Assembly (NCBI RefSeq): GCF_030813595.1
Contig: NZ_JAUSUH010000004.1
Location: forward strand, 248,001-312,000
Source: Ancylobacter vacuolatus
GTDB taxonomy: Bacteria; Pseudomonadota; Alphaproteobacteria; Rhizobiales; Xanthobacteraceae
Direction of reading: 5' to 3'
Length of the DNA stretch: 64,000 nt
The notes beneath the pieces are model-generated. The model saw only the letters and a program-made list of their open reading frames with translations, searched no databases and was not told where the DNA came from. Position 1 is the first letter of the stretch; every line of letters begins with the position of its first letter. Below are positions 1-64,000 of this stretch, piece after piece. The translations under genes were made by a program, and so were the position numbers.

Positions 1-177
1 CATCTGGAGCAGGTGGTGCTGCTCGCCGCGCTGCCGCCCGCCTTCTCGGGAATCGTCATTGCCGGGCGCGAACAGACCTATGTCGGCCTCGCCTCGTCGA
101 CACTCATCGTCAGCGTGCTGGGATTCGCCGTCGCCGCGCCGCTCTGGATCTCGCTGGCCCGCCACCTCGCGGGATGA
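1..177 (+). CDS. AEC-family (auxin efflux carrier-type) permease, C-terminal end
   Basis: The last 58 codons of a gene that begins before the window; it ends in TGA at 175-177. The peptide is hydrophobic and contains AALPPAFSGIVIAG followed by SSTLIVSVLGFAVAAPLWI, which resembles the last two membrane helices of AEC-family transporters (a conserved ALP motif, then an S-T-L helix). This family exports or imports organic acids through the inner membrane. It converges on nadE with only 6 bases between the two stop codons. The call rests on a short C-terminus, so another ten-helix carrier family cannot be excluded. Confidence 0.5.
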   Translation, partial: HLEQVVLLAALPPAFSGIVIAGREQTYVGLASSTLIVSVLGFAVAAPLWISLARHLAG

Positions 178-183
178 CGGCGC

Positions 184-1857
184 CTACGCCCCCTCGCGAA
201 ACCGGTTGGTGAGGGGGTAGCGCCGGTCGCGGCCGAAATGGCGGGCCGTCACCTTCACCCCCGGCGCGGCCTGCCGGCGCTTATATTCGGCGAGGGTCAG
301 CAACCGCTCCACCCGCGCCACCAGCGCCGGCTCGAAGCCGTCAGTGATGATGGCGTCGAGCGGCATTTCGCGCTCCACCAGCCGTTCCAGGATCGCGTCC
401 AGCACCTCATAGGGCGGCAGGCTGTCCTGGTCGGTCTGGTTCTCGCGCAGCTCGGCGGTCGGCGGCTTGGTGAGGATGTTGTCGGGGATGACCGCGCCGT
501 CCGGGCCCAGCGCTCCGGCCGGCTTCCAGCGGTTGCGCAGGGCGCACAGGCGAAACACCTGCGTCTTGTAGAGGTCCTTCAGCGGGTTGAAGCCGCCATT
601 CATGTCGCCATAGAGCGTGGCATAGCCGGTCGCCATCTCCGACTTGTTGCCTGTCGTCACCACCATGGCGCCGAACTTGTTGGAGAGCGCCATCAAGAGC
701 GTACCGCGCAGCCGCGACTGCAGGTTCTCCTCGGTCACATCGCGGCCGCGCCCGGCGAACAGCGGCGCCAGCCCCTGCTCCAGCGCTTCCACTGCCTGCC
801 CGATCGGCAGAATGTCGTAGCGCAGCCCCAGCGCCTGCGCGACGGCGGCGGCGTCCGCCAGCGATTCGTCCGAGGTGAAGCGGGAGGGCAGCATCACGCC
901 ATGAACGCGGGCCGGCCCCAGCGCGTCCACCGCCATCGCCGCGGCAAGGGCGGAATCGATGCCGCCGGAAAGCCCGAGCACCACGCCGGGAAAGCCATTC
1001 TTCTCGACATAGTCGCGCAGACCGAGCACGCAGGCGGCATAATCCGCCTCGTCGCCCGCCAGCAGCGGCGCGCGGGCCCCCTCCTCGCAGCGCCAGCCAT
1101 CGGCCCAGCGCTCCCAGCGGGTGATCCGCACCCGCTCCTGGAAATTCGGCAGCTGCACCGGCAGCGAGCGATCGGCGTTGAGCACGAAGGAGCCGCCGTC
1201 GAACACCAGCTCGTCCTGCCCGCCGACCGCGTTGACATAGGCCAGCGGCAGCCCGCTTTCGACCACGCGGGCCACGGCGACGTTCAGCCGCGCGTCCTGC
1301 ACGTCGCGGCGATAGGGCGAGCCATTGGGGATGAGCAGGATTTCCGCCCCGGTCTCCATCAGGCACTCGACCACATCAGGCGACCAGATATCCTCGCACA
1401 CCGGCACGCCGAGCCGCACGCCGCGAAAGGCCATCGGCCCGGGCATCGGGCCGGGGGTGAAGAGGCGCTTCTCGTCGAACACGCCGTAAGTGGGCAGGTC
1501 CACCTTGAAGCGGGTGGCCGCCACCGCGCCGCCATCGAGCAGCAGCGCCGCATTGTAGAGCCTGCCATCCTCGACCCACGGCGCACCGAGAAGCAGCGCC
1601 GGCCCGCCATCGGCGGTCTCAGCGGCGAGTTCCTCCACCGCGCGCCGGCATGCCGCCTGGAAGGCGGGCTTCAGCACCAGGTCCTCAGGGGGATAGCCTG
1701 CGAGGAAAAGCTCGGTGAAGACGACGAGATCCGCCCCCTGCCCGCCCGCCAGCGCCCGCGCCTCACGCACACGCCGCATATTGCCGGCGATATCGCCGAC
1801 CACCGGGTTGAGCTGGGCAAAGGCGATGAGAAGCTGGTCGGCGGGCGTACTGGACAT
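184..1857 (-). CDS. nadE: glutamine-dependent NAD+ synthetase
   Basis: Catalyses the last step of NAD biosynthesis: amidation of nicotinic acid adenine dinucleotide with ATP and glutamine-derived ammonia, in the cytoplasm. The 557-residue product has the two expected domains. The N-terminal nitrilase-type glutaminase (about 1-260) keeps a Glu-Lys-Cys triad at E49, K118 and C154 (GVPVCEDIW). The C-terminal synthetase has the PP-loop SGGIDS at about 297-302 and ends at the usual place. Length matches the long bacterial form. The ATG at 1857 is used because residues 8-20 already belong to the nitrilase fold. The gene downstream on this strand is outside the unit; upstream lies the RgpF-like gene on the same strand, 56 bases away, so co-transcription is possible. 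Confidence 0.95.
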   Translation of the reverse strand: MSSTPADQLLIAFAQLNPVVGDIAGNMRRVREARALAGGQGADLVVFTELFLAGYPPEDLVLKPAFQAACRRAVEELAAETADGGPALLLGAPWVEDGRLYNAALLLDGGAVAATRFKVDLPTYGVFDEKRLFTPGPMPGPMAFRGVRLGVPVCEDIWSPDVVECLMETGAEILLIPNGSPYRRDVQDARLNVAVARVVESGLPLAYVNAVGGQDELVFDGGSFVLNADRSLPVQLPNFQERVRITRWERWADGWRCEEGARAPLLAGDEADYAACVLGLRDYVEKNGFPGVVLGLSGGIDSALAAAMAVDALGPARVHGVMLPSRFTSDESLADAAAVAQALGLRYDILPIGQAVEALEQGLAPLFAGRGRDVTEENLQSRLRGTLLMALSNKFGAMVVTTGNKSEMATGYATLYGDMNGGFNPLKDLYKTQVFRLCALRNRWKPAGALGPDGAVIPDNILTKPPTAELRENQTDQDSLPPYEVLDAILERLVEREMPLDAIITDGFEPALVARVERLLTLAEYKRRQAAPGVKVTARHFGRDRRYPLTNRFREGA

Positions 1858-1913
1858 GGGCGTGCTTTAGCCTTCCCCTCCGGCGCCGGCAATCGCGGCC
1901 GCGCCGGTGCGAT

Positions 1914-3878
1914 TCAGTCCCAGTCGGTGCCGGGCACCCGCACGGCGAGCGTGCTGAAGCCGGCCTGCCGCGCGGCCATGGGCAGCAGCCGCTCCAGACC
2001 GTGCATGAGGGTGCCGTCGTCCGGAATCGGCTCAGCCGGGTAATCCTCCCACTCCAGGCCGAGCGCGAGAAAGGACCGCAGCGCCGCCGGACGGATGGCG
2101 AACATGTTGCCGACGGGAAAATCGACATAGGTGCCGAGCGGCTCGGTCAGCGCCAGGTCTTCCCGCAACTCCTGGACGATACGGTCGTTGCGCGCCCAAT
2201 TGACCAGGTGCGAATCCTCCGGATGAACCAGCCCGACCTCCGGGCTGGCTTCCAGTCGGGCGAGCACGGTATCAACCATGGGATGGGCGCCGCCGATCAG
2301 GTTCTCCCACAGGAATTGGCGCCAGGGATCGCCGATGGCACGGCGCCTTCCCTTGGTCTTCTTGCCGTGCACGTGGAAGAACACGTCATAGCCGCCCCCG
2401 GTCAGCGCCGCGCGCAGCCCGGTCAGGAACGGGCCGATGTCGCGGCCGAGATTGGGCACGACATCGATCTGCACCCCGCCGGCATAGCCGACCGTCATCG
2501 CCCGCACTTCGTCCGCCTTGGCCGGCGTGTCCGTGGTCAGGAAGAGGTCCGGGCGCGAGGCATTGACCGTCAGGCGGTCGAGGAGTTCCGGCAATAGGTC
2601 GGGATAGAAGAAGTGCCCGTGCAGCGCGCTCTTCAGCTGGCTGGCGCGCGGGCCCGGCAGCGGCCCGAACACCGGCAGCGCCCATGGCCCCGGCGGGCGC
2701 CCGCGCTCGATCCAGTGCGACAGCGGGTAGCGCCGCTGGTCGAAGCAGGCCACCGGGTGGTGCTCGGCATAGATGAGCGGGTGAAAGCCGGAATAGGGCC
2801 GGCGCAGCGGCGGCCGGTTGGGGTGGCGCTTCAGCAGCGCCTTGCGTCGCCAGTCGGCGATCAGCCGCTCCAGCTTCTGCACCCGGGTGACGTCGCCCGG
2901 CGGGTCGTTCTCGCGCGGGATGTCGAGTATTTCCAGCCGCTCCGGCTCGGTGGCCAGAATGAGGGAAAGCTCGCCGTCCAGTTCCTCGCCGATCTCGCGG
3001 CCGATGGCGAGCACATCAGCCGCGCCCGCTTCCAGCGGCGCTTGCGCCGCCACCAGCCGGCGGCGGGCGGCAAAGCGCGGCATGGAAGCCAGCGCCGCCT
3101 CGCGCGCGGCAGCCGTGGGGAACACCAGGGCGCTGGCCCGCTCCAGCGCCAGTTCCAGCGCCGGGCCGAGCGTCTCGTGCCGCGCCGGGTCGGCATCGGC
3201 GGCACCGATCACCGCGACCACGGGAATGTTGCGCTGTTCCAGCGCGTCGGCGGCGTCGATGGTCGCCAGCCCCACCGTGACGGCGAAAAGCGGCCGGTCC
3301 TGGCGGACGCGGAAGGCCAGCGCGTCGAGCAGCACCGCGCGGGGGGCGCGCGCACTGGCGACCGGCACCGGCACGGCCGCGACATCTTGCAGACCGGCGT
3401 CGCCGCCCGGCTCGCCATCGAGCACCAGCACCACCACCGCGTGGTCGCGGGCGAGCAGGCGCAGCAGCGGCGCGGCCGGGGCGGCGCTGTTCTCGATCAC
3501 CACCACGACCGAGCGGCGCCCCGCCGAGGGCGGCGGAAACGGCAGGCCGGCGACCAGCGGCGGCAGCGTCGCGTCCGAGCCTGTCAGCCAGTTGGCGAAG
3601 GGACGCCGGGGCCGGCCGGGCTCCTTGAAGATGACGCCCGCCAGCCCCGGGCGCGGGCGCTGATAGGCATCGAACAGCAGCGAACGCAGGAAGGCGCGGG
3701 GGTGGCCCTCGGCGTCGAACAGCAGCCGGCCGATCCGGCGCCCGGTCTTCTGGGTGTTCGCGGTGATCCAGCGCCGCAGCTTGCTGCGCTGCCGGGGCAC
3801 GAAATAGCGCGCGCGCTTGGCCGGGCCATCGGTGGCCGGCGATGCCAGTTCCGGCGGGGAAGACTCGGGACGGGTCAT
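1914..3878 (-). CDS. rhamnan synthesis F-family (RgpF-like) protein
   Basis: A 654-residue protein whose C-terminal two thirds match the rhamnan synthesis protein F family (PF05045), enzymes linked to rhamnose-containing surface polysaccharides. Visible family motifs are NLGRDIGPFL, DVFFHVHGKKTKGR, DFPVGNMFAIRP and PIPDDGTLMHGLERLLP, all in the last 260 residues. The N-terminal 330 residues are Ala/Arg-rich, with an isolated stretch that resembles a nucleotide-sugar-binding Rossmann unit (VVVVIENSAAPAAPLLRLLA), and no catalytic residues I can name. No other rhamnose genes flank it in the window, so the polymer it serves is unknown. The two hydrolases at 5.5-7.3 kb are close enough to be related surface-polysaccharide genes, but that is inference. 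Confidence 0.75.
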   Translation of the reverse strand: MTRPESSPPELASPATDGPAKRARYFVPRQRSKLRRWITANTQKTGRRIGRLLFDAEGHPRAFLRSLLFDAYQRPRPGLAGVIFKEPGRPRRPFANWLTGSDATLPPLVAGLPFPPPSAGRRSVVVVIENSAAPAAPLLRLLARDHAVVVLVLDGEPGGDAGLQDVAAVPVPVASARAPRAVLLDALAFRVRQDRPLFAVTVGLATIDAADALEQRNIPVVAVIGAADADPARHETLGPALELALERASALVFPTAAAREAALASMPRFAARRRLVAAQAPLEAGAADVLAIGREIGEELDGELSLILATEPERLEILDIPRENDPPGDVTRVQKLERLIADWRRKALLKRHPNRPPLRRPYSGFHPLIYAEHHPVACFDQRRYPLSHWIERGRPPGPWALPVFGPLPGPRASQLKSALHGHFFYPDLLPELLDRLTVNASRPDLFLTTDTPAKADEVRAMTVGYAGGVQIDVVPNLGRDIGPFLTGLRAALTGGGYDVFFHVHGKKTKGRRRAIGDPWRQFLWENLIGGAHPMVDTVLARLEASPEVGLVHPEDSHLVNWARNDRIVQELREDLALTEPLGTYVDFPVGNMFAIRPAALRSFLALGLEWEDYPAEPIPDDGTLMHGLERLLPMAARQAGFSTLAVRVPGTDWD

Positions 3879-3990
3879 GACACTCCGGCGGGCCGATGCG
3901 GACGATCGTGCTGAGCGCTTCGCAGAGGCGCCGCGCTCCGGGCGTTCTAATGAGGGTGGCCGGCGAAGGCCAGAGCCTCGCCGCGCAAAG

Positions 3991-4341
3991 TCATTCCGCC
4001 GCGATGTCGAACACCCCGCGCGGGCGACTGCCCCAACGGTGCAAAGCCAGAATAGCGGGGCGCAGGTCCTCGCCCGCCTCGCTCAGCCGGTAGCCCACCT
4101 GCGGCGGCAGGGTCGGGTAGACCGTGCGGGCGATCACCCCATCCGCCTCCAGCTCGCGCAGCGCCTTGGCGAGAATGCGCGCGGTGATATTCGGCATGCG
4201 CCGGCCCAGCTCGCTGAACCGCGCCTAGCCGGAGAGCAGGTGATAGACGATGCCGCCCTTCCATTTGGCGCCGATGATCTCCAGCGCCGCCTCGACCGGG
4301 CAGCCCTCGCCGCACGCATAATCCTGATGCCGCCTCGCCAT
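3991..4341 (-). pseudogene. HxlR-family transcriptional regulator interrupted by an amber stop
   Basis: Reading from the ATG at 4341 gives a complete 116-codon HxlR winged-helix regulator: [20 protein letters not shown], then RFSELGRRMPNITARIL, then TVYPTLPPQVGYRLSE. A single in-frame TAG at 4225-4227 (codon 39) falls in the turn between helices 2 and 3, where relatives have Lys, Pro or Thr. Both halves are in the same frame and the spacing is that of intact relatives, so one substitution explains it. Translation could restart at the ATG at 4197, giving a 68-residue protein that keeps the recognition helix and wing but loses the first helices. It faces the oxidoreductase at 4529, the usual arrangement for a HxlR regulator and its target. 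A sequencing error is the main alternative. Confidence 0.8.
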
Positions 4342-4528
4342 CGCCTGTCTCCGCTTCGGGCGCGGCGAATCTAGGATGTCCGGGGCAACGGGGAAAGGGC
4401 GTTACATTTTCGATAGCAGCCGACAATCTCGTGCGTTCTTGCGCTCGGCCCGCGCATCCCGACATCTGGGGGCACGACTGTCAACGCAAGCAGGCGCGCG
4501 CCTCCGGGTGCCGCGCGGGAGTTTTGCC
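4342..4528. promoter_or_regulatory. divergent control region between the broken HxlR gene and the oxidoreductase
   Basis: 187 bases separate the two divergent starts. The 4400-4450 part is locally AT-richer than its surroundings. HxlR regulators normally bind such a gap, but I see no convincing long palindrome. Assigned by position only. Confidence 0.35.
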
Positions 4529-5542
4529 ATGAAGGCCATCGGCTACACCAACTCGCTGCCCATCACCGAGGCGCGCGCGCTGTTCGATTTCGAGACCGCC
4601 GCGCCGGCGCCCGGCCCGCGCGACCTGCTGGTGCGGGTGAAGGCCGTCTCGGTCAATCCCGTCGATACCAAGGTGCGGATGCGCCGCGCGGGAGCCGAGG
4701 GCGCGCCTGTCATCCTCGGCTGGGACGCCGCCGGCGTGGTCGAGGCGGTGGGCGCCGAGGTCTCGCTATTCACGCCGGGCGACGAGGTGTTCTACGCCGG
4801 CGACCTCAACCGCCCCGGCACCAATGCCGAGCTGCACCTCGTCGACGAGCGCCTGGTCGGCCACAAGCCGGCCTCGCTCGGATTTGCGCAAGCCGCCGCG
4901 CTGCCGCTCACCTCGCTCACCGCCTGGGAAGGGCTGTTCGACCGGCTCGGTGTGCCGATGCACGGTGGCGAGGGCGCCAGCCTGCTGGTGGTCGGCGCGG
5001 CCGGCGGCGTCGGCTCCATGGTGGTGCAGCTGGCCCGCCAGCTCACCGCACTCACCGTCATCGGCACCGCCTCCCGGCCCGAGAGCCGCGCCTGGGTGGA
5101 ACGCCTGGGCGCCCATGCCGTCATCGACCATTCCCGCCCGCTGAGCGAGGAACTCGCCGCCGCCGGGCTCGGGCTTGTCGACTACACCTATGCGCTCACC
5201 CACACCGACAGGCACTGGGCCGAGATCGTCAAGGGCGCGAAGCCGCAGGGCCGCATCGCCATCATCGACGACCCGGCGAGCCTCGACGCTCTGCCGCTGA
5301 AGGGCAAGAGCCTGTCGCTGCACTGGGAACTGATGTTCACCCGCTCGCTGTTCCAGACCCCGGACATGATCCGCCAGCACGAAATCCTGGAGGAGGTGGC
5401 GCGCCTCGTCGATGCCGGCACGCTGATGCCCACGGCGGGCACGCATCTCGGCACGATCAGCGCCGAGAACCTCCGGCGTGCCCATGCCGCGTTGGAGAGC
5501 GGCGCCACCATCGGCAAGGTCGTGCTGGAAGGCTGGAACTGA
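4529..5542 (+). CDS. zinc-type alcohol dehydrogenase / quinone oxidoreductase family protein
   Basis: A 337-residue member of the medium-chain dehydrogenase/reductase family, in the zinc-binding-alcohol-dehydrogenase-family branch (TIGR02817-like). It has the N-terminal GroES-like domain (AVSVNPVDTKVR, GWDAAGVVEAVG) and a Rossmann NADPH site (LLVVGAAGGVGSMVVQLARQ) at about 150-170. The catalytic zinc Cys/His set of true alcohol dehydrogenases is absent, as in quinone reductases, so it probably reduces quinones or enones with NADPH. The ATG at 4529 is chosen because family members start with MKAIGY; a longer reading frame upstream has no family similarity. The HxlR gene that should control it carries a nonsense codon, so it may be deregulated. 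Confidence 0.85.
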   Translation: MKAIGYTNSLPITEARALFDFETAAPAPGPRDLLVRVKAVSVNPVDTKVRMRRAGAEGAPVILGWDAAGVVEAVGAEVSLFTPGDEVFYAGDLNRPGTNAELHLVDERLVGHKPASLGFAQAAALPLTSLTAWEGLFDRLGVPMHGGEGASLLVVGAAGGVGSMVVQLARQLTALTVIGTASRPESRAWVERLGAHAVIDHSRPLSEELAAAGLGLVDYTYALTHTDRHWAEIVKGAKPQGRIAIIDDPASLDALPLKGKSLSLHWELMFTRSLFQTPDMIRQHEILEEVARLVDAGTLMPTAGTHLGTISAENLRRAHAALESGATIGKVVLEGWN

Positions 5543-5563
5543 CGCCCTGCGCGGGCGACGGCT

Positions 5564-6382
5564 TCACACGGCGCGGTCGGGCGTGAGCCCCGCCGCGCCA
5601 TCGGCGCCGCCCGTGCCGAGACGGCGTTCGAGCAGGTGCTCGATGACGAGATAGCGCAGGCGGCGAAACAGGCCGGTGCGCTTGCGCCGCCTGGTCTTGG
5701 CATAGGTTGCCGACACCAGCCGGCGCTGCCAGATGCGGTGCTCGAACCGCGCCGCGTCGAAGCGGCCCTCGGCGATGTCGAGCACGGCGCTGTCCAGCAG
5801 GCCGCATTCCTGCACATAGGAGATGGAGGCGTGGCCGCTGAAATAGATCCGCACCAGGTCGAGCGGCGCCTCGCGGCGCAGGGCGCGGATATGGCGGCGG
5901 TCCTGATTCAGCGGATCGTAGAAGATGTACTTGACCGCGCCCTGGCGCGGCTTCAGTCGGTCCCACAGCACCGAGCGGCTCTGCGAGCCCCAGCGCCGCT
6001 CCCACCACACGCGCCAGCGGTCAATGCTGTATTGCGGCGAGAAGGCGATCACCACGTCGGCGCCCAGCGGTTCGGAGAAGCGGTAGGCGGCATAGCCGCC
6101 CATGCTCATGCCATAGGTGATGACGCGCGCACCCGTCGCGATGTCGGCGCGCACGCGCGCCAGCGCCTCGGGCATTTCCGGATATTGATACCAGCAATTT
6201 CCCGAAGGCATGAAATGATAGGCGGTGCGCCCGCGCTTGGCGAAATAGTCCTCGCCGAAGCCCTTGCGACCCTCCGGCCAATCCGCCCGCATCGATTCGA
6301 ACGTCACGAAAACGGTGTCGGAGCACAGGCCCGGAACCTTGACGACCGTTAGGTTCTCGCTCTCGAAGATGACCTGCCGCAC
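5564..6382 (-). CDS. alpha/beta-hydrolase-like protein, paralogue 1
   Basis: A 272-residue protein of unknown substrate. It has a nucleophile elbow, TYGMSMGGYAAYRF (G-x-S-x-G), in the middle, preceded by a strand VFVTFES and followed by VVIAFSPQYSID. A possible acid and histidine lie near FYDPLNQDRRH and YFSGHASI. This is the layout of an esterase, acyltransferase or depolymerase of the alpha/beta-hydrolase fold. There is no signal peptide. The C-terminus is basic and low in complexity. It is homologous over its whole length to the next gene (shared SPQYSID, FYDP.N.DRRH and YQYPEM/FQYPEM blocks). The stop overlaps no neighbour. It converges on the oxidoreductase with 21 bases between. Confidence 0.6.
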   Translation of the reverse strand: MRQVIFESENLTVVKVPGLCSDTVFVTFESMRADWPEGRKGFGEDYFAKRGRTAYHFMPSGNCWYQYPEMPEALARVRADIATGARVITYGMSMGGYAAYRFSEPLGADVVIAFSPQYSIDRWRVWWERRWGSQSRSVLWDRLKPRQGAVKYIFYDPLNQDRRHIRALRREAPLDLVRIYFSGHASISYVQECGLLDSAVLDIAEGRFDAARFEHRIWQRRLVSATYAKTRRRKRTGLFRRLRYLVIEHLLERRLGTGGADGAAGLTPDRAV

Positions 6383-6539
6383 GAAGCTGCCCCGCTGGCC
6401 GCCTTCCCGCGACCTCTCTTGCGACGGGCAAACTAGCCAGAGCCACCGTCACCGGACAATCACAATTTCCGAAGATTGCGCGATTGCCGCTGAAATGCGA
6501 CGCAGCGGCCACGTGACCCTGGAGGCCGCGTGACGGGCG

Positions 6540-7325
6540 TTAGAGCCCGAAGCGATCGATGATATCGGCGATGATGCGGCGGAACAGCCGGCTGCGCTTG
6601 CGGGCGCGCTTGTCGCGATAGAACGCCGAGTGATCGAGGCGGGGCGCCAGTTCCCGCTGGAAGCCGGCGGCGTCGAAGCGGTTCTCGCCGATAGCGAGCA
6701 CCACCTTTCCCAGCAGCCCCGTTTGCATCAGCACGGTGATCGAGCCATGGCCGGCATAGGGCACGCGCACCCGCACCACATCGGCCACCCGCTCATAGAG
6801 CCGCACATGCCGGCGGTCGCGGTTGTGCGGGTCGTAGAACAGGTAGACCGGCACGCCGCGCGGCGCCATCAGGTGCTCCCACAGGATCTGGCGCGGGCGG
6901 TCGAACAGCCCGTCCCACCGCCGGTCCCACGGCACCACCTTCGGGTCGATGCTGTATTGCGGCGAGAAGGCGAGGATGCGCGACACGCCGAGCCGGCCAG
7001 CGAAGCGGATGGCGGCATACGCGCCCATGCTCACGGCATAGGCGACCACCTCCACGCCGGGGGCGATGTCGGCCCGCACCGTCGCCAGCACCTCCTCCAT
7101 TTCGGGGTACTGGAACCAGAAATTGTCGTTGGCGAAGAAATGGTAGGCGGTGAACCCGTTGTCGCGCAGGAACTTCTCGGCGAAGGCCTGCCGCTGCGGA
7201 TTCTTGTCGAGCACATGCGGCTCGAAGGTGACGAACACCACGTCGGTTCGGGTGCCCTCGGTGCGGACGACGCGCACATTTTCGCTTTCGAGGACGACAT
7301 GACGTCCGGTCTCAAGCTGCGGCAC
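6540..7325 (-). CDS. alpha/beta-hydrolase-like protein, paralogue 2
   Basis: A paralogue of the gene at 5564-6382 with the same order of blocks: VFVTFEP, FQYPEME, elbow YAVSMGAYAAIRF, ILAFSPQYSID, LFYDPHNRDRRH and PYAGHGSITV. The elbow Gly-Gly of paralogue 1 is Gly-Ala here. I start it at GTG 7325, which has AGAAGGGGG just upstream and aligns with the start of paralogue 1. The longer frame from ATG 7409 would run through an intrinsic terminator (7371-7402), so its first 28 codons are unlikely to be translated. That gives 261 residues. Substrate unknown. The pair may be a tandem duplication. Confidence 0.6.
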   Translation of the reverse strand: MPQLETGRHVVLESENVRVVRTEGTRTDVVFVTFEPHVLDKNPQRQAFAEKFLRDNGFTAYHFFANDNFWFQYPEMEEVLATVRADIAPGVEVVAYAVSMGAYAAIRFAGRLGVSRILAFSPQYSIDPKVVPWDRRWDGLFDRPRQILWEHLMAPRGVPVYLFYDPHNRDRRHVRLYERVADVVRVRVPYAGHGSITVLMQTGLLGKVVLAIGENRFDAAGFQRELAPRLDHSAFYRDKRARKRSRLFRRIIADIIDRFGL

Positions 7326-7338
7326 GCCGGCCCCCTTC

Positions 7339-7379
7339 TGAAAACACCGCAGGGTGAAAACACCCCACATGAAAACACC
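7339..7379. repeat. three direct repeats of TGAAAACACC
   Basis: TGAAAACACC occurs at 7339-7348, 7355-7364 and 7370-7379, with start-to-start distances of 16 and 15 bases (about one and a half helical turns). On the minus strand this is GGTGTTTTCA three times in the leader of the hydrolase at 6540-7325. The third copy is the tail of the terminator at 7371-7402. Confidence 0.75.
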
Positions 7380-7402
7380 GCGACCCTTGAGGGCCGCGGT
7401 GT
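7371..7402 (-). terminator. intrinsic terminator after the DAHP synthase gene
   Basis: On the minus strand a 12-bp stem, ACACCGCGGCCC / GGGTCGCGGTGT (one G-T pair), with loop TCAA is followed at once by TTT C. It lies 58 bases after the DAHP synthase stop. Confidence 0.85.
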
Positions 7403-7459
7403 GTCTCATTCCGTCCGGCGCCGGCGCGGGCCATCAGGGCCGTGTCCGGCATGCCGACC

Positions 7460-8845
7460 TCACTCGGCGGCTTCGATCACCGGGCGCACCCGGCCCGAGC
7501 GCTCCTGCTTGAGGAGTTCAGCGACGAGGAAGGCCATCTCGATGGCCTGCTCGGCGTTGAGGCGCGGGTCGCAATAGGTGTGGTAGCGGTCCTTGAGGTC
7601 GGCATCGGTGATGGCGCGGGCGCCGCCGGTGCATTCGGTAACGTTCTTGCCGGTCATCTCCAAATGCACGCCGCCGGCGAAGGTGCCTTCGGCCGCGTGG
7701 ACGGCGAAGAAGTCCTTCACCTCCTTCAGGATCTGGTCGAAGGGCCGGGTCTTGTAGCCCGACGCCGCCTTGATGGTGTTGCCGTGCATGGGATCGCAGG
7801 ACCACACCACGGTGCGGCCCTCGCGCTTCACCGCCCGCACCAGCGCGGGGAGGTGGTCGCCCACCTTGTCGGCGCCGAAGCGGGCGATCAGGGTGAGGCG
7901 GCCGGCCTCGTTCTGCGGGTTCAGCGTGTCGATGAGGCGGATCAGGTCATCCGGCTTCAGCGACGGGCCGCATTTCAGGCCGAGCGGGTTCTTCACGCCA
8001 CGGCAATATTCCATATGCGCGTGGTCGGCTTGGCGGGTGCGGTCGCCGATCCAGATCATGTGGCCGGAGGTGGCGTACCAGTCGCCCGTGGTCGAATCCA
8101 CCCGCGTCAGCGCCTGCTCGAAGCCGAGCAGCAGCGCCTCATGCGAGGTGAAGAACTCGGTCGAGCGCATCTCCGGGTGGTTTTCCGCGTCGAGCCCGAT
8201 GGCGCGCATGAAGTCGAGCGCCTCGGTGATGCGGTCGGCCAGCGCCTGGTAGCGGCCGGACTGCGGGCTATCCTTGATGAAGCCGAGCATCCACTGATGC
8301 GCATTACCAAGGCTGGCATAGCCGCCATTGGCGAAGGCGCGCAAAAGGTTCAGCGTCGCCGCCGACTGGCGATAGGCCTCGATCTGGCGGCGCGGATCGG
8401 GAATGCGCGCTTCCGGCGTGAACTCGATGTCGTTGACGATGTCGCCGCGATAGGAGGGCAGCTCCACCCCGTCCACGGTCTCCATCGGCGCCGAGCGCGG
8501 CTTGGCGAACTGGCCGGCGATGCGCCCGACCTTCACCACGGGGGAGGCGCCGGCATAGGTCAGCACCACCGCCATCTGCAGGAAGACGCGGAAGAAATCG
8601 CGGATGTTGTCGGCCGAATGCTCGGCGAAGCTCTCGGCGCAGTCGCCGCCCTGCAGCAGGAAGGCCTCGCCCTTCGCCACCTTGGCCAGCTCGCGCTTCA
8701 GGCGGCGCGCTTCACCGGCGAAAACCAGCGGCGGAAACGAGGCCAGCTGACGCTCCACCGCAGCCAAAGCTGCGGCGTCCGGATAATCCGGCACCTGCTG
8801 AACGGGCAAGGCCCTCCAGCTATCCGGCGTCCAGCGATCAGACAT
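7460..8845 (-). CDS. class II 3-deoxy-7-phosphoheptulonate (DAHP) synthase
   Basis: Condenses phosphoenolpyruvate and erythrose 4-phosphate to DAHP, the entry step of the shikimate pathway. The 461-residue product is a plant-type (class II) enzyme, with [20 protein letters not shown], the metal-site Cys in [29 protein letters not shown] and [18 protein letters not shown]. Class II enzymes are usual in alphaproteobacteria. The start is ATG 8845 ([10 protein letters not shown]); upstream in-frame codons run into a GC-rich hairpin and have no family similarity. An intrinsic terminator follows it. It forms a monocistronic unit upstream of glutathione reductase on the same strand. Confidence 0.95.
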
Positions 8846-8993
8846 GACGGCCTCCAACAAGCTCAACACGTCGCCGGGGCTCCTCCCCGGCGGAAAGGCG
8901 GGCCTTATACACCCAAGCATCCCCGCCGCGCCAGTGCACCGCCGCAAGGTCAGGGATGCCGTGCGCGCCCTTGTGCCGCCCCTCCCCGCACAC

Positions 8994-9072
8994 CGTCATT
9001 CCCAGGCTCGACCCGGGACCCATCTTCCAGGCGGAAAAGCGTGGATGGCCGGGTCAAGCCCGGCCATGACGT
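8994..9072. repeat. palindromic intergenic repeat, CCGGGTC/GACCCGG type
   Basis: An imperfect inverted repeat: CGTCATTCCCAGGCTCGACC at the left end is mirrored by GGTCAAGCCCGGCCATGACG at the right end. This is the dispersed element common between genes in Rhizobiales (GTCATTCCCGGGC...TCAAGCCCGGCCATGAC). It sits between the gor stop and the DAHP synthase start. Related copies are at 26428 and 34938. Confidence 0.7.
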
Positions 9073-9089
9073 CGCTTCGGAGAAGGGCG

Positions 9090-10496
9090 TCACAGCGCCG
9101 GCGTCGCCTCGGTGGAAGCCTCGGGCAGCGGGTCGCTGGTGGTGTGCTTGGAGCGCAGCGTCACCAGTTCCTCGGCGCTGGAGGGGTGCAGCGCCATGGT
9201 GCGGTCGAAATCGGCCTTGGTGGCGCCGACATTCATCGCGATCGCCGCCATCTGCACCATTTCGCCCGAGCCCTCGCCGATGAGGTGGACGCCGAGCACC
9301 CGGTCGTCGGCCTGGTCGACCACGATCTTCATGAACACCCGCGAGGTGCGGCCCGAGAGCGTCGCCTTCAGCGGGCGGAAATCGGTCTGGTAGATGTCGA
9401 GCCGCCGGCCCTGCGCCCGCGCCTCCTGCTCGGTCAGCCCTACCGTGCCGATCTCCGGCTCGGTGAACACGGCGGTCGGGATGTTGTCATAGCTCACATG
9501 CCAGGGCCGCTTGCCGAACACCGTGTCGGCGAAGGCGTGGCCCTCGCGGATGGCGACCGGGGTCAGGTTCACCCGGTTGGTCACATCGCCCACCGCATAG
9601 ATGGAGTGGATGTTGGTGCGCGCGTGGTCATCCACCGCGATCGCGCCGGCCTCGTCGAGATGCACCTCCACCGTGTCGAGCCCGAGCCCGATCGTGTTCG
9701 GCACCCGGCCGATGGCCAGCATCACCTCGTCGGCGAACAGGTCGCGCCCGTCATTCAGGCGCACGCGCTTCTCGCTGCCTTCCTGATAGATGCCCTCGAT
9801 GGTGACGTTGAAGGCGAACTCCACCCCGTTCTGCGCCATCTCGTCGACGATGCGGGCGCGGATATCCTCGTCGAAGCCGCGCAGCAGCCTGTCGCCGCGA
9901 TGAATGACCGTGACCTTCGCCCCGAGCCCGGCCAGCAGGCTGGCGAATTCCAGTGCGATATAGCCGGCGCCCTGGATGAGGATGCGCTCGGGGAAGCGTT
10001 CGAGATCGAAGATCTCGTTCGAGGAGATGCCCAGCTCGCAGCCGGGAAAGTCGAGCCCGCGATTGGGCCGGCCGCCGGTGGCGATGAGGATGGTACGGGC
10101 CGTCACCTGCGTACCATCGGCCAGGCGTACCGCGTGCGGCCCCTCGATGGAGGCGCGCTGGGCGACGATCTCGACGCCGGCCCGCACGAGATTGGCGCGA
10201 TAGGCGCCCTCCAGCCGGGCGATTTCCTTGTCCTTGTTGGCGACCAGCGTCGCCCAGTCGAACCGGACGTTCTCCACGCTCCAGCCGAAGCCCGCGGCGT
10301 CCTCGAATTCATGGGCGAAGCGGGCGGCGTAGACGAACAGCTTCTTGGGCACACAGCCGCGGATCACGCAGGTGCCGCCGAGCCGGTATTCCTCGGCGAG
10401 CTTCACCTTGGCCCCATGGCCCGCCGCGATGCGGGCGGCGCGCACGCCCCCCGAGCCGCCGCCGATGACGAACAGGTCGACGTCGAACTGGTCCAT
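9090..10496 (-). CDS. gor: glutathione-disulfide reductase
   Basis: An NADPH-dependent flavoprotein that keeps glutathione reduced in the cytoplasm. The 468-residue product has the FAD-binding GGGSGGVRAARIAAG, the redox disulfide G-T-C43-VIRG-C48-VP, the central NADPH domain (GAGYIALEFASLLAGLGAKV with a following Arg-rich stretch) and the C-terminal dimer motif HPSSAEELVTL, where His is the proton donor. The TCVIRGCVPKKL box is typical of plant- and alphaproteobacteria-type glutathione reductase. The start is ATG 10496 (MDQFDVDLFVIGGG), because the longer frame adds 20 residues without similarity. Confidence 0.93.
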   Translation of the reverse strand: MDQFDVDLFVIGGGSGGVRAARIAAGHGAKVKLAEEYRLGGTCVIRGCVPKKLFVYAARFAHEFEDAAGFGWSVENVRFDWATLVANKDKEIARLEGAYRANLVRAGVEIVAQRASIEGPHAVRLADGTQVTARTILIATGGRPNRGLDFPGCELGISSNEIFDLERFPERILIQGAGYIALEFASLLAGLGAKVTVIHRGDRLLRGFDEDIRARIVDEMAQNGVEFAFNVTIEGIYQEGSEKRVRLNDGRDLFADEVMLAIGRVPNTIGLGLDTVEVHLDEAGAIAVDDHARTNIHSIYAVGDVTNRVNLTPVAIREGHAFADTVFGKRPWHVSYDNIPTAVFTEPEIGTVGLTEQEARAQGRRLDIYQTDFRPLKATLSGRTSRVFMKIVVDQADDRVLGVHLIGEGSGEMVQMAAIAMNVGATKADFDRTMALHPSSAEELVTLRSKHTTSDPLPEASTEATPAL

Positions 10497-10723
10497 GTGA
10501 GGCTCTCCGCGCTGCGCTGGTGCCTCGCATGTCGCCCCGCACGGCGCCCCCGTCAAGCACCCGCATGGCTGGGCTGCGAATCCGGCCTGCCAATACCGGC
10601 CGCGAAAGCTCTCATCCTTCCGGGGAACTCGACAGCGGGGGGCCTGCGGCTTTAGCTTCGGTCACCGCGTTGCAAGCGGCGGCCAGCGTCAACGTGCCGT
10701 CGCCCTGTTCCTTGGAGGAAACC

Positions 10724-11689
10724 ATGAAACATCTCGTCAGCGGGGCGCTGCTCGCCGCCGCAATCGCCGCTGCACCTCTCGGTGCAGCCTATGCCGAAAT
10801 CAACGAATTGAAGATCATCGCCCCGGCCGCGCCCGGCGGCGGCTGGGACCAGACGGCCCGCTCGATCCAGCATGTGCTGCAGTCCGACAAGCTGGTCGGC
10901 AATGTGCAGGTGCTGAACGTGCCCGGCGCCGGGGGCACCATCGGCCTCGCCCAGTTCGTCAATTCCAGCAAGGGCGATCCCAATGTGATGATCGTCGGCG
11001 GCTATGTCATGGTCGGCGCCATCATCACCAACAAGTCGCCGGTCAACCTCTCCATGGTGACGCCGATCGCCCGCCTCACCGGCGAGTATGAGGCCATCGC
11101 CGTGCCGGCCGCCTCGCCGCTGAAGTCGCTGGCCGATCTGGTCGCGGCGCTGAAGGCGGACCCGCAGAAAGTGTCCTGGGCCGGCGGCTCGGCCGGTGGC
11201 ACCGATCACATCACCGCCGGGCTGTTCACCAAGGCGATCGGCGTCGATCCGCGCAAGGTGAACTACATCGCCTTCTCGGGCGGCGGCGAATCGCTCGCCT
11301 CGCTGCTCGGCGGCAAGGTCACGGTCGGCATTTCCAGCCTCTCGGAGTATGACGCGCAGGCCAAGGCCGGCAAGCTGCGCATCCTCGGCGTGTCCAGCGC
11401 CGCCCGCCTGCCGGAAGCCCCCGACGTGCCGACCTTCAAGGAAGCCGGCGTCGACGTGGAAATCCAGAACTGGCGCATGATCGCCGCCGCCCCGGGCATC
11501 ACCCCGGCGCAGAAGCAGGAACTCAGCCAGACCATCGAGAAGATGGTGAAGTCCAAGGCGTGGACCGAGATGCTGGCGCAGAAGGGCTGGGCCAACACCT
11601 ACCTTTCCGGCGAGGCGTTCGACGCCCAGTTGGCCAAGGACATCGCCGCCACCCAGACCATCCTGAAGGATATCGGCCTCGCCCAGTAA
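10724..11689 (+). CDS. tctC: tripartite tricarboxylate transporter substrate-binding protein (TctC/BugD-type)
   Basis: The periplasmic receptor of a TTT transporter: it binds a di- or tricarboxylate and delivers it to TctAB. The 321-residue product has a clear signal peptide ([24 protein letters not shown]) and Bug-family blocks [16 protein letters not shown] and [14 protein letters not shown], which form the carboxylate site. ATG 10724 has a strong GGAGGA ribosome site 5 bases upstream. It leads the tctC-tctB-tctA unit. The ligand cannot be read from the sequence. Confidence 0.9.
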
Positions 11690-11776
11690 GGGACGCAGCC
11701 TTATCCGACCCAACCGAGACTCCCTCGCGGCCCGCCGCGGGGGAGTCTTTCGTTCCGACACCCCGGAGCCCCGCCG

Positions 11777-12262
11777 ATGAGCGATTCCCGCCCCACCTCC
11801 ACCGCCGGCCCCGACAAGGGCCGCTTCGTCATCGCCTTCGCCCTTGCCATCCTGTCCCTCGTGGTCGGCTGGGATGCGTGGCGGCTGTCCGGGATCAACA
11901 CCTATTCAGCCGTCGGGCCGGGGGCGTTTCCCGCCATCATTTCCGCCGGCCTCGCCCTGCTGGCGCTGGCCAATGCGGTCGAGGCGGTCCGCGAGGGGGC
12001 GCAGGAGCGCCCGCGCGACGAGATCGGGCCGATGGCCTGGGTGCTGGGAGGGCTGATCGGCCAGATCGTGCTGCTGGCCTTCGGCGCCGGCTTCGCCATC
12101 GCCACCGGCTGGCTGTTCGCCGCCACCGCCAAGGGCTTCGGGCGCGGGCCGGTGTGGGGGCATTTCCTCGCCGGAGCGGTGCTGTGCTTCGTCATCTATG
12201 TGGTGTTCGCCAAGGGGCTGCAGCTGGCGCTGCCGGCCGGCCCGCTCGAACGGTTGATCTGA
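11777..12262 (+). CDS. tctB: tripartite tricarboxylate transporter small permease (TctB family)
   Basis: A 161-residue membrane protein with four hydrophobic segments (about 15-35, 45-65, 83-110 and 125-148), the DUF1468/TctB pattern. It pairs with TctA to move carboxylates into the cell on an ion gradient. It lies 87 bases after tctC and 10 bases before tctA. The gap after tctC contains a GC-rich hairpin (GGGACTC-like arms around 11718-11750) that may let tctC be made in excess, as is common for binding-protein genes. Confidence 0.85.
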
Positions 12263-12272
12263 GGACGCAGCC

Positions 12273-13784
<1,512 letters not shown>

Positions 13785-13806
13785 GGCGAACCGCACTCCA
13801 AACGAA

Positions 13807-13833
13807 AATGCCCGGCGCGAGCCGGGCATTTGT
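13807..13833 (+). terminator. intrinsic terminator after tctA (probably bidirectional)
   Basis: A perfect 10-bp stem, AATGCCCGGC / GCCGGGCATT, with loop GCGA and a short T tail on the plus strand and A-run/T-run on the other. It sits between convergent tctA and the DUF2059 gene and can stop both. Confidence 0.85.
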
Positions 13834-13850
13834 CGTTGAGGAGGCCGTGA

Positions 13851-14429
13851 TCAGATGGTGAAGCCGCGCTTCTTCATCTCTTCCCGCACCCGGACCTCCA
13901 TCTCGCGCGCGAATGCCGCGCTCCAGGCCTGGATGCTGCTGAAACCGGCCTTGAGCAGGTCCTCGCGCTTGGCCACCAGCTTCTTGCCGGCCTCCGAGCG
14001 GTAGAACGCCAGAAGGTCGCGCAGTTCCTGGGTGGTGAACTCGGTGGCGTAAATCTTGGCGAGGATCTGCACGATCTCGCTGCGGCGGCTCTCATATTGG
14101 GTGGAGAGCTGCTTGGCGACCTCGCGCAGCTCGCGAATCAGGTCCGGATTGGACTGCACGAAGCTGGCCGCCGTCTGGTCCACGACATTGGGGATCACCG
14201 CGTCGAAGCTGCTGGCCTCGCCATTGGCGACGAGCAGCTCATTGGCGAGCTTCATCTGTTCGGCGGTAGGCTCGGGCGCCTTGGGGGCGGCGGCCTGGGC
14301 GAGCTGGAACGGCGCGGTGTCCTGCGCCAGCGCCGGGGCGCCGCTGGCGAGAAGGACGAGCCCCATCGCGACGGCGGCGAACGGCGCGGCCCGCCGGGCG
14401 GCGCGCGGGGCGGCAATATCAAGCTGCAT
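13851..14429 (-). CDS. DUF2059 domain-containing exported protein
   Basis: A 192-residue protein with a signal peptide (hydrophobic AAPFAAVAMGLVLLASGAPALA near the N-terminus), an Ala/Pro linker, and a DUF2059 domain (PF09832) in the second half: FTTQELRDLLAFYRSEAGKKLVAKR is diagnostic. Its function is not known; it is periplasmic by inference. It begins 21 bases after rpiA on the same strand, so it is probably co-transcribed with it, an arrangement seen in other alphaproteobacteria. Confidence 0.85.
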   Translation of the reverse strand: MQLDIAAPRAARRAAPFAAVAMGLVLLASGAPALAQDTAPFQLAQAAAPKAPEPTAEQMKLANELLVANGEASSFDAVIPNVVDQTAASFVQSNPDLIRELREVAKQLSTQYESRRSEIVQILAKIYATEFTTQELRDLLAFYRSEAGKKLVAKREDLLKAGFSSIQAWSAAFAREMEVRVREEMKKRGFTI

Positions 14430-14450
14430 GAAAGTCTCCTGACGAACGGT

Positions 14451-15152
14451 TCACGCGCGGTCGATGACCGTCACGCCGCCGGCGCCCGCGAGAATGACGC
14501 GGCTCGCCAGATTGATGAAAAGGCCGTGCTCGACCACGCCCGGCACATTGGAGAGCTCGGCGGCAAGAGCCTGCGGATTGGTGATGCTTTGATAGGCGGC
14601 ATCGAGGATCAGGTGTCCCTGATCGGTGACGAAAACATGACCGTCCGGCCGCCGGCGCAGTGTCAGCAGCCCGTGGCACCCCGCCGCGCGGGCGGCGCGG
14701 TCAATGCCGCGGCGGATGGCGGCGACGCCGAAATCCACCACCTCGATCGGCAGCGGAAAGGTGCCGAGCACCGCCACTTTCTTCGAGGCATCGGCGATGA
14801 CGATCATCTGCTTGGCCGCCGAGGCGACGATCTTCTCGCGCAGCAGCGCGCCGCCGCCGCCCTTGATCAGGGTGAGGTCCGGGCCGACCTCGTCGGCGCC
14901 GTCGATGCACAAATCGAGCACCGGGTACTCGTCCAGCGTGCCGAGCGGGACGCCGAGGCTCTCCGCCTGGGCGCGGGTGGCCTCGGAGGTCGGCACGCCG
15001 ACCACCTCCAGCCCCTCATTCACCCGCACGGCGAGCAGATCGACCAGATGCTTGGCGGTCGAGCCGGTGCCGAGGCCAAGCTTCATGCCCGAACGGACAT
15101 ATTCGAGCGCCTGCGCGGCGGCCTGTCTCTTGAGGTTGTCAGCGTCGGTCAT
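14451..15152 (-). CDS. rpiA: ribose-5-phosphate isomerase A
   Basis: Interconverts ribose 5-phosphate and ribulose 5-phosphate in the pentose phosphate and Calvin pathways. The 233-residue product carries the family blocks [36 protein letters not shown] (catalytic Asp residues), [13 protein letters not shown] (catalytic Glu) and [13 protein letters not shown]. Length is normal. It is first gene of an apparent two-gene unit with the DUF2059 gene. Confidence 0.95.
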
Positions 15153-15254
15153 GAGCGTCGCGGGCCCTCGTTTTTAGGACTTCTTAATCTTCATCTCGTG
15201 CGTAGCGCCGTTGGCGCGCGCCGACAAGCCCGCGCGAGGTCGCCTCCCCGGCGA

Positions 15255-15731
15255 TCATTGGCTGGAAGGTGGGGTGCAGACCACCGCCGGCTCGACACCG
15301 CCGCCCTCCTTGGGCATGTCGCGGACATAGCAGACGCTCATCTGGCCGGTGCCGGCATCAACGCGGAAAATGCCGGTCTCGCCGGAATAGCGGGTCGACA
15401 TGATGTCGTAGCGGCCCGGCGTGCCGCCCTGCGCGCTCGCGTCGCGCCGGAAGCAGCGGGTGACGCCGACAAGGCTGCCCTCGGGGCGCTCGAACTGGCA
15501 GGCATTCACCTCGCCGGTCCGCACATTCACCGAATAAAGCCGGTTGGCCTGCGCGGCAGGGGGCGCGGCAAACACATAGGCGCCGCCGCCGGCAGCCGCC
15601 TCAATGGGCGTCGCCGGCGCGGTGGCCGAGGGCGCCTCGCTCGGCTTTGTCTCCTGCGCCAGGGCGCCGCCGCCCGCCAGCACACCAAGCCCGAGGGCCG
15701 CCATCACCACCGCCACACGCCAGTTCTGCAT
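15255..15731 (-). CDS. exported protein of unknown function
   Basis: A 158-residue protein that I do not recognise. It has a signal peptide (VAVVMAALGLGVLAGGGALA), a Pro/Ala-rich linker to about residue 60, and a compact domain with four Cys (NACQFE, TRCFRR, SVCYVR, VVCTP) that could form two disulfides in the periplasm. The repeated pattern 'x-G-x-V-x-x-C' every 35 residues suggests a small beta-sheet repeat. The start at ATG 15731 is favoured over ATGs at 15737 and 15743, because GAGGA lies 5 bases before it. It is divergent from gph. Confidence 0.6.
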   Translation of the reverse strand: MQNWRVAVVMAALGLGVLAGGGALAQETKPSEAPSATAPATPIEAAAGGGAYVFAAPPAAQANRLYSVNVRTGEVNACQFERPEGSLVGVTRCFRRDASAQGGTPGRYDIMSTRYSGETGIFRVDAGTGQMSVCYVRDMPKEGGGVEPAVVCTPPSSQ

Positions 15732-15919
15732 CGTCATCCTCATAGCCGGGCCATCCTGTGCCTCGCCCATCTTCCGCGCGCCGCCGGCCGCGCCCGCATG
15801 CGCCCGATGGACGCGGCAGGCTGGACAGCAAAAGCGGCAGGATTGTAGGCCTAGAGCGGACGGCCCGTCTCGCGGCGACGGGCGGCCCGCTTTTCCCGTC
15901 ACCATCCACGGAAATTGTC

Positions 15920-16603
15920 ATGCCCTCCTCGCCTCCTGCCGTGATCGCCTTCGACCTCGACGGCACGCTCGTCGACACCGCCCCCGACCTGCTCGACACG
16001 CTCGACATCGTGCTCGACGAGGCCGGCGCCGCCCGCCTGCCGCGCGACGAAACCCGCAAGATGATCGGCGCCGGCGCCAAGGCGCTGGTCAATCGCGGCC
16101 TCACCGCCGCTGGAATCAGCGTCGAGCCGCCGGAATTCGAGCAGCTCTATGCCCGCTTCCTCGACCATTACGCCGCCCATATCGCCGATCTCTCGCGCCC
16201 CTATCCCGGCCTGCTCGACGCGCTGGACGAGCTTTCCGCCCGTGGCCATGTGCTGGCCGTGTGCACCAACAAGCTGGAATATCTCTCGCGCCTGCTGCTG
16301 GACCGGCTCAACCTCACCGACCGCTTCGCCGTCATCGCCGGCTCGGACACGTTTCCGGTCTACAAGCCCGATGCCGGCCATCTGCTCGGCACGGTCGAGC
16401 GCGCCGGCGGCCAGCCGGGCCGCGCCATCATGGTCGGCGACAGCATGACCGATGTGCTCACGGCGAAGAATGCCCGCATTCCCTCGATCGTCGTGCCCTT
16501 CGGCTACACCGAGATTCCGGCCGAGGAACTGGGCGGTGACGCCTTCATCGGCCATTACGATCTGCTGGTGGAGACGGTGGAGCGGCTTCTCTCCCGTGGG
16601 TAG
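15920..16603 (+). CDS. gph: phosphoglycolate phosphatase (HAD superfamily)
   Basis: Dephosphorylates 2-phosphoglycolate formed by Rubisco oxygenation or DNA repair. The 227-residue product has HAD motif I FDLDGTLVDTAPDL (nucleophile D12), motif II VCTNK, motif III Lys in YKPDAGHLL, and motif IV GDSMTDVLTAKNA, with an alpha-helical C1 cap. The pattern fits the Gph/CbbZ branch. The ATG at 15920 starts seven residues before the first strand. Specificity within HAD phosphatases is inferred. Confidence 0.85.
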   Translation: MPSSPPAVIAFDLDGTLVDTAPDLLDTLDIVLDEAGAARLPRDETRKMIGAGAKALVNRGLTAAGISVEPPEFEQLYARFLDHYAAHIADLSRPYPGLLDALDELSARGHVLAVCTNKLEYLSRLLLDRLNLTDRFAVIAGSDTFPVYKPDAGHLLGTVERAGGQPGRAIMVGDSMTDVLTAKNARIPSIVVPFGYTEIPAEELGGDAFIGHYDLLVETVERLLSRG

Positions 16604-16691
16604 CGGCTTCAGCCCGCTTGACACCCGGGCCGCGGACACACTACATCCCGCCGCGATGGCGCTGGCCCCGGACATATCCGGCGGGGCCGAC

Positions 16692-16766
16692 GGGCGATTA
16701 GCTCAGCGGGAGAGCACTCCCTTCACACGGGAGGGGTCGCAGGTTCAATCCCTGCATCGCCCACCA
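16692..16766 (+). tRNA. tRNA-Val(CAC)
   Basis: Folds as a complete cloverleaf. The acceptor stem GGGCGAT pairs with ATCGCCC, and the anticodon stem CTCCC/GGGAG encloses the loop TTCACAC, giving anticodon CAC. The T-loop is GGTTCAATCC, the discriminator is A, and CCA is encoded at 16764-16766. No integrase or repeated 3' end was seen nearby. Confidence 0.97.
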
Positions 16767-16822
16767 TCGTCGCTCTCGCTTCAGGGACGCGACAGGCCGG
16801 GAGCCGGCCAGCAGGGCCGCCC

Positions 16823-17572
16823 ATGTGCAACCTCTACAGCCATCACTCCAATCTGCACGCCATCACCGATCTTGTCGGCACGCTGCGCAATCTCGCCGGC
16901 AATCTGCCGCCGCAGACCGGCATCTTCCCGGATTTCCCCGCCCCGATCGTCCGTACCGGCACGGATGGTGAACGCGAACTGGCGCTGGCGCGCTGGGGCA
17001 TGCCCTCGCCGCCCTCGGTCGCCGGGCCGCCGGTGACGAATATCCGCAACCTCGCCTCGCCGCACTGGCGCGCCTGGAGCGGGCCGGCGCATCGCTGCCT
17101 GGTGCCGTTCACCAGCTTTTCCGAATACGCGCCGCTGCCCAATCCCGCCACCGGCCGCAAGGACGTGGTGTGGTTCGCGCTGGACAATGAGCGCCCCCTC
17201 GCCTTCTTCGCCGGGCTGTGGACGCGCTGGAGCGGCACGCGCGGCACCAAGGCCGCGCCGGTGGAGGGTCCGCACGAGCTGTTCGGCTTTCTCACCTGCC
17301 CGCCCAATGGCGTGGTCGAACCCATCCACCCCAAGGCGATGCCGGTGATTCTCACCACCCGTGAGGAGCGCGAGGCATGGCTGAACGCCCCGTGGAGCGA
17401 GGCACGCGCCCTGCAGCGCCCGCTGCCCGATGATCGCCTCGTCATCGTCGCGCGCGGGCCGGCGAAGGAGGACCCGCCACCCGCCACCGCGCCTGCACCC
17501 TCGCCTGATTCGCCCGCCGGCTCGCCTACTGCTTCTCCCGAAGCGTCGCCGCGCCAGGGTAGCCTGTTCTGA
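16823..17572 (+). CDS. SOS response-associated peptidase (SRAP/HMCES/YedK family)
   Basis: Caps abasic sites in single-stranded DNA by forming a thiazolidine link with its N-terminal Cys. The 249-residue protein has all key residues: C2 right after the start Met, NIRN at 73-76, E101 in FTSFSEY, and H169 in [10 protein letters not shown]. This makes it a likely active DNA-protein crosslinker. After residue 215 there is a 30-residue Pro/Ser/Ala tail with a final GSLF, which resembles a sliding-clamp-type binding peptide, though weakly. It lies 56 bases after tRNA-Val. Confidence 0.92.
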
Positions 17573-17629
17573 TCCCCCGCGCGCGGCCCGCGCCGCTTAT
17601 GTTCCCCTGCCTGAAAGAGCCTGCGGCCC

Positions 17630-19528
17630 GTGCATAATCCCCTGCGTTATCGCGCCCATATTGACGGCCTGCGCGCCATCGCCGTGCTGGGCGTGGTGCT
17701 GTTCCATTTCGGCGCGAGCTGGCTGCCCGGCGGCTTCATCGGCGTCGACGTGTTCTTCGTCATTTCCGGCTTCCTCATCGCCAAGTCGCTTTACGCCGAC
17801 GTTGATGCCGGCAGCTTCTCCGTCCTCGGCTTCTATGAGCGGCGGATGCGGCGCATCGCGCCGGCCTTCTTCGTGGTGACGGCGGCCACCAGCCTTGCCG
17901 CCTTCCTGATTTTCTTCCCCAACCAGCTGATGACCTATGGCCGCTCGCTGATCTGGGCGGTGCTCGCCTTCGGCAATGTCTATTTCTACCAGCGCACCGA
18001 CTATTTCGGCCCCTCCGCCGAGGAGACGCCGCTGCTGCACTATTGGTCGCTGGGGGTGGAGGAGCAGTTCTATTTCCTGTTCCCGGGGCTGATCCTGCTC
18101 ATCGAGCGATTCGCCCCCCGGGCGAGGGCAAAGCTGGTGCTCGGCCTGCTCGTGGTCTCGCTCCTCGCCTGCGAGATCATCCGCCCGTTCAACCCGGCCG
18201 CCGCGTTCTATCTCCTGCCCTTCCGCGCCTTCGAGCTCTTGATCGGCGCCGGCCTCGCCTTGCCGGGCGTGCGCTTTACCGAAAACCCACGGGCCGGCGG
18301 CGCGGCGATGGCGGCGGGGCTCGCGCTCATCCTCGCCGGCATGGTCTTCATCACCGAGCACGCCCCCTTCCCCGGCGTGCTCGCGCTGATGCCCTGCCTT
18401 GGCGCGGCGCTGGCGATCTGGGGCGGGGAGCGGACGCACAGCCTGCCGGCGCGGCTGCTGGGGTGGCGCCCCCTCGTCTTCTTCGGCGCCATCTCCTATT
18501 CGCTCTATCTCGTCCACTGGCCGATCGTGGTGTTCGCCCGCCATCTGCTGCCGGAGCTGCCGGCGCCGGCCTTCCTCATCGGCGGCGTCGCGGCCTCGAC
18601 CCTGCTCGGCTGGCTGTCCTGGCATTTCGTCGAGCAGCCGGTGCGGCAGAACCGCCGACTGTTCGGGCGCGGGCTGGTCTATGGCGGCACAGCGGCGGGC
18701 GCGGCGCTGCTCATCGCCTTCGGCACGGCGGCCTCGGACACGCGCGGCTTTCCCGGCCGGCTGGACCCGGAAATCCAGCGCGTGCTCGCCTTCACCCGCT
18801 ATCCCTTCCGCGAGGTGGTGCGCGACGGCACCTGCTTCATCAATGGCAACCGCCCCAAGGACCAGCCGGCGCCGGAGTGCCTGCCGGACACCCATCCCAG
18901 CCTCGTCCTGTGGGGCAGCAGCCATGTGGCGCAGTTCATCGGCGCGCTGGAGCCCATCGCCAAGGCGCGTGGCTATGCGGTGGGCCAGATGACCGCCGCC
19001 GCCTGCCCGCCGCTGGTGCAGTCGAGCTTCGCCGCCATGTGCGACCGGCTGAACCGATTCGCCTTCGACTGGCTGTTGGAGCACCGGCCGTCCATCGTGG
19101 TCATCGGCGGCGACACGCTGGTCTCGCCCGAGCAGTTCCGGCAGCTGGACGCCGATCTCGCCCGCCTGCATGCCGCCGGCATCCGGGTGATCCTGCTCGG
19201 CCCGGTGCCGCATTACAGGCGCCCGGCGCCGGAAATCCTGGCCGAAAGGATGTACCGCCACGCGCCGAGCCGCCTCGCCGATGACGACCTCACCGAGGGC
19301 ACGGGCCGCGCCGACCGGCTGATGGCTGCGCATTTCGCCGGCAATCCGAATGTCGAGTTCGTCTCGCTCCTCGGCCTGTGCCCGGAGAGGAACTGCCCGA
19401 TGATGATCGACGGCACGCCGCTGCAGTTCGACCCCACCCATTTCACCCGCGAGGGCGTTGCCTATTTCGGCGACAAACTCGCCGCGCTGATCTTCGCCAA
19501 TGCGCCCTCCCCTGCCCCGGCGCCGTGA
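17630..19528 (+). CDS. acyltransferase 3 / SGNH-hydrolase fusion (OafB-like), copy 1
   Basis: A 632-residue membrane O-acetyltransferase for cell-surface sugars. Residues 1-360 form the ten-helix AT3 domain (RYRAHIDGLRAIAVLGVVLF, the catalytic His in LFHFGAS, DVFFVISGFL, YYWSLGVEEQFYF-like HYWSLGVEEQF, SYSLYLVHWP). A periplasmic SGNH domain follows, with its nucleophile block WGSSHVAQF at about 428 (Ser431) and the catalytic D-x-x-H in FDPTHFT near the end. The usual GDS of the SGNH box is GSS here. It starts at GTG 17630. It lies 162 bases upstream of a close paralogue. Confidence 0.9.
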   Translation: MHNPLRYRAHIDGLRAIAVLGVVLFHFGASWLPGGFIGVDVFFVISGFLIAKSLYADVDAGSFSVLGFYERRMRRIAPAFFVVTAATSLAAFLIFFPNQLMTYGRSLIWAVLAFGNVYFYQRTDYFGPSAEETPLLHYWSLGVEEQFYFLFPGLILLIERFAPRARAKLVLGLLVVSLLACEIIRPFNPAAAFYLLPFRAFELLIGAGLALPGVRFTENPRAGGAAMAAGLALILAGMVFITEHAPFPGVLALMPCLGAALAIWGGERTHSLPARLLGWRPLVFFGAISYSLYLVHWPIVVFARHLLPELPAPAFLIGGVAASTLLGWLSWHFVEQPVRQNRRLFGRGLVYGGTAAGAALLIAFGTAASDTRGFPGRLDPEIQRVLAFTRYPFREVVRDGTCFINGNRPKDQPAPECLPDTHPSLVLWGSSHVAQFIGALEPIAKARGYAVGQMTAAACPPLVQSSFAAMCDRLNRFAFDWLLEHRPSIVVIGGDTLVSPEQFRQLDADLARLHAAGIRVILLGPVPHYRRPAPEILAERMYRHAPSRLADDDLTEGTGRADRLMAAHFAGNPNVEFVSLLGLCPERNCPMMIDGTPLQFDPTHFTREGVAYFGDKLAALIFANAPSPAPAP

Positions 19529-19690
19529 GGCCGGCGTCCGGCGCCCCTATGGCCGCCCGGCCACACTCCCGGCCCAACTGGGCGCGCGGGAGGGGACGGG
19601 GCGCGCCAGGCGTGCCAACGCACCGCCAGAGCGTTCATAATGACACCCGCTTTGCCCCCCTCGCCTGCCTCACTCAGCCTGCGGTCTACC

Positions 19691-21571
19691 GTGCATCATC
19701 CCCTGCGCTATCGCGCCCATATTGACGGCCTGCGCGCCGTCGCCGTCCTCGGCGTCGTCCTCTATCATTTCGGTGCGACGTGGCTGCCGGGCGGGTTTGT
19801 CGGCGTCGACGTGTTCTTCGTCATTTCCGGCTTCCTGATTTCCAAGTCGATCTATGCCGATGTCGAGGCCGGCCGCTTCTCGCTGTTCGGCTTCTATGAA
19901 CGGCGCATCCGCCGCATAGCGCCGGCTTTCCTGGTCGTCACCGCCCTCACCGCCGCCTTCGCCGCGCTCATCCTGCTGCCCTATGAGATGATGATCTTCG
20001 GCCGCTCGGTGCTGTGGTCGGTGTTCGCCGTCGGCAACATCTTCTTCTTCCAGCGCACCGACTATTTCGGCCCGGCGGCGCAGGAAATGCCGCTGCTGCA
20101 TTATTGGTCGCTGGGGGTGGAGGAGCAGTTCTATTTCCTGTTCCCGGCGCTCATCCTTGTTCTGCAGCGGTTCGGCCGGCGGGCGATCCTCTGGACCGTG
20201 CCCGCTTTGCTCCTCGCCTCGCTGGCCGCCAGCCAGTTCATGGTGACGCGCGACCCCGCCGCCGCCTATTTCCTGCTGCCCTTCCGCGCCTTCGAGATGC
20301 TGATCGGCGCGGTGCTGGCGCTGCCCGGCCTGCGCTTTGCCGAGCGGCGGGCGGTGCGCGTGGCGGCGGGAACGGGCGGCTGTGCCCTCATCCTGGGCGG
20401 CATGGTCGGCCTCAGTTCCGCCTCGCCCTTTCCGGGGCTACTGGCGCTCATCCCCTGCCTGGGCACGGCGCTGGTGATCTGGGGCGGCGAGGCCGGGCCG
20501 AGCCTGCCGACCCGGCTGCTGGGCAGCCGGGTGATGGTGTTCTTCGGCCTCATTTCCTATTCGCTCTATCTCGTCCACTGGCCCATCGCCTCGCTCGGCC
20601 GGGAGTGGCTGGGCCCGGTGGCGCCGCTGCCATTCCTCATCGGCGGCGTGGCGCTGTCGGTGCTGCTGGGCTTTCTGTCCTGGCGATTCGTCGAGCAGCC
20701 GGTGCGCGTCAACCGCCGCCTGTTCACCCCGAAGGTGCTGGTCGGCGCCACGGTGGCGGGCACACTGGCGCTGGCCGCCTTCGCGCAGACCGCCATCGCC
20801 ACGCGCGGCCTGCCTCAGCGGCTCGACCCCGAGGTGCGGCGCCTCGCCGCTTATGCCTTCTACAACGCCGACCCGGTGTTCCGGCAGGGCGTGTGCTTCA
20901 CCCCGTTCTTCCAGGCCGAGCTCGCCATCAAGCCGGAATGCCTGCCCACCACCCACCCCTCGGTGCTGGTGTGGGGCAACAGCCATATCGCCCATTTCAT
21001 CACCGCCATCATCGAGGCGGGCGAGGCGCGCGGCTATGCCGTCGGCCAGATCACCGGCGCCGCCTGCCCGCCGGTGCTGGAAGCCGAAGGCTCCCGCCTG
21101 CCCTATTGCGCGGCGATGAACGCCTTCGCCCGCGACTGGGTGCGCGCCAACAAGCCGGACATTCTGGTGCTCGGCGGGCTGGCCGCGCCCTCGCCGGAAC
21201 TGGACGCCGCGCTTGAGGGCTTCGCCCGCGAGGGCATCCGCGTGGTGGTGGTCGGCCCGGTGCCGCTCTACCGCGATGCCGTGCCCAAGCTGCTCGCCCG
21301 CCGCCTCATCGCCGGCGACGGCAATACCGGTGCGGGAGACGACCTTCTCCCCAGCGCCCGCCTGCACGATGAGCGGCTGCGGGCGCATTTCGCCGGCAAC
21401 CCGGATGTCACCTACATCTCGGTGTTCGACGCCGCCTGTGGCGGTACCGACTGCCCGCTCATCGTGGACGGCGTGCCGCTGCAGCATGACCCCTCGCACT
21501 TCACCCAGGCCGGGGCGAACTTCTTCGGCCGGCCGGTCAGCGCGCTCATCTTCGGCGCGCCGGCGAAGTGA
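19691..21571 (+). CDS. acyltransferase 3 / SGNH-hydrolase fusion (OafB-like), copy 2
   Basis: A 626-residue paralogue of the gene at 17630, with the same domain order and membrane layout. The SGNH box is WGNSHIAHF, with Ser431 at the same residue number as copy 1, and the terminal D-x-x-H is DPSHFTQAG. I start it at GTG 19691, because the DNA from that codon onward (GTGCATCATCCCCTGCGCTA) is almost identical to the start of copy 1. An upstream ATG at 19640 adds 17 residues without counterpart. The two probably transfer acetyl groups to different positions of a surface glycan. Confidence 0.88.
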   Translation: MHHPLRYRAHIDGLRAVAVLGVVLYHFGATWLPGGFVGVDVFFVISGFLISKSIYADVEAGRFSLFGFYERRIRRIAPAFLVVTALTAAFAALILLPYEMMIFGRSVLWSVFAVGNIFFFQRTDYFGPAAQEMPLLHYWSLGVEEQFYFLFPALILVLQRFGRRAILWTVPALLLASLAASQFMVTRDPAAAYFLLPFRAFEMLIGAVLALPGLRFAERRAVRVAAGTGGCALILGGMVGLSSASPFPGLLALIPCLGTALVIWGGEAGPSLPTRLLGSRVMVFFGLISYSLYLVHWPIASLGREWLGPVAPLPFLIGGVALSVLLGFLSWRFVEQPVRVNRRLFTPKVLVGATVAGTLALAAFAQTAIATRGLPQRLDPEVRRLAAYAFYNADPVFRQGVCFTPFFQAELAIKPECLPTTHPSVLVWGNSHIAHFITAIIEAGEARGYAVGQITGAACPPVLEAEGSRLPYCAAMNAFARDWVRANKPDILVLGGLAAPSPELDAALEGFAREGIRVVVVGPVPLYRDAVPKLLARRLIAGDGNTGAGDDLLPSARLHDERLRAHFAGNPDVTYISVFDAACGGTDCPLIVDGVPLQHDPSHFTQAGANFFGRPVSALIFGAPAK

Positions 21572-21750
21572 CGGGGCCGACCTGTGGCATTCGTGCCATA
21601 GCGCCGGGCAAATTTGCCCGTGTTCGCCCGCTTCTAGGCAATGCCCCGATTTTCGCCGCATACTGTGGCAGCTCCCGCCAGTGCTTTGGCGCCGGGAGGG
21701 GGCTGCCATCCGCCACGGGTGACGGAACGGGGCATTTCATGGGGCTTACG

Positions 21751-22344
21751 ATGCGACTTAAGACACTGGCTGCCCTGGCGCTGGGCGCCGCGATTCTCGC
21801 CGGCAGCGCGCCGGCCATGGCGCAGAGCGCGAGCTCGCCCTCCTTTTTCAGCTTCTTCCCGCGCCCCTCCAATTTCGGCAACGGGCCGGTTAAGGGGTAT
21901 TCCTCCATCCGCCGGCAGGTCGTGCCCTATACGGGCAAGTACAAGCCCGGCACCATCGTGGTGAACACGGCCGAGCGCCGGCTCTATCTGGTGCAGGACA
22001 ATGGCACCGCCCTGAAATACGGCATCGGCGTCGGCCGCGACGGCTTCCGCTGGGGCGGGATGAAGACGATTACCCGCAAGGCCGAATGGCCGGGCTGGAC
22101 CCCGCCGGCGCAGATGCTGCAGCGCCGCCCCGATCTGCCGCGCTACATGCCCGGCGGCATCGACAACCCGCTCGGCGCCCGCGCGCTCTATCTCGGCTCC
22201 ACCCTCTACCGCATCCACGGCTCCAACGAGCCGGAGACGATCGGCCAGGCGGTGTCCTCCGGCTGCTTCCGCATGACCAATGACGACGTGACCGACCTCT
22301 ATGACCGCGTCCGCGTCGGCACCCAGGTGGTGGTGCTGAACTGA
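21751..22344 (+). CDS. L,D-transpeptidase (YkuD family)
   Basis: Forms 3-3 peptidoglycan cross-links or attaches proteins to peptidoglycan in the periplasm. A signal peptide (MRLKTLAALALGAAILAGSAPAMA) is followed by a YkuD domain from about residue 65, with IVVNTAERRLYLV, GVGRDGFRW and the catalytic block HGSNEP ... SSGCFRM with the nucleophile Cys. The ATG at 21751 is favoured since it directly starts the signal peptide; ATG 21739 would add four residues (MGLT). Alphaproteobacteria have many copies of this family. The upstream acyltransferases also act on the envelope. Confidence 0.92.
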   Translation: MRLKTLAALALGAAILAGSAPAMAQSASSPSFFSFFPRPSNFGNGPVKGYSSIRRQVVPYTGKYKPGTIVVNTAERRLYLVQDNGTALKYGIGVGRDGFRWGGMKTITRKAEWPGWTPPAQMLQRRPDLPRYMPGGIDNPLGARALYLGSTLYRIHGSNEPETIGQAVSSGCFRMTNDDVTDLYDRVRVGTQVVVLN

Positions 22345-22387
22345 GCGTCTTTCCGGGCGGCCGGAAGGCCGCCCGGGCACCGCGCGT

Positions 22388-22434
22388 TTCCTCAGTGCCG
22401 GCGCACCGAGCAATTCCTCAGTGCCGGCGCACCG
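22388..22434. repeat. 21-bp direct repeat at the 3' end of the DUF971 gene
   Basis: TTCCTCAGTGCCGGCGCACC plus G occurs at 22388-22408 and 22414-22434 (period 26). The right copy holds the last codons and stop of the DUF971 gene; the left copy lies just after it. It looks like a recent tandem duplication. Confidence 0.85.
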
Positions 22435-22810
22435 CGCCGGGTGCATCGCGCGAAAGATTCTTCGCCGCCAGCTCCTGCAGATAGCGCTTGAAGCGCGTGT
22501 CCTGCTCGCTCCCCAGCGTGTGCAGCAGGTCCCAGGTGAAGATGCCGGTGGAATGGCCATCGTCGAAGATCAGCCGCACGGCGTAATTGCCGACCGGTAT
22601 AGCCTCCTCGATCCGCACTTCGCGCTTGCCCGCCACCAGCTGGCGGTCGGCCGGCGAATGGCCCTGCACCTCGGCGGAAGGGCTCTCCACCCGCAGCAGC
22701 TCGGCCGGGATGATGTAGCTCGCCCCGCCCTCGAAGGCGATGGTCAGCGCACGGCGATCCTTGTGCACCTTGATTTCGGTCGGCCAGAATGTGCCTGCGG
22801 CATCGGTCAC
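22418..22810 (-). CDS. DUF971 domain-containing protein (gamma-butyrobetaine hydroxylase-like N-terminal domain)
   Basis: A 130-residue cytoplasmic protein. The family pattern is clear: WPTEIKVHKDRRALTIAFE, YIIPAELLRVESPSAEVQGH, VGNYAVRLIFDDGHSTGIFTWDLL. This domain is found alone in proteobacteria, and its relatives bind iron-sulfur or take part in Fe-S/Moco assembly. It stands back to back with moaA, and with Mrp further on, consistent with a role in cofactor assembly, but this is context only. The stop codon lies in a tandem repeat. Confidence 0.85.
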   Translation of the reverse strand: MTDAAGTFWPTEIKVHKDRRALTIAFEGGASYIIPAELLRVESPSAEVQGHSPADRQLVAGKREVRIEEAIPVGNYAVRLIFDDGHSTGIFTWDLLHTLGSEQDTRFKRYLQELAAKNLSRDAPGAVRRH

Positions 22811-22910
22811 GGGCGTCTTCCTCTCTTCTCGTTCCTTCCCACATAGACAGGCGTGGCGCTTTCGCCAAGCACCTGCGTTTGCGCAAAGCCATTGTCACGA
22901 ATGGGTTAGG

Positions 22911-22924
22911 CTATCGGCCGATAG
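22911..22924. promoter_or_regulatory. perfect 14-bp palindrome upstream of moaA
   Basis: CTATCGGCCGATAG is a perfect inverted repeat in the gap between the divergent DUF971 and moaA genes, 80 bases before moaA. It may be an operator. It does not match the ModE or FNR consensus as I know them. Confidence 0.4.
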
Positions 22925-23003
22925 GACCCAGCGCCTTGGCAGACGGGGCGCCGAGCCTTAGAAATGGAAGAAGAACAGCGCCCATCGGCGCGGGAGCGAC
23001 TGC

Positions 23004-24050
23004 GTGAGCACCAGCGAAGCCGTCATCGACCGTATCCAGCTCGCGGCCCCACGCGCCCCGCTGGTCGACACGTTCGGCCGCGCCGTCACCTATCTCAGGG
23101 TCTCGGTCACCGACCGCTGCGATTTCCGCTGCGTCTACTGCATGGCGGAACATATGACGTTCCTGCCGAAGCCCGAACTGCTGACGCTGGAAGAACTCGA
23201 CCGCCTCTGCTCCGCCTTCGTCGCCCGCGGGGTGAAGAAGCTGCGCCTCACCGGCGGCGAGCCGCTGGTGCGCCGCGATGTGATGACCCTGTTCCGCTCG
23301 CTCGGCCGGCATCTCGATTCGGGCGCTCTGGAAGAGCTGACGCTGACCACCAATGGCTCGCAGCTCGCCCGCTTCGCCAAGGAACTGGCGGCCTGCGGCG
23401 TCAAGCGCATCAATGTCTCGCTCGACACGCTCGACCCCGACCGTTTCCGGGCGCTGACCCGCTGGGGCGACCTCGACAAGGTGCTCGCCGGCATCGACGC
23501 GGCGCAGGAAGCGGGCATCCATGTGAAGCTGAACGCCGTCGCGCTGGCCGGCGAGAACGAGCACGAGATCCCCGGCCTGATCCAGTGGGCGCATGGCCGC
23601 GCCATGGACGTGTCGCTGATCGAGGTCATGCCGCTCGGCGAGACAGGCGCGGAGCGCGCCGACCAGTATCTGCCGCTGTCCACCGTGCGCGAGCGCCTCG
23701 CACGCCAGTGGACGCTGGAGGACATCCCGTTCCGCACCGGCGGCCCGGCGCGCTATGTCAGCATCAAGGAGACCGGCGGCCGGCTCGGCTTCATCACCCC
23801 GCTGACGCATAATTTCTGCGAGGGCTGCAACCGGGTGCGCGTCACCTGCACCGGCACGCTCTATATGTGCCTCGGCCAGGAAGACGCGGCGGATCTGCGC
23901 GCGCCCCTGCGCGCCTCCGAGAGCGACGAGAAGCTGCACGCCGTGCTCGACGACGCGATCTTCCGCAAGCCGAAGGGGCACGATTTCGTCATCGACCGCC
24001 CCGGCCGCGCCCCCTCCGTGCGCCGCCATATGAGCGTCACCGGCGGCTGA
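23004..24050 (+). CDS. moaA: GTP 3',8-cyclase (molybdenum cofactor biosynthesis)
   Basis: A radical-SAM enzyme that starts molybdopterin synthesis by converting GTP to 3',8-cyclo-GTP. The 348-residue product has the N-terminal [4Fe-4S] motif C39-DFR-C43-VY-C46, the SAM-binding LRLTGGEPL, and the C-terminal cluster in [14 protein letters not shown] (two spaced Cys plus a third further on). It ends in the functional Gly-Gly. It starts with GTG at 23004, with GGGAG upstream. No other moa gene is adjacent. Confidence 0.95.
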
Positions 24051-24144
24051 ACCGGGCGGCTCCTGCGAGCGCGCCGCATGGCTGCCGCGCGCTCCGCCAT
24101 GTTGCTGCGCTGCAATACAACGTGCATAGGATCAGCTGAATCGC

Positions 24145-24160
24145 GCTGCTAAACAGCAGC
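24145..24160. promoter_or_regulatory. inverted repeat GCTGCT-AAAC-AGCAGC upstream of the MFS gene
   Basis: A 6-bp perfect stem with a 4-base spacer, 36 bases before the MFS start codon. A T5 run lies 10 bases later, too far for a good terminator, so an operator is as likely. Confidence 0.35.
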
Positions 24161-24195
24161 CAACACACCCTTTTTCGATCATAGAGCGTTCCGCG

Positions 24196-25386
24196 ATGCA
24201 GCTTCCGCTGTTGGCCCTGGCCATGGCTTCCTTCGGCATTGGCACGACCGAATTCGTCATTATGGGCCTGCTGCCGGAGGTCGCCGCCGATCTCTCGGTC
24301 ACCATCCCCGCCGCCGGGCTTCTCGTCACCGGCTATGCGCTGGGCGTGGTGGTCGGCGCGCCGATCGTCGCCGTGATCACCAATTCGCTGCCGCGCAAGG
24401 GCACGCTGATCGGCCTTGCCAGCATGTTCGTGCTCGGCAATTTCCTCTGCGCCATCGCGCCGGACTATTGGTTCCTCATGGCGGCCCGCGTCGTCACCGC
24501 CTTCTGCCACGGCGCCTTTTTCGGCATCGGCGCCGTCGTGGCGGCCAATCTGGTGCCGCCGAACCAGCGCGCCAGCGCCATCGCGCTGATGTTCGCCGGG
24601 CTGACGCTGGCCAATGTGCTGGGCGTGCCGCTGGGCACCGCGCTGGGGCAGGCCGCGGGCTGGCGCTCCACCTTCTGGGCGGTGGTGCTGATCGGCATTC
24701 TCGCGGTCAGCGCCATCGCGCTGTGGGTGCCGCGCGACATTCCCCATGCCTCGGGCAACATCATCCGCGAATTCGCGGTGCTGAAGCGCCCGCAGGTGAT
24801 CCTCACCATGCTGATGAGCGTGCTCGCTTCGGCCAGCCTGTTCTCGGTGTTCACCTATATCGCGCCGCTGCTGCGCGACGTGACCGGCTTCACCCCCCAC
24901 GCCGTCACCTATGTGCTGCTGCTGTTCGGGGTGGGCATCACCATCGGCAATTTGCTGGGCGGCAAGCTGGCCGACTGGCGGCTGATGCCCTCGCTGATGG
25001 CGAGCTTTGTCGGGCTGGCCGCCATTCTCGTCGCCTTCGTCTTCCTCAGCGCCTCTGCCGCCGCCACCGTGGCCACCGTCTTCATCTGGGGCATTCTGGT
25101 GTTCGCCGTGGTGCCGCCGATCCAGATGCGGGTGGTCGACGCGGCCGAGGGGGCGCCCAACCTCGCCTCGACGCTCAATCAGGGCGCGTTCAATCTCGGC
25201 AATGCCGCCGGCGCCTGGATCGGCGGGGCGGCGATCACGGTCGGCATCGGCTATGCCGACCTTCCCTGGGTCGGCGCGGCGCTGGCGGTGGGCGCGCTCG
25301 GCCTGTGCGTCGCCTCGCAGGCGCTGGAACGGCGCAGCGGCGGCCTGGTCGCGATGACCGGCGAGGCCGCCTGCGAAGAATGCTGA
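24196..25386 (+). CDS. MFS transporter, AraJ-type sugar/drug efflux permease
   Basis: A 396-residue twelve-helix permease of the major facilitator superfamily. It opens directly with the first helix, containing the family's FGIGTTEFVIMGLLPEVA, then GYALGVVVGAPIVA and the A-loop region NSLPRKGTLIG. The motif C region GVPLGTALGQAAGWRSTFW marks a drug:H+ antiporter-1 type exporter. The exported compound is unknown. It ends 120 bases before the DMT transporter gene. There is no adjacent regulator. Confidence 0.88.
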   Translation: MQLPLLALAMASFGIGTTEFVIMGLLPEVAADLSVTIPAAGLLVTGYALGVVVGAPIVAVITNSLPRKGTLIGLASMFVLGNFLCAIAPDYWFLMAARVVTAFCHGAFFGIGAVVAANLVPPNQRASAIALMFAGLTLANVLGVPLGTALGQAAGWRSTFWAVVLIGILAVSAIALWVPRDIPHASGNIIREFAVLKRPQVILTMLMSVLASASLFSVFTYIAPLLRDVTGFTPHAVTYVLLLFGVGITIGNLLGGKLADWRLMPSLMASFVGLAAILVAFVFLSASAAATVATVFIWGILVFAVVPPIQMRVVDAAEGAPNLASTLNQGAFNLGNAAGAWIGGAAITVGIGYADLPWVGAALAVGALGLCVASQALERRSGGLVAMTGEAACEEC

Positions 25387-25505
25387 ACCGAATGCTGAAC
25401 CGCGCCCTCGTTTGAGCGCATATTTTCCCCGGCGCCGGCGCGATGGCCGCGTTTGCGCCGCCTTTGAATGACTTTTAAGGGCGCTCTCGCCTCCGGACCC
25501 GTTTC

Positions 25506-26408
25506 ATGCACGCCCCCAGCGCCAAGCGCGGCATTTTGCTGATGATCGCCGGCTCGGCGATCTTCTCGACCAATGACGCCTTCTCCAAGCTGGCGCTGGC
25601 CCATATCCCGCCCTCGCAGATCCTGGCGATGCGCGGTGCCCTGGCGGCGCTGCTGCTGCTCGCCGTGCTGGGCTGGATGGGCCAGCTTCCCTCGCTGCGC
25701 CATATGATGGACCGGCGGGTGCTGCTGCGCTCCGTCACCGAGGCCTGCGTGGCGCTGCTGTTCATCACCTCGATCTCGGTGATGTCGATCGCCGATTCCA
25801 CCGCCATCCTGCAGGTCACCCCGCTCGCCACCATGGCGGCGGCGGTGCTGTTCTTCGGCGCGCATATCAGCTGGCGCCAGTGGCTGGCGGTCGCCATCGG
25901 CTTCCTCGGCGTGACGCTGATCGTCAAGCCCGGCACCTCGGCCTTTGACGCGATGGCGCTGCTGCCGCTGGGCGCCGCCCTGCTCATGGCCTTTCGCGAC
26001 TTCGTCACCGGCCGGATCGGCACCCATGTGCCGACCCTCATCGTCACCTTCTGCACGGCGGTGGTGGGCATGGGCTTCGGCTTCGCCGGCAGCTCGGTCG
26101 AGACCTGGCACGCGCCGGACGGGGCGACGCTAGCCTATCTCGTCGGCGGCAGTGTCTCGCTGATTATCGGCCAGATGCTCACCATCGCGGCGATGCGGAC
26201 GGGCGATATCTCGGTGGTGGCGCCGTTCCGCTATGCCGCCGTGGTCAGCGCCGTCGGCCTCTCGGCCGTGGTGTTCCACGACATGCCGGATCTGGTGTCG
26301 ATTGGCGGCATGGCGCTCATCATGGCGGCGGGGCTCTACACCATGCACCACCACATGAGCGCCCGGCCCGCCGTGATGGCGCGCGAGGAACCGCGCGAGG
26401 CGGCGTAA
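25506..26408 (+). CDS. DMT-superfamily transporter (two EamA domains)
   Basis: A 300-residue membrane protein with ten predicted helices arranged as two EamA repeats: GILLMIAGSAIFSTNDAFSK in the first and ALLMAFRDFVTGRIG in the second. These carriers export metabolites such as amino acids or nucleobases. It ends in a short basic cytoplasmic tail. It is probably transcribed on its own; a palindromic repeat follows it. Confidence 0.88.
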   Translation: MHAPSAKRGILLMIAGSAIFSTNDAFSKLALAHIPPSQILAMRGALAALLLLAVLGWMGQLPSLRHMMDRRVLLRSVTEACVALLFITSISVMSIADSTAILQVTPLATMAAAVLFFGAHISWRQWLAVAIGFLGVTLIVKPGTSAFDAMALLPLGAALLMAFRDFVTGRIGTHVPTLIVTFCTAVVGMGFGFAGSSVETWHAPDGATLAYLVGGSVSLIIGQMLTIAAMRTGDISVVAPFRYAAVVSAVGLSAVVFHDMPDLVSIGGMALIMAAGLYTMHHHMSARPAVMAREEPREAA

Positions 26409-26427
26409 GCGCCTTTCCCGAACATGC

Positions 26428-26536
26428 GCCATCCCGGGACAGCCGCGAGGCCGTATCCGGGATCGCGCGGCTGGCTTGGCGGGCGATCCCGGCGGGCGAT
26501 CCCAGCCCTTGGGCCGCGCCCGCGTCCGGGATGACG
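26428..26536. repeat. palindromic intergenic repeat, ATCCCGGG type
   Basis: Several inverted units of GCCATCCCGGGAC / GTCCGGGATGACGGC with inner repeats of GGCGGGCGATCCC (twice). It belongs to the same family as the element at 34938-35026 and lies between the convergent DMT and TRAP genes. Confidence 0.65.
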
Positions 26537-26560
26537 GCGCTGGAATGACCGCGCCGGGCC

Positions 26561-27667
26561 TCAGCCCTTCTGGCGGGCGCGGATCATGTAGCCGTCATAG
26601 GGATATTCGCCGACCTGCCACCACAGATACTCCTCGTTGCGGAAGGCGAGCATCGAGTCGTAGATGGTCTTGAACTCCGGGTTCTTGGCGGAAATTTCCG
26701 CCATCAGCGCGATGTTCTCCTTATAGGCGGCATCCATCACTTCCGGCGGGAAGGGGCGCAGCTGTGCGCCGCCGGCCACCAGTCGACGCAGCGCCGCCGG
26801 GTTGCGCGCGTCGTATTTCGCCAGCATATCGGAATTGGCATAGGCGGAAGCCGCCTCGAACGCGGCCCTGTAGGGGCGCGGCAGCTCGTTCCACGCCTGC
26901 AGATTGGCGATGAAATGGATGGTCGGCCCGCCTTCCCACCAGCCGGGATAATAGTAATACGGCGCCACCCGGACGAAGCCGAGCTTCTCATCGTCCACCG
27001 GCCCGACGAACTCGGCGGCGTCGATCGTGCCCTTTTCCAGCGCCGCATAGATGTCGCCGCCCGCCAGGTTCTGCGGCACCAGCCCGAGCCGCGCCAGCAC
27101 CTGCCCGGCGATGCCGGGAATGCGCATCTTCAGCCCCTTCAGATCGGCGACGGACTTGATCTCCTTGCGGAACCAGCCGCCCATCTGCGCGCCGGTATTG
27201 CCGCCGGCGAAGCCGATGACGTTGCTCTTGGCGAGGAAGGCGTTCTGCAGCGCGTTGCCGCCACCATGGTAGAGCCACGCCGTCTGCATGCGCGCATTGA
27301 GCCCAAAGGGCAGCGTGGTGAAGGGGGCGAACGCCGGGTTCTTGCCGATGTAATAGTAGAGCGCGGTCTGCGAGACCTCGACGGTGCGGTTCTGCACCGC
27401 GTCCAGCGCCTGCAGGCCGGGCACGATCTCGCCGGCGGCGAACACATCGATGGTGAAGCGCCCATCCGTGGCCTCGCCGACATATTTCGACAGCAGGGTG
27501 GCGGCGCCATAGATGGTGTCGAGCGATTTCGGGTAGCTCGACGTCAGCCGCCAGCGCAGCGTCGGCAGGGTCTGGGCGATGGCGGGCGCCGCCAGGGTCG
27601 AGGCGGCGGCGGCGGTGGCGAGGCCGGCGCCCTTGATCAGGCCCCGGCGGGAAGGCGAATGCGGCAT
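26561..27667 (-). CDS. TRAP transporter substrate-binding protein (DctP family, TakP-like), copy 1
   Basis: A 368-residue periplasmic solute receptor with a Tat signal (SRRGLIKGAGLATAAAA...APAIA). The DctP family is clear (WRLTSSYPKSLDTIYGA, FGLNARMQTAWLYHGGG, MRIPGIAGQVLARLGLVPQNL, GDIYAALEKGTIDAAEFVGP). The Gln/Trp/Tyr-rich cleft matches the 2-oxo-acid-binding branch (TakP). It lies directly downstream of a paralogue on the same strand. There is no DctQ or DctM membrane subunit next to it. It must work with permeases elsewhere or serve as a sensor input. Confidence 0.88.
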   Translation of the reverse strand: MPHSPSRRGLIKGAGLATAAAASTLAAPAIAQTLPTLRWRLTSSYPKSLDTIYGAATLLSKYVGEATDGRFTIDVFAAGEIVPGLQALDAVQNRTVEVSQTALYYYIGKNPAFAPFTTLPFGLNARMQTAWLYHGGGNALQNAFLAKSNVIGFAGGNTGAQMGGWFRKEIKSVADLKGLKMRIPGIAGQVLARLGLVPQNLAGGDIYAALEKGTIDAAEFVGPVDDEKLGFVRVAPYYYYPGWWEGGPTIHFIANLQAWNELPRPYRAAFEAASAYANSDMLAKYDARNPAALRRLVAGGAQLRPFPPEVMDAAYKENIALMAEISAKNPEFKTIYDSMLAFRNEEYLWWQVGEYPYDGYMIRARQKG

Positions 27668-27695
27668 CGGCGTTTCCTCTGTGTTTTTTTGCTTT

Positions 27696-27716
27696 CCTCT
27701 CCCCGACGGGGAGAGG
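27696..27716. repeat. hairpin between the two TRAP receptor genes
   Basis: A 9-bp stem, CCTCTCCCC / GGGGAGAGG, with a 3-base loop. On the minus strand it is followed by A-rich sequence rather than T's, so it is not a standard terminator. The same palindrome is widespread in Rhizobiales. It may protect the upstream part of the mRNA. Confidence 0.6.
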
Positions 27717-27726
27717 GAGGGGCCCC

Positions 27727-28815
27727 CTACCCCCGCGTGCGGGCGCGGATCATGTAGCCGTCATAGGGGTATTCGCCAACCTGCCACCACAGATACTCCT
27801 CGTTGCGGAAGGCGATCTGCGCGTCCATGATCTTCTTGAAGCCGGCATTCTTGGCGCCGATCTCGGCGATCAGCTCGTTCGAGGCCTTCCACGAAGCGTC
27901 GAGGAAGCTCTGCGGGAAGGTGCGCAGCTGAGCGCCGGCCGCCACCAGCCGGCGCAGCGCCCCCGGGTTAAACGCGTCGTATTTCGCCAGCATGTCGGCA
28001 TTGGCATAGGCCACCGCCGCCTCGAACGCCGCCTGATACGCCTTGGGGAGGCCGTTCCACTTGTCACGGTTGACCACGACATTCATCGTCGGCCCGCCAT
28101 CCCACCAGCCGGGATAATAGTAATACGGCGCCACGCGGACAAAGCCGAGCTTCTCGTCGTCATAGGGCCCGACCCATTCGCAGGCGTCGATCGTGCCCTT
28201 CTCCAGCGCGGCATAGATGTCGCCGGGGGCGATCTGCTGCGGCACCACGCCGAGCTTGGCCACCACCTGCCCGGCAATGCCGCCGATGCGGAATTTGAGG
28301 CCACGGAAGTCGGCGAGGTCCTTCACCTCCTTGCGGAACCAGCCGCCCATCTGGGTGCCGGTATTGCCGCCGAGAAAGCCGACGAGGTTGTACTTGGCCA
28401 GAAACTCGTCCTGCAATTCGCGCCCGCCGCCATGGTAGAACCAGGCGTTCTGCATGCGGGCGTTCAGCCCGAACGGCATGGTGGTGAAGCAGGCGAAGGA
28501 GGGGTCCTTGCCGGTGTAATAATAGAGCGGCGTCTGGGCGACCTCGACCGTGCCGTTCTGCACCGCGTCGAGCGCCTGCAGGCCGGGCACGATCTCGCCG
28601 GCGGCGAAGTTCTGGATGACGAACCGCCCCTGCGTCGCCTCGCTCACATATTTCGACACCAGCTCATTGGCGCCGAAAATGGCGTCCAGCACCTTGGGCA
28701 CCGAGGAGGTGAGCCGCCAGCGGATCTGCGGCGCGTCCTGCGCCAAAGCGGGCGCCGCCAGGCCCGCTGCGGGAGCGGCGAGTGCGGCGGTGCGGAGAAA
28801 ATCGCGGCGCTTCAT
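27727..28815 (-). CDS. TRAP transporter substrate-binding protein (DctP family, TakP-like), copy 2
   Basis: A 362-residue paralogue of the gene at 26561, similar over its whole length (shared IVPGLQALDAVQN.TVEV, FGLNARMQ.AW, GIAGQV.A.LG, EKGTIDA, PYYYYPGWW.GGPT, EEYLWWQVGEYPYDGYMIRAR). It has a Tat signal (MKRRDFLRTAALAAPAAGLAAPALA). The start is ATG 28815 with GAGGG upstream; the upstream frame is spurious. Copy 1 follows after 59 bases, so the two are probably co-transcribed. The terminal 19 residues are nearly identical in both, suggesting duplication with gene conversion. Confidence 0.88.
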   Translation of the reverse strand: MKRRDFLRTAALAAPAAGLAAPALAQDAPQIRWRLTSSVPKVLDAIFGANELVSKYVSEATQGRFVIQNFAAGEIVPGLQALDAVQNGTVEVAQTPLYYYTGKDPSFACFTTMPFGLNARMQNAWFYHGGGRELQDEFLAKYNLVGFLGGNTGTQMGGWFRKEVKDLADFRGLKFRIGGIAGQVVAKLGVVPQQIAPGDIYAALEKGTIDACEWVGPYDDEKLGFVRVAPYYYYPGWWDGGPTMNVVVNRDKWNGLPKAYQAAFEAAVAYANADMLAKYDAFNPGALRRLVAAGAQLRTFPQSFLDASWKASNELIAEIGAKNAGFKKIMDAQIAFRNEEYLWWQVGEYPYDGYMIRARTRG

Positions 28816-28969
28816 GGGCAGGCATCCCTCGCAAATGGGCGGGCGATGTTTGCAACAGCCGGCGGCGCAGGGCAACCGGCTTGGCCCTCGCACCGGCCCG
28901 CGGGCGAATGTTCTTGATATGTTCACACAGCTTCGCTAGCTTTTCGCCGTCATCGGGGAGACGCTGCAC

Positions 28970-29800
28970 ATGGACGACAAGGCCGCCCGCTTCCGCGCCC
29001 TGCATGAGGGGCCCGGCGCCTTCATCCTGCCCAATCCGTGGGATGCCGGCACGGCGCGTATCTTCGCCGCGCTGGGCTATCCCGCGCTCGCCACCACCAG
29101 CGCCGGCATGGATTTCTCACGCGGTGTCGCGGAGGGCACCACCTCGCGCGCGGATCTGTTCGCCCATTGCGCCGGCATCGTCGCCGCGACGCCGCTGCCG
29201 GTGTCGGCCGATCTGGAAATGGGCCTCGGCGACAGCCCGGAGAGCGCGGGCGAGACCATCCGCGCTGCCGCCGCCCTTGGGCTGGCCGGGGCATCGCTGG
29301 AGGATCACACCGGCCGGCGCGACGCGCCGATCTACGATTTCACCCTCGCTGTGGAGCGCATCGCAGCGGCGGCGGAGGCTCGCAATGGCTTGCCGGGCGA
29401 CTTCGTGCTCACCGCCCGGGCGGAGAATTTCCTGTGGGGCCGGCCCGATCTTGACGATACGATCCGCCGGCTGCAGGCCTTCGAGGCGGCGGGCGCCGAT
29501 GTGCTCTACGCCCCCGGCCTGCCGGATATCGAGGCGGTGCGCACGGTCTGCGCGTCGGTGTCGCGGCCGGTGAACGTGGTCATCGGCATCGGCAAGACGC
29601 GCTTCACTCGCGACGAACTGAGCGCGGCCGGCGTGCGCCGCATCAGCATCGGCTCTAGCCTCGCCCGCCTCGCCTATGGCGCGGTGATCCGCGCAGCGCA
29701 GGCGATGCAGCGCGAGGGCCGGTTCGATTTCCTCGACGAGGCCATGGGCTTCGCCGAGATCGAGGCCGTCTTCACCGCGTTCGCGGCGCAGCAGCGATAG
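28970..29800 (+). CDS. isocitrate lyase / PEP mutase family protein
   Basis: A 276-residue TIM-barrel enzyme of the ICL/PEPM superfamily. It has FILPNPWDAGTARIFAALGY and the metal site VSADLEMGLGDSPES (the family's D-x-E-x-G-x-G-D), then GASLEDHTGR. There is no Lys-Lys-Cys-Gly-His box of isocitrate lyase, so it is closer to PEP mutase, oxaloacetate decarboxylase or methylisocitrate lyase-like proteins. Its product is unknown. A GGGGAGA ribosome site lies 8 bases before ATG 28970. It is divergent from the TRAP receptors and may act on the same 2-oxo acids, but this is inference. Confidence 0.82.
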   Translation: MDDKAARFRALHEGPGAFILPNPWDAGTARIFAALGYPALATTSAGMDFSRGVAEGTTSRADLFAHCAGIVAATPLPVSADLEMGLGDSPESAGETIRAAAALGLAGASLEDHTGRRDAPIYDFTLAVERIAAAAEARNGLPGDFVLTARAENFLWGRPDLDDTIRRLQAFEAAGADVLYAPGLPDIEAVRTVCASVSRPVNVVIGIGKTRFTRDELSAAGVRRISIGSSLARLAYGAVIRAAQAMQREGRFDFLDEAMGFAEIEAVFTAFAAQQR

Positions 29801-29830
29801 GCGGCGCTACCTTCCGGCAGCGCGCGCCCC

Positions 29831-30994
29831 TCACCCCTCCATGACGATGCGCGGCGCGGCGCGGGCGGTGCTGCGGCGGCCGGCCAGCGCATCGCGTACC
29901 GCCTGCGCGATGCCACGGTAGATGCCCGCCTCCGGGCTGTCCGGCCGGGTCGCCACCACGGGCAGGCCGGCGTCCGAGGTCTCGCGGATCGACATCTGCA
30001 GCGGCACCTCGCCGAGGAAGGGCACACCGAGCCGCTGCGCCTCGTGCCGCGCCCCGCCATGGCCGAACACGTCGGAGCGGGTGCCGCAATGCGGGCACAT
30101 GAAGTAGCTCATGTTCTCCACCACGCCGAGAACAGGCACATTCACCTTCTGGAACATGGCGACGCCGCGCCGCGCGTCGATCAAAGCCAGGTCCTGCGGG
30201 GTGGAGACGATGACAGCGCCGGCCAGCGGCACCTGCTGCGCCATGGTCAGCTGCGCGTCGCCGGTGCCGGGCGGCATGTCGACAACGAGAATGTCGAGCG
30301 GCGCCCAGTTCACTTCCTTCAGCATCTGGCTGATCGCCGACATCACCATCGGCCCGCGCCAGATCATCGGCGTCTCTTCCTCGACCAGGAAGCCGATCGA
30401 CATCACCTTGAGGCCGAAGGCCTGCATCGGGGTGATCATCCGGCCATTCACCTCCGGCCGGCCCTTCAGCCCCATCAGGCGCGGCACCGAGGGGCCGTAA
30501 ATATCGGCGTCGAGCAGGCCGACCTTGAGCCCGGAGGCGGCGAGGCCCAGCGCCAGATTGGCCGCCAGCGTCGACTTGCCCACCCCGCCCTTGCCCGAGG
30601 CCACCGCGATGATGGCGCCCACCCCGGGCAGGCCCGGCGCCTCCTTCTGCGGATCGGCCGGCGGCTGCGCATGCGTGTGGCCGGCATGGGAATGGCCACC
30701 GGGCGCGCGTGACGCTGCGGGCGTGTGCGACGCGACCGGGGGCAGGCCCGCCTTGCGCTCGGCGGTCAGCGCCACCAGCGCCGAGGTCACGCCGGGCGTG
30801 CCGCGCACCGTGCGCTCCACGGCTGATCGCACCGGCTCCCAGGCGCGCGCCTCAGCGGCATCGACGGTGAGGGAGAGATAGACCTTGCCGTCCGAAACGA
30901 GGATGTCGGACAGCACGCCGGCCTCGGTCACGGGACGGCCGTCGGGGGCGGAAACCTGCGCCAGCCGCGCCTTCACATCGTCTGCCGTCGCCAT
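29831..30994 (-). CDS. mrp: Mrp/ApbC-family iron-sulfur cluster carrier ATPase
   Basis: Binds and transfers [4Fe-4S] clusters to apo-enzymes. The 387-residue product has an N-terminal MIP18/DUF59-like domain (1-85) and a His-rich linker (GGHSHAGHTHAQ, about 99-110). The deviant Walker A SGKGGVGKST lies at 133-142, followed by DADIYGPSVPRLMG and VVDMPPGTGD. The cluster-ligating C-P-H-C at about 305 is present (MCPHCG). This is the full alphaproteobacterial layout. It is divergent from the amino-acid ABC genes. Confidence 0.93.
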   Translation of the reverse strand: MATADDVKARLAQVSAPDGRPVTEAGVLSDILVSDGKVYLSLTVDAAEARAWEPVRSAVERTVRGTPGVTSALVALTAERKAGLPPVASHTPAASRAPGGHSHAGHTHAQPPADPQKEAPGLPGVGAIIAVASGKGGVGKSTLAANLALGLAASGLKVGLLDADIYGPSVPRLMGLKGRPEVNGRMITPMQAFGLKVMSIGFLVEEETPMIWRGPMVMSAISQMLKEVNWAPLDILVVDMPPGTGDAQLTMAQQVPLAGAVIVSTPQDLALIDARRGVAMFQKVNVPVLGVVENMSYFMCPHCGTRSDVFGHGGARHEAQRLGVPFLGEVPLQMSIRETSDAGLPVVATRPDSPEAGIYRGIAQAVRDALAGRRSTARAAPRIVMEG

Positions 30995-31243
30995 CGCGCG
31001 CTTCTCCTCAATAGACCTGTTTCAAGCTGAGACACACCAGTGCGCGCGCAGCGTCAACCCGTGCCGCGCCATTGCCCGATCGGCCGGCCTGATGGTGCCG
31101 CACTGCACACAAATGGATCAGTTCGACTTTCTGACTAGGGATGCAGCACCCCCCGTTGCACTACATTCGAAATTAGTGCCAGCATGGGTTGCCGGGAACG
31201 ACAGAACACACCGGCGAAGCATACCGTTTCAGAGGGGAACATC

Positions 31244-32035
31244 ATGAGGCTCGTCACCCGGTTCGCGGCCGTGGCCATTCTCGCAGCGGCCATCCTTGCC
31301 GTGCCCCTGGCCGGCGGCGCCTCCGCCAAGGAATGGAAGACCGTCCGCATCGGCACCGAAGGCGCCTACCCGCCCTTCAACTATATGGACAAGGGCGAGC
31401 TGAAGGGCTTCGACATCGACATCGCCAAGGCCCTGTGCACCAAGATGGAGGTGGAATGCACCTTCACCGCGCAGGATTGGGACGGCATCATCCCGGCGCT
31501 GCTGGCCGGCAAATACGACGCCATCGTCGCCTCGATGTCGATCACCGAGGAGCGCAAGCAGCAGATCGCCTTCTCGAATAAATACTACAAGACCGCCGCC
31601 ATCTTCGCCGCCCCCAAGGACAGCAAGATCACCGACACCTCGCCGGCCGCGCTCAAGGGCAAGGTGCTGGGCGCGCAGGCCTCGACCATTCACTCGAACT
31701 ACCTCGAAGACATCTATGCCAAGGCCGGCGCCGAGGTGAAGCTCTATGGCAAGCAGGACGAGGCCAATCTCGACCTCGCCAATGGCCGGCTCGACGCCGT
31801 GCTGGCGGACAAGATCGTGCTGCTGGAATGGCTGAATTCCAAGGATGGCGGCTGCTGTGCCTTCGTCGGCGCCGACCATACCGACGCGAAATATTTCGGC
31901 GAGGGCATCGGCGTCGGCATCCGCAAGGGCGATCCCGAGCTGGTAGCGATGTTCAACAAGGCGATCGACGCGATCGTCGCCGATGGCACCTACAAGACCA
32001 TCAACGACAAATATTTCCCCTTCAGCGTCTACTGA
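31244..32035 (+). CDS. amino-acid ABC transporter substrate-binding protein (ArgT/HisJ-like)
   Basis: A 263-residue periplasmic receptor of the polar amino acid family (SBP family 3). It has a signal peptide to about residue 27, then KTVRIGTEGAYPPFNYMDKG, GFDIDIAKALCTKM and AQDWDGIIPALLAGKYDAIVASMSITEERKQ in pieces. The Asp in LANGRLDAVLAD and the SITEER block match cationic amino acid receptors. ATG 31244 has GAGGGG upstream. It leads a three-gene unit with two permeases but no ATPase gene. Confidence 0.9.
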   Translation: MRLVTRFAAVAILAAAILAVPLAGGASAKEWKTVRIGTEGAYPPFNYMDKGELKGFDIDIAKALCTKMEVECTFTAQDWDGIIPALLAGKYDAIVASMSITEERKQQIAFSNKYYKTAAIFAAPKDSKITDTSPAALKGKVLGAQASTIHSNYLEDIYAKAGAEVKLYGKQDEANLDLANGRLDAVLADKIVLLEWLNSKDGGCCAFVGADHTDAKYFGEGIGVGIRKGDPELVAMFNKAIDAIVADGTYKTINDKYFPFSVY

Positions 32036-32113
32036 CGCCCGCGCCGCAGCGTCGTCCCGGCCCGGCCGGGGCGGCGCCTTTTCGTCTGATGACCGTGGGG
32101 CGCGCCGTCCGTC

Positions 32114-32836
32114 ATGCTGAATCTGCTTGAGCTGCTGTCCTTCGGCCCCAATGGCTGGGGCGACGAGATTTTGCAGGGTGCGCTGCTCACCATCGAGCTC
32201 GCCCTCGTCACCCTCCCCGTCGGCATCGCCATCGGCCTCGCCGTGGCGGTGGCCAAGGATTCGCGCTCGCGGGCGCTGCGGGCAGTGGGCGATCTCTACA
32301 CCACGGTGTTTCGCGGCCTGCCGGAACTTCTCACCCTGTTCATCGTCTATTATGGCGGACAGATGCTGCTCACCCGCCTCGCCGGCTATGTGGTCGAGGG
32401 CGCCCATATCGAGGTGAACCAGTTCGTCGCCGGCGTGGTGGCGCTCGGCCTCGTGCTCGGTGCCTTCTCCAGCGAGGTGCTGCTCGCCGCCATCCGCGCC
32501 GTGCCGAAGGGCCAGAAGGAGGCGGCCTCCGCGCTCGGCCTTTCGGGCTGGAACACCTTCCGGCTGGTCACCTTCCCCCAGCTCTGGCGCGTCGCCCTGC
32601 CGGGCCTGTCCAACAACTGGATGGTGCTGCTGAAAGACACCTCGCTGGTCTCGGTCATCGCCATCAGCGATCTGATGCGCCAGACCTCGATCGCGGTGGG
32701 CGTGACCAAGCAGCCCTTCTTCTTCTACCTCGTCGCCTGCCTCATCTATCTCGTGTTTTCCGGGCTTTCGAGCGTCGTCTTCTCCGCGCTGGAAAACCGA
32801 GCCTCGCGCGGCTTCAAGCGGGTGGGAGGCCATTGA
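32114..32836 (+). CDS. amino-acid ABC transporter permease (HisQ-type)
   Basis: A 240-residue inner-membrane subunit with five helices and the EAA loop EAASALGLSGWNTFRLVTFP. The N-terminus matches HisQ/ArtQ (GWGDEILQGALLTIELALV). It forms a heterodimer with the next gene product. Its TGA overlaps the ATG of the next gene by one base (TGATG), a sign of translational coupling. Confidence 0.9.
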   Translation: MLNLLELLSFGPNGWGDEILQGALLTIELALVTLPVGIAIGLAVAVAKDSRSRALRAVGDLYTTVFRGLPELLTLFIVYYGGQMLLTRLAGYVVEGAHIEVNQFVAGVVALGLVLGAFSSEVLLAAIRAVPKGQKEAASALGLSGWNTFRLVTFPQLWRVALPGLSNNWMVLLKDTSLVSVIAISDLMRQTSIAVGVTKQPFFFYLVACLIYLVFSGLSSVVFSALENRASRGFKRVGGH

Positions 32837-33585
32837 TGGAACCGTTTCTCGGCGCGCTCGGCGAGGGCTTCCTCTGGCTGATGGGGCTGATCGGCCTCAA
32901 CGCCGATTTGATGAGCCGCTACGGCCTGCGCTTTCTCGACGGCGTCTGGGTGACGCTGCAGCTGGTCGGGCTGTCCATCGTCTTCGGCGCCGTGCTGGCG
33001 CTGCCGCTCGCCATTGCGCGGGTGGAGGGCGGCAAGGTGCTCTCCCGCGCGGCCTTCACCTATTCCTATTTCTTCCGCGGCACGCCGCTGCTGGCGCAGA
33101 CCTTCCTCATCTATTACGGCGCCGGCCAGTTCCGCGAGCAGCTGACCGATATCGGCCTGTGGTGGTTCTTCCGCGACGCCTTCAACTGCGCGGTGTTCAC
33201 CTTCACCCTCAACACCGCCGCCTACCAGTCGGAGATCCTGCGCGGCGGCATCCAGACCCTGCCCGCCGGGCAGATGGAGGCGGCGCAGGCGCTCGGCCTG
33301 TCGCGCGTGCTGGCCTATCGCAAGATCATCCTGCCGCAGGCGATCGCGGTGGGGCTGCGCCCGCTCGGCAATGAGCTGGTGCTGATGATCAAGGCCAGCG
33401 CCATCGCCTCGGTCATCACCGTCTACGATTTGATGGGCGTCACCCGCCTCGCCTTCTCCCGCTCCTATGACATGGAGGTCTATCTCTGGGCGGCGGTGCT
33501 GTATCTGGTGATGGTCGAGATCGTGCGGCGGGTGTGGAACGTGCTGGAGCGCCGGCTGAACCGGCACCTTCTGGTGTCGCGGTAG
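32836..33585 (+). CDS. amino-acid ABC transporter permease (HisM-type)
   Basis: A 249-residue partner permease with the EAA loop EAAQALGLSRVLAYRKIILP and the HisM-like FRGTPLLAQTFLIYYGAGQF. ATG 32836 is the overlap start; a TTG one codon upstream is less likely. The operon ends here without a HisP-like ATPase, which must be encoded elsewhere. A Rhizobiales palindromic repeat follows. Confidence 0.9.
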   Translation: MEPFLGALGEGFLWLMGLIGLNADLMSRYGLRFLDGVWVTLQLVGLSIVFGAVLALPLAIARVEGGKVLSRAAFTYSYFFRGTPLLAQTFLIYYGAGQFREQLTDIGLWWFFRDAFNCAVFTFTLNTAAYQSEILRGGIQTLPAGQMEAAQALGLSRVLAYRKIILPQAIAVGLRPLGNELVLMIKASAIASVITVYDLMGVTRLAFSRSYDMEVYLWAAVLYLVMVEIVRRVWNVLERRLNRHLLVSR

Positions 33586-33598
33586 CGCGGCCGATTGC

Positions 33599-33703
33599 CA
33601 TCCTTCGAGGCTCGCTTTCGCTCGCACCTCAGGATGACGGCGTTCGCCGCACCACGCCGTCATGCTGAGGTGCCGGCCAACGTCCGGCCTCGAAGCACGC
33701 AGG
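33599..33703. repeat. long imperfect inverted repeat between convergent genes
   Basis: The left half contains CTTCGAGGCTCGC and GCACCTCAGGATGACGG; the right half mirrors it with CCGTCATGCTGAGGTGC and GGCCTCGAAGCACGC. It is the known CTTCGAGGC/CCTCAGGATGA element of Bradyrhizobium-like genomes, without coding capacity. Confidence 0.7.
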
Positions 33704-33721
33704 TTCGTGCCTCCCGTCCCC

Positions 33722-34357
33722 CTATCCCACCAGCCGCGCCACCTCGGCGCGCAGCACCGGCACGAGGTCGGCCTCGAACCAGGGGTGGCGCCGGAGCCAG
33801 CCGGTGTTGCGCCAGGAAGGGTGCGGCAGCGGCAGGATGCGCGGCGCCGCCCGCGCCTCCCATATCTCCCGCCAGCGCGCCACCCGGTCGGTGAGCCCGC
33901 CCCCGGCGAAGCGCTCCAGCCCGAGCCGGCGCAGATGATAGGCCTGCGCCGCCGCCCCCACCGCGACGACAAGATCGAACGGCGCCCGCGCGGCGAACAG
34001 CCGGTCATGCCACAGGCCCGCGCATTCCCGGCGCGGCGGCAGGTCGCCGCCCTTGGCATCCTGCCCGGGAAAGCAGAAGCCCATCGCCGCCACCGCGATC
34101 CGGTCCTGATCATAGAAGGTCGCGCTATCGACCCCGAGCCAGTCGCGCAGCCGGTCGCCGGAGGCATCGGTGAAGGAACGGCCGGAGGCGTGCACCTTGG
34201 TCCCCGGCGCCTGCCCGGCGATCAGTATCCGCGCGCGCGGCCCGACATGCAGCACGGGGCGCGGCGCGTGCGGCAGCGGCTTTCCGCGCGGCGTCTCCAC
34301 GCAGAAGCGGCAGGCACGGATCGCGGCGAGAAGGGCGTCGAGGTCGTCGGCGGGCAT
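33722..34357 (-). CDS. uracil-DNA glycosylase family protein
   Basis: A 211-residue protein of the UDG-like fold (uracil-DNA glycosylase-like family, COG1573-related). It has CRFCVETPRGKPLPHAP, the glycosylase motif region ILIAGQAPGTKVHASG (a G-Q-A-P-G variant of motif I), and the C-terminal motif LPLPHPSWRNTG, where HPS replaces the HPS/T loop of UDGs. The first Cys pair (C-x-x-C) is present, but I do not see all four cluster Cys of families 4 and 5, so an Fe-S cluster is uncertain. The start is ATG 34357. Base removal by this branch is not certain. Confidence 0.75.
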   Translation of the reverse strand: MPADDLDALLAAIRACRFCVETPRGKPLPHAPRPVLHVGPRARILIAGQAPGTKVHASGRSFTDASGDRLRDWLGVDSATFYDQDRIAVAAMGFCFPGQDAKGGDLPPRRECAGLWHDRLFAARAPFDLVVAVGAAAQAYHLRRLGLERFAGGGLTDRVARWREIWEARAAPRILPLPHPSWRNTGWLRRHPWFEADLVPVLRAEVARLVG

Positions 34358-34391
34358 GGGGGCTAGATAGGGGGTCTTCGCCCGCGCGTCA

Positions 34392-34934
34392 TCACTCCGC
34401 CGGGCGCGGATGCCGCGCCCGCCACTCCGCCGGCGTCTCGAACGGGCCGGCCCAGATGCCGGCGCCGGCCGACTTCGCCGCGCGCGCCTCGGCGCGATAG
34501 GCCAGCCCCAGCGCCATCGCCCAGCCCTGCCGCACCAGTTCCGCCCCGATATCGGCGCCGCCCACCGTGCAGCGCGCGACGGCGCGGCCATAGCGGTCCT
34601 CGTCCACCGGGCGGCAGCTTACCTCGCCCTGGGCGACCAGCGCCGCCAGCGCCGCGCGCGCCTTCATTCCGCAAGGCCAAGCCTTCGCCCCCTCGCCGCA
34701 CTCCTGATGCAGTTCCGGCGCGTCGATGCCCTCCAACCGCACCCGCTCGCCGGATATCTCCAGGCTGTCGCCATCCGCCACCCGCACCGCGCCGCTGAGC
34801 GGGGGAATGAAATGCTCGACCACCAGCGCCACCACGATGAGTGCGCCAGCGAGCAGGATGCCGCGCCAGGTCCGGGGATGCCAGCCGCGCAGGGGCCGAT
34901 GTCGTCTCCGAGGGGTCAGATGGTTGAGCCGCAT
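34392..34934 (-). CDS. thermonuclease (SNase-like) domain protein, membrane-anchored
   Basis: A 180-residue protein with a basic N-terminus and one helix (about 24-42), then an SNase-like OB-fold nuclease domain: VADGDSLEISGERVRLEGIDAPEL holds the calcium-binding and catalytic Arg/Glu region in two parts, and DRYGRAVARC has the second Arg. Four Cys in the domain suggest disulfides, so it is probably periplasmic and degrades nucleic acid or acts in envelope stress. It precedes the UDG-like gene on the same strand by 34 bases and is probably co-transcribed with it. Confidence 0.85.
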   Translation of the reverse strand: MRLNHLTPRRRHRPLRGWHPRTWRGILLAGALIVVALVVEHFIPPLSGAVRVADGDSLEISGERVRLEGIDAPELHQECGEGAKAWPCGMKARAALAALVAQGEVSCRPVDEDRYGRAVARCTVGGADIGAELVRQGWAMALGLAYRAEARAAKSAGAGIWAGPFETPAEWRARHPRPAE

Positions 34935-34937
34935 GAC

Positions 34938-35026
34938 GTCATCCCGGCCGAAGCGAAGCGCAGAGCCGGGATCGCTCCCCGCTCTGTCGCGATCCCGGAT
35001 CGGCCTGCGGCCGTCCGGGATGACGG
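34938..35026. repeat. palindromic intergenic repeat, GTCATCCCGG type
   Basis: GTCATCCCGGCC at the left is matched by GTCCGGGATGAC at the right, with an inner GAGCCGGGATCGC / GCGATCCCGGATC pair. Same family as 26428-26536. Confidence 0.7.
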
Positions 35027-35052
35027 CAACCCCACGGCCGCGTTATCGCCCT

Positions 35053-36075
35053 TCACGCCTCCGCCACGCCGGCCTCGGCGAAGGTCGCCATGCCGCCATG
35101 GCAGGCGAGCGCCGATTTGATGATGCCGATCGACAGCGCCGCGCCGGAGCCTTCCCCCAGCCGCATGTCGAGATCAAGCAGCGGGCGCAGGCCCAGCCGT
35201 TCCAGCACCGCGCGATGGGCCGGCTCGGCCGAGACATGGCCGGCGAGGCAATGGTCGAGCGCGCCGGGGTCGAGCGCTTTGAGCACGGCGGCGGCGGCCG
35301 TCACCACATAGCCGTCGAGCACCACAGGCACGCGCTGCAGCCGCGCGGCGAGAATCGCGCCGGCCATCGCCGCCACTTCGCGCCCGCCCAGCTTGCGCAG
35401 CACTTCCAGCGGGTCGTCCAGATGCCCCTTGGCGCGCGCCACCGCCGCCCGCACCGCCTCGATCTTGCGTTCCAGCACCTCGCCGGTGGCGCCGGTGCCG
35501 GGGCCGACCCAGTCGCCCGCCTGCCCGCCATAGAGCCCGTGGAAGATGGCGGCGGCCACGGTGGTGTTGCCGATGCCCATTTCGCCGAGGCACAGCAGGT
35601 CCGGCTCGCCGGCCAGCGCCTCCATGCCGAAGGCCATGGTGGCGGCGCATTCGGCCTCGGTCAGCGCGTCGTGTTCCACAATATCCGGCGTCGGCAGATC
35701 GAGCGCGAGGTCGAACACCCGCAGCCCGGCGCCGAACACGCCGCAGATCTGGTTCACCGCCGCCTTACCGGCCGTGAAGGTGGCGACCATCTGCTTGGTC
35801 ACGTCCGAGGGGTAAGGCGAGACGCCGCGCCCCGCCACGCCATGGGTGGCGGCGAACACCGCCACGGTCGGCCGGTTCACCTGCGGAATCTCCCGCCCCT
35901 GCCAGCCGGCGATGTGGATGGCGATCTCCTCCAGCCGGCCCAGCGCGCCGGGCGGCTTGACGAGTTGCCCCTGCCGGGCGGCGGCGGCGGCGCGGGCGGC
36001 CATGTCCGGCCCCGGCATCTGGGCGATGAGGTTGCGGATATCGTCAAAGGGCAGGCCGGTGGCGGAGCGCAGCAT
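35053..36075 (-). CDS. cobT: nicotinate-nucleotide--dimethylbenzimidazole phosphoribosyltransferase
   Basis: Activates 5,6-dimethylbenzimidazole to alpha-ribazole phosphate, the lower-ligand branch of cobalamin synthesis. The 340-residue product has KPPGALGRLEEIAIHIAGWQ, the ATHGVAGRGVSPYP loop, and GEMGIGNTTVAAAI with the catalytic Glu of this family near the C-terminal EGSGAALSIGIIKSAL. It is divergent from bluB, which makes its substrate. Also called cobU in Pseudomonas denitrificans nomenclature. Confidence 0.94.
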   Translation of the reverse strand: MLRSATGLPFDDIRNLIAQMPGPDMAARAAAAARQGQLVKPPGALGRLEEIAIHIAGWQGREIPQVNRPTVAVFAATHGVAGRGVSPYPSDVTKQMVATFTAGKAAVNQICGVFGAGLRVFDLALDLPTPDIVEHDALTEAECAATMAFGMEALAGEPDLLCLGEMGIGNTTVAAAIFHGLYGGQAGDWVGPGTGATGEVLERKIEAVRAAVARAKGHLDDPLEVLRKLGGREVAAMAGAILAARLQRVPVVLDGYVVTAAAAVLKALDPGALDHCLAGHVSAEPAHRAVLERLGLRPLLDLDMRLGEGSGAALSIGIIKSALACHGGMATFAEAGVAEA

Positions 36076-36275
36076 GGGAGCCTCAGCAGGAAGACGGACG
36101 ACGGCAAAACGGAAGATGGGGGTGAAGAGGTGTCGCCTCGGGCGCCAAGGCGGGGTAGACCCTCACCGAGGGACGCGCAACCCTCACGCAGGCCGCCGCG
36201 CCCCGGCGATTTCGCATGGAAGCGCGCGGGCGAGCAAGAAGGCGATCACGGATGGAAGCCCGTAAGGAGGCCCCC

Positions 36276-36941
36276 TTGGCCGTTCCTCTCAAAGCCCCTG
36301 CCGCCACGCCGCCGGACTTCGACGCCGCCTTTCGCGACAGGCTCGACGCGCTGTTCGCCTGGCGTCGCGATGTGCGCTGCTTCCGCACCACCGCGCTCGA
36401 TCCGGCGGAATATGACGCGCTGCTGGCGGCCGCCTGCCGGGCGCCGAGCGTCGGCTTCAGCCAGCCCTGGCGGCTGGTGCGGGTGCGCGAGGCCGGACGC
36501 CGCGCCGCCATCCGCGCGATCTTCGAGGCGGCAAATAGCGAAGCGCTGGCGCTGCAACCGGCCGAGCGCGCCGGCCTCTATGCAAGGCTCAAGCTCGCCG
36601 GGCTGGACGACGCGCCCGAACATCTCGCCGTCTTCGTCGAGCCGGAGCCGGAAACCGGCCACGGGCTCGGCCGCACCACCATGCCGGAAACGATCGCCTA
36701 TTCCGCCGTGCTCGCCATCCACACGCTGTGGCTGGCGGCGGCGGCGCGCGGCATCGGGGTCGGCTGGGTGTCGATCCTCGACCCGCAGGCGGTGGCCCAG
36801 GCGCTGGAAGTGCCCGCGCAGTGGCGGCTCGTAGGCTATCTCTGCATCGGCTATCCCGCCGAAGCCTCACCCGTGCCGGAGCTGGAGCGCGCCGGTTGGG
36901 AGCAGCGGCGGCCGCTCGCCGCGCTGCTGGTCGAGCGCTGA
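36276..36941 (+). CDS. bluB: 5,6-dimethylbenzimidazole synthase
   Basis: A flavin-destroying oxygenase that cuts FMNH2 into dimethylbenzimidazole, the cobalamin lower ligand. The 221-residue product has the nitroreductase fold with BluB blocks RRDVRCFRT, APSVGFSQPWRLV and LWLAAAARGIGVGWVSILD. I start at TTG 36276, because AAGGAGG lies 5 bases upstream (a near-perfect ribosome site), and this gives the usual BluB length. The ATGs at 36216 and 36252 would place this site inside the gene. cobS follows after 11 bases. Confidence 0.9.
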   Translation: MAVPLKAPAATPPDFDAAFRDRLDALFAWRRDVRCFRTTALDPAEYDALLAAACRAPSVGFSQPWRLVRVREAGRRAAIRAIFEAANSEALALQPAERAGLYARLKLAGLDDAPEHLAVFVEPEPETGHGLGRTTMPETIAYSAVLAIHTLWLAAAARGIGVGWVSILDPQAVAQALEVPAQWRLVGYLCIGYPAEASPVPELERAGWEQRRPLAALLVER

Positions 36942-36952
36942 ACGGAACGCCG

Positions 36953-37735
36953 ATGCCCCTCCCCGTTGTTTCAGATGTGCCGGCCGCGCTGCGCTTCCTC
37001 TCGCGGCTGCCGGTGCGGCTGCCTTCCGAACCGCAAGCGGACGGCCCGCCCGATCTCGACCGCCTCGGCCCGGCGCTGCCGCTGGCCGGCGCGCTGCTGG
37101 GACTCATCGCCGCCTCGGTGCTGGTGGTGGCGCAGGGAATCGGGCTGGGGGATTTTCTCGCCGCCACGCTGGCGGTCACGGTGCTGGTGGCGATATCAGG
37201 GGCGCTGCACGAGGACGGGCTGTCGGATGTCGCTGACGCGCTCGGCGGCATGAGCGTCGAGCGGCGGCTGGAGATCATGAAGGACAGCCGGGTCGGCGCC
37301 TTCGGCGTGTGCGCCCTCATCCTCGCCTTCGCCCTGCGCATCGGCGCGCTGGCGGGGCTGCTGGCGCTGGGCCCGCTGCCCGCTGCCGCCGGGCTTGTCG
37401 CCGCCGTCAGCGTCTCCCGCCTCGCCGGTCTGTGGATGCTGGCCGCCCTGCCCTTCGCCCGGGCGGACGGTCTCGCCCGCAGCGCCGGGGTGCCGGGCGT
37501 GGAGAGCCGGCGGCTGGCGCTGGGCCTTGGACTTTTTGTTGCGACTGCACTGATCGTCCCCCTCATCGGCCTGACTGGCCTGATCGGCGGAGCGGTTTTT
37601 GGCGTTGTGATTTTCCTCGGAGTGGTTCGCCTTGCGCGCGCCCAATTCGGCGGGCAGACCGGCGATGTCGCTGGAGCCGCGACCCTTCTGGTCGAGATTG
37701 GCTTCCTGATCGGTCTGCAAATCTTCGCGCGCTGA
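36953..37735 (+). CDS. cobS: adenosylcobinamide-GDP ribazoletransferase (cobalamin synthase)
   Basis: Joins alpha-ribazole (phosphate) to adenosylcobinamide-GDP at the membrane, the last assembly step of cobalamin. The 260-residue product has several helices and the family box GALHEDGLSDVADALGG, followed by RRLEIMKDSRVGAFG. It is in an operon with bluB, while cobT is divergent, so the three lower-ligand genes are together. No cobalamin riboswitch (B12 box) is visible upstream of either. Confidence 0.93.
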   Translation: MPLPVVSDVPAALRFLSRLPVRLPSEPQADGPPDLDRLGPALPLAGALLGLIAASVLVVAQGIGLGDFLAATLAVTVLVAISGALHEDGLSDVADALGGMSVERRLEIMKDSRVGAFGVCALILAFALRIGALAGLLALGPLPAAAGLVAAVSVSRLAGLWMLAALPFARADGLARSAGVPGVESRRLALGLGLFVATALIVPLIGLTGLIGGAVFGVVIFLGVVRLARAQFGGQTGDVAGAATLLVEIGFLIGLQIFAR

Positions 37736-37812
37736 CGCCCTGCCGGCCCGGCGCTTAACCGGATCGACAGGAAATTGCGCCAGAGTCAGCCGTCCCTGAG
37801 CGTACCGGATCC

Positions 37813-37992
37813 ATGTCCCAAACCCTTTCAACACCTTGCGTTTCCGTCTGCACGCTGGATGCCGCCGGGCGCCTTTGCCTCGGCTGCGGCCGCACCCTGG
37901 AGGAGATCGGCGCGTGGTCCACGCTCGGCGAAAACGAGCGGCGCGCCATCATGGCCCGCCTGAGCCAGCGCCCCGCAGGAGCCGCGCGATGA
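37813..37992 (+). CDS. DUF1289 domain-containing small Cys protein
   Basis: A 59-residue protein that matches DUF1289 (PF06945): TPCVSVCTLDAAGRLCLGCG with C9, C13, C22 and C25, then RTLEEIGAW. The four Cys likely bind zinc or an iron-sulfur cluster. Its stop overlaps the start of the next gene (ATGA at 37989-37992). Its role is unknown. Confidence 0.88.
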   Translation: MSQTLSTPCVSVCTLDAAGRLCLGCGRTLEEIGAWSTLGENERRAIMARLSQRPAGAAR

Positions 37993-38711
37993 ATGCCGAC
38001 CGCCTGATGTGGATCGTTGTCATCGGCCTTGCCGGCGGCATCGGCCTGGTGTTCTTCGCCTCGCGCTATGGCGATGTCGGTGGCCTCGGCGCCAACGACT
38101 TGGCACAGCTTGTGTTTTACGGCTCTCTGCTGATGGTGGTGGGGGCGAGCGTGTTCGCTACCTTCACCGGCAGGCTTGGCGAAGCACTGCGCGCCGCCGC
38201 GCTCTGGCTGGTGATTTTCGCTGTTCTGGCCGTGGGTTACTCCTACCGGGTCGAGCTGCACGCCGTCGCCTACCGCGTCCTGGCCGAACTGGCCCCGGGC
38301 TATGCCGTCCCGCTCGCCGATAACGGCCCGGCGGTCGAAGTGGCCCGCGCCCGCGACGGCGATTTCAACGTGCGGGTTGAGGTAAACGGCAACAGAATAC
38401 CGATGCTGGTCGACACCGGCGCTTCCAGTGTCGTGCTGACGCCCGAGGATGCGGTGGCGGTGGGTCTGCCGCTGGAATTCCTGCGCTACGACATCCCCAT
38501 CGACACCGCCAATGGCCGTGGCCGCGCGGCGGCGGTGGTGCTGGAGCGCATCGGCATCGCCGGCTCGATCGACGAACGCGACGTGCCGGCCCTTGTCGCC
38601 AGCCCCGGCACGCTCAAGCACAGCCTGCTGGGCATGACCTTCCTCTCCCGCCTCGCCAGCTTCGAGATTCGCGGCGAGAAGCTGGTGATGCGGGCCAAGA
38701 TCCTGGACTAG
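37989..38711 (+). CDS. clan AA retropepsin-like aspartic protease (TIGR02281 family)
   Basis: A 240-residue membrane-anchored protease. Three N-terminal helices (about 7-24, 41-58 and 69-84) are followed by a single-chain retropepsin domain with the active-site block MLVDTGASSVVLT (D142-T-G) and the second conserved LLGMTFLSRL. Only one Asp is present, so it acts as a dimer. The periplasmic substrate is not known. It is coupled by a 4-base overlap to the DUF1289 gene. Confidence 0.9.
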   Translation: MNADRLMWIVVIGLAGGIGLVFFASRYGDVGGLGANDLAQLVFYGSLLMVVGASVFATFTGRLGEALRAAALWLVIFAVLAVGYSYRVELHAVAYRVLAELAPGYAVPLADNGPAVEVARARDGDFNVRVEVNGNRIPMLVDTGASSVVLTPEDAVAVGLPLEFLRYDIPIDTANGRGRAAAVVLERIGIAGSIDERDVPALVASPGTLKHSLLGMTFLSRLASFEIRGEKLVMRAKILD

Positions 38712-38726
38712 CAGCCCTTCTTCGCC

Positions 38727-39566
38727 TCACTCGACGATCAGCGCCACCACGAAGCGCAGACCAACGATGAGCAGATACAGGCCGAACCCGACCTCCAGCT
38801 GGCGCCGGGTGAAGCCGTGCGCCAGCCGGGCGCCGAGCGGCGCGGCCAGCGTCGCGATGCCGCCCACCAAGACCAGCCCCGGCAGCGAGACATAACCGAG
38901 CGAGAAGGGCGGAAGGTCGTCCAGATGCGGGATGCCGCTGATGATGTAGCCGATCGTCCCAGGCACCGCGATCAGCGCTCCCAGCCCGGCCGAGGTGGCG
39001 ATGGCGGTATGGATCGGTACCCGGTAGAGGGTGAGCACAACCGTGGCGATGCCACCGCCTGATATGCCGATCAGTGGCGCCGAGGCGCCGATGCCGAAGC
39101 CATACAGCGCCATGGGCAGCCGCCCCGGCAGCGTGTCGGCCAGCACCCAGTGGTCGCGGCCGAACAGCAGCTTCGACGACATCAGCGCGGCGAACAGCAC
39201 GAAGGCGATCTTCAGCACCACATCGGGCGACACCGCCGCCAGCAGAGTGCCCGCGACGACGCCGGCGACCAGCGGCACGGCCCATTGCCGCATGATGGAA
39301 TTGTCGATCTTGGTGCGGCGTCGATGGGCGAAATAGGAGCGCAGCGCCGTCGGCACGATGATGGCCAGCGCCGTGCCCACAGAAAGGTGCATGCGCTCGG
39401 AATCGTCGACGCCCACCGCGCCGAACACCTCATAGAGCACCGGCACCACGATGGCACCGCCGCCAATGCCGAACAGGCCGGCGAGGATGCCGGTGGCAAG
39501 GCCGGCCACCAGCAGCACACCGGACAGCCACAACAGATGTTCGAGAGGAATTGCCTGCACCATCAC
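38727..39566 (-). CDS. sulfite exporter TauE/SafE family permease
   Basis: A 279-residue DUF81 membrane protein with about eight helices. The first conserved repeat is GILAGLFGIGGGAIVVPVLY and the second is GIGASAPLIGISGGGIATVVL. This family exports sulfite, sulfoacetate and other organosulfur anions. It converges on the protease gene (15 bases). No sulfur genes lie nearby, so the substrate is open. Confidence 0.88.
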   Translation of the reverse strand: MMVQAIPLEHLLWLSGVLLVAGLATGILAGLFGIGGGAIVVPVLYEVFGAVGVDDSERMHLSVGTALAIIVPTALRSYFAHRRRTKIDNSIMRQWAVPLVAGVVAGTLLAAVSPDVVLKIAFVLFAALMSSKLLFGRDHWVLADTLPGRLPMALYGFGIGASAPLIGISGGGIATVVLTLYRVPIHTAIATSAGLGALIAVPGTIGYIISGIPHLDDLPPFSLGYVSLPGLVLVGGIATLAAPLGARLAHGFTRRQLEVGFGLYLLIVGLRFVVALIVE

Positions 39567-39613
39567 GCCACCACGTTTCGTCCTGCGTCGGATCGCGTCG
39601 TGATGGCACGAAT

Positions 39614-40615
39614 TCAGGCCACAAGCGACCGGCGTTCTTCGGCCTTGCGCACCTCGTCGACGGCGGCGCGCAGCACATAAAGCCCTGCCTCCGGCTTCAC
39701 GCCCTCGGTCGCCAGATGGCGCCGGAAGGCCCGCGCGCCGGGGCGGCCGGTGAACAGGCCGAGCATATGGCGGGTGATGTCGTGGAGCCGGCCACCCGCC
39801 GCAAGGTGGGCGGCGACATAGGGTTCGAAGGCCGCCACGGCGGCAAAGGCATCGGCGTGCGGGTCCTCTTCGCCGAAGAACAGGCTGTCGATCCGCAGCA
39901 GCAGTTCGGGCTGCTGATAGGCGGCGCGACCGAGCATGACGCCATCGACATGCGCCAGCTGCGCCAGCGCGGCGTCCAGAGTGAGAAGGCCGCCATTCAG
40001 GCTGACCGGCACATCCGGCAGCCGGGCCTTCAGCCGATGCACCCGGTCATAGTCGAGCGGTGGAATGTCCCGATTTTCCTTCGGCGACAGCCCCTCCAGC
40101 CACGCCTTTCGAGCATGGACGATGAGCCCGTCCGCCCCTGCCGCCAGCACCGCATCGGCCAGCGCGTCGAGAGCGACCTCAATGTCCTGATCATCGACGC
40201 CGAGCCGGCATTTCACGGTGACGGGGATGGCCACTTCCGCCTTCATGGCGGCCACGCACGCCGCCACCAGCGCCGGATCACGCATCAGGCAAGCACCGAA
40301 ATTGCCGCCCTGCACCCGGTCCGAGGGGCAGCCGACATTGAGGTTGATTTCGTCATAGCCCCACGCGGCGCAGATCACCGCGGCCTTCGCCAGCGCCACC
40401 GGGTCCGACCCACCGAGCTGCACCGCAATCGGGTGCTCGACTTCCGAAAAACCGAGCAGCCGCTCACGGTCGCCGAAGATCACCGCATTCGCCGTCACCA
40501 TTTCAGTATAAAGCAGCGCCCGGCGCGAGAGGACCCGGTGGAACGCCCGGCAATGCCGGTCGGTCCAATCCATCATAGGAGCCACAGAAAATCTAAATGA
40601 TTGATTTATAGACAT
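39614..40615 (-). CDS. dusA: tRNA-dihydrouridine(20/20a) synthase
   Basis: Reduces U20/U20a of tRNA to dihydrouridine with FMN and NADPH. The 333-residue product has FSVAPMMDWTDRHCRAF, INLNVGCPSDRVQGGNFG with catalytic C96, and VTVKCRLGVDD. It is full length. The first twelve codons (ATG at 40615) and the upstream region are strikingly AT-rich compared with the rest, and the change occurs at the motif PMMDWTDRH, exactly the known target of DusA-associated integrases. An integrase remnant lies 112 bases upstream. The start was probably rebuilt by an inserted element. Confidence 0.93.
   Translation of the reverse strand: MSINQSFRFSVAPMMDWTDRHCRAFHRVLSRRALLYTEMVTANAVIFGDRERLLGFSEVEHPIAVQLGGSDPVALAKAAVICAAWGYDEINLNVGCPSDRVQGGNFGACLMRDPALVAACVAAMKAEVAIPVTVKCRLGVDDQDIEVALDALADAVLAAGADGLIVHARKAWLEGLSPKENRDIPPLDYDRVHRLKARLPDVPVSLNGGLLTLDAALAQLAHVDGVMLGRAAYQQPELLLRIDSLFFGEEDPHADAFAAVAAFEPYVAAHLAAGGRLHDITRHMLGLFTGRPGARAFRRHLATEGVKPEAGLYVLRAAVDEVRKAEERRSLVA
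40555..40585. other. possible attachment-site half in the 5' end of dusA
   Basis: The DNA encoding PMMDWTDRH (GTCCAATCCATCAT on the plus strand) is the conserved core used by DusA-directed integrases in other bacteria. GC-rich dusA lies on one side and AT-rich sequence on the other. I could not find a second copy of the core by eye in the window. Confidence 0.45.
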
Positions 40616-40726
40616 ATTATTTCTGTTTTAAGGGGTGGGGTCTTGTCGTGAGCACACGATGTTTCGCCACGACACGCCCCAAGTTCCGATTTTTCGACGT
40701 GTGAGTGCACATGAAGCGCGCACGGA

Positions 40727-40800
40727 TTGGCGACCTTCACTAAACTAAAACCCGGCTCCTGGAGAGCCCAGATCCGACGGAACGGCGCGCTCGGCGCCTC
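40727..40800 (+). pseudogene. remnant of a tyrosine integrase N-terminus
   Basis: From TTG 40727 the reading frame gives MATFTKLKPGSWRAQIRRNG, which closely resembles the first residues (the arm-binding domain) of phage/island tyrosine integrases such as MAxFTKLPSGxWRAQVRRxG. After about 25 residues the similarity stops and the frame runs antisense into the AraC gene. No catalytic domain is present. Its position, next to the dusA start, fits an integrase left behind after loss of a dusA island. Confidence 0.6.
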
Positions 40801-40842
40801 GGCATCAATGACGGCATCTCCCTTGTGCACCGGCGACCGAGC

Positions 40843-41856
40843 TCAGAGCGAGACCAGCCAGTCGGGGAACACACGCCGCGCAGGATCGGCTTCGCCGCCG
40901 GCCCGGCGCCGCGCCACAATGGGCGCCCCTTCCGCGAGGGCGGCGCGCGCCTCGCGGGGGGAACAGCCGTAATAGGCCTTGAAGGCATGGCTGAACTGGG
41001 ATTCGCTGGAGAAGCACAAGGCGTGGCCGATGGCACCCACGGCGGCCGTGCCGGAGCGCAGATCGCGTAGCGCCTGATGCAGGCGCGCCTCGCGAATGGC
41101 GCGCGCAACACCCCCGATCGGCTCAAACAGCCGATACAGGCTCGCCCGCGACATGCCGGTCTCCCGCGCCAGCATGTCTGGGTCCAGCCGCGGGTTCCGC
41201 AAATTCGCGTAGAGCACATCGCGCGCCTTGCGCATGAAGGCGAGATCGAGCTCCGCGCGCGCGTGCCGGGCGTTCTCCCGTCCCGGCTGAAGGCAGGCCG
41301 CGATCAGCTGCGGCGTCAGGGCCAGCAGATCGTCCCCGACGGCGCCGCCGGCGCGCTGGGCGAAGCGCATGAGCGAAACCACATGCTCGGCGAGAAACAG
41401 CGCCTGCGGGGTGAGCAGGCTCTCGCCATGGAATGAGGCCACCGCCTGGCGCGCCGGGCCGGCGAGAGCGTGGCGCGGCAGGATCAACGAGATGTTGTGC
41501 TCGGGCGTCGGCCGGTGATCAATCGGCTGGCCGAGATCGATCACTGTCAGCGCCCGCGCCTGTCCGCCCTTATCGGGCGCGCCGTCGAGATCGATCCGCA
41601 ACATGAGGTGGTCGAGGAAGTCGCGCAGGATGCGTTGGCGCGGACGCTCGAAGCTGAACCGGCGCGTCTGCATGGAACTGACCAGCATCGTCCCAAGATT
41701 GGCGCTGCTGATCCTGCCCTCGAAGCCCAACCGTTGCTCGGTCGAGACTATCCCCATCTCGAACATGGTGTCGATGCGCAAGCGGAAGGCGTCGAACCGT
41801 TCCTCTGGCGAAACAGCCTGCGTCGAGAAATGATGAAAGCGAACGGTCTTCTGCAT
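40843..41856 (-). CDS. AraC-family transcriptional regulator
   Basis: A 337-residue regulator with a C-terminal double helix-turn-helix (about 215-315): LARETGMSRASLYRLFEPIGG in pieces, LRDLRSGTAAVGAIGHALCF and SSESQFSHAFKAYYGCSPREAR. The N-terminal 200 residues resemble the AraC-binding-like (cupin-type) sensor of the 'AraC_binding_2' group, with a HNISLILPRHAL core. Inducer unknown. It is divergent from the TPR gene, which may be a target. Confidence 0.88.
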   Translation of the reverse strand: MQKTVRFHHFSTQAVSPEERFDAFRLRIDTMFEMGIVSTEQRLGFEGRISSANLGTMLVSSMQTRRFSFERPRQRILRDFLDHLMLRIDLDGAPDKGGQARALTVIDLGQPIDHRPTPEHNISLILPRHALAGPARQAVASFHGESLLTPQALFLAEHVVSLMRFAQRAGGAVGDDLLALTPQLIAACLQPGRENARHARAELDLAFMRKARDVLYANLRNPRLDPDMLARETGMSRASLYRLFEPIGGVARAIREARLHQALRDLRSGTAAVGAIGHALCFSSESQFSHAFKAYYGCSPREARAALAEGAPIVARRRAGGEADPARRVFPDWLVSL

Positions 41857-42034
41857 CGTCCCGGCGGTATCTCATTCTAGCCAGCAAGCGGATCGGCGCG
41901 CAACGATCAGTGTTTGAGACGCCTGCGCAAATCCAGCCGATCACTCTGCGACGCAGACGATAGCACTTGTGACTGTTCTTTCGATAGCGTGCTGCGCTCC
42001 GTTCAGATCACCCAACGTCAAGGCGTCCCAACTC

Positions 42035-43258
42035 ATGCATGTCGGCAGTCTTGCGCGCACGCGCGTCACCCCCCTGATTGCGCTGGTCGGTCTTTTGCTC
42101 CTCGCCGGCTCAGCTTCGGTCTGGTCGGCGCCCGATCCAGCCATCGCCGACTGCGACGCGCTGGCGGCCAGCCCCAATGACGCCGTTCCCGGACGGGCCG
42201 GCGTCGCCTTGGAGGACATGGACGGCGAACGCGCCCGGGAGGCGTGCAGGAAGGCGCGCAGCGTCGATCCCGCCAATGCGCGCCTCGCCTTCCAGCTGGG
42301 GCGCGCCGAGCAGAAGGTCGGCAACTACAGCGAGGCCCTCACGCGGTTCGAAGAGGCCCGCAGCGGAAACTACCGGCTTGCCGATGTCGCTATCGGTATC
42401 CTCTACGACCACGGCCTCGGCGTGCCCCAGGATTACGGCCGGGCGCTGGAACACTACAATCGCGCGGCCGAGGCGGGAATCGGTGTCGGCCTCAGCAATG
42501 CCGCCGATTTTTATGCGGAGGGCCTGGGCGTGACGCGGGACGACGCCAAGGCGCTTGCGCTCTACCGGCAGGCGACGGCCGCCGGCTATGTTCCCGCCTA
42601 TGGCAAGATCGCCGACCTGCTTGCCAGCACCTATGCGCAGGGCGATGATCCCCGCCCGGTGATCGACGCCTACATGGTTGCATCCGCGCATGGCATCGGC
42701 TTCGCCGATTCCGAGTTGGGGCAGTTCTACCGCGATGGCCGGTTCGGTTTGCCGGCCGACACCCTTGCCGCTCGCGCCCATTTCGAGGCCGCCATGGCGG
42801 CGGGCGATGAGTGGGCGGCTCTCCATCTCGCCGAACTCCTTGTGTTCAGCCGCGACACGGCGCGGCGCGATCGGGCCCGCGCGGCCGAGCTGCTCGCCGG
42901 CCCGGCCGAAACCGGCGCGCCGCCGCTGCGCGCCACCGCGCTGGCGCTGCTGGCGGAGATCGCCCTGCAGCGGAAAGGAGCGGAAAAGCAGGCGGCCGCC
43001 CTGATCGAACAAGCGCTTGCGCTCCAGCCCGAGAGCGCCATCGCCCAGGCCGCCCTGGCAGAACTGCTGCTGCGCACGCAGGACTTTCACGGGGCCGATG
43101 CTGCGCTTACCAAGGCGATCGAGGCGGCCCCGGACTGGGCGCCCTATCATCTTCGCCGCGCAAGCGTGCAGGACGAGCTGCATCAGCCGGAGGCGGCTGC
43201 GACGCTGCGGGCGAGCGCCGGCACGGCCACCGAGGGTGCCGGCCTCCAGCCGCGATAG
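42035..43258 (+). CDS. exported Sel1/TPR repeat protein
   Basis: A 407-residue protein with a signal peptide (VTPLIALVGLLLLAGSASVWSA) followed by a mature N-terminus with Cys (IADCDAL). Sel1-like repeats include LADVAIGILYDHGLGVPQDYGRALEHY and SNAADFYAEGLGVTRDDAKALALY (each quoted region read in parts), and TPR-like helices fill the C-terminal 120 residues. Such proteins bind partner proteins in the periplasm. ATG 42035 is chosen as the start since it directly opens the signal peptide. Its regulation by the divergent AraC gene is possible. Confidence 0.75.
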   Translation: MHVGSLARTRVTPLIALVGLLLLAGSASVWSAPDPAIADCDALAASPNDAVPGRAGVALEDMDGERAREACRKARSVDPANARLAFQLGRAEQKVGNYSEALTRFEEARSGNYRLADVAIGILYDHGLGVPQDYGRALEHYNRAAEAGIGVGLSNAADFYAEGLGVTRDDAKALALYRQATAAGYVPAYGKIADLLASTYAQGDDPRPVIDAYMVASAHGIGFADSELGQFYRDGRFGLPADTLAARAHFEAAMAAGDEWAALHLAELLVFSRDTARRDRARAAELLAGPAETGAPPLRATALALLAEIALQRKGAEKQAAALIEQALALQPESAIAQAALAELLLRTQDFHGADAALTKAIEAAPDWAPYHLRRASVQDELHQPEAAATLRASAGTATEGAGLQPR

Positions 43259-43276
43259 CGGGCGCGGGCAACAGCT

Positions 43277-43340
43277 AGAGCATTTTTCGAGCGAAGTGGG
43301 TTCCAGTTCGCGTGAAGAAAATGCGTAAAAACAAAAACCT
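43277..43340. repeat. Rhizobiales dispersed repeat (AGAGCATTTTTCGAGCGAAG type)
   Basis: The sequence AGAGCATTTTTCGAGCGAAG ... GTTCGCGTGAAGAAAATGCG is an imperfect inverted repeat found many times in Rhizobiales genomes. It ends in an A-rich run (43327-43337). Confidence 0.75.
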
Positions 43341-43381
43341 AAAGCACGTCCGGTGAATCGGCTTTCACCGGACGTGCTTTA
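43340..43381. terminator. 18-bp perfect hairpin between convergent genes
   Basis: TAAAGCACGTCCGGTGAA is exactly mirrored by TTCACCGGACGTGCTTTA around a 6-base loop (TCGGCT). It is the longest perfect stem in the window and lies between the TPR and GMC genes. It can act as a terminator in either direction, though the T tail is short. Confidence 0.65.
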
Positions 43382-43458
43382 GGCACGAGGCCCGGTGTCC
43401 ATGGCCGGCGCGGCCTTCGGGCATCGGCCCGACCGCGATTCGAAGAAGGTCGCCGCGC

Positions 43459-45156
43459 TCAGCGCCCGTCGCAGATGAAGCCGGCGATGCGCTCGGCGAT
43501 CATGATGGTGGGCATGTTGGTGTTGGCGCGCGGGATGGACGGCATCACCGAGGCATCGGCGACGCGCACGCCCTCGACGCCCAGCACAGCGCCAAGCGGC
43601 GATGTCACAGCCTGGGGGTCGTCGGCCCGGCCCATGCGGCAGGTTCCCGAGGGATGCCAGGTGCCGCCGACATTCGTCCGCACGAAATCGGTGAGCGCAT
43701 CGTCGTCGGAGAGGAGGCCGCGCAGGGTGATGCCCTGCGTCACGACGGCATGGATCAACGCCGTGCGCAGCGGGCCGGCCCAATCGAGCAGTCGGGCAAG
43801 CGCGCCGCGCTGCATCGCGTTCCAGGCGCCGGGCACCGCGATCCTGGCGACACGCGGCGTGTAGCTTGCCGGGAACACCACGTCGCGCGCGCCGTCCATG
43901 CCGGGATCGAGCAGAACCTCTCCGCCCATGCGGAGCGCCGCCTTCAGGCGGACAAGGTCGCGCTCGTCGCTGAGCATGCGGAAATCGACCTCCGGCTCCA
44001 CGCTTGGGTCGCGCGAAGCAAGGCGCAGGAAGCCGCGCGACCAGGACTTGTTCACCCAGAAGAACAGGCTGCCGGTGCGCAGCCCCACCGAATGCCAACC
44101 GGCGCGCGAGAGTATCGCCGCGTGCATGTCGCCGGCCGGCGCGCCGGGCAGGCCAGAGGAGTAGCGCCAGATCGCCTGTTCATGGTGCTCGCCCAGGTTG
44201 CGCTCGCGCAAGCGTGGCGGCAGCCAGGTCGCGACCGCGATGGAGGGGTGCTCCATCAAATTGCGGCCGACGCCCCGCCGGTCGGCGACGACCGGAATGC
44301 CGAACGCGCGTAATTCTTCTGCCGGGCCGATACCGGAGCGCAGCAGCAGCGTGGGCGAGTGGATGGCGCCGGCCGCGAGCACCACTTGCCGCGCCGCGAT
44401 GGCGAAGCGCCGGTTCCCGGCCGCCTCGACCTCGGCGCCGATGGCACGGGCACCCTCGAACAGCAGGCGGGTTGCGGCATGGCCGGTGAGGATCGTCAGG
44501 TTCGGACGGCGCCGGACCTCGGGCGTCAGATAGGCGAGCGAGGTCGGTTGGCGCTGGCCGCGATCATCCACCGCCACCACGCCGCGGAAGGTGCCGTCTT
44601 CCCAAATCCCGTTCTGGTCGGGCAGGATCGGGTAGCCGCGCCTGTCCAGCGTCGTCATCACACGGTGGACGAAGGGCGAGATTTGCGCGTCGCCGATGCG
44701 GCGCAGCACCAGCGGGCCGTTGCAGCCATGCAGCGGTCCGTCGAAATCGCGGTCGGCCTCCAAGGCGCGGAACACCGGCAGGCAGGCCTCCCAGTTCCAC
44801 CCCTCCGCGCCGAGCGCCTCCCATTCGTCATAATCGCCAGGCGCGCCGCGATTGGCCATCAGGGCGTTGATCGCCGAGCCGCCGCCGAGAATCCGGGCCT
44901 GTTCGTAGCGCCGTGGCCGGCGGCCGGCATTCCTCGTCGCGCCGCCCATCAGCGCCGTCAGGCCGCTCCAGATGTTGGTACTGTCGAGATAGGCGCGGCC
45001 GGGATAGCGGGCCTGCACCTCGGCCGGGATGTCGCCGACCGACACATTGCGCCCGGCCTCGACGAGGAGGACATCCCTATGCGGGTCTTCGGAGAGCCGC
45101 GCGGCCAGCACGCAGCCGGCCGACCCACCGCCGAGGATCAGTATGTCCGTGTTCAT
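43459..45156 (-). CDS. GMC-family FAD oxidoreductase (choline-dehydrogenase-like)
   Basis: Oxidises an alcohol group with FAD. The 565-residue product has the GMC N-terminal FAD fold DILILGGGSAGCVLAARLSE, GGATRNAGRRPRRYEQARILGGGSA in parts with GGSSAIN-like GGGSAINAL, and the C-terminal active-site block GTWHPSGTCRMG plus NTNMPTIMIAERIA with the catalytic His/Asn. The start is ATG 45156 (MNTDILILGG). It is the last gene of the ABC unit, 4 bases after the permease stop. Substrate: an alcohol delivered by the transporter, by inference. Confidence 0.9.
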   Translation of the reverse strand: MNTDILILGGGSAGCVLAARLSEDPHRDVLLVEAGRNVSVGDIPAEVQARYPGRAYLDSTNIWSGLTALMGGATRNAGRRPRRYEQARILGGGSAINALMANRGAPGDYDEWEALGAEGWNWEACLPVFRALEADRDFDGPLHGCNGPLVLRRIGDAQISPFVHRVMTTLDRRGYPILPDQNGIWEDGTFRGVVAVDDRGQRQPTSLAYLTPEVRRRPNLTILTGHAATRLLFEGARAIGAEVEAAGNRRFAIAARQVVLAAGAIHSPTLLLRSGIGPAEELRAFGIPVVADRRGVGRNLMEHPSIAVATWLPPRLRERNLGEHHEQAIWRYSSGLPGAPAGDMHAAILSRAGWHSVGLRTGSLFFWVNKSWSRGFLRLASRDPSVEPEVDFRMLSDERDLVRLKAALRMGGEVLLDPGMDGARDVVFPASYTPRVARIAVPGAWNAMQRGALARLLDWAGPLRTALIHAVVTQGITLRGLLSDDDALTDFVRTNVGGTWHPSGTCRMGRADDPQAVTSPLGAVLGVEGVRVADASVMPSIPRANTNMPTIMIAERIAGFICDGR

Positions 45157-45160
45157 GGCG

Positions 45161-45946
45161 CTAGACCCGCCCGCGCTCGCCACGCGCATTGAGCGCCACC
45201 AGCATGACGATAAGGAAGGAGACGGCCGTGAGCAGCGTACTGATCGCGGCAATGGTCGGATCGATCTCGTCGCGCAGCGCGGTGAACATGCGCTTGGTCA
45301 GCGTCTGGTACTGGCCGCCGGAAATGAACAGGGCCACCACCGTCTCGTCGAGCGCCGAGATGAAGGCGAACAACAGGCCCGTGATCACGCTCGGCCGGAT
45401 CTGCGGCAGGGTGACGATGAAGAAGGTGCGCAGCCGGTTCATGCCCAGGCTGCGCGAGACCATCTCCTGCGCCGGATCGAACTTCCTCAGCCCCACCAGT
45501 ACCGAGGTGATGACATAGGGCAGGCCGAGCATGACATTGGCGAGGATCAGGCCGGTCATGGTCGCGAGCAGACCGACATTTGCATAGACGAGGAACACGC
45601 CCACGGCGGTGATCACGATCGGCACCACCAGAGGCAGCATCAGCACGACCTGCAGGCTGCGGACCAGGCGCGAACTGGCGAGATTGAGCGCATAGGCGGC
45701 CGCTGTCCCCATCACTGTGGCGATGATGGCGCTCGCCACGGCAACGGTCAGGCTGACCCGCGTCGCCTGCATCCAGGCGGGGCTGGCGAGATAGGCCTCG
45801 TACCAGCGCAGCGACCAGAAGGGCGGTGGAAAGGCGAGGAAGCGCGCGCCGGAGAACGACATCGGCACGATGATGACAATGGGAATGATCAGCCACAGCA
45901 GGACGAGGCCGACGAAGGCGCGCAAAAGGAGCTTGGAGACCGCCAT
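45161..45946 (-). CDS. ABC transporter permease (PotC-type)
   Basis: A 261-residue inner-membrane subunit of a spermidine/putrescine-type importer, with six helices and the EAA-like loop EMVSRSLGMNRLRTFFIVTLP. The last part is typical of PotC (ALDETVVALFISGGQYQTL). ATG 45946 lies 2 bases after the upstream permease stop. A much longer open frame continues upstream but overlaps the partner genes and is a shadow. Confidence 0.9.
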   Translation of the reverse strand: MAVSKLLLRAFVGLVLLWLIIPIVIIVPMSFSGARFLAFPPPFWSLRWYEAYLASPAWMQATRVSLTVAVASAIIATVMGTAAAYALNLASSRLVRSLQVVLMLPLVVPIVITAVGVFLVYANVGLLATMTGLILANVMLGLPYVITSVLVGLRKFDPAQEMVSRSLGMNRLRTFFIVTLPQIRPSVITGLLFAFISALDETVVALFISGGQYQTLTKRMFTALRDEIDPTIAAISTLLTAVSFLIVMLVALNARGERGRV

Positions 45947-45948
45947 GG

Positions 45949-46821
45949 TCAGCGCGCCCCCATGATGCGCTCGAACGGGATCACGAGGCTGGCGAGGCGG
46001 AAAATGAAGAACACGCAGGCCAGCAGCACCACGCTGATCGAGGAGGCCGCGCCCCATTCGTTGTAGACCTCGATGTTGCGCGAGACCAGCATGGAGACCA
46101 TGTAGGTCCGCCCGCCGCCGAGCAGCTCCGGCGTGATGTAGAAACCGAGCGTCAGCACGAAGACCAGAACCATGCCGGCGACCACGCCAGGCAGGGAGAG
46201 CGGCAGGAACACGCGCAGGAACACGTGCAGCGGCGTACCGCCGAGGCTTGAGCCCGCCATGGTCAGTTCGGGCGGGATCTTCTGCATGGTGGCGTAGAGC
46301 GGCAGCACCATGAAGGGCAGCAGGATGTGCACGGTCGCGACGATGGTGCCGAACTCGTTGTTGACCAGCGTGAGCGGGGCGTCGATGAGCCCCAGTTCGG
46401 TCAGCGCGGTGTTCACCAGGCCGCGCCGCTGCAGCAGGATCAGCCAAGCATAGGCGCGCACGAGAACGCTGGTCCAGAACGGCAGCACCACCATCGCCAG
46501 AATGAAAAGGCTCCAGCGCCGGGAGGTCCCCGCCGCCACATAGGCAACGGGATAGCCGAGGATGAGAGCCGCGGCCGTCACGATGAAGGCCATGCGGAAG
46601 GTCTGCAGGAAGGTCATCCAGTAGACGTCGTCGGTCAGAAACCGGGCGTAGTGCGCCAGGGTGAAACCGCCATCCTGCCGAACCGATTGCCAGGCCAGCC
46701 AGCAGAGCGGCACGATCAGGAGACCTCCCACCACGGCGAGCGCCGGCGCCAGCAGCAGCAGAACCAGGCGTCGCTCGCGCCGCTGATGGGCGAGCGACGA
46801 GTTGACCGACGACATCGACAT
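45949..46821 (-). CDS. ABC transporter permease (PotB-type)
   Basis: A 290-residue partner permease with a basic N-terminus and six helices. PotB-type features are VLPFWTSVLVRAYAWLILLQ, the EAA-like loop MAGSSLGGTPLHVFLRVFLP, and LGFYITPELLGGG. It is coupled tightly to the genes on both sides (27 bases from the receptor gene, 2 to PotC). Confidence 0.9.
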   Translation of the reverse strand: MSMSSVNSSLAHQRRERRLVLLLLAPALAVVGGLLIVPLCWLAWQSVRQDGGFTLAHYARFLTDDVYWMTFLQTFRMAFIVTAAALILGYPVAYVAAGTSRRWSLFILAMVVLPFWTSVLVRAYAWLILLQRRGLVNTALTELGLIDAPLTLVNNEFGTIVATVHILLPFMVLPLYATMQKIPPELTMAGSSLGGTPLHVFLRVFLPLSLPGVVAGMVLVFVLTLGFYITPELLGGGRTYMVSMLVSRNIEVYNEWGAASSISVVLLACVFFIFRLASLVIPFERIMGAR

Positions 46822-46848
46822 GGAAGCCTCCTCGCTCGCAGCCGTCGC

Positions 46849-47886
46849 TCACTTCTGGATGAAGGATGCCCAGCGCTTCTGCGCCTCCTCGCCCGCCGGC
46901 GAGCTCCACCACGCCACCGAGATCAACACCTGCTTGGCCGCATTCTCCGGCGAGCTCGGCATCTGCGCGGCGCGCTCGGGTGAGATCTTGCCCGTCTTGT
47001 ACGCGGCGGGGTTGCCCGGGCCGTAATCGATATAGGCCGGGAAGTTCGCCTGGATGTCCGCCGAGATCGCCGCGTTCAGGAACTTGTAGGAGGTGTCCAG
47101 ATTGGGCGCGCCCTTGAGGATGCAGAGCGAGGTTTCCTGAAGGAATCCCTGATTGAAGGTGTAGCCGATCGGCGCGCCTTCCTTGATCACCGCGGTGACG
47201 CGGCCGTTCCACGCCATCTCCATGTCGATCTCGCCATCGGCGAGGAGTTGCGCCGACTGGGCGCCGGACGTCCACCACACGGTGACATGGGGTTTCAACT
47301 CCTCCAGCTTTCTGAAGGCCCGGTCGACATCGAGCGGGTAGAGCTTGTCGGCCGGCACCCCGTCCGCCAGCAGCGCGGCCTCCAGCGTCGCCATCGGATG
47401 GCTGCGCAGTGCCCGCGTGCCCGGGAATTTCTTCACGTCCCAGAAATCGGCCCAGCTCTTCGGCCCGTTCTCGCCGTACTTCTGCTTATTGAAAGCAAGG
47501 ACCGACGAATAGAACTCATAGGGAACCGAATGTTCCGTTTTGTAGTCGGCGGGAATTTCAGCGGCATTGGGCAGCCGGGAGAAGTCGAGCTTCTCGATCA
47601 TGCCCTGCTCGCCGCCGCGAATGCAGTCCTTGGTCGGCGTGTCGATCACGTCCCAGATCGGCTTGCCGGTCGCGGTCTGTGTCTTCAGCACCGGCCAGGC
47701 GTCAGGCGAGGAGTCCTGGTTGATGGTGATGCCGAGCAGTTTGGCGACCGGATCGAGGATGGCCTTGGTCTGGGCCTCCTGATAGGCGCCGCCCTGGGAG
47801 ACGAAGGTGATCTGTTCGGCCGAAGCGGCCGCGGCCGACAGCAGCAGAGCCGCCGTTATCGCAGGGATCGAGAGTGTCACGCGCAT
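46849..47886 (-). CDS. ABC transporter periplasmic receptor (PotD/PotF-like)
   Basis: A 345-residue solute-binding protein with a signal peptide (MRVTLSIPAITAALLLSAAAASA). It has ITFVSQGGAYQEAQTKAILD at the start and WDVIDTPTKDCIRGGEQGMIEK; the second half has WWTSGAQSAQLLADGEIDMEMAWNG in parts. This is the PotD-like cluster D receptor family that binds polyamines, opines and other small amines. The acidic polyamine residues cannot be checked without alignment. The start is ATG 47886; the frame further upstream overlaps the next gene. Confidence 0.88.
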   Translation of the reverse strand: MRVTLSIPAITAALLLSAAAASAEQITFVSQGGAYQEAQTKAILDPVAKLLGITINQDSSPDAWPVLKTQTATGKPIWDVIDTPTKDCIRGGEQGMIEKLDFSRLPNAAEIPADYKTEHSVPYEFYSSVLAFNKQKYGENGPKSWADFWDVKKFPGTRALRSHPMATLEAALLADGVPADKLYPLDVDRAFRKLEELKPHVTVWWTSGAQSAQLLADGEIDMEMAWNGRVTAVIKEGAPIGYTFNQGFLQETSLCILKGAPNLDTSYKFLNAAISADIQANFPAYIDYGPGNPAAYKTGKISPERAAQMPSSPENAAKQVLISVAWWSSPAGEEAQKRWASFIQK

Positions 47887-47948
47887 TCCGATTCTCCTCT
47901 GGTCATTTTTATCGGCCGCTGTCTCAGACGAGCGATGGTCGCGGCGCG

Positions 47949-49271
47949 TCATCGCCCTATGGCGTCGAGGAACTGGTACCAGCCCGCGACCAGGCGGACG
48001 GCGGGTTCGCGCAGTCCGTAGAGGGGGATGTGAGGAAGCGGCTGCCGCGTCAGCAGGCCGAGATCGGGCGAGCCGCCAGTGACCAGCGCGGCGACATGGC
48101 GGCCGATTCCGGAGGCGAGGGCCACGCCGGTGCCGTTGTAGCCAACCGAATAGACGACGCGGTCGTCGAGCCGCCCGAGATGCGGCAGGCTGTCCAGCGT
48201 CATGGCGACCAGCCCCGACCAGCGATGTGTCACCCTCACCGAGGCGAGCTGCGGGAACTGGCGCACCATGGCCTTTTCCAGCGCCGCGAAGGCCGACGCG
48301 CTGTCGCTCTTGCCGAAGGCGCCGCGCCCGCCATAGAGCAGGCGATCGCCCGATTTTCGGAACCAGCGCATCATGCGCCGCGTCTCGGTGTAGCTGCGCC
48401 CGCTCGCCAGCAGCCCTGCTCCCGGAGTGCCCGCCAGCGGTTCGGTCGCGATCATCGCCGAACGGAACGGGATGATCGACGTCCGCACGCTCGCGGTTGC
48501 CGGTGTCAGGTCGGAATAGGAATTGGTGGCGATGACGAGCTGGCGCGCGGTGATCCGTCCGGTTGGCGTCTCCACAACGACGCCGACTCCCTCGCGCCTG
48601 ACGCCGATGACGGTCGTGTTCTCATGGATGACGATCCCCAAGGCCTTGAGCCCAGCGGCCATTCCCAGCACGAAGTTGAGCGGATGGATGACACCGCCAT
48701 GGGTGTTCAGCATGCCGCCGGTGAAACCATGAGAGCCGGTCTCGGCCGCCACCTCCCCGGCACTCAGGATCGAGACCCCGGTGTCGCCCAGTGCCTCGCG
48801 CATCCATGTGGCTTCGCTCCTGAGCCCCTCGAATGTGTGCGCATTATGGGCGCAGCGCAGCGAACCCGACGGGCGGTAATCGGCGCCCGCTATGCCGAGC
48901 TCCTCGACCAGCTGGCCGACATGGTCGACCGCCTCCAGCCCGAGAGCGTGCATGCGCCGCGCCGTGTCGAGGCCATGGCGCGCTGCGATATCCTTGAAGC
49001 CGACGCGGAACTTGCCGGACACCACGCCACCATTGCGCCCGCTGGCACCCCAGCCGATGCGGTTGGCCTCGATGACCACTGGCGAGAGCCCCGCCTTGAC
49101 GAGATAGCGCGCGGTGCACAGCCCGGTATAGCCGCCGCCGATGATGGCGACGTCGAAGGACTGGTCGCCCGACAGACTCCCGAACTCCGGCCGTGCGACT
49201 GAGGTTGCCCGCCAGAGGGAGTCGATGTCGACCGAGGAGGTTGGGAGAACCATGACCTTCATGCTCGACAT
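47949..49271 (-). CDS. FAD-dependent amine oxidase-like protein (DAO/PuuB family)
   Basis: A 440-residue flavoprotein of the D-amino acid oxidase/gamma-glutamylputrescine oxidase family. It has the dinucleotide site DVAIIGGGYTGLCTARYLVK, IEANRIGWGASGRNGG (the typical 'GWGASGRNGG' box of PuuB), and HRWSGLVAMTLDSLPHLGRL near the C-terminus. It probably oxidises an imported secondary or primary amine and makes an aldehyde. The stop codon of the upstream HAD gene overlaps the ATG (49271). The following receptor gene starts 63 bases later. Confidence 0.88.
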   Translation of the reverse strand: MSSMKVMVLPTSSVDIDSLWRATSVARPEFGSLSGDQSFDVAIIGGGYTGLCTARYLVKAGLSPVVIEANRIGWGASGRNGGVVSGKFRVGFKDIAARHGLDTARRMHALGLEAVDHVGQLVEELGIAGADYRPSGSLRCAHNAHTFEGLRSEATWMREALGDTGVSILSAGEVAAETGSHGFTGGMLNTHGGVIHPLNFVLGMAAGLKALGIVIHENTTVIGVRREGVGVVVETPTGRITARQLVIATNSYSDLTPATASVRTSIIPFRSAMIATEPLAGTPGAGLLASGRSYTETRRMMRWFRKSGDRLLYGGRGAFGKSDSASAFAALEKAMVRQFPQLASVRVTHRWSGLVAMTLDSLPHLGRLDDRVVYSVGYNGTGVALASGIGRHVAALVTGGSPDLGLLTRQPLPHIPLYGLREPAVRLVAGWYQFLDAIGR

Positions 49272-49993
49272 CAGGCGGCCGCACGAGCGTCGGCGCGTTC
49301 CGCATCAACCGCATCGGCAAGCTGCTTGAGCGAGGAGAAGTGCAAGTCTGGCGTGGTGAGCACCTTGGGATCGGGCGTGCCGCCGAAGCCCTTCTGACCC
49401 TGGCGACGCTCGATCCAGCAGGTGGTGTAACCCTCGGCCTTGGAGACGCCGATGTCGTGGTACTGGCTCTGCGCGACATGCAGGATCTCGCACTGCTGGA
49501 AGCCGAGCGCGGACTGCCGGCCCTTGTTAAAGGCGAAGAAGCGGGGATCCGGCTTGGCGCATCCGGTCTCGTCGCAGGTGACGCTGTCATGGAACGGATT
49601 GCCGAGCGTGGCGGAATAGGCGGAGAAAGCGGTGCGGTCCGCATTGGTCATGGCGACGAGGCGGAAGTTGTTCCGCAGCCGGCGCAGAGCCTCGACGGAA
49701 TCGGCGAAGGCCGGCCAGCGCAGCACCGCGAGCTGGAAGGCCTCGGCGGTGGCATCGTCGTTCCTGAAGCCGCATTCATTGGCGAGCGACAGGTAGACGT
49801 CCTTCATGGCGAAGGAGGAGCGCCCATAAAACTTGTCGCGGCCGCGCTTGTAGGGCTCGAAGATTTCGTCGTCGCTGGCTGCCGCCGCCTTCGGCCCGCC
49901 CAGCGCGCGCACCGCGCTCAGGACACCCGCCTCGAAATCGATCAGCGTGCCGACCACGTCGAACGTCATGACCTTGAAATCGGTGAACTTCAT
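49271..49993 (-). CDS. type II haloacid dehalogenase-like HAD hydrolase, copy 1
   Basis: A 240-residue HAD-superfamily protein annotated by family as type II L-2-haloacid dehalogenase. Motif I is FDVVGTLIDFEAG (D12 nucleophile), motif II MTNAD, motif III KPDPRFF, and motif IV HVAQSQYHDIGVSKAEG. The dehalogenase serine-asparagine box (SSNxxD) is SQYHD here, so dehalogenation is doubtful. It may be a phosphatase or phosphonatase-like enzyme instead. It overlaps the FAD oxidase by one base and has a paralogue at 51310. Start ATG 49993. Confidence 0.82.
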   Translation of the reverse strand: MKFTDFKVMTFDVVGTLIDFEAGVLSAVRALGGPKAAAASDDEIFEPYKRGRDKFYGRSSFAMKDVYLSLANECGFRNDDATAEAFQLAVLRWPAFADSVEALRRLRNNFRLVAMTNADRTAFSAYSATLGNPFHDSVTCDETGCAKPDPRFFAFNKGRQSALGFQQCEILHVAQSQYHDIGVSKAEGYTTCWIERRQGQKGFGGTPDPKVLTTPDLHFSSLKQLADAVDAERADARAAA

Positions 49994-50030
49994 TTTCTGC
50001 GTTCCTCTTGGCAGGTATCGGTAATTCGGG

Positions 50031-51122
50031 TCAGCGGACGTTCGGCACCACGATGGTGTCATCCGGGTGGATAGCGACGGCGATGCGCTCGCCCGGCGCC
50101 TTGATCTGCGAACGGCCCTGGTGATTGCTCGGCACCCGGAGGCTGAGCCGTGCCCCACGGTCGAGCTCCAGGAAGATGCGGATGCTCTCGCCCTGGTAGA
50201 GCGTCTCGGTCACAAGGCCGCTTAGCACGTTCGCCATTCCCGGCATGGCGTCCGCGACGATGGTGAGCTTCTCGGAATGGACAGCGAGGAACAGTTCGGC
50301 GTCGGCCGGCACCGGGCGCGCGGAGATGAGGGGCGTGCCGTCGAGATCGACCGAGCGGTCATCGATGCGCCGCACCGGCAGAAGCGTCGCCTCGCCGATA
50401 AAGCCGGCGACAAAGGCATCCGCTGGATGGTCGTGCAGGCGCTCCGGCGTATCGACCTGGATCAGCTGCCCCTTGTTCATGACCGCGACGCGATCGCTCA
50501 TGGTGAGCGCCTCGCGCTGGTCGTGGGTCACATAGATCATCGTCGCCGCCAGCTTGCGGTGCAGGTGCTTGAGTTCGATCTGCATGGTCTCGCGCAGCTG
50601 CTTGTCCAGCGCGGAGAGCGGCTCGTCCATCAGGATCAGGCGCGGCTCGAAGATCATGGCGCGGGCGAGTGCCACGCGCTGGCGCTGGCCGCCGGACAGC
50701 TCGTGGATCTTGCGCTCGCCGAAGCCGCCGAGCTCGACCATGTCGAGCGCGGATTTGAGCCTGGCCGGCCATTCGGACTTCGGCATGCGCCGCGCCCGCA
50801 GGGGGAAGGTCACGTTCTCCGCGACGTTCATGTGCGGGAACAGCGCGTAGTTCTGGAACACGATACCGATGTCGCGCTTGTGCGGCGGCTCGAAGGTGAT
50901 ATCGCGCTCGCCGAGGAAGATCGAGCCGGCGGTCGGCTGGACGAAGCCGCCGAGAATGCCGAGCAAGGTGGTCTTGCCCGAGCCGGACGGCCCCAGTATC
51001 GAGACGAATTCCCCCGGCGCAACGTCGAGATTGATCACGTCCAGCGCGCGGAAGCTTCCATAGAACTTCGAAGCGGCCCGGATTGAGACCCCTACCGTGT
51101 TGCGAGATATCGTACTCGACAT
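50031..51122 (-). CDS. ABC transporter ATP-binding protein (PotA-type)
   Basis: A 363-residue ATPase for the Pot-type importer. Walker A GPSGSGKTT is at about 44-52, the Q-loop is FQNYALFPHM, the signature LSGGQRQRVALARA, Walker B LILMDEPLSALD and the H-loop TMIYVTHDQ. A C-terminal TOBE domain (residues about 275-363) matches the CUT1/PotA group. ATG 51122 is favoured over GTG 51152, as it aligns with the family start. It is 37 bases before the HAD gene. Confidence 0.92.
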   Translation of the reverse strand: MSSTISRNTVGVSIRAASKFYGSFRALDVINLDVAPGEFVSILGPSGSGKTTLLGILGGFVQPTAGSIFLGERDITFEPPHKRDIGIVFQNYALFPHMNVAENVTFPLRARRMPKSEWPARLKSALDMVELGGFGERKIHELSGGQRQRVALARAMIFEPRLILMDEPLSALDKQLRETMQIELKHLHRKLAATMIYVTHDQREALTMSDRVAVMNKGQLIQVDTPERLHDHPADAFVAGFIGEATLLPVRRIDDRSVDLDGTPLISARPVPADAELFLAVHSEKLTIVADAMPGMANVLSGLVTETLYQGESIRIFLELDRGARLSLRVPSNHQGRSQIKAPGERIAVAIHPDDTIVVPNVR

Positions 51123-51309
51123 GCTGTCTCGCTTTATCATCCAGGAAAACACGACGCTTCACGCAGGCCATCGGCCGGCACAAAGACACACTTCGGCCAC
51201 GTGACCTTTTTGCCCATTCTGCGGGTGGCAATACTGGTCCCGATCTTCGGCCCATGGGCCGCAGGCACCGCCACTTCGCACACGGTTCGTTCTTCCCGGC
51301 GCGTCGGGT

Positions 51310-52026
51310 TTACCCTTCACGGTCCACGGCGTCGGCCAGTTCCACCAGGCTCGCATAATGGAAATCGGGCCGGGTCACGACGCTCGGCGCCGGCGAGCCG
51401 CCAAAGCCTCGCTTGCCCATTCGCCGCTCGATCCAGGCCGTGCGATAGCCGAGCTGCCTGGCAACGCCGATATCGTGGTACTGACTCTGCGCAACGTGGA
51501 GATAGTCTTCCAGCTTGTAGCCCTGCGGACTCTGGCGACCCCTTGTGTAAGCGAAGAACTGAGGGTCCGGCTTGCAGGTCCCGACATCCTCGGCTGTCAC
51601 CGTGTCGTCGAAGGGCTGCTGCATCGTCTGCATGAAATGACCCAGCGCCCAATTGTCCGAATTGGTCATCGCGACAATGCGATAACGCTTCCGCAGCCGC
51701 TTCAGCGCATCGACCGTATCTGGGAAGGCCGGCCAGGCCGGAATGGACTCTCGGAAGCCCTCCACCGTGGCCTTGTCCGCGGGAAGCCCCAGTTCTGCGG
51801 CCATGGCCTGATAGGCCGGCGCCATCATCAGCGGGAAGGGTAAGCCGGGCGTCCGGTCGTGCTCGAAACCTTCCGCCTTTCCATAGCTCAGCAGGATCAC
51901 CTCGTCGTCGAGCTGCACTCCCGCCCGCTGGGCGATCGGACGGACATATTCGAGTATGCCGGCCTCGAAATCGATCAGTGTGCCGACAACGTCGAAGGTG
52001 AGAATTTTGAAGTCGCTGAGGTTCAT
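51310..52026 (-). CDS. type II haloacid dehalogenase-like HAD hydrolase, copy 2
   Basis: A 238-residue paralogue of the gene at 49271 with matching motifs: FDVVGTLIDFEAG (D12), MTNSDNW, CKPDPQFFAY and HVAQSQYHDIGVARQ. The region that holds the dehalogenase substrate-binding Arg is different in the two copies (YKRGRDKFYG against YGKAEGFEH), which suggests different substrates or that neither is a dehalogenase. It is the first gene of the unit, facing the LysR gene. A 187-base gap then separates it from the ATPase gene, where an internal promoter could lie. Confidence 0.82.
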   Translation of the reverse strand: MNLSDFKILTFDVVGTLIDFEAGILEYVRPIAQRAGVQLDDEVILLSYGKAEGFEHDRTPGLPFPLMMAPAYQAMAAELGLPADKATVEGFRESIPAWPAFPDTVDALKRLRKRYRIVAMTNSDNWALGHFMQTMQQPFDDTVTAEDVGTCKPDPQFFAYTRGRQSPQGYKLEDYLHVAQSQYHDIGVARQLGYRTAWIERRMGKRGFGGSPAPSVVTRPDFHYASLVELADAVDREG

Positions 52027-52071
52027 CGGATGCCTGCCCGGTTTGGGAACACAAGCGAACGCTAGCCGGCT

Positions 52072-52103
52072 TGTCAGAATGACAGAAATGATATGTTATC
52101 ATT
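52072..52103. promoter_or_regulatory. two perfect palindromes in the LysR/HAD divergent promoter
   Basis: TGTCA-GAA-TGACA (52072-52084) and AATGATA-TGT-TATCATT (52087-52103), only 2 bases apart. The second contains T-N11-A (TGATATGTTATCA), the classic LysR box. They lie 46-51 bases before the HAD start and 20-51 before the LysR start, so LysR may bind here to control both. Confidence 0.7.
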
Positions 52104-52122
52104 CTCATCATCGAATTTTGTC

Positions 52123-52989
52123 ATGGCCTGCGATATGCGTCTCGATATCGACTCTCTGCGCGCTTTCAAGACCGTTCTGGAACTGGGGGGTGTCACGCGT
52201 GCCGCTCACAAGCTGAACCTGACCCAGTCGGCCGTCAGCCATAAGCTGACCCGGCTCGAGGAACGCATCGGCCGTCCTATTCTGCTTAAAGGCAGCAGTG
52301 GTTTCGTTCCGACTTCTGATGGGCGGAGCCTTCTGTCCTATGCCGAACGTCTGATTGCCCTGCATGATGAGGCGGCAGCGCACTTCCAATCGTCTGAACT
52401 GGCCGGCGAGGTCCGGCTGGGCACGACCGAGGATGCCGCCTGCGAATGGATGGCGGCCGTGCTGGGTCGCTTCAGAAGGCTGCACCCCCGTGTCTCGTTG
52501 AGCATTCGCGTGGCGCAAAGCCTCGTCCTGGAGCAATGGCTCCGGGCGGGAGATCTGGATCTTGCGATGATGCAGATATTTGCTCATGAGAAGGAACCGA
52601 ATGACCTGGAATTATGGAGAGAAGACCTGATTTGGGTGCAGTCTATCGACCACCCTTTCACGTTAGAAAATAATATTCCGTTCGTTTCTTTCGATAAAAA
52701 TTGCTTCTACCGCCGCGCAGCCCAAGATGCACTGGCGGAAACCGGGCGACACCTCAACATCGTCCTGGAGTGCCCGAGCTGCGATGGCGTGACAGCCGGG
52801 GTGCGCCATGGATTGGGCGTGGGCGTGATAAGCCGTCGGCAGCTAAGGCCCGGCCTGATGGAGATCCAAGGCGACCTTCCTGTCTTTCCCCAGATCTGCC
52901 ACATCGCCCGCTCGAGCAATGCGTTGCCGGCAGATATTGAGAAGACGCTGATGGAAGCCGTCTCCGAGAAGATGATCGGTGATCGATAG
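52123..52989 (+). CDS. LysR-family transcriptional regulator of the amine/alcohol unit
   Basis: A 288-residue LysR protein with an N-terminal winged helix (MRLDIDSLRAFKTVLELGG, RAAHKLNLTQSAVSHKLTRL) and a co-inducer domain. It is divergent from the eight-gene unit at 43459-52026 and close to two palindromes, so it probably controls that unit. GC content is lower in its second half (52590-52700), which is AT-rich compared with neighbours. The ATG at 52135 is an alternative start. Confidence 0.9.
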   Translation: MACDMRLDIDSLRAFKTVLELGGVTRAAHKLNLTQSAVSHKLTRLEERIGRPILLKGSSGFVPTSDGRSLLSYAERLIALHDEAAAHFQSSELAGEVRLGTTEDAACEWMAAVLGRFRRLHPRVSLSIRVAQSLVLEQWLRAGDLDLAMMQIFAHEKEPNDLELWREDLIWVQSIDHPFTLENNIPFVSFDKNCFYRRAAQDALAETGRHLNIVLECPSCDGVTAGVRHGLGVGVISRRQLRPGLMEIQGDLPVFPQICHIARSSNALPADIEKTLMEAVSEKMIGDR

Positions 52990-53299
52990 GCTGCAGTCGC
53001 ACGACGCCGACGCAGCCAGATCGACCGAGAATTGACGATGCTGTCCCCCGGCCCGACCCCGGGGCCGATGTTACGACCAATCTCCTCGCCATAAAATCCC
53101 CTCCGGAAAGGAGGAGCGTTACATTGCATACCGACAAGCCATGCCATCGCGTCGGCGGCCCGACGGGTGCGCACCAAGGCCTAAGCGCGACCGTGCTATT
53201 CCAAGACCTTTAGTTCTTCTGGGCTCGAAACCAGCTTTCCATGGCGGAAGGAAACCAATGATCGACGCCGCATTCAATTGAAAAAATATCCGAACAAAG
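52990..53299. other. gene-free gap between two LysR genes
   Basis: 310 bases with no convincing gene. The last 50 bases are AT-rich, with a perfect 10-bp palindrome TTCAATTGAA at 53273-53282, probably part of the control region of the next gene. Confidence 0.5.
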
Positions 53300-53312
53300 T
53301 TACATAATGTAA
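53300..53312. promoter_or_regulatory. 13-bp palindrome that overlaps the start codon of the second LysR gene
   Basis: TTACATAATGTAA is a perfect inverted repeat with T-N11-A spacing. Its last base is the A of the ATG at 53312. A regulator bound there would block transcription or translation start, as in autorepression. Confidence 0.5.
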
Positions 53313-54268
53313 TGCGCAAACTTCGCCTCGCCCTGCCGTCGATGAATGGCTTCTTCACGTTCGAGGCGGCGGCCCGCTGCGGCAACTTCGCCCGCGCCGC
53401 CGAGGAACTCAACGTGACGCCGGCCGCCGTGAGCCGGATGATGGGCCGGCTGGAGGACCATCTCGGCATCATCCTGTTCGACCGCACGCCCGGCGGGGTG
53501 ACGCTGACTGAGGCCGGGCGGATCCTCTATGAGGCCGTCTCGCGCGGCTTCTCGGGCTTCGAGCATGCCCTGCGCGAGATCGAGGACCGCAAGACGGGCG
53601 TTCAGACCGTCACCCTGTCGGTCTCGACCGGCTTCACGACACACTGGATCATGCCGCACATGGCGGAGATCAAGCGGGCCTTCCCTTCGCTCGAACTGCG
53701 TTTCCAGCTCATCATGTCGGCGCTGTCCGGGCCGGTATCGGATGTCGACCTCGGCATGCGCTTTGTCGACGGCCCGGACGAACGGCATGAGGCAAACTAC
53801 ATCATGCCGGAGATTCTGGTGCCGATCTGCAGCCCCGGATACCGCGAAAGGCAGCAGCATTCGCCGTCCGATGCGGCGACGGAGAGCTTGATCAATTTCG
53901 GCGACGCGCAGCCCGACTGGTCGCAGGTGTTCTTCCCCGGCGACCCCGGCGCGGCGACCAATTCAATGATCTTCTCCGACTATGCGATCGTCGTGCAGGC
54001 GGCGATGCTGGGTCAGGGCGTCGCGCTCGGCTGGCTCAACGTCATCTGCCACTGGCTGCGGACCAGGGCGCTTGTCCCGGCAAGCCCCGGCATCAAGGTC
54101 ACGGGTCGGCACTGCCAGTTCGTGCGCTCGCGCGACAAGCCGCTGCGACCGATCGTGGCCGATCTGCGCGACTGGATCATTACGCGGCTCGGCGAGGATG
54201 TCAGGCAGGTCGCCCAGCTCTATCCGGAGCTTCAGCTCGAAACGGTGCTGGAACGCAGCCGCGGGTAA
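53312..54268 (+). CDS. LysR-family transcriptional regulator (GcvA-like)
   Basis: A 318-residue regulator. The N-terminal helix-turn-helix (LPSMNGFFTFEAAARCGNFA, RAAEELNVTPAAVSRMMGRL) matches the GcvA/AmpR branch. The substrate domain is complete. No ribosome-binding site is visible before ATG 53312. It is followed by decayed catabolic genes, so it may be a regulator whose target has been lost. Confidence 0.88.
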   Translation: MRKLRLALPSMNGFFTFEAAARCGNFARAAEELNVTPAAVSRMMGRLEDHLGIILFDRTPGGVTLTEAGRILYEAVSRGFSGFEHALREIEDRKTGVQTVTLSVSTGFTTHWIMPHMAEIKRAFPSLELRFQLIMSALSGPVSDVDLGMRFVDGPDERHEANYIMPEILVPICSPGYRERQQHSPSDAATESLINFGDAQPDWSQVFFPGDPGAATNSMIFSDYAIVVQAAMLGQGVALGWLNVICHWLRTRALVPASPGIKVTGRHCQFVRSRDKPLRPIVADLRDWIITRLGEDVRQVAQLYPELQLETVLERSRG

Positions 54269-54353
54269 GCACTCGATCGCTGTGGCTGTGCCGGAAAGTT
54301 TTGATCACCAGAACCAAATTTCGGCATCAGTTGAATAGCTCGCGCGACTTGCG

Positions 54354-54540
54354 ATGCAGCGGCTGCGGGAGATCTGGCTCGGCAAACCGGCTGACGCGGC
54401 CCTGGCTGACGCCAGCGTGGAATCGACGCTGGCCGCCATGGGCCGCGACTACTGGCCCTGTGGCTTCACGGCCGCGCGCACCGAGCTTGCCGCCGCCTGC
54501 CGCGAGTCCAGCGAGCAGCTCCTCGCCATCAAGATGGCCT
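54354..54540 (+). pseudogene. C-terminal remnant of a 4,5-dihydroxyphthalate decarboxylase-like protein
   Basis: The translation LAAMGRDYWPCGFTAARTEL resembles the end of proteins of the 4,5-dihydroxyphthalate decarboxylase/ABC receptor family, where relatives read like LMGDDYWPYGLEANR. An in-frame TAG lies at 54336-54338, and no upstream part is present. The end of the homologous segment is approximate. Confidence 0.5.
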
Positions 54541-54630
54541 CGCCGGTCTTCACCACCCCCATCGTCCAGAGCACGCACTCGGTGATCGACCAGGTCACAC
54601 CGACCGCCAGCTTCGCCCAATCGGAGTTGG

Positions 54631-54843
54631 TCTTGCTGCGACATTCCCCGGCCGCCGCCGGTTCTCGCACTGGTGCTGGCGCCGATGCTGGAGATGTCGC
54701 TGCGCCAGTCGCTGCTGCTTTCCTTCGGCAGCCTGTCGATCTTCGTCGAGCGCCCGATCTCCGCCGTACTTCTGATGGTGGTTCTGCTCTCCCTCGCGCT
54801 GCCCTTCTTCGGCGCGCTGAAGCGGTCCCGGGCCAGTTCCTGA
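54631..54843 (+). pseudogene. C-terminal remnant of a tctA-family permease gene
   Basis: The last 65 or so codons of a TctA-type permease in the plus frame ending at TGA 54841-54843. VLALVLAPMLEMSLRQSLLL aligns with the corresponding [20 protein letters not shown] of the intact TctA at 12273-13784, and the following helix is present. The first 440 residues are missing. It is a relic of a deleted transporter gene, different from the intact tctA. Confidence 0.8.
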
Positions 54844-54890
54844 CGGCACAGCCTGTCCAGCCGGGGCAAGGCGTATGCTGCTGTCTGGTC

Positions 54891-55697
54891 TCAGGCCGTT
54901 TCAAGCCGGGCGAGGTGGAGCTTCACGCCGCTCTTCTCAGCCACCCTGGCGAGATCGCCGACCGGCGCCGCCTCGGTGACGAGCAGGTCGATGTCGCGGA
55001 GCGAGCCCAGCCGCACCAGCCCGCGACGGCCAAACTTGCTGCTGTCAATGGCCAGGATCACCCGCCCGGCCTGCATCATGGCGGCACGCACGGCGGCGAC
55101 TTCGGCATAATCGTCATCGCCGATATCGCCATCCTCGTCGATGCCGCTCACCGAGATGACCACGAAATCGAACTTGAACGCCTGAATGAACTCGGCCGAA
55201 GTCTGGCTGAACACGCCGCCATCCACCTGCCGCACGAAACCGCCCGGCACGGCGATGGTGAAGTCCGTGCAGTCGCTCAGGGTCGACGCGACGCGCAGGC
55301 TGTAGGTCACGATGCGCAGCGCCTTGTGGTCGATGAGCGCGCGGGCGACGGCCTCGCAGGTGGTGCCGGTATCGAGGAAGACAGAGGCGTTGTCGGGCAC
55401 AATGCGGGCGATGGCGGCGCCGATGGCGTCCTTCGCCTGCGCATTGGCGATGCGGCGCTGGCGATAGACGGTCGGATCGATCGGCGTCGAGGCCACCGCG
55501 CCGCCATGCAACCGGCGCACCTTGCCCTCCAGTTCGAGCGCGACGATGTCCCGCCGCGCGGTCTGGGTCGTCACCGAGAAACGGCTCGCGATCTCCTCGA
55601 TCGAAATGTAGCGGTGCTGTTCGAGGTGCTGCACCAGAAAGGCGCGGCGACGCGCCTTCTTGCCCTCATCATCCCGCTCGTCGTCGCGCATCTGCAT
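54891..55697 (-). CDS. DeoR/GlpR-family transcriptional regulator
   Basis: A 268-residue repressor with a DeoR helix-turn-helix (ISIEEIASRFSVTTQTARRD, LEGKVRRLHGGA) and the sugar-phosphate sensor domain (DTGTTCEAVARAL, VVISVSGIDEDGDI). Effectors are usually sugar phosphates. It stands upstream of, and on the same strand as, no obvious sugar genes. The autotransporter gene on the same strand ends 123 bases upstream of it. ATG 55697 is preferred; GTG/ATG 55715 and ATG 55691 are alternatives. Confidence 0.88.
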   Translation of the reverse strand: MQMRDDERDDEGKKARRRAFLVQHLEQHRYISIEEIASRFSVTTQTARRDIVALELEGKVRRLHGGAVASTPIDPTVYRQRRIANAQAKDAIGAAIARIVPDNASVFLDTGTTCEAVARALIDHKALRIVTYSLRVASTLSDCTDFTIAVPGGFVRQVDGGVFSQTSAEFIQAFKFDFVVISVSGIDEDGDIGDDDYAEVAAVRAAMMQAGRVILAIDSSKFGRRGLVRLGSLRDIDLLVTEAAPVGDLARVAEKSGVKLHLARLETA

Positions 55698-55837
55698 GTG
55701 GGTTCTCGAAAGCACAGCGTCAAAATAGCCAGCGACCCATGCGGCGCCGGTTCAGCGCCGCATGGGTCGAGACGGCTCATTGCCGGCCGGGACCTCACGT
55801 CCCGGCCGGCAGATTATGAGTACGGAACGCCGGCGCG

Positions 55838-58800
55838 TCAGAACCTGACGCTCAGCGTGCCCGTAAGCCCATTATCGCTCTGTCCCGAGCCGAACTGCCC
55901 ATCATAGCCAACACTGATGGTAGCATATTCCGTAGCGGCAAACTCGATGCGTGCACCGATCACGGCAACATTTTCGGCGATCGGCGCACCGGCAACCGAG
56001 AACACGTTGCCGCCGGCAAAGGCGAGCGAGGCGTCGGGGGTGATATCGCCGGAGGCATATTGCCAGCCCACCGTTCCGTGCAGTGTGGTCTGCGTGCCGC
56101 CGAGGTCGAAGCGGGTGGAGGCGCGCAGACCGAGCGTGGTGAAGAAGGTGTCGAGGCCGTCGCTAGCCCCGCCAAGCGCAGTAACGCCGCCCTGCTCAGC
56201 GAACGAGTCGTTGCTGAAGTGGACATAGGCAAGGTTTACGAAGGGTTCGAGCATACCCTTCTCGTGCTCGAACCGATAGCCCAGTTCGCCGAAAGCCTGG
56301 GTGGTTGCGGCATCATAATCGGCCGTCAGCCGCTCGCTGATGGTGGGAATGTTGACCTGGCGCGTGCTGTCGATGCTGTGCCAGGTGTAGGCGGCGCCGA
56401 GGCGCACGCCGACCGGGCCGGCCTGCGTCCCGGCATAGACGCCGAAATGAACATTGTCGCTGTTGGCGCTCGCGGCGAGATCGTCCAAGCTGACGGAGGT
56501 CTGGCTGTAGCCTGCCAGCATGCCCACGCGCCAGTTACCGGGCAGGCCGGCATCGAGGCCGCCAAGAACGCCGCCCGTGTTGCTGGAGAGTCCGGAGGCG
56601 TTGCCGTCCCCATCGACGTCGGTCCACGCGCCGAAGCCGCGCATCCACATTGCGACTTCCTTGGTGTCCGCCGCCACCGGGCGGGGTGCCTTGGTGTCGA
56701 GGCCGACCACCGTCATGTCGGAGAGAAGCGTCTCACCGCCCGAGGCGAGCAGGCGGTCATTCATCGCGTCGCGAACGAACCGGCTGTTGCTGACCATCAC
56801 GCCGGCGGTGGAAGCATGAAGCTCGCCGCCAATCTGGGTGAAGATGGAGCGCGCTGTCGCCGCATCCTGCATGACGATGGCGTTGTAGAGCGCATTGCCA
56901 TAGCCGAGGCTTTCGGCGCCGCGCGCCGCCGCCTGCTGGTTGCTGGTGTAGCCGACCTTGTCGAAGGCGGTGTCGTTGCGCGCCAGGGTGAGCTGGATCT
57001 GCGTGCTTCCATAGCTCAGTGTGGGGTCGAGGAAGGCAAGGCTGGAGGTGACGTCGTCGAATGTCCCCTCGACCCCCCCGGCCGAGGTAAGAATGGTGTA
57101 GGCCGTTTCCGGGAGGTAGTTGCCGCCGGCGGCGATGCCGATCACGCTGCCGCCCTCAATGGTGGTGGCGCCGGTAACGGCGATGAGGTCGCTTTTCCCC
57201 TCGGCATTCACCTCGACTTCATAGCGGGAACCCGCCGCGAAGCTGAGATTACCCGCCACGTTGAGGGTACCGATGGACTGGCCGGGGGCGATCGCGCCGC
57301 CGGAGGCGATGCGCAGATTGCCCACCGTGCCGGTGCCGGCCAGCGCAGCGCCGTCGAACACCGTGGTCAGCGCCGAGGTGGCGATCGAGCCATTGACCAC
57401 CAGCAGGCCCTCTTCGACCCTGGTCTCGCCAGTATAGGTATTCTGGCCGAACAGCCCCAGCGTGCCCTCGCCGAGCTTGGTCAGGGCGCCGGTGCCGGAG
57501 ACGGCGCGGGCAATGGCCACCGCATTTTCCGCCTCATCGACGTCGATGCCGCCACCGCCGGCTTCCAGCACCAGCGAGCGGTCGAGCAGCGCCATGTCGG
57601 TGCCGGCGATGCGCAGCGTGCCATTGTCGAGATGCAGGCTGGCCGCCGAGGTGCCGAGCGCGGCGTCCTCGTCGACGATGACCGTCCCGCCATCGGTGAT
57701 CAGCGTCTCGCCGATGAAGCTGTGGTCATCGATGCAATAGTCGACAATAGCCTGCTGCAGGCGCGGATCGGTGCTCTTGCAGTCGAGCAGGGTCTTCTTT
57801 TCCTCCAGCGTCAGGCCGGTGAGGATGGGATTGCCGTTCTCGTCGGAAATCTGCCCGAGATAGACATCAGTCCGCATATTGTTGCGGGTGAGGTAGAATT
57901 CCTTGTTCTTCTCCTCGAACACCGTTGCGTCGGAACCCCACACCAGGCGGGTCTTCTCGACTTCCTTGCTGTCGACCGTCTCCTTATAGGTCTCCAGCGC
58001 CGGGCCGATCCATTTCAGCGTGTGGGCGACCGGCTCGTGGTCGGCAAGCGGGGCGCTGCCATCATTGGTGAAGCCGACATCGTCGAGCACGCCGGTATAG
58101 GCGTCATTGGGATCGTCGACGATGGTGTACCACTTGCCGAAGGGGCGGGAGACCATGAAATGGTCGATCGTCACCCGGTCCCAGCTGGTCCATGTATTGG
58201 TGTCGTCTTCGCCGGCCGAGGGCCAGGTCGTGGTGCCGTCACCCAGTCCGTGCGGGGCGAAGGGTTCCCGCTCCGCCGGGGTGGTGAGCAGCATATACTG
58301 CTTCTTGAGCACGTTCATCGTCACCGGCGTGTTCGACGCCACCGGATAGGTCTCGTCCTCGAAGGTGACGCCGTTCTTTGCCATATCCTTGGCGATGATC
58401 TGTTCCCACTGCCGCCAGCTCATCTGTGAAATACTGGAGATGCCGGGGAACTCGGAGCGATGGGCGTCGAAATAGGACTGGATCACGTTGCGGTAGTGGG
58501 CCGTGCCGTTGCCGTCGACCACCTTCATCGAGGCGGCATAGGCCTCGTAATCCGCCGCCTTGCCTTCCGGGGTGTATTCCTTCGCCAGCTGCTTCCACAG
58601 CGCCGAGGAGCCGCCGTCGATGATCGTGCGGGCGAAGAGATAGGATTGCTGCTCCGCGCCGTGGAGACCTCGCTCGGAGACGTCGCCTGCGTTGAAGTCG
58701 CCGACGAGAATGATCGGCGCATCCGAACTGGCCGCCCAGCTGTTGAAACCCTTCACCTCGTTGAGGCGCGCATTGGACTCGTCGTAATAGTTCAAGTGGA

Positions 58801-59236
58801 CGGAACCGATGATGGTCTGCGGCACGCCGTTCTGCGCGTCGATCTTCTGGTAGGCGATCGCGTCGCCTAGCGTGCTCGCGCCGAACGTGCCGGACAGCCG
58901 GCTCACCACGCTGACATCGCTGATCTGGGTGCCGGTATAGGTGCCGAGCCCGGCATCGCCCAGCATCTGGGTCAGGCCCGGAATGTACTTGGTGTTGGCG
59001 CGCGATTCCTGCAGAGCGATGACGTCGTAATTGCCGTTGATGAAGAAGTCCGACGTGACACTCAGGTTGGAGGCGTACTGATCGTTCCAGGTGTTCAGCG
59101 TCAGGATACGGAGCGTTCCATCTTCCGCATGACCGGCGGCGGTGCCGAGCACCGTCATCGCGGCACCGCAAAGAAGCCGCGACGTCATCGCGGCAAGGCT
59201 GAAGTCACGTCGATGGCGGGTCTTCCTGATAGTCAT
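55838..59236 (-). CDS. autotransporter with a surface-displayed endonuclease/exonuclease/phosphatase (EEP) domain
   Basis: An 1132-residue type V secretion protein. A signal peptide (1-37, ending GHA) is followed by a DNase I/EEP fold with all expected residues: N48 (LTLNTWN), E77 (ALQES), H147 (GSVHLN), D180/N182 (LVGDFNA), D358 (DRVTIDHFMVS) and D399-H400 (ADHEPVAH). Residues about 520-860 are a passenger beta-helix with a PATR repeat (LTKLGEGTLGLFGQNTYTG). The last 270 or so residues form the outer-membrane barrel, ending in SVRF. The product probably shows a phosphoesterase (nuclease, phosphatase or sphingomyelinase-like) on the cell surface. The substrate is unknown. It stands alone, with no partner gene. 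Confidence 0.9.
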   Translation of the reverse strand: MTIRKTRHRRDFSLAAMTSRLLCGAAMTVLGTAAGHAEDGTLRILTLNTWNDQYASNLSVTSDFFINGNYDVIALQESRANTKYIPGLTQMLGDAGLGTYTGTQISDVSVVSRLSGTFGASTLGDAIAYQKIDAQNGVPQTIIGSVHLNYYDESNARLNEVKGFNSWAASSDAPIILVGDFNAGDVSERGLHGAEQQSYLFARTIIDGGSSALWKQLAKEYTPEGKAADYEAYAASMKVVDGNGTAHYRNVIQSYFDAHRSEFPGISSISQMSWRQWEQIIAKDMAKNGVTFEDETYPVASNTPVTMNVLKKQYMLLTTPAEREPFAPHGLGDGTTTWPSAGEDDTNTWTSWDRVTIDHFMVSRPFGKWYTIVDDPNDAYTGVLDDVGFTNDGSAPLADHEPVAHTLKWIGPALETYKETVDSKEVEKTRLVWGSDATVFEEKNKEFYLTRNNMRTDVYLGQISDENGNPILTGLTLEEKKTLLDCKSTDPRLQQAIVDYCIDDHSFIGETLITDGGTVIVDEDAALGTSAASLHLDNGTLRIAGTDMALLDRSLVLEAGGGGIDVDEAENAVAIARAVSGTGALTKLGEGTLGLFGQNTYTGETRVEEGLLVVNGSIATSALTTVFDGAALAGTGTVGNLRIASGGAIAPGQSIGTLNVAGNLSFAAGSRYEVEVNAEGKSDLIAVTGATTIEGGSVIGIAAGGNYLPETAYTILTSAGGVEGTFDDVTSSLAFLDPTLSYGSTQIQLTLARNDTAFDKVGYTSNQQAAARGAESLGYGNALYNAIVMQDAATARSIFTQIGGELHASTAGVMVSNSRFVRDAMNDRLLASGGETLLSDMTVVGLDTKAPRPVAADTKEVAMWMRGFGAWTDVDGDGNASGLSSNTGGVLGGLDAGLPGNWRVGMLAGYSQTSVSLDDLAASANSDNVHFGVYAGTQAGPVGVRLGAAYTWHSIDSTRQVNIPTISERLTADYDAATTQAFGELGYRFEHEKGMLEPFVNLAYVHFSNDSFAEQGGVTALGGASDGLDTFFTTLGLRASTRFDLGGTQTTLHGTVGWQYASGDITPDASLAFAGGNVFSVAGAPIAENVAVIGARIEFAATEYATISVGYDGQFGSGQSDNGLTGTLSVRF

Positions 59237-59943
59237 CGTGCAGTCCCCATGCGCCCGGAATTGCCGCAGCCTGGCCCGGGAGCGGCGATGGCTCCGGGAT
59301 TCAGGTCGGCGTTGATCGAGGACTGTTGCTTTGGCAGATCAATATGTCACTTAGATAACATTTTCAGCAACACACCACCGGGCTGGAGGTGCCTTGGCAC
59401 CTTTGCAACGTAAGCGGGCGGCACTGACCCGCCTAGGCGACGGCCGATGGAGCAGCGTGCGGGACTTGGGACACGCGGTCACGCGGCGAGAGACGAGCCG
59501 CACCCAGCGACAGCATTGCCTTATATCTATGATTTTTATGCCATTTTCGTTCACGGCCCCCTCGTGCACGCCAAGGCGTGCGACGAAATGCGAATGTGGG
59601 CCACCGCTCGGCACCGCTTTTCCCGAGCCCCTCGCCTCGCCCGCAGGCAAGCGCGCCGGCAGGTCGGATCACCCCAGGGCGCGCAGGCTCTCTGGTCGGC
59701 GGATCGGGCGTCGAGGCGAGGGCGGCCGCGCAACAGCGGTCAATAAATGTCGTAAAACGGACATTTTGACATTCTCCGCTGAACGGGAAAACGCCTTTGT
59801 TCCTCCGCGCGTCATTCCGTCGGCGCAGCCGAAGCCGCGCCGTCGTTCCACGGGCAAAAAAAGGGAACAGGGGTAAACACCCCTGCCCCCTCAGATTCGT
59901 CGCCCCCCTTGGGGCTGGCCGGATGCGGCCTGCGCCGCTTGGC
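59237..59943. other. 707-base gene-free region between the autotransporter and the next gene
   Basis: No frame here has codon pattern or similarity of a real gene. The autotransporter promoter should lie in 59300-59400, where an AT-rich stretch (59335-59375) holds an imperfect inverted repeat (ATGTCACTTAGATAACAT). A second inverted repeat, AATGTC-8-GACATT, is at 59746-59765. Confidence 0.5.
59856..59885 (-). terminator. terminator-like hairpin after the small DUF883-like gene
   Basis: On the minus strand CAGGGG-TGTTTA-CCCCTG is followed by TTCCC and seven T's. The 5-base gap before the T run makes it a moderate candidate. Confidence 0.5.
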
Positions 59944-60207
59944 TCACCAGCGGTGATGGCGATCCCGGCCAATGAGATAGCCTACCACCACCCCCGCCAA
60001 CGCCGCCGTGACCATGCCGGGAAGCACGTCGATCCGGTTGGCAACAGCCGCGTTGCCGGCGGCGTAGAGCCCCGAAGCGCGGTCGGCGGCATCGCTGACC
60101 CCCTCCCGCACCGCTTCGGTCGCGGCAGAAACGTTACGGCCCGTCTCGCGCATCAGCGCATCAGCACTGGAAGGAAGATTCTCGTTGATCTTGTTGGCGT
60201 CGACCAT
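59944..60207 (-). CDS. small DUF883-like membrane protein
   Basis: An 87-residue protein: an Ala/Glu/Asp-rich amphipathic helix (ADALMRETGRNVSAATEAVR) is followed by a single membrane helix (LPGMVTAALAGVVVGYLIG) and the charged end RDRHHRW. This is the layout of ElaB/YqjD/DUF883 proteins, which tether ribosomes to the membrane in stationary phase. The match is by layout rather than strong motifs. Confidence 0.65.
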   Translation of the reverse strand: MVDANKINENLPSSADALMRETGRNVSAATEAVREGVSDAADRASGLYAAGNAAVANRIDVLPGMVTAALAGVVVGYLIGRDRHHRW

Positions 60208-60277
60208 CGGTATGCTCCTGACATTGACTGCCGGAACAACGCCCGCTGCCCGTTAGCGTTCCCACCGAGAGGCGCCG

Positions 60278-60805
60278 TCAGCCGGCCCGGATGACGAAGG
60301 GGCTGACGAATTGCTCCTCGCAATCCTCGGTCGTGCCGGCCTGCCAAGACTGCACGAAGAACCGCCCCGCCCCGCCGAGCCCGATGATCGGCGTGTGCCA
60401 GACGCCGCGCCGGTAGACCACGCCGCCCCCACCGGGAAAGTGGAAGGCTTGCAGCGTGGCAAGGTCGGGGAGCCCCTGACCATCATCGAGGCAGACGGCT
60501 AGGGCGAAGTCGTCCGAATGCATGGCGACGATGGCCTGCTGCGAAAAGGCATGGCGCTCCAGCAGCCGCACCACCAGCGGCAGCGCCTGGGGTGCCGTCT
60601 CGAACACCGAGGCAATGAGTCGGCTTCCCGGCCGTGTATCCGCGTCGATCCGCGCAATGTCGTAGCGCAGCGCGGTGCCGGCGTTAACGTGCAACGGGTC
60701 GGCGGCACCGGCGCTGACGAGATGGCCATAGGGGCGAAAAAGGGCTGTGGTGGCCGGCAGCAGTCGCGCCTCCAGCCGGCCCCCAATATCCGTGTTCTCG
60801 CTCAA
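60278..60805 (-). CDS. allA: ureidoglycolate lyase
   Basis: Splits ureidoglycolate to glyoxylate and urea in purine (allantoin) breakdown. The 175-residue product has RPYGHLVSAG, LERHAFSQQAIVAMHSDDFA in part, and GVVYRRGVWHTPIIGL with the active-site His of this cupin family. Length is normal. It stands divergent from the GntR/imidase unit and has no other allantoin genes beside it. Confidence 0.88.
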   Translation of the reverse strand: MSENTDIGGRLEARLLPATTALFRPYGHLVSAGAADPLHVNAGTALRYDIARIDADTRPGSRLIASVFETAPQALPLVVRLLERHAFSQQAIVAMHSDDFALAVCLDDGQGLPDLATLQAFHFPGGGGVVYRRGVWHTPIIGLGGAGRFFVQSWQAGTTEDCEEQFVSPFVIRAG

Positions 60806-60949
60806 GCACGCCTCATTACCTCGGACACCTGCGCTCGCCCGGCAAGTGCGTCAATCGAACATTCGGGGCCAGCGAAGCGACCAAAATTTCAACTGGTCAG
60901 ACCGGCTCCAACGGTGCCATCCTCGCAGCGAGTAACGGAATTTAGTCAG

Positions 60950-61498
60950 ATGCGTAAAGCGGTGCAAGGCACCGGCGAAAACGGTGGTCCGACCGATTCA
61001 ACAGGCAAGCGGCGGCGCCAGCCGCCCCCCCCCACGGCAGCCCAGTTCGCCGTGAGCGCGCTGCAGAAGCTGATCGAGGACCGCAAGCTCGGGCCGGGCG
61101 CGCCCCTGCCGCCGCAGTGCGGCCTGGCGCGGGAGTTCAACATCAGCCGCGCCACGCTGCGCGAGGCGCTGAAGGACAATGTGCAGGCCTTCCGCGCCGC
61201 CGCCCATGCGCAAGACTTCGCCGCTTTCGCGCAGATCGATTTCGAGTTCCACAAGCTGATCATGCGCTTCTCGCGCAACCGGCTGCTGGCCGACATGCAC
61301 GACACATTCGGCCGCGTTCTGCTGGAAAGCTCGCGGCTGCCGGTGCGGCGTGACAAGCTGTGGGACCCGGTGATGGAACATGAGCGCGTCGTCGAGGCGC
61401 TCACCATGGGCGACCCGGAAGGCGCCGGCTACTATATGCGCCGCCATCTCAGCCGCACGGTGGACCGCGCGGGCATCACCATGACCAAATTCGTCTGA
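60950..61498 (+). CDS. GntR/FCD-family regulator with an internal deletion
   Basis: A 182-residue protein, shorter than the family's usual 220-250. The N-terminus is a GntR helix-turn-helix (ALQKLIEDRKLGPGAPLPPQ, REFNISRATLREAL). Immediately after REALK (about residue 75, base 61172) the sequence jumps to the middle of an FCD domain (FAQIDFEFHKLIMRFSRNRL). The wing of the DNA-binding domain and the first FCD helices (roughly 70 residues) are missing, but the frame is kept. The ELARE of relatives is also changed (QCGLARE). It is probably non-functional or altered. It starts the unit with the imidase-like gene. Confidence 0.75.
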   Translation: MRKAVQGTGENGGPTDSTGKRRRQPPPPTAAQFAVSALQKLIEDRKLGPGAPLPPQCGLAREFNISRATLREALKDNVQAFRAAAHAQDFAAFAQIDFEFHKLIMRFSRNRLLADMHDTFGRVLLESSRLPVRRDKLWDPVMEHERVVEALTMGDPEGAGYYMRRHLSRTVDRAGITMTKFV

Positions 61499-61549
61499 GC
61501 TTTGGGCGCCGCGGCCCCCACCGTGGCAGGAACAGCGAAAGGAACGCGC

Positions 61550-62449
61550 ATGGCCAAGGAAATCTTCGTGTCCTACGGCATTGACGTCGACGCGGTAGCG
61601 GGCTGGCTCGGCTCCTATGGCGGCGAGGACAGCCCCTGCGACATTTCCCGTGGCGCCTTCGCCGGCAAGGTCGGCAGCCTGCGCCTGCTGCGGCTGTTCG
61701 AGAAATGGGGCATCAAGACCACCTGGTTCATTCCCGGCCATTCCATCGAGAGCTTCCGGGCGGAAATGCAGGCGGTCGCCGATGCCGGCCACGAAATCGG
61801 CATGCACGGCTACAGCCACGAGAACCCCATCGCCATGACCCCCGAGCAGGAGGAGGCGATCTTCGACAAATGCGTCGAGCTCATCACCCAGCTCGCTGGC
61901 AAGCCCCCGCGCGGCTATGTGGCGCCGTGGTGGGAATTCGGCTCGAAGACCAACGAGTTGCTGAAGCAGAAGGGCATCAAGTACGACCACTCGCTGATGC
62001 ACAACGACCATCACCCCTATTACGTGACCGTCGGCGACAGCTGGACCAAGATCGACTATTCGCAGCACCCCTCGACCTGGATGAAGCCCTATGTGCAGGG
62101 CGAGGAAACCGACCTGATCGAGATCCCCGCCTCCTGGCACCTCGACGACCTGCCGCCGATGATGTTCATCAAGGCGGCGCCCAACAGCCATGGCTTCGTC
62201 TCGCCGCGCGACATCGAGGACACCTGGCGCGACCAGTTCGACTGGGTCTACGAAAATTACGACTACGCCGTCTTTCCCATCACCATCCACCCCGACGTGT
62301 CCGGCCGCCCGCATGTGCTGAAGATGCACGAGCGGCTGTTCGACTACATCAAGGGCCATGAGGGCGTGAAATTCGTCACCATGGAAGAGATCGCCGACGA
62401 TTTCGCCCGGCGCTATCCGCGCAGCGGCGCCGCTCGGCCCACGCCCTGA
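61550..62449 (+). CDS. polysaccharide deacetylase family, HpPgdA/cyclic-imide-hydrolase type
   Basis: A 299-residue NodB-fold metalloenzyme. It has [20 protein letters not shown] and [11 protein letters not shown], which are shared almost word for word with H. pylori HP0310 (HpPgdA) and with Pseudomonas cyclic imide hydrolase. The metal His pair is in [13 protein letters not shown], and the product end is [10 protein letters not shown]. Cyclic imidases of this type open dihydropyrimidine or succinimide-like rings. The link to ureidoglycolate lyase across the promoter favours nitrogen-heterocycle catabolism over peptidoglycan modification. A GGAA-type site precedes ATG 61550. Confidence 0.85.
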
Positions 62450-62458
62450 GGCACGGCG

Positions 62459-62761
62459 ATGTGCGGGCTTTGCGGCGCCTTCGCCGGCAGCGACCACTGG
62501 ACCGCCGGCACCTCGACCGGCGGCAGCGTCACGCCGACGGCGGAGCGCCGCGCCCACGCCGCCTGCGCCAACGAGGTGTTGCGACTCTATGGGCTGCGGC
62601 TCGACGAGTGGGCGGGCCGCTTCACCCTGCGCTCGCGCACCGGGCGCATGACGGTGGTCGAGCATCTCGGGGCCCTGTGGCCGGAGGCGGAAAAGCTCGC
62701 CGGCCAGCCCTGCGATCCGCTCGACCCGGCCGTGATCGAGCGGATCGAACGTAGCCGATGA
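62459..62761 (+). CDS. small Cys-containing protein of unknown function linked to CobW
   Basis: A 100-residue protein starting MCGLCGAF, with C2 and C5 in a C-x-x-C-like pattern and further Cys at about 37 and 84. I do not recognise the family. It is 9 bases after the imidase gene and its stop overlaps the CobW start (ATGA at 62758-62761), so it is translated with CobW. An N-terminal Cys pair next to a CobW metallochaperone suggests metal binding; this is inference. Confidence 0.6.
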   Translation: MCGLCGAFAGSDHWTAGTSTGGSVTPTAERRAHAACANEVLRLYGLRLDEWAGRFTLRSRTGRMTVVEHLGALWPEAEKLAGQPCDPLDPAVIERIERSR

Positions 62762-63810
62762 ACGTGCCGGAAGGTCCCGCCCGCAAGCTGCCGGTGCATG
62801 TCCTCACCGGCTTTCTCGGCGCGGGAAAAACCTCGCTGCTGCGCCGGCTGCTCGCCTCGCCGGCGCTGGCCGACACCGCCGTGCTGATCAACGAATTCGG
62901 CGAGGTGGGGCTTGATCATCTTCTGGTCGAGGCGGTGGACGAGGACATCGTGCTGCTGAAAAGCGGCTGCGTCTGCTGCACGGTGCGAACCGACCTGAAG
63001 GAAGGCCTCGTCAATCTGATGGAGCGCCGCCGGCACGGCACGCTGCCGCCCTTCGCGCGGGTGGTATTGGAGACCACCGGCATCGCCGATCCCGGCCCGA
63101 TCGTCGCCACGCTGACCGCCGACCCGATGCTGCGCCACCAGTTCCGACTCGGCGGGATCGTCACCGTCGTCGACGTGCCGAACGGCGTGGGCAATCTCGC
63201 CTCATTCCCGGAATCGCTGCGGCAGGTGGCGGCGGCGGACCGACTGGTGATCAGCAAAAGCGACCTTGCCTCCGCTGACGAGACCGCCGCGCTGGCCGCG
63301 CGCCTCTCGGCCCTCAACCCGAGCGCGGCGCTGGTCACGCTACTCCCGGACGCCGAGCCCGATATCGAGCTGCTGCTCGGCGACCCCGCCGATGAGGCGC
63401 ACCGGGCCGCCGAGGTGCAGCGCTGGATCGCGGCGGCGGCCGCGCGGGAGGGCGGCTGGCGCTTTCACGGCCATGCGGGGCATGAGCCGGACCGGCATGG
63501 CGACATCCGCGCCTTCGTCATTCGCGCCGAGGCGCCGCTGGCCTGGCCGCGCTTCGCGCTCTGGCTGTCCATGCTGCTGAACCGACATGGCGGCGAGATC
63601 CTGCGGCTCAAGGGCCTGCTGTCGATCGAGAACGTCGCCGAGCCGGTCGTCATCCAGGGGGTGCAGCACCTCGTCCACGCCCCCGAGCACCTGAAGGCGT
63701 GGCCCGAGGGCGCTTCCGGCACGCAGATCGTGATGATCGCGCGCGGGCTCGATCCCGCGCTGGTGCAGCGCTCCTTCGATGCCTTTGTCGGCTCAGGTAA
63801 GGCGCAGTAG
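62758..63810 (+). CDS. CobW-family GTPase, probable metallochaperone
   Basis: A 350-residue G3E GTPase. Walker A GFLGAGKTS is at 18-26, the metal-binding motif C71-V-C73-C74 is in LLKSGCVCCTVRTD, and the G-motif SKSD (176-179) replaces the NKxD motif. A C-terminal CobW_C domain follows (GDIRAFVIRAEAPLAWPRF). Such proteins load zinc or cobalt into client enzymes. The metal-dependent imidase in the same unit is the likely client. Its 3' end overlaps the SDR gene on the other strand. Confidence 0.9.
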   Translation: MNVPEGPARKLPVHVLTGFLGAGKTSLLRRLLASPALADTAVLINEFGEVGLDHLLVEAVDEDIVLLKSGCVCCTVRTDLKEGLVNLMERRRHGTLPPFARVVLETTGIADPGPIVATLTADPMLRHQFRLGGIVTVVDVPNGVGNLASFPESLRQVAAADRLVISKSDLASADETAALAARLSALNPSAALVTLLPDAEPDIELLLGDPADEAHRAAEVQRWIAAAAAREGGWRFHGHAGHEPDRHGDIRAFVIRAEAPLAWPRFALWLSMLLNRHGGEILRLKGLLSIENVAEPVVIQGVQHLVHAPEHLKAWPEGASGTQIVMIARGLDPALVQRSFDAFVGSGKAQ

Positions 63811-64000
63811 CGCCCGACCAGCAACCCGCCATCCACCGCGATCACCTGTCCGGTCATGCAGCGCGCCGCTGGCGAGGCAAGGAACAGGATGACGTCGGCG
63901 ATATCCTCGGGCTCGCCGACGCAGCCAAGCGGGATGAAGTCGGCCGCCTTTTCCAGCCCCTCGGGCCCGAGCGAATGCTCGCGCGAAAGCGGCTGGCGGT
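63465..64000 (-). CDS. short-chain dehydrogenase/reductase, C-terminal part, with a long antisense extension
   Basis: The gene starts outside the window. From 63998 down, the frame reads through PLGCVGEPEDIADVILFLAS, then MTGQVIAVDGGLLVGRY, the usual end of an SDR. The frame then stays open for about 114 more codons to a stop at 63465, inside and antisense to the CobW gene. The SDR would normally end within 0-15 residues of VDGG, so the stop codon seems lost. The tail is Arg/Ser-rich, as antisense frames of GC-rich genes are, and not like a domain. Confidence 0.75.
   Translation of the reverse strand, partial: RQPLSREHSLGPEGLEKAADFIPLGCVGEPEDIADVILFLASPAARCMTGQVIAVDGGLLVGRYCALPEPTKASKERCTSAGSSPRAIITICVPEAPSGHAFRCSGAWTRCCTPWMTTGSATFSIDSRPLSRRISPPCRFSSMDSQSAKRGQASGASARMTKARMSPCRSGSCPAWP

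Follow-up and report, generated by a model that had tools for sequence, protein, structure and literature searches.

Probable remnant of a dusA-targeting integrative element at the 5′ end of dusA in Ancylobacter vacuolatus

The window analysed here, a 64,000-nucleotide stretch comprising bases 248001–312000 of contig 4 in the 5.02-Mb, 29-contig genome of Ancylobacter vacuolatus, carries at 40569–40787 what we read, with a probability of about 0.9, as the left half-site of a dusA-targeting integrative element joined to a stub of its integrase gene. It belongs to a known kind, as a remnant of the elements of dusA-associated integrases, and would be a case in which the start of a housekeeping gene was rewritten by mobile DNA and retained after the element itself had decayed. 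Below, genomes are designated by G numbers and individual loci by L numbers.

An AT-rich dusA start and an integrase stub

The gene encoding tRNA-dihydrouridine synthase A, dusA, lies complete on the minus strand at 39614–40615 (Pfam Dus, E 3.6e-78, residues 11–303 of 333). The initial annotation had described its 5′ end, up to the PMMD codons, as abruptly AT-rich, and the base composition bears this out: the GC content is 34% (0.344) at 40577–40640, a segment that includes the first ~13 codons, as against 67.7% (0.677) for the window and for the remainder of dusA (39614–40576). Within the window, 47 of 63,936 64-mers are as AT-rich as this segment, 34 of them beginning at 40558–40591; because the other 13 lie near 52.6 and 53.2 kb, the trough at the dusA start is rare but not unique. 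The codons ahead of PMMD have sequence in common with element ends (start codons plus spacer) of other genera, and by this comparison we judge them to be element-derived. The inferred recombination core of the left half-site, TCCATCAT, occupies 40569–40576 on the plus strand; an internal repeat of G013 begins exactly at this sequence, which also stands after the right-end arm in G013, G016 and G012. The putative left arm of the element, formed by the AT-rich dusA start and the spacer between dusA and the integrase, follows at 40577–40726 and is recognised by two spacer profiles (48.7 and 41.5 bits; described below). It contains decayed GTGTGCAC-like repeats at 40648–40657 and 40703–40723 (up to 2 mismatches).

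The stub of a tyrosine integrase gene was likewise found where it had been proposed, 112 bases from the dusA start codon and divergent from dusA. This 5′ stub of ~20 codons (40727–40787, plus strand), recognised through the integrases of relatives, begins with TTG at 40727 (LATFTKLKPGSWRAQIRRNG), and its translation matches the N-terminus of the G016 integrase with 83% identity across 18 residues (E 2.7e-6). It ends ahead of the catalytic tyrosine-recombinase domain, and Pfam returned no match for the short stub alone. Further integrase pieces were absent from positions 40101–64000 (E <= 1e-3), and none of the eight other PF00589 matches in the genome falls in the window. An integrase N-terminus is similarly spaced from the core in 13 of the 24 other genomes of the genus (core to integrase residue 1: 151 in the window, 141–154 in the 13 relatives). 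The integrase frame is complete and open in G010 and G012 (PF00589, E 7e-22 and 2.6e-21) and broken in G001, G005, G016 and G017, which were those inspected; G004 has another integrase (37% identical). For the relatives' integrase, NCBIfam gave generic recombinase models only, under their cut-offs, and PHROGs gave integrase families (best phrog_1, E 1.9e-51). A search of 36–64 kb of the window with Rfam yielded no match at gathering score.

A spacer shared with an integrase family of other genera

Relatives of the G010 integrase are encoded in 239 stretches of a species-genome collection, of which the best 80 were kept. Among these best 80 of 239, dusA adjoins a divergent integrase at 75 loci; dusA was not seen at the other five, two of which sit where the retrieved DNA ends, the remaining three (L116, L175 and L162) having no dusA within 6, 6 and 2.7 kb of upstream DNA. 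The G010 query lacked its first 10 residues, so that the raw gaps between integrase and dusA (63 to 184, commonest 143) are overstated by 30; once corrected, the commonest gap is 113, and that of the window is 112.

A DNA profile of the ~115-bp spacer between integrase start and dusA start was built from 72 loci, all from other genera, after two Ancylobacter loci and one that was too short had been removed from the 75. The window scores 48.7 bits with this profile (best of 3000 dinucleotide shuffles, 9.9) and 41.5 bits with a strict profile of 62 more distant loci, from which the nearest had been removed (best of 4200 shuffles, 6.7). Together with the 75 integrase loci beside dusA, these scores support the earlier proposal that a dusA-associated integrase rebuilt the dusA start. 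Near both ends of the spacer, GTGTGCAC-like and facing GTGCACAC-like repeats occur at 44 of the 75 loci (up to 1 mismatch), as against at most 2 in any of 100 shuffle sets; we infer that these repeats are arm-type integrase sites.

The distribution of the spacer also bears on a different account, in which the AT-rich stretch is a dusA promoter and start native to the genus and held by selection, and the integrase gene beside it is incidental. In keeping with that account, the spacer profile exceeds 10 bits in 18 of the 25 genomes of the genus including our own, that is, in 17 of the 24 relatives, and four of these (G011, G015, G020 and G023) match it without an integrase N-terminus. However, the spacer is missing from G018 and G022 and scores at or under shuffle level in G002, G003, G004 and G009; G008, at 8.5 bits, is borderline and completes the genomes below 10 bits. 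Moreover, among the 15 of 16 same-order outgroups that were scored (G040 was left out), 14 lack the spacer, and the one above 10 bits (L189, 14.8 and 16.5 bits) is the sole one with integrase pieces. Distant genera carry the same spacer beside an integrase, and in G013 the start, spacer and integrase are repeated jointly 11 kb away. We therefore regard a native promoter as scarcely credible, and favour an element-derived start. Matches to the profile reveal scars that lack an integrase N-terminus, which makes past dusA insertions countable beyond the reach of integrase searches. In L189 (genome G033), the dusA-side integrase is shortened by an internal deletion, yet a single frame stays open from the start codon through the C-terminal motifs.

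Gene order breaks at the dusA start

Gene order was compared among the 25 genomes of the genus. At least half of the 4 kb on the 3′ side of dusA is common to 422 of 600 ordered pairs, whereas at least half of the 4 kb on the 5′ side is common to only 23 of 600. Gene order thus breaks at the dusA start. Conservation of both the AT-rich start and the following genes throughout the family, which had been named as the observation that would speak against a scar, was not seen: the start and spacer are present in 17 of 24 relatives, and the genes behind them differ. In G002 and G009 (L043, L045, L069 and L070), dusA appears inverted relative to its neighbours, and the gene beyond the dusA 3′ end in the window is found, with its neighbour, on the 5′ side.

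The 150 bases of dusA start and spacer are 99.3% identical between G012 and A. gelatini, whose dusA bodies are 75.8% identical, and 97.3% identical between G010 and Xanthobacter oligotrophicus, whose dusA bodies are 76.1% identical. Element ends that are up to 99% identical where dusA is at 76% indicate that the ends move horizontally. In a set of 15 genomes of the genus, which counts G020 with its spacer but without an integrase (14 of the 105 pairs), the spacer is more alike than dusA in 35 pairs and not in the other 70, which is what decay of a non-coding scar would lead one to expect. Identity reaches 88.7–92.7% in the 13 closest spacer pairs, with dusA at 73.9–83.4%. A single insertion in the ancestor of the genus, followed by vertical inheritance and decay everywhere, would explain why 18 of 25 genomes have the same type of spacer, but it agrees poorly with these identities and with the different genes found behind the spacer in different clades, and we consider it very unlikely. 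Rather, the comparisons indicate that elements reached the same spot in dusA more than once in related species.

The spacer closest to that of the window in the 15-genome set is from G010 (85.0%; dusA 82.0%). Of its nearest relatives by dusA, G020 has a spacer identity of 72.2% (dusA 89.8%) and G024 of 81.0% (dusA 86.5%). Our reading is that one insertion occurred in the ancestor of G000, G020 and G024 and has decayed since; a separate insertion in the lineage of the window would also explain the low spacer identity to G020 and G024.

Complete elements and displaced starts in relatives

The initial annotation had proposed looking for a second copy of the core to the right of dusA. This search was negative across the whole genome, with dusA as the sole hit at up to 3 of 25 mismatches; an 18-base form of the core, at up to 2 mismatches, returned dusA plus imperfect matches at four places, none of them on the contig of the window. 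The right-end arm was also absent from the own genome. Two features of dusA-specific genomic islands are present, namely an integrase gene adjoining the 5′ end of dusA and replacement of that end by element sequence, the latter indicated by the spacer profile, the starts of other genera and the joint repeat in G013; an attL and attR pair flanking an island was not found in the own genome. Because neither a second core nor a right-end arm was recovered, we class the window as a remnant and not as an island. The proposal that 40.6 kb is the left end of a decayed island thus stands as to the breakpoint, the element-derived start and the decayed integrase, whereas an island with two ends could not be shown in this genome.

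By contrast with this genome, three of the 25 contain a right end of the first type. These three, G013, G016 and G012, hold apparently complete elements of 11.0 kb, ~24.1 kb and ~91.5 kb, with the TCCATCAT core at both ends and another element-type dusA start behind the right end. Two copies of a unit made up of core, start, spacer and an integrase segment lie 11,005 bp apart in G013, with 394 of 402 bases identical; at this 98% identity, a duplication could be an alternative. The right-end core of G016, traced by means of the G013 right-end arm, lies at 758,809, ~24.1 kb from dusA, and after the displaced dusA start comes an integrase-like start, within a spacer that has decayed strongly. The scores of this spacer (3.2 and 1.5 bits) fall within the range of the shuffles, so that the case for an older layer in G016 comes from the core, the homology of the dusA start and the integrase-like start. 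In G012, the right-end core lies at 793,947, ~91.5 kb from dusA, with an arm that has 3 mismatches in 32; the displaced start is followed by an apparent N-terminus of a different integrase, and the surrounding sequence has 65% identity to a Phenylobacterium dusA–integrase locus (L149). In G004, a second exact core lies correctly oriented on another contig, 3.5 kb short of its end; should the two contigs adjoin, this genome would perhaps hold a ~14.7-kb element carrying the other integrase. For G010, whose integrase is open, a search at up to 3 of 32 mismatches found no right end.

These displaced starts raise the possibility, to which we give slightly less than even odds, that the dusA start acts as a ratchet: each new element would displace the start left by an earlier one, and the newest would be retained because dusA depends on it. 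The scar in the window would then be one kept layer. If so, the sequence of arrivals would be recorded in the layers outward from dusA, and it may be readable in the three relatives that keep a further start beyond a complete element.

A composite stretch follows the scar

Pfam matches identify an accessory islet at 40843–43270, consisting of an AraC-type regulator (40843–41856, minus strand) and a Sel1/TPR protein (about 42038–43258, plus strand). By DNA search (E <= 1e-60), the islet occurs in one of the 24 relatives, G024, at the same place. ARAGORN reported a tRNA-Arg at 42852–42943, enclosed by the TPR gene and on its opposite strand, which we take for a probable chance match. Behind the islet, 43455–54260 encodes a GMC oxidoreductase, ABC transporter proteins, an FAD oxidoreductase, a HAD hydrolase and a LysR regulator (Pfam). 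This block was sought in nine relatives. It adjoins dusA in G020 and G024, lies away from dusA in G016 (near 3.50 Mb) and G013 (contig 13), is split between both ends of the 232-kb contig 3 in G002 and is present in part on contig 13 of G014; G009, G010 and G022 gave no match at E <= 1e-120. A dispersed, partly palindromic repeat of ~105 bp lies at the left edge of the block (43284–43391), and an 86.5% identical copy (L064:10026-10128) is present to its right, at another point where alignments with relatives are interrupted; the repeat might take part in rearrangements.

Whether the entire 40.6–54.3 kb, with its oxidoreductase and ABC genes, was cargo of the dusA element can be weighed against these positions. 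The block comes directly after the half-site in G000, G020 and G024, and the 11-kb element of G013 also holds genes that, by eye, seem metabolic. Against cargo, the block is found elsewhere in G016, G013 and G002 at 82–88% identity, close to the 85–89% of the dusA 3′ flank for G016; its edges carry no dusA core, and in G020 it follows the spacer with neither stub nor AraC/TPR islet between them. We consider cargo unlikely; as the block is elsewhere in some species, it probably came by another route.

Sequence common to the dusA neighbourhoods of other relatives resumes at 54639 (G020 and G024) or 54891 (G016), so that the flanking chromosome probably resumes near 54.6–54.9 kb. It includes a DeoR-type regulator and an autotransporter (54891–59364; Pfam), which are near dusA in G016, G002, G009, G022, G020 and G024 and on other contigs in G013 and G014. 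Between block and flank, 54277–54640 holds short open fragments that look permease-like by eye (transporter); G020 and G024 have about 4 kb extra at this position. The initial annotation had the window change to accessory genes from 40.6 kb on. The islet and block are indeed there, but the ~14 kb after the scar is, on its matches in relatives, a composite and not an intact island.

Taken together, the comparisons suggest the following course. The integrase would have recombined the element with dusA around the PMMD codons, at the core on the plus strand, so that the old dusA start was displaced to the far end of the element and replaced by the element's own ATG, first ~13 codons and spacer. 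The integrase gene is now shortened to ~20 codons and the right end is missing, changes that probably came later. The AraC/TPR islet and the catabolic gene block now abut the stub, by a route that may have differed between them and the element. The half-site was probably retained because it provides dusA with a start codon that the gene requires, and perhaps also with its promoter.

Discussion

Islands of the dusA-associated integrases have been described as inserting in the 5′ end of dusA, replacing its start and ending in 21-bp repeats, and they occur in Alpha-, Beta- and Gammaproteobacteria (Farrugia et al. 2015, PMC4482086). A phylogenetic position beside the Rci recombinases is a further criterion for dusA-associated integrases. 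The window resembles the islands in that account in its dusA 5′ target, its new start from the island and its integrase gene beside dusA, and the complete elements of the Ancylobacter relatives resemble them in their end repeats. Unlike those islands, the window has a left half-site and ~20 integrase codons without a right end. The main text of that paper mentions no intergenic, arm-type or inverted repeat and does not name Ancylobacter, Starkeya or Xanthobacter.

Elements related to SGI1 have been reported at dusA in Vibrio, including a tandem pair, IEVpaBan1a and IEVpaBan1b (PMC8409611). Layered starts over decayed older ones, and a spacer common across classes, were not met in the parts of these two papers (PMC4482086 and PMC8409611) considered here. 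According to the second, the Vibrio elements have the same dusA target and imperfect 21-bp end repeats, and they are mobilised by IncC plasmids. Unlike the Vibrio tandem pair (PMC8409611), the stacks in Ancylobacter appear to sit over older, partly decayed dusA starts.
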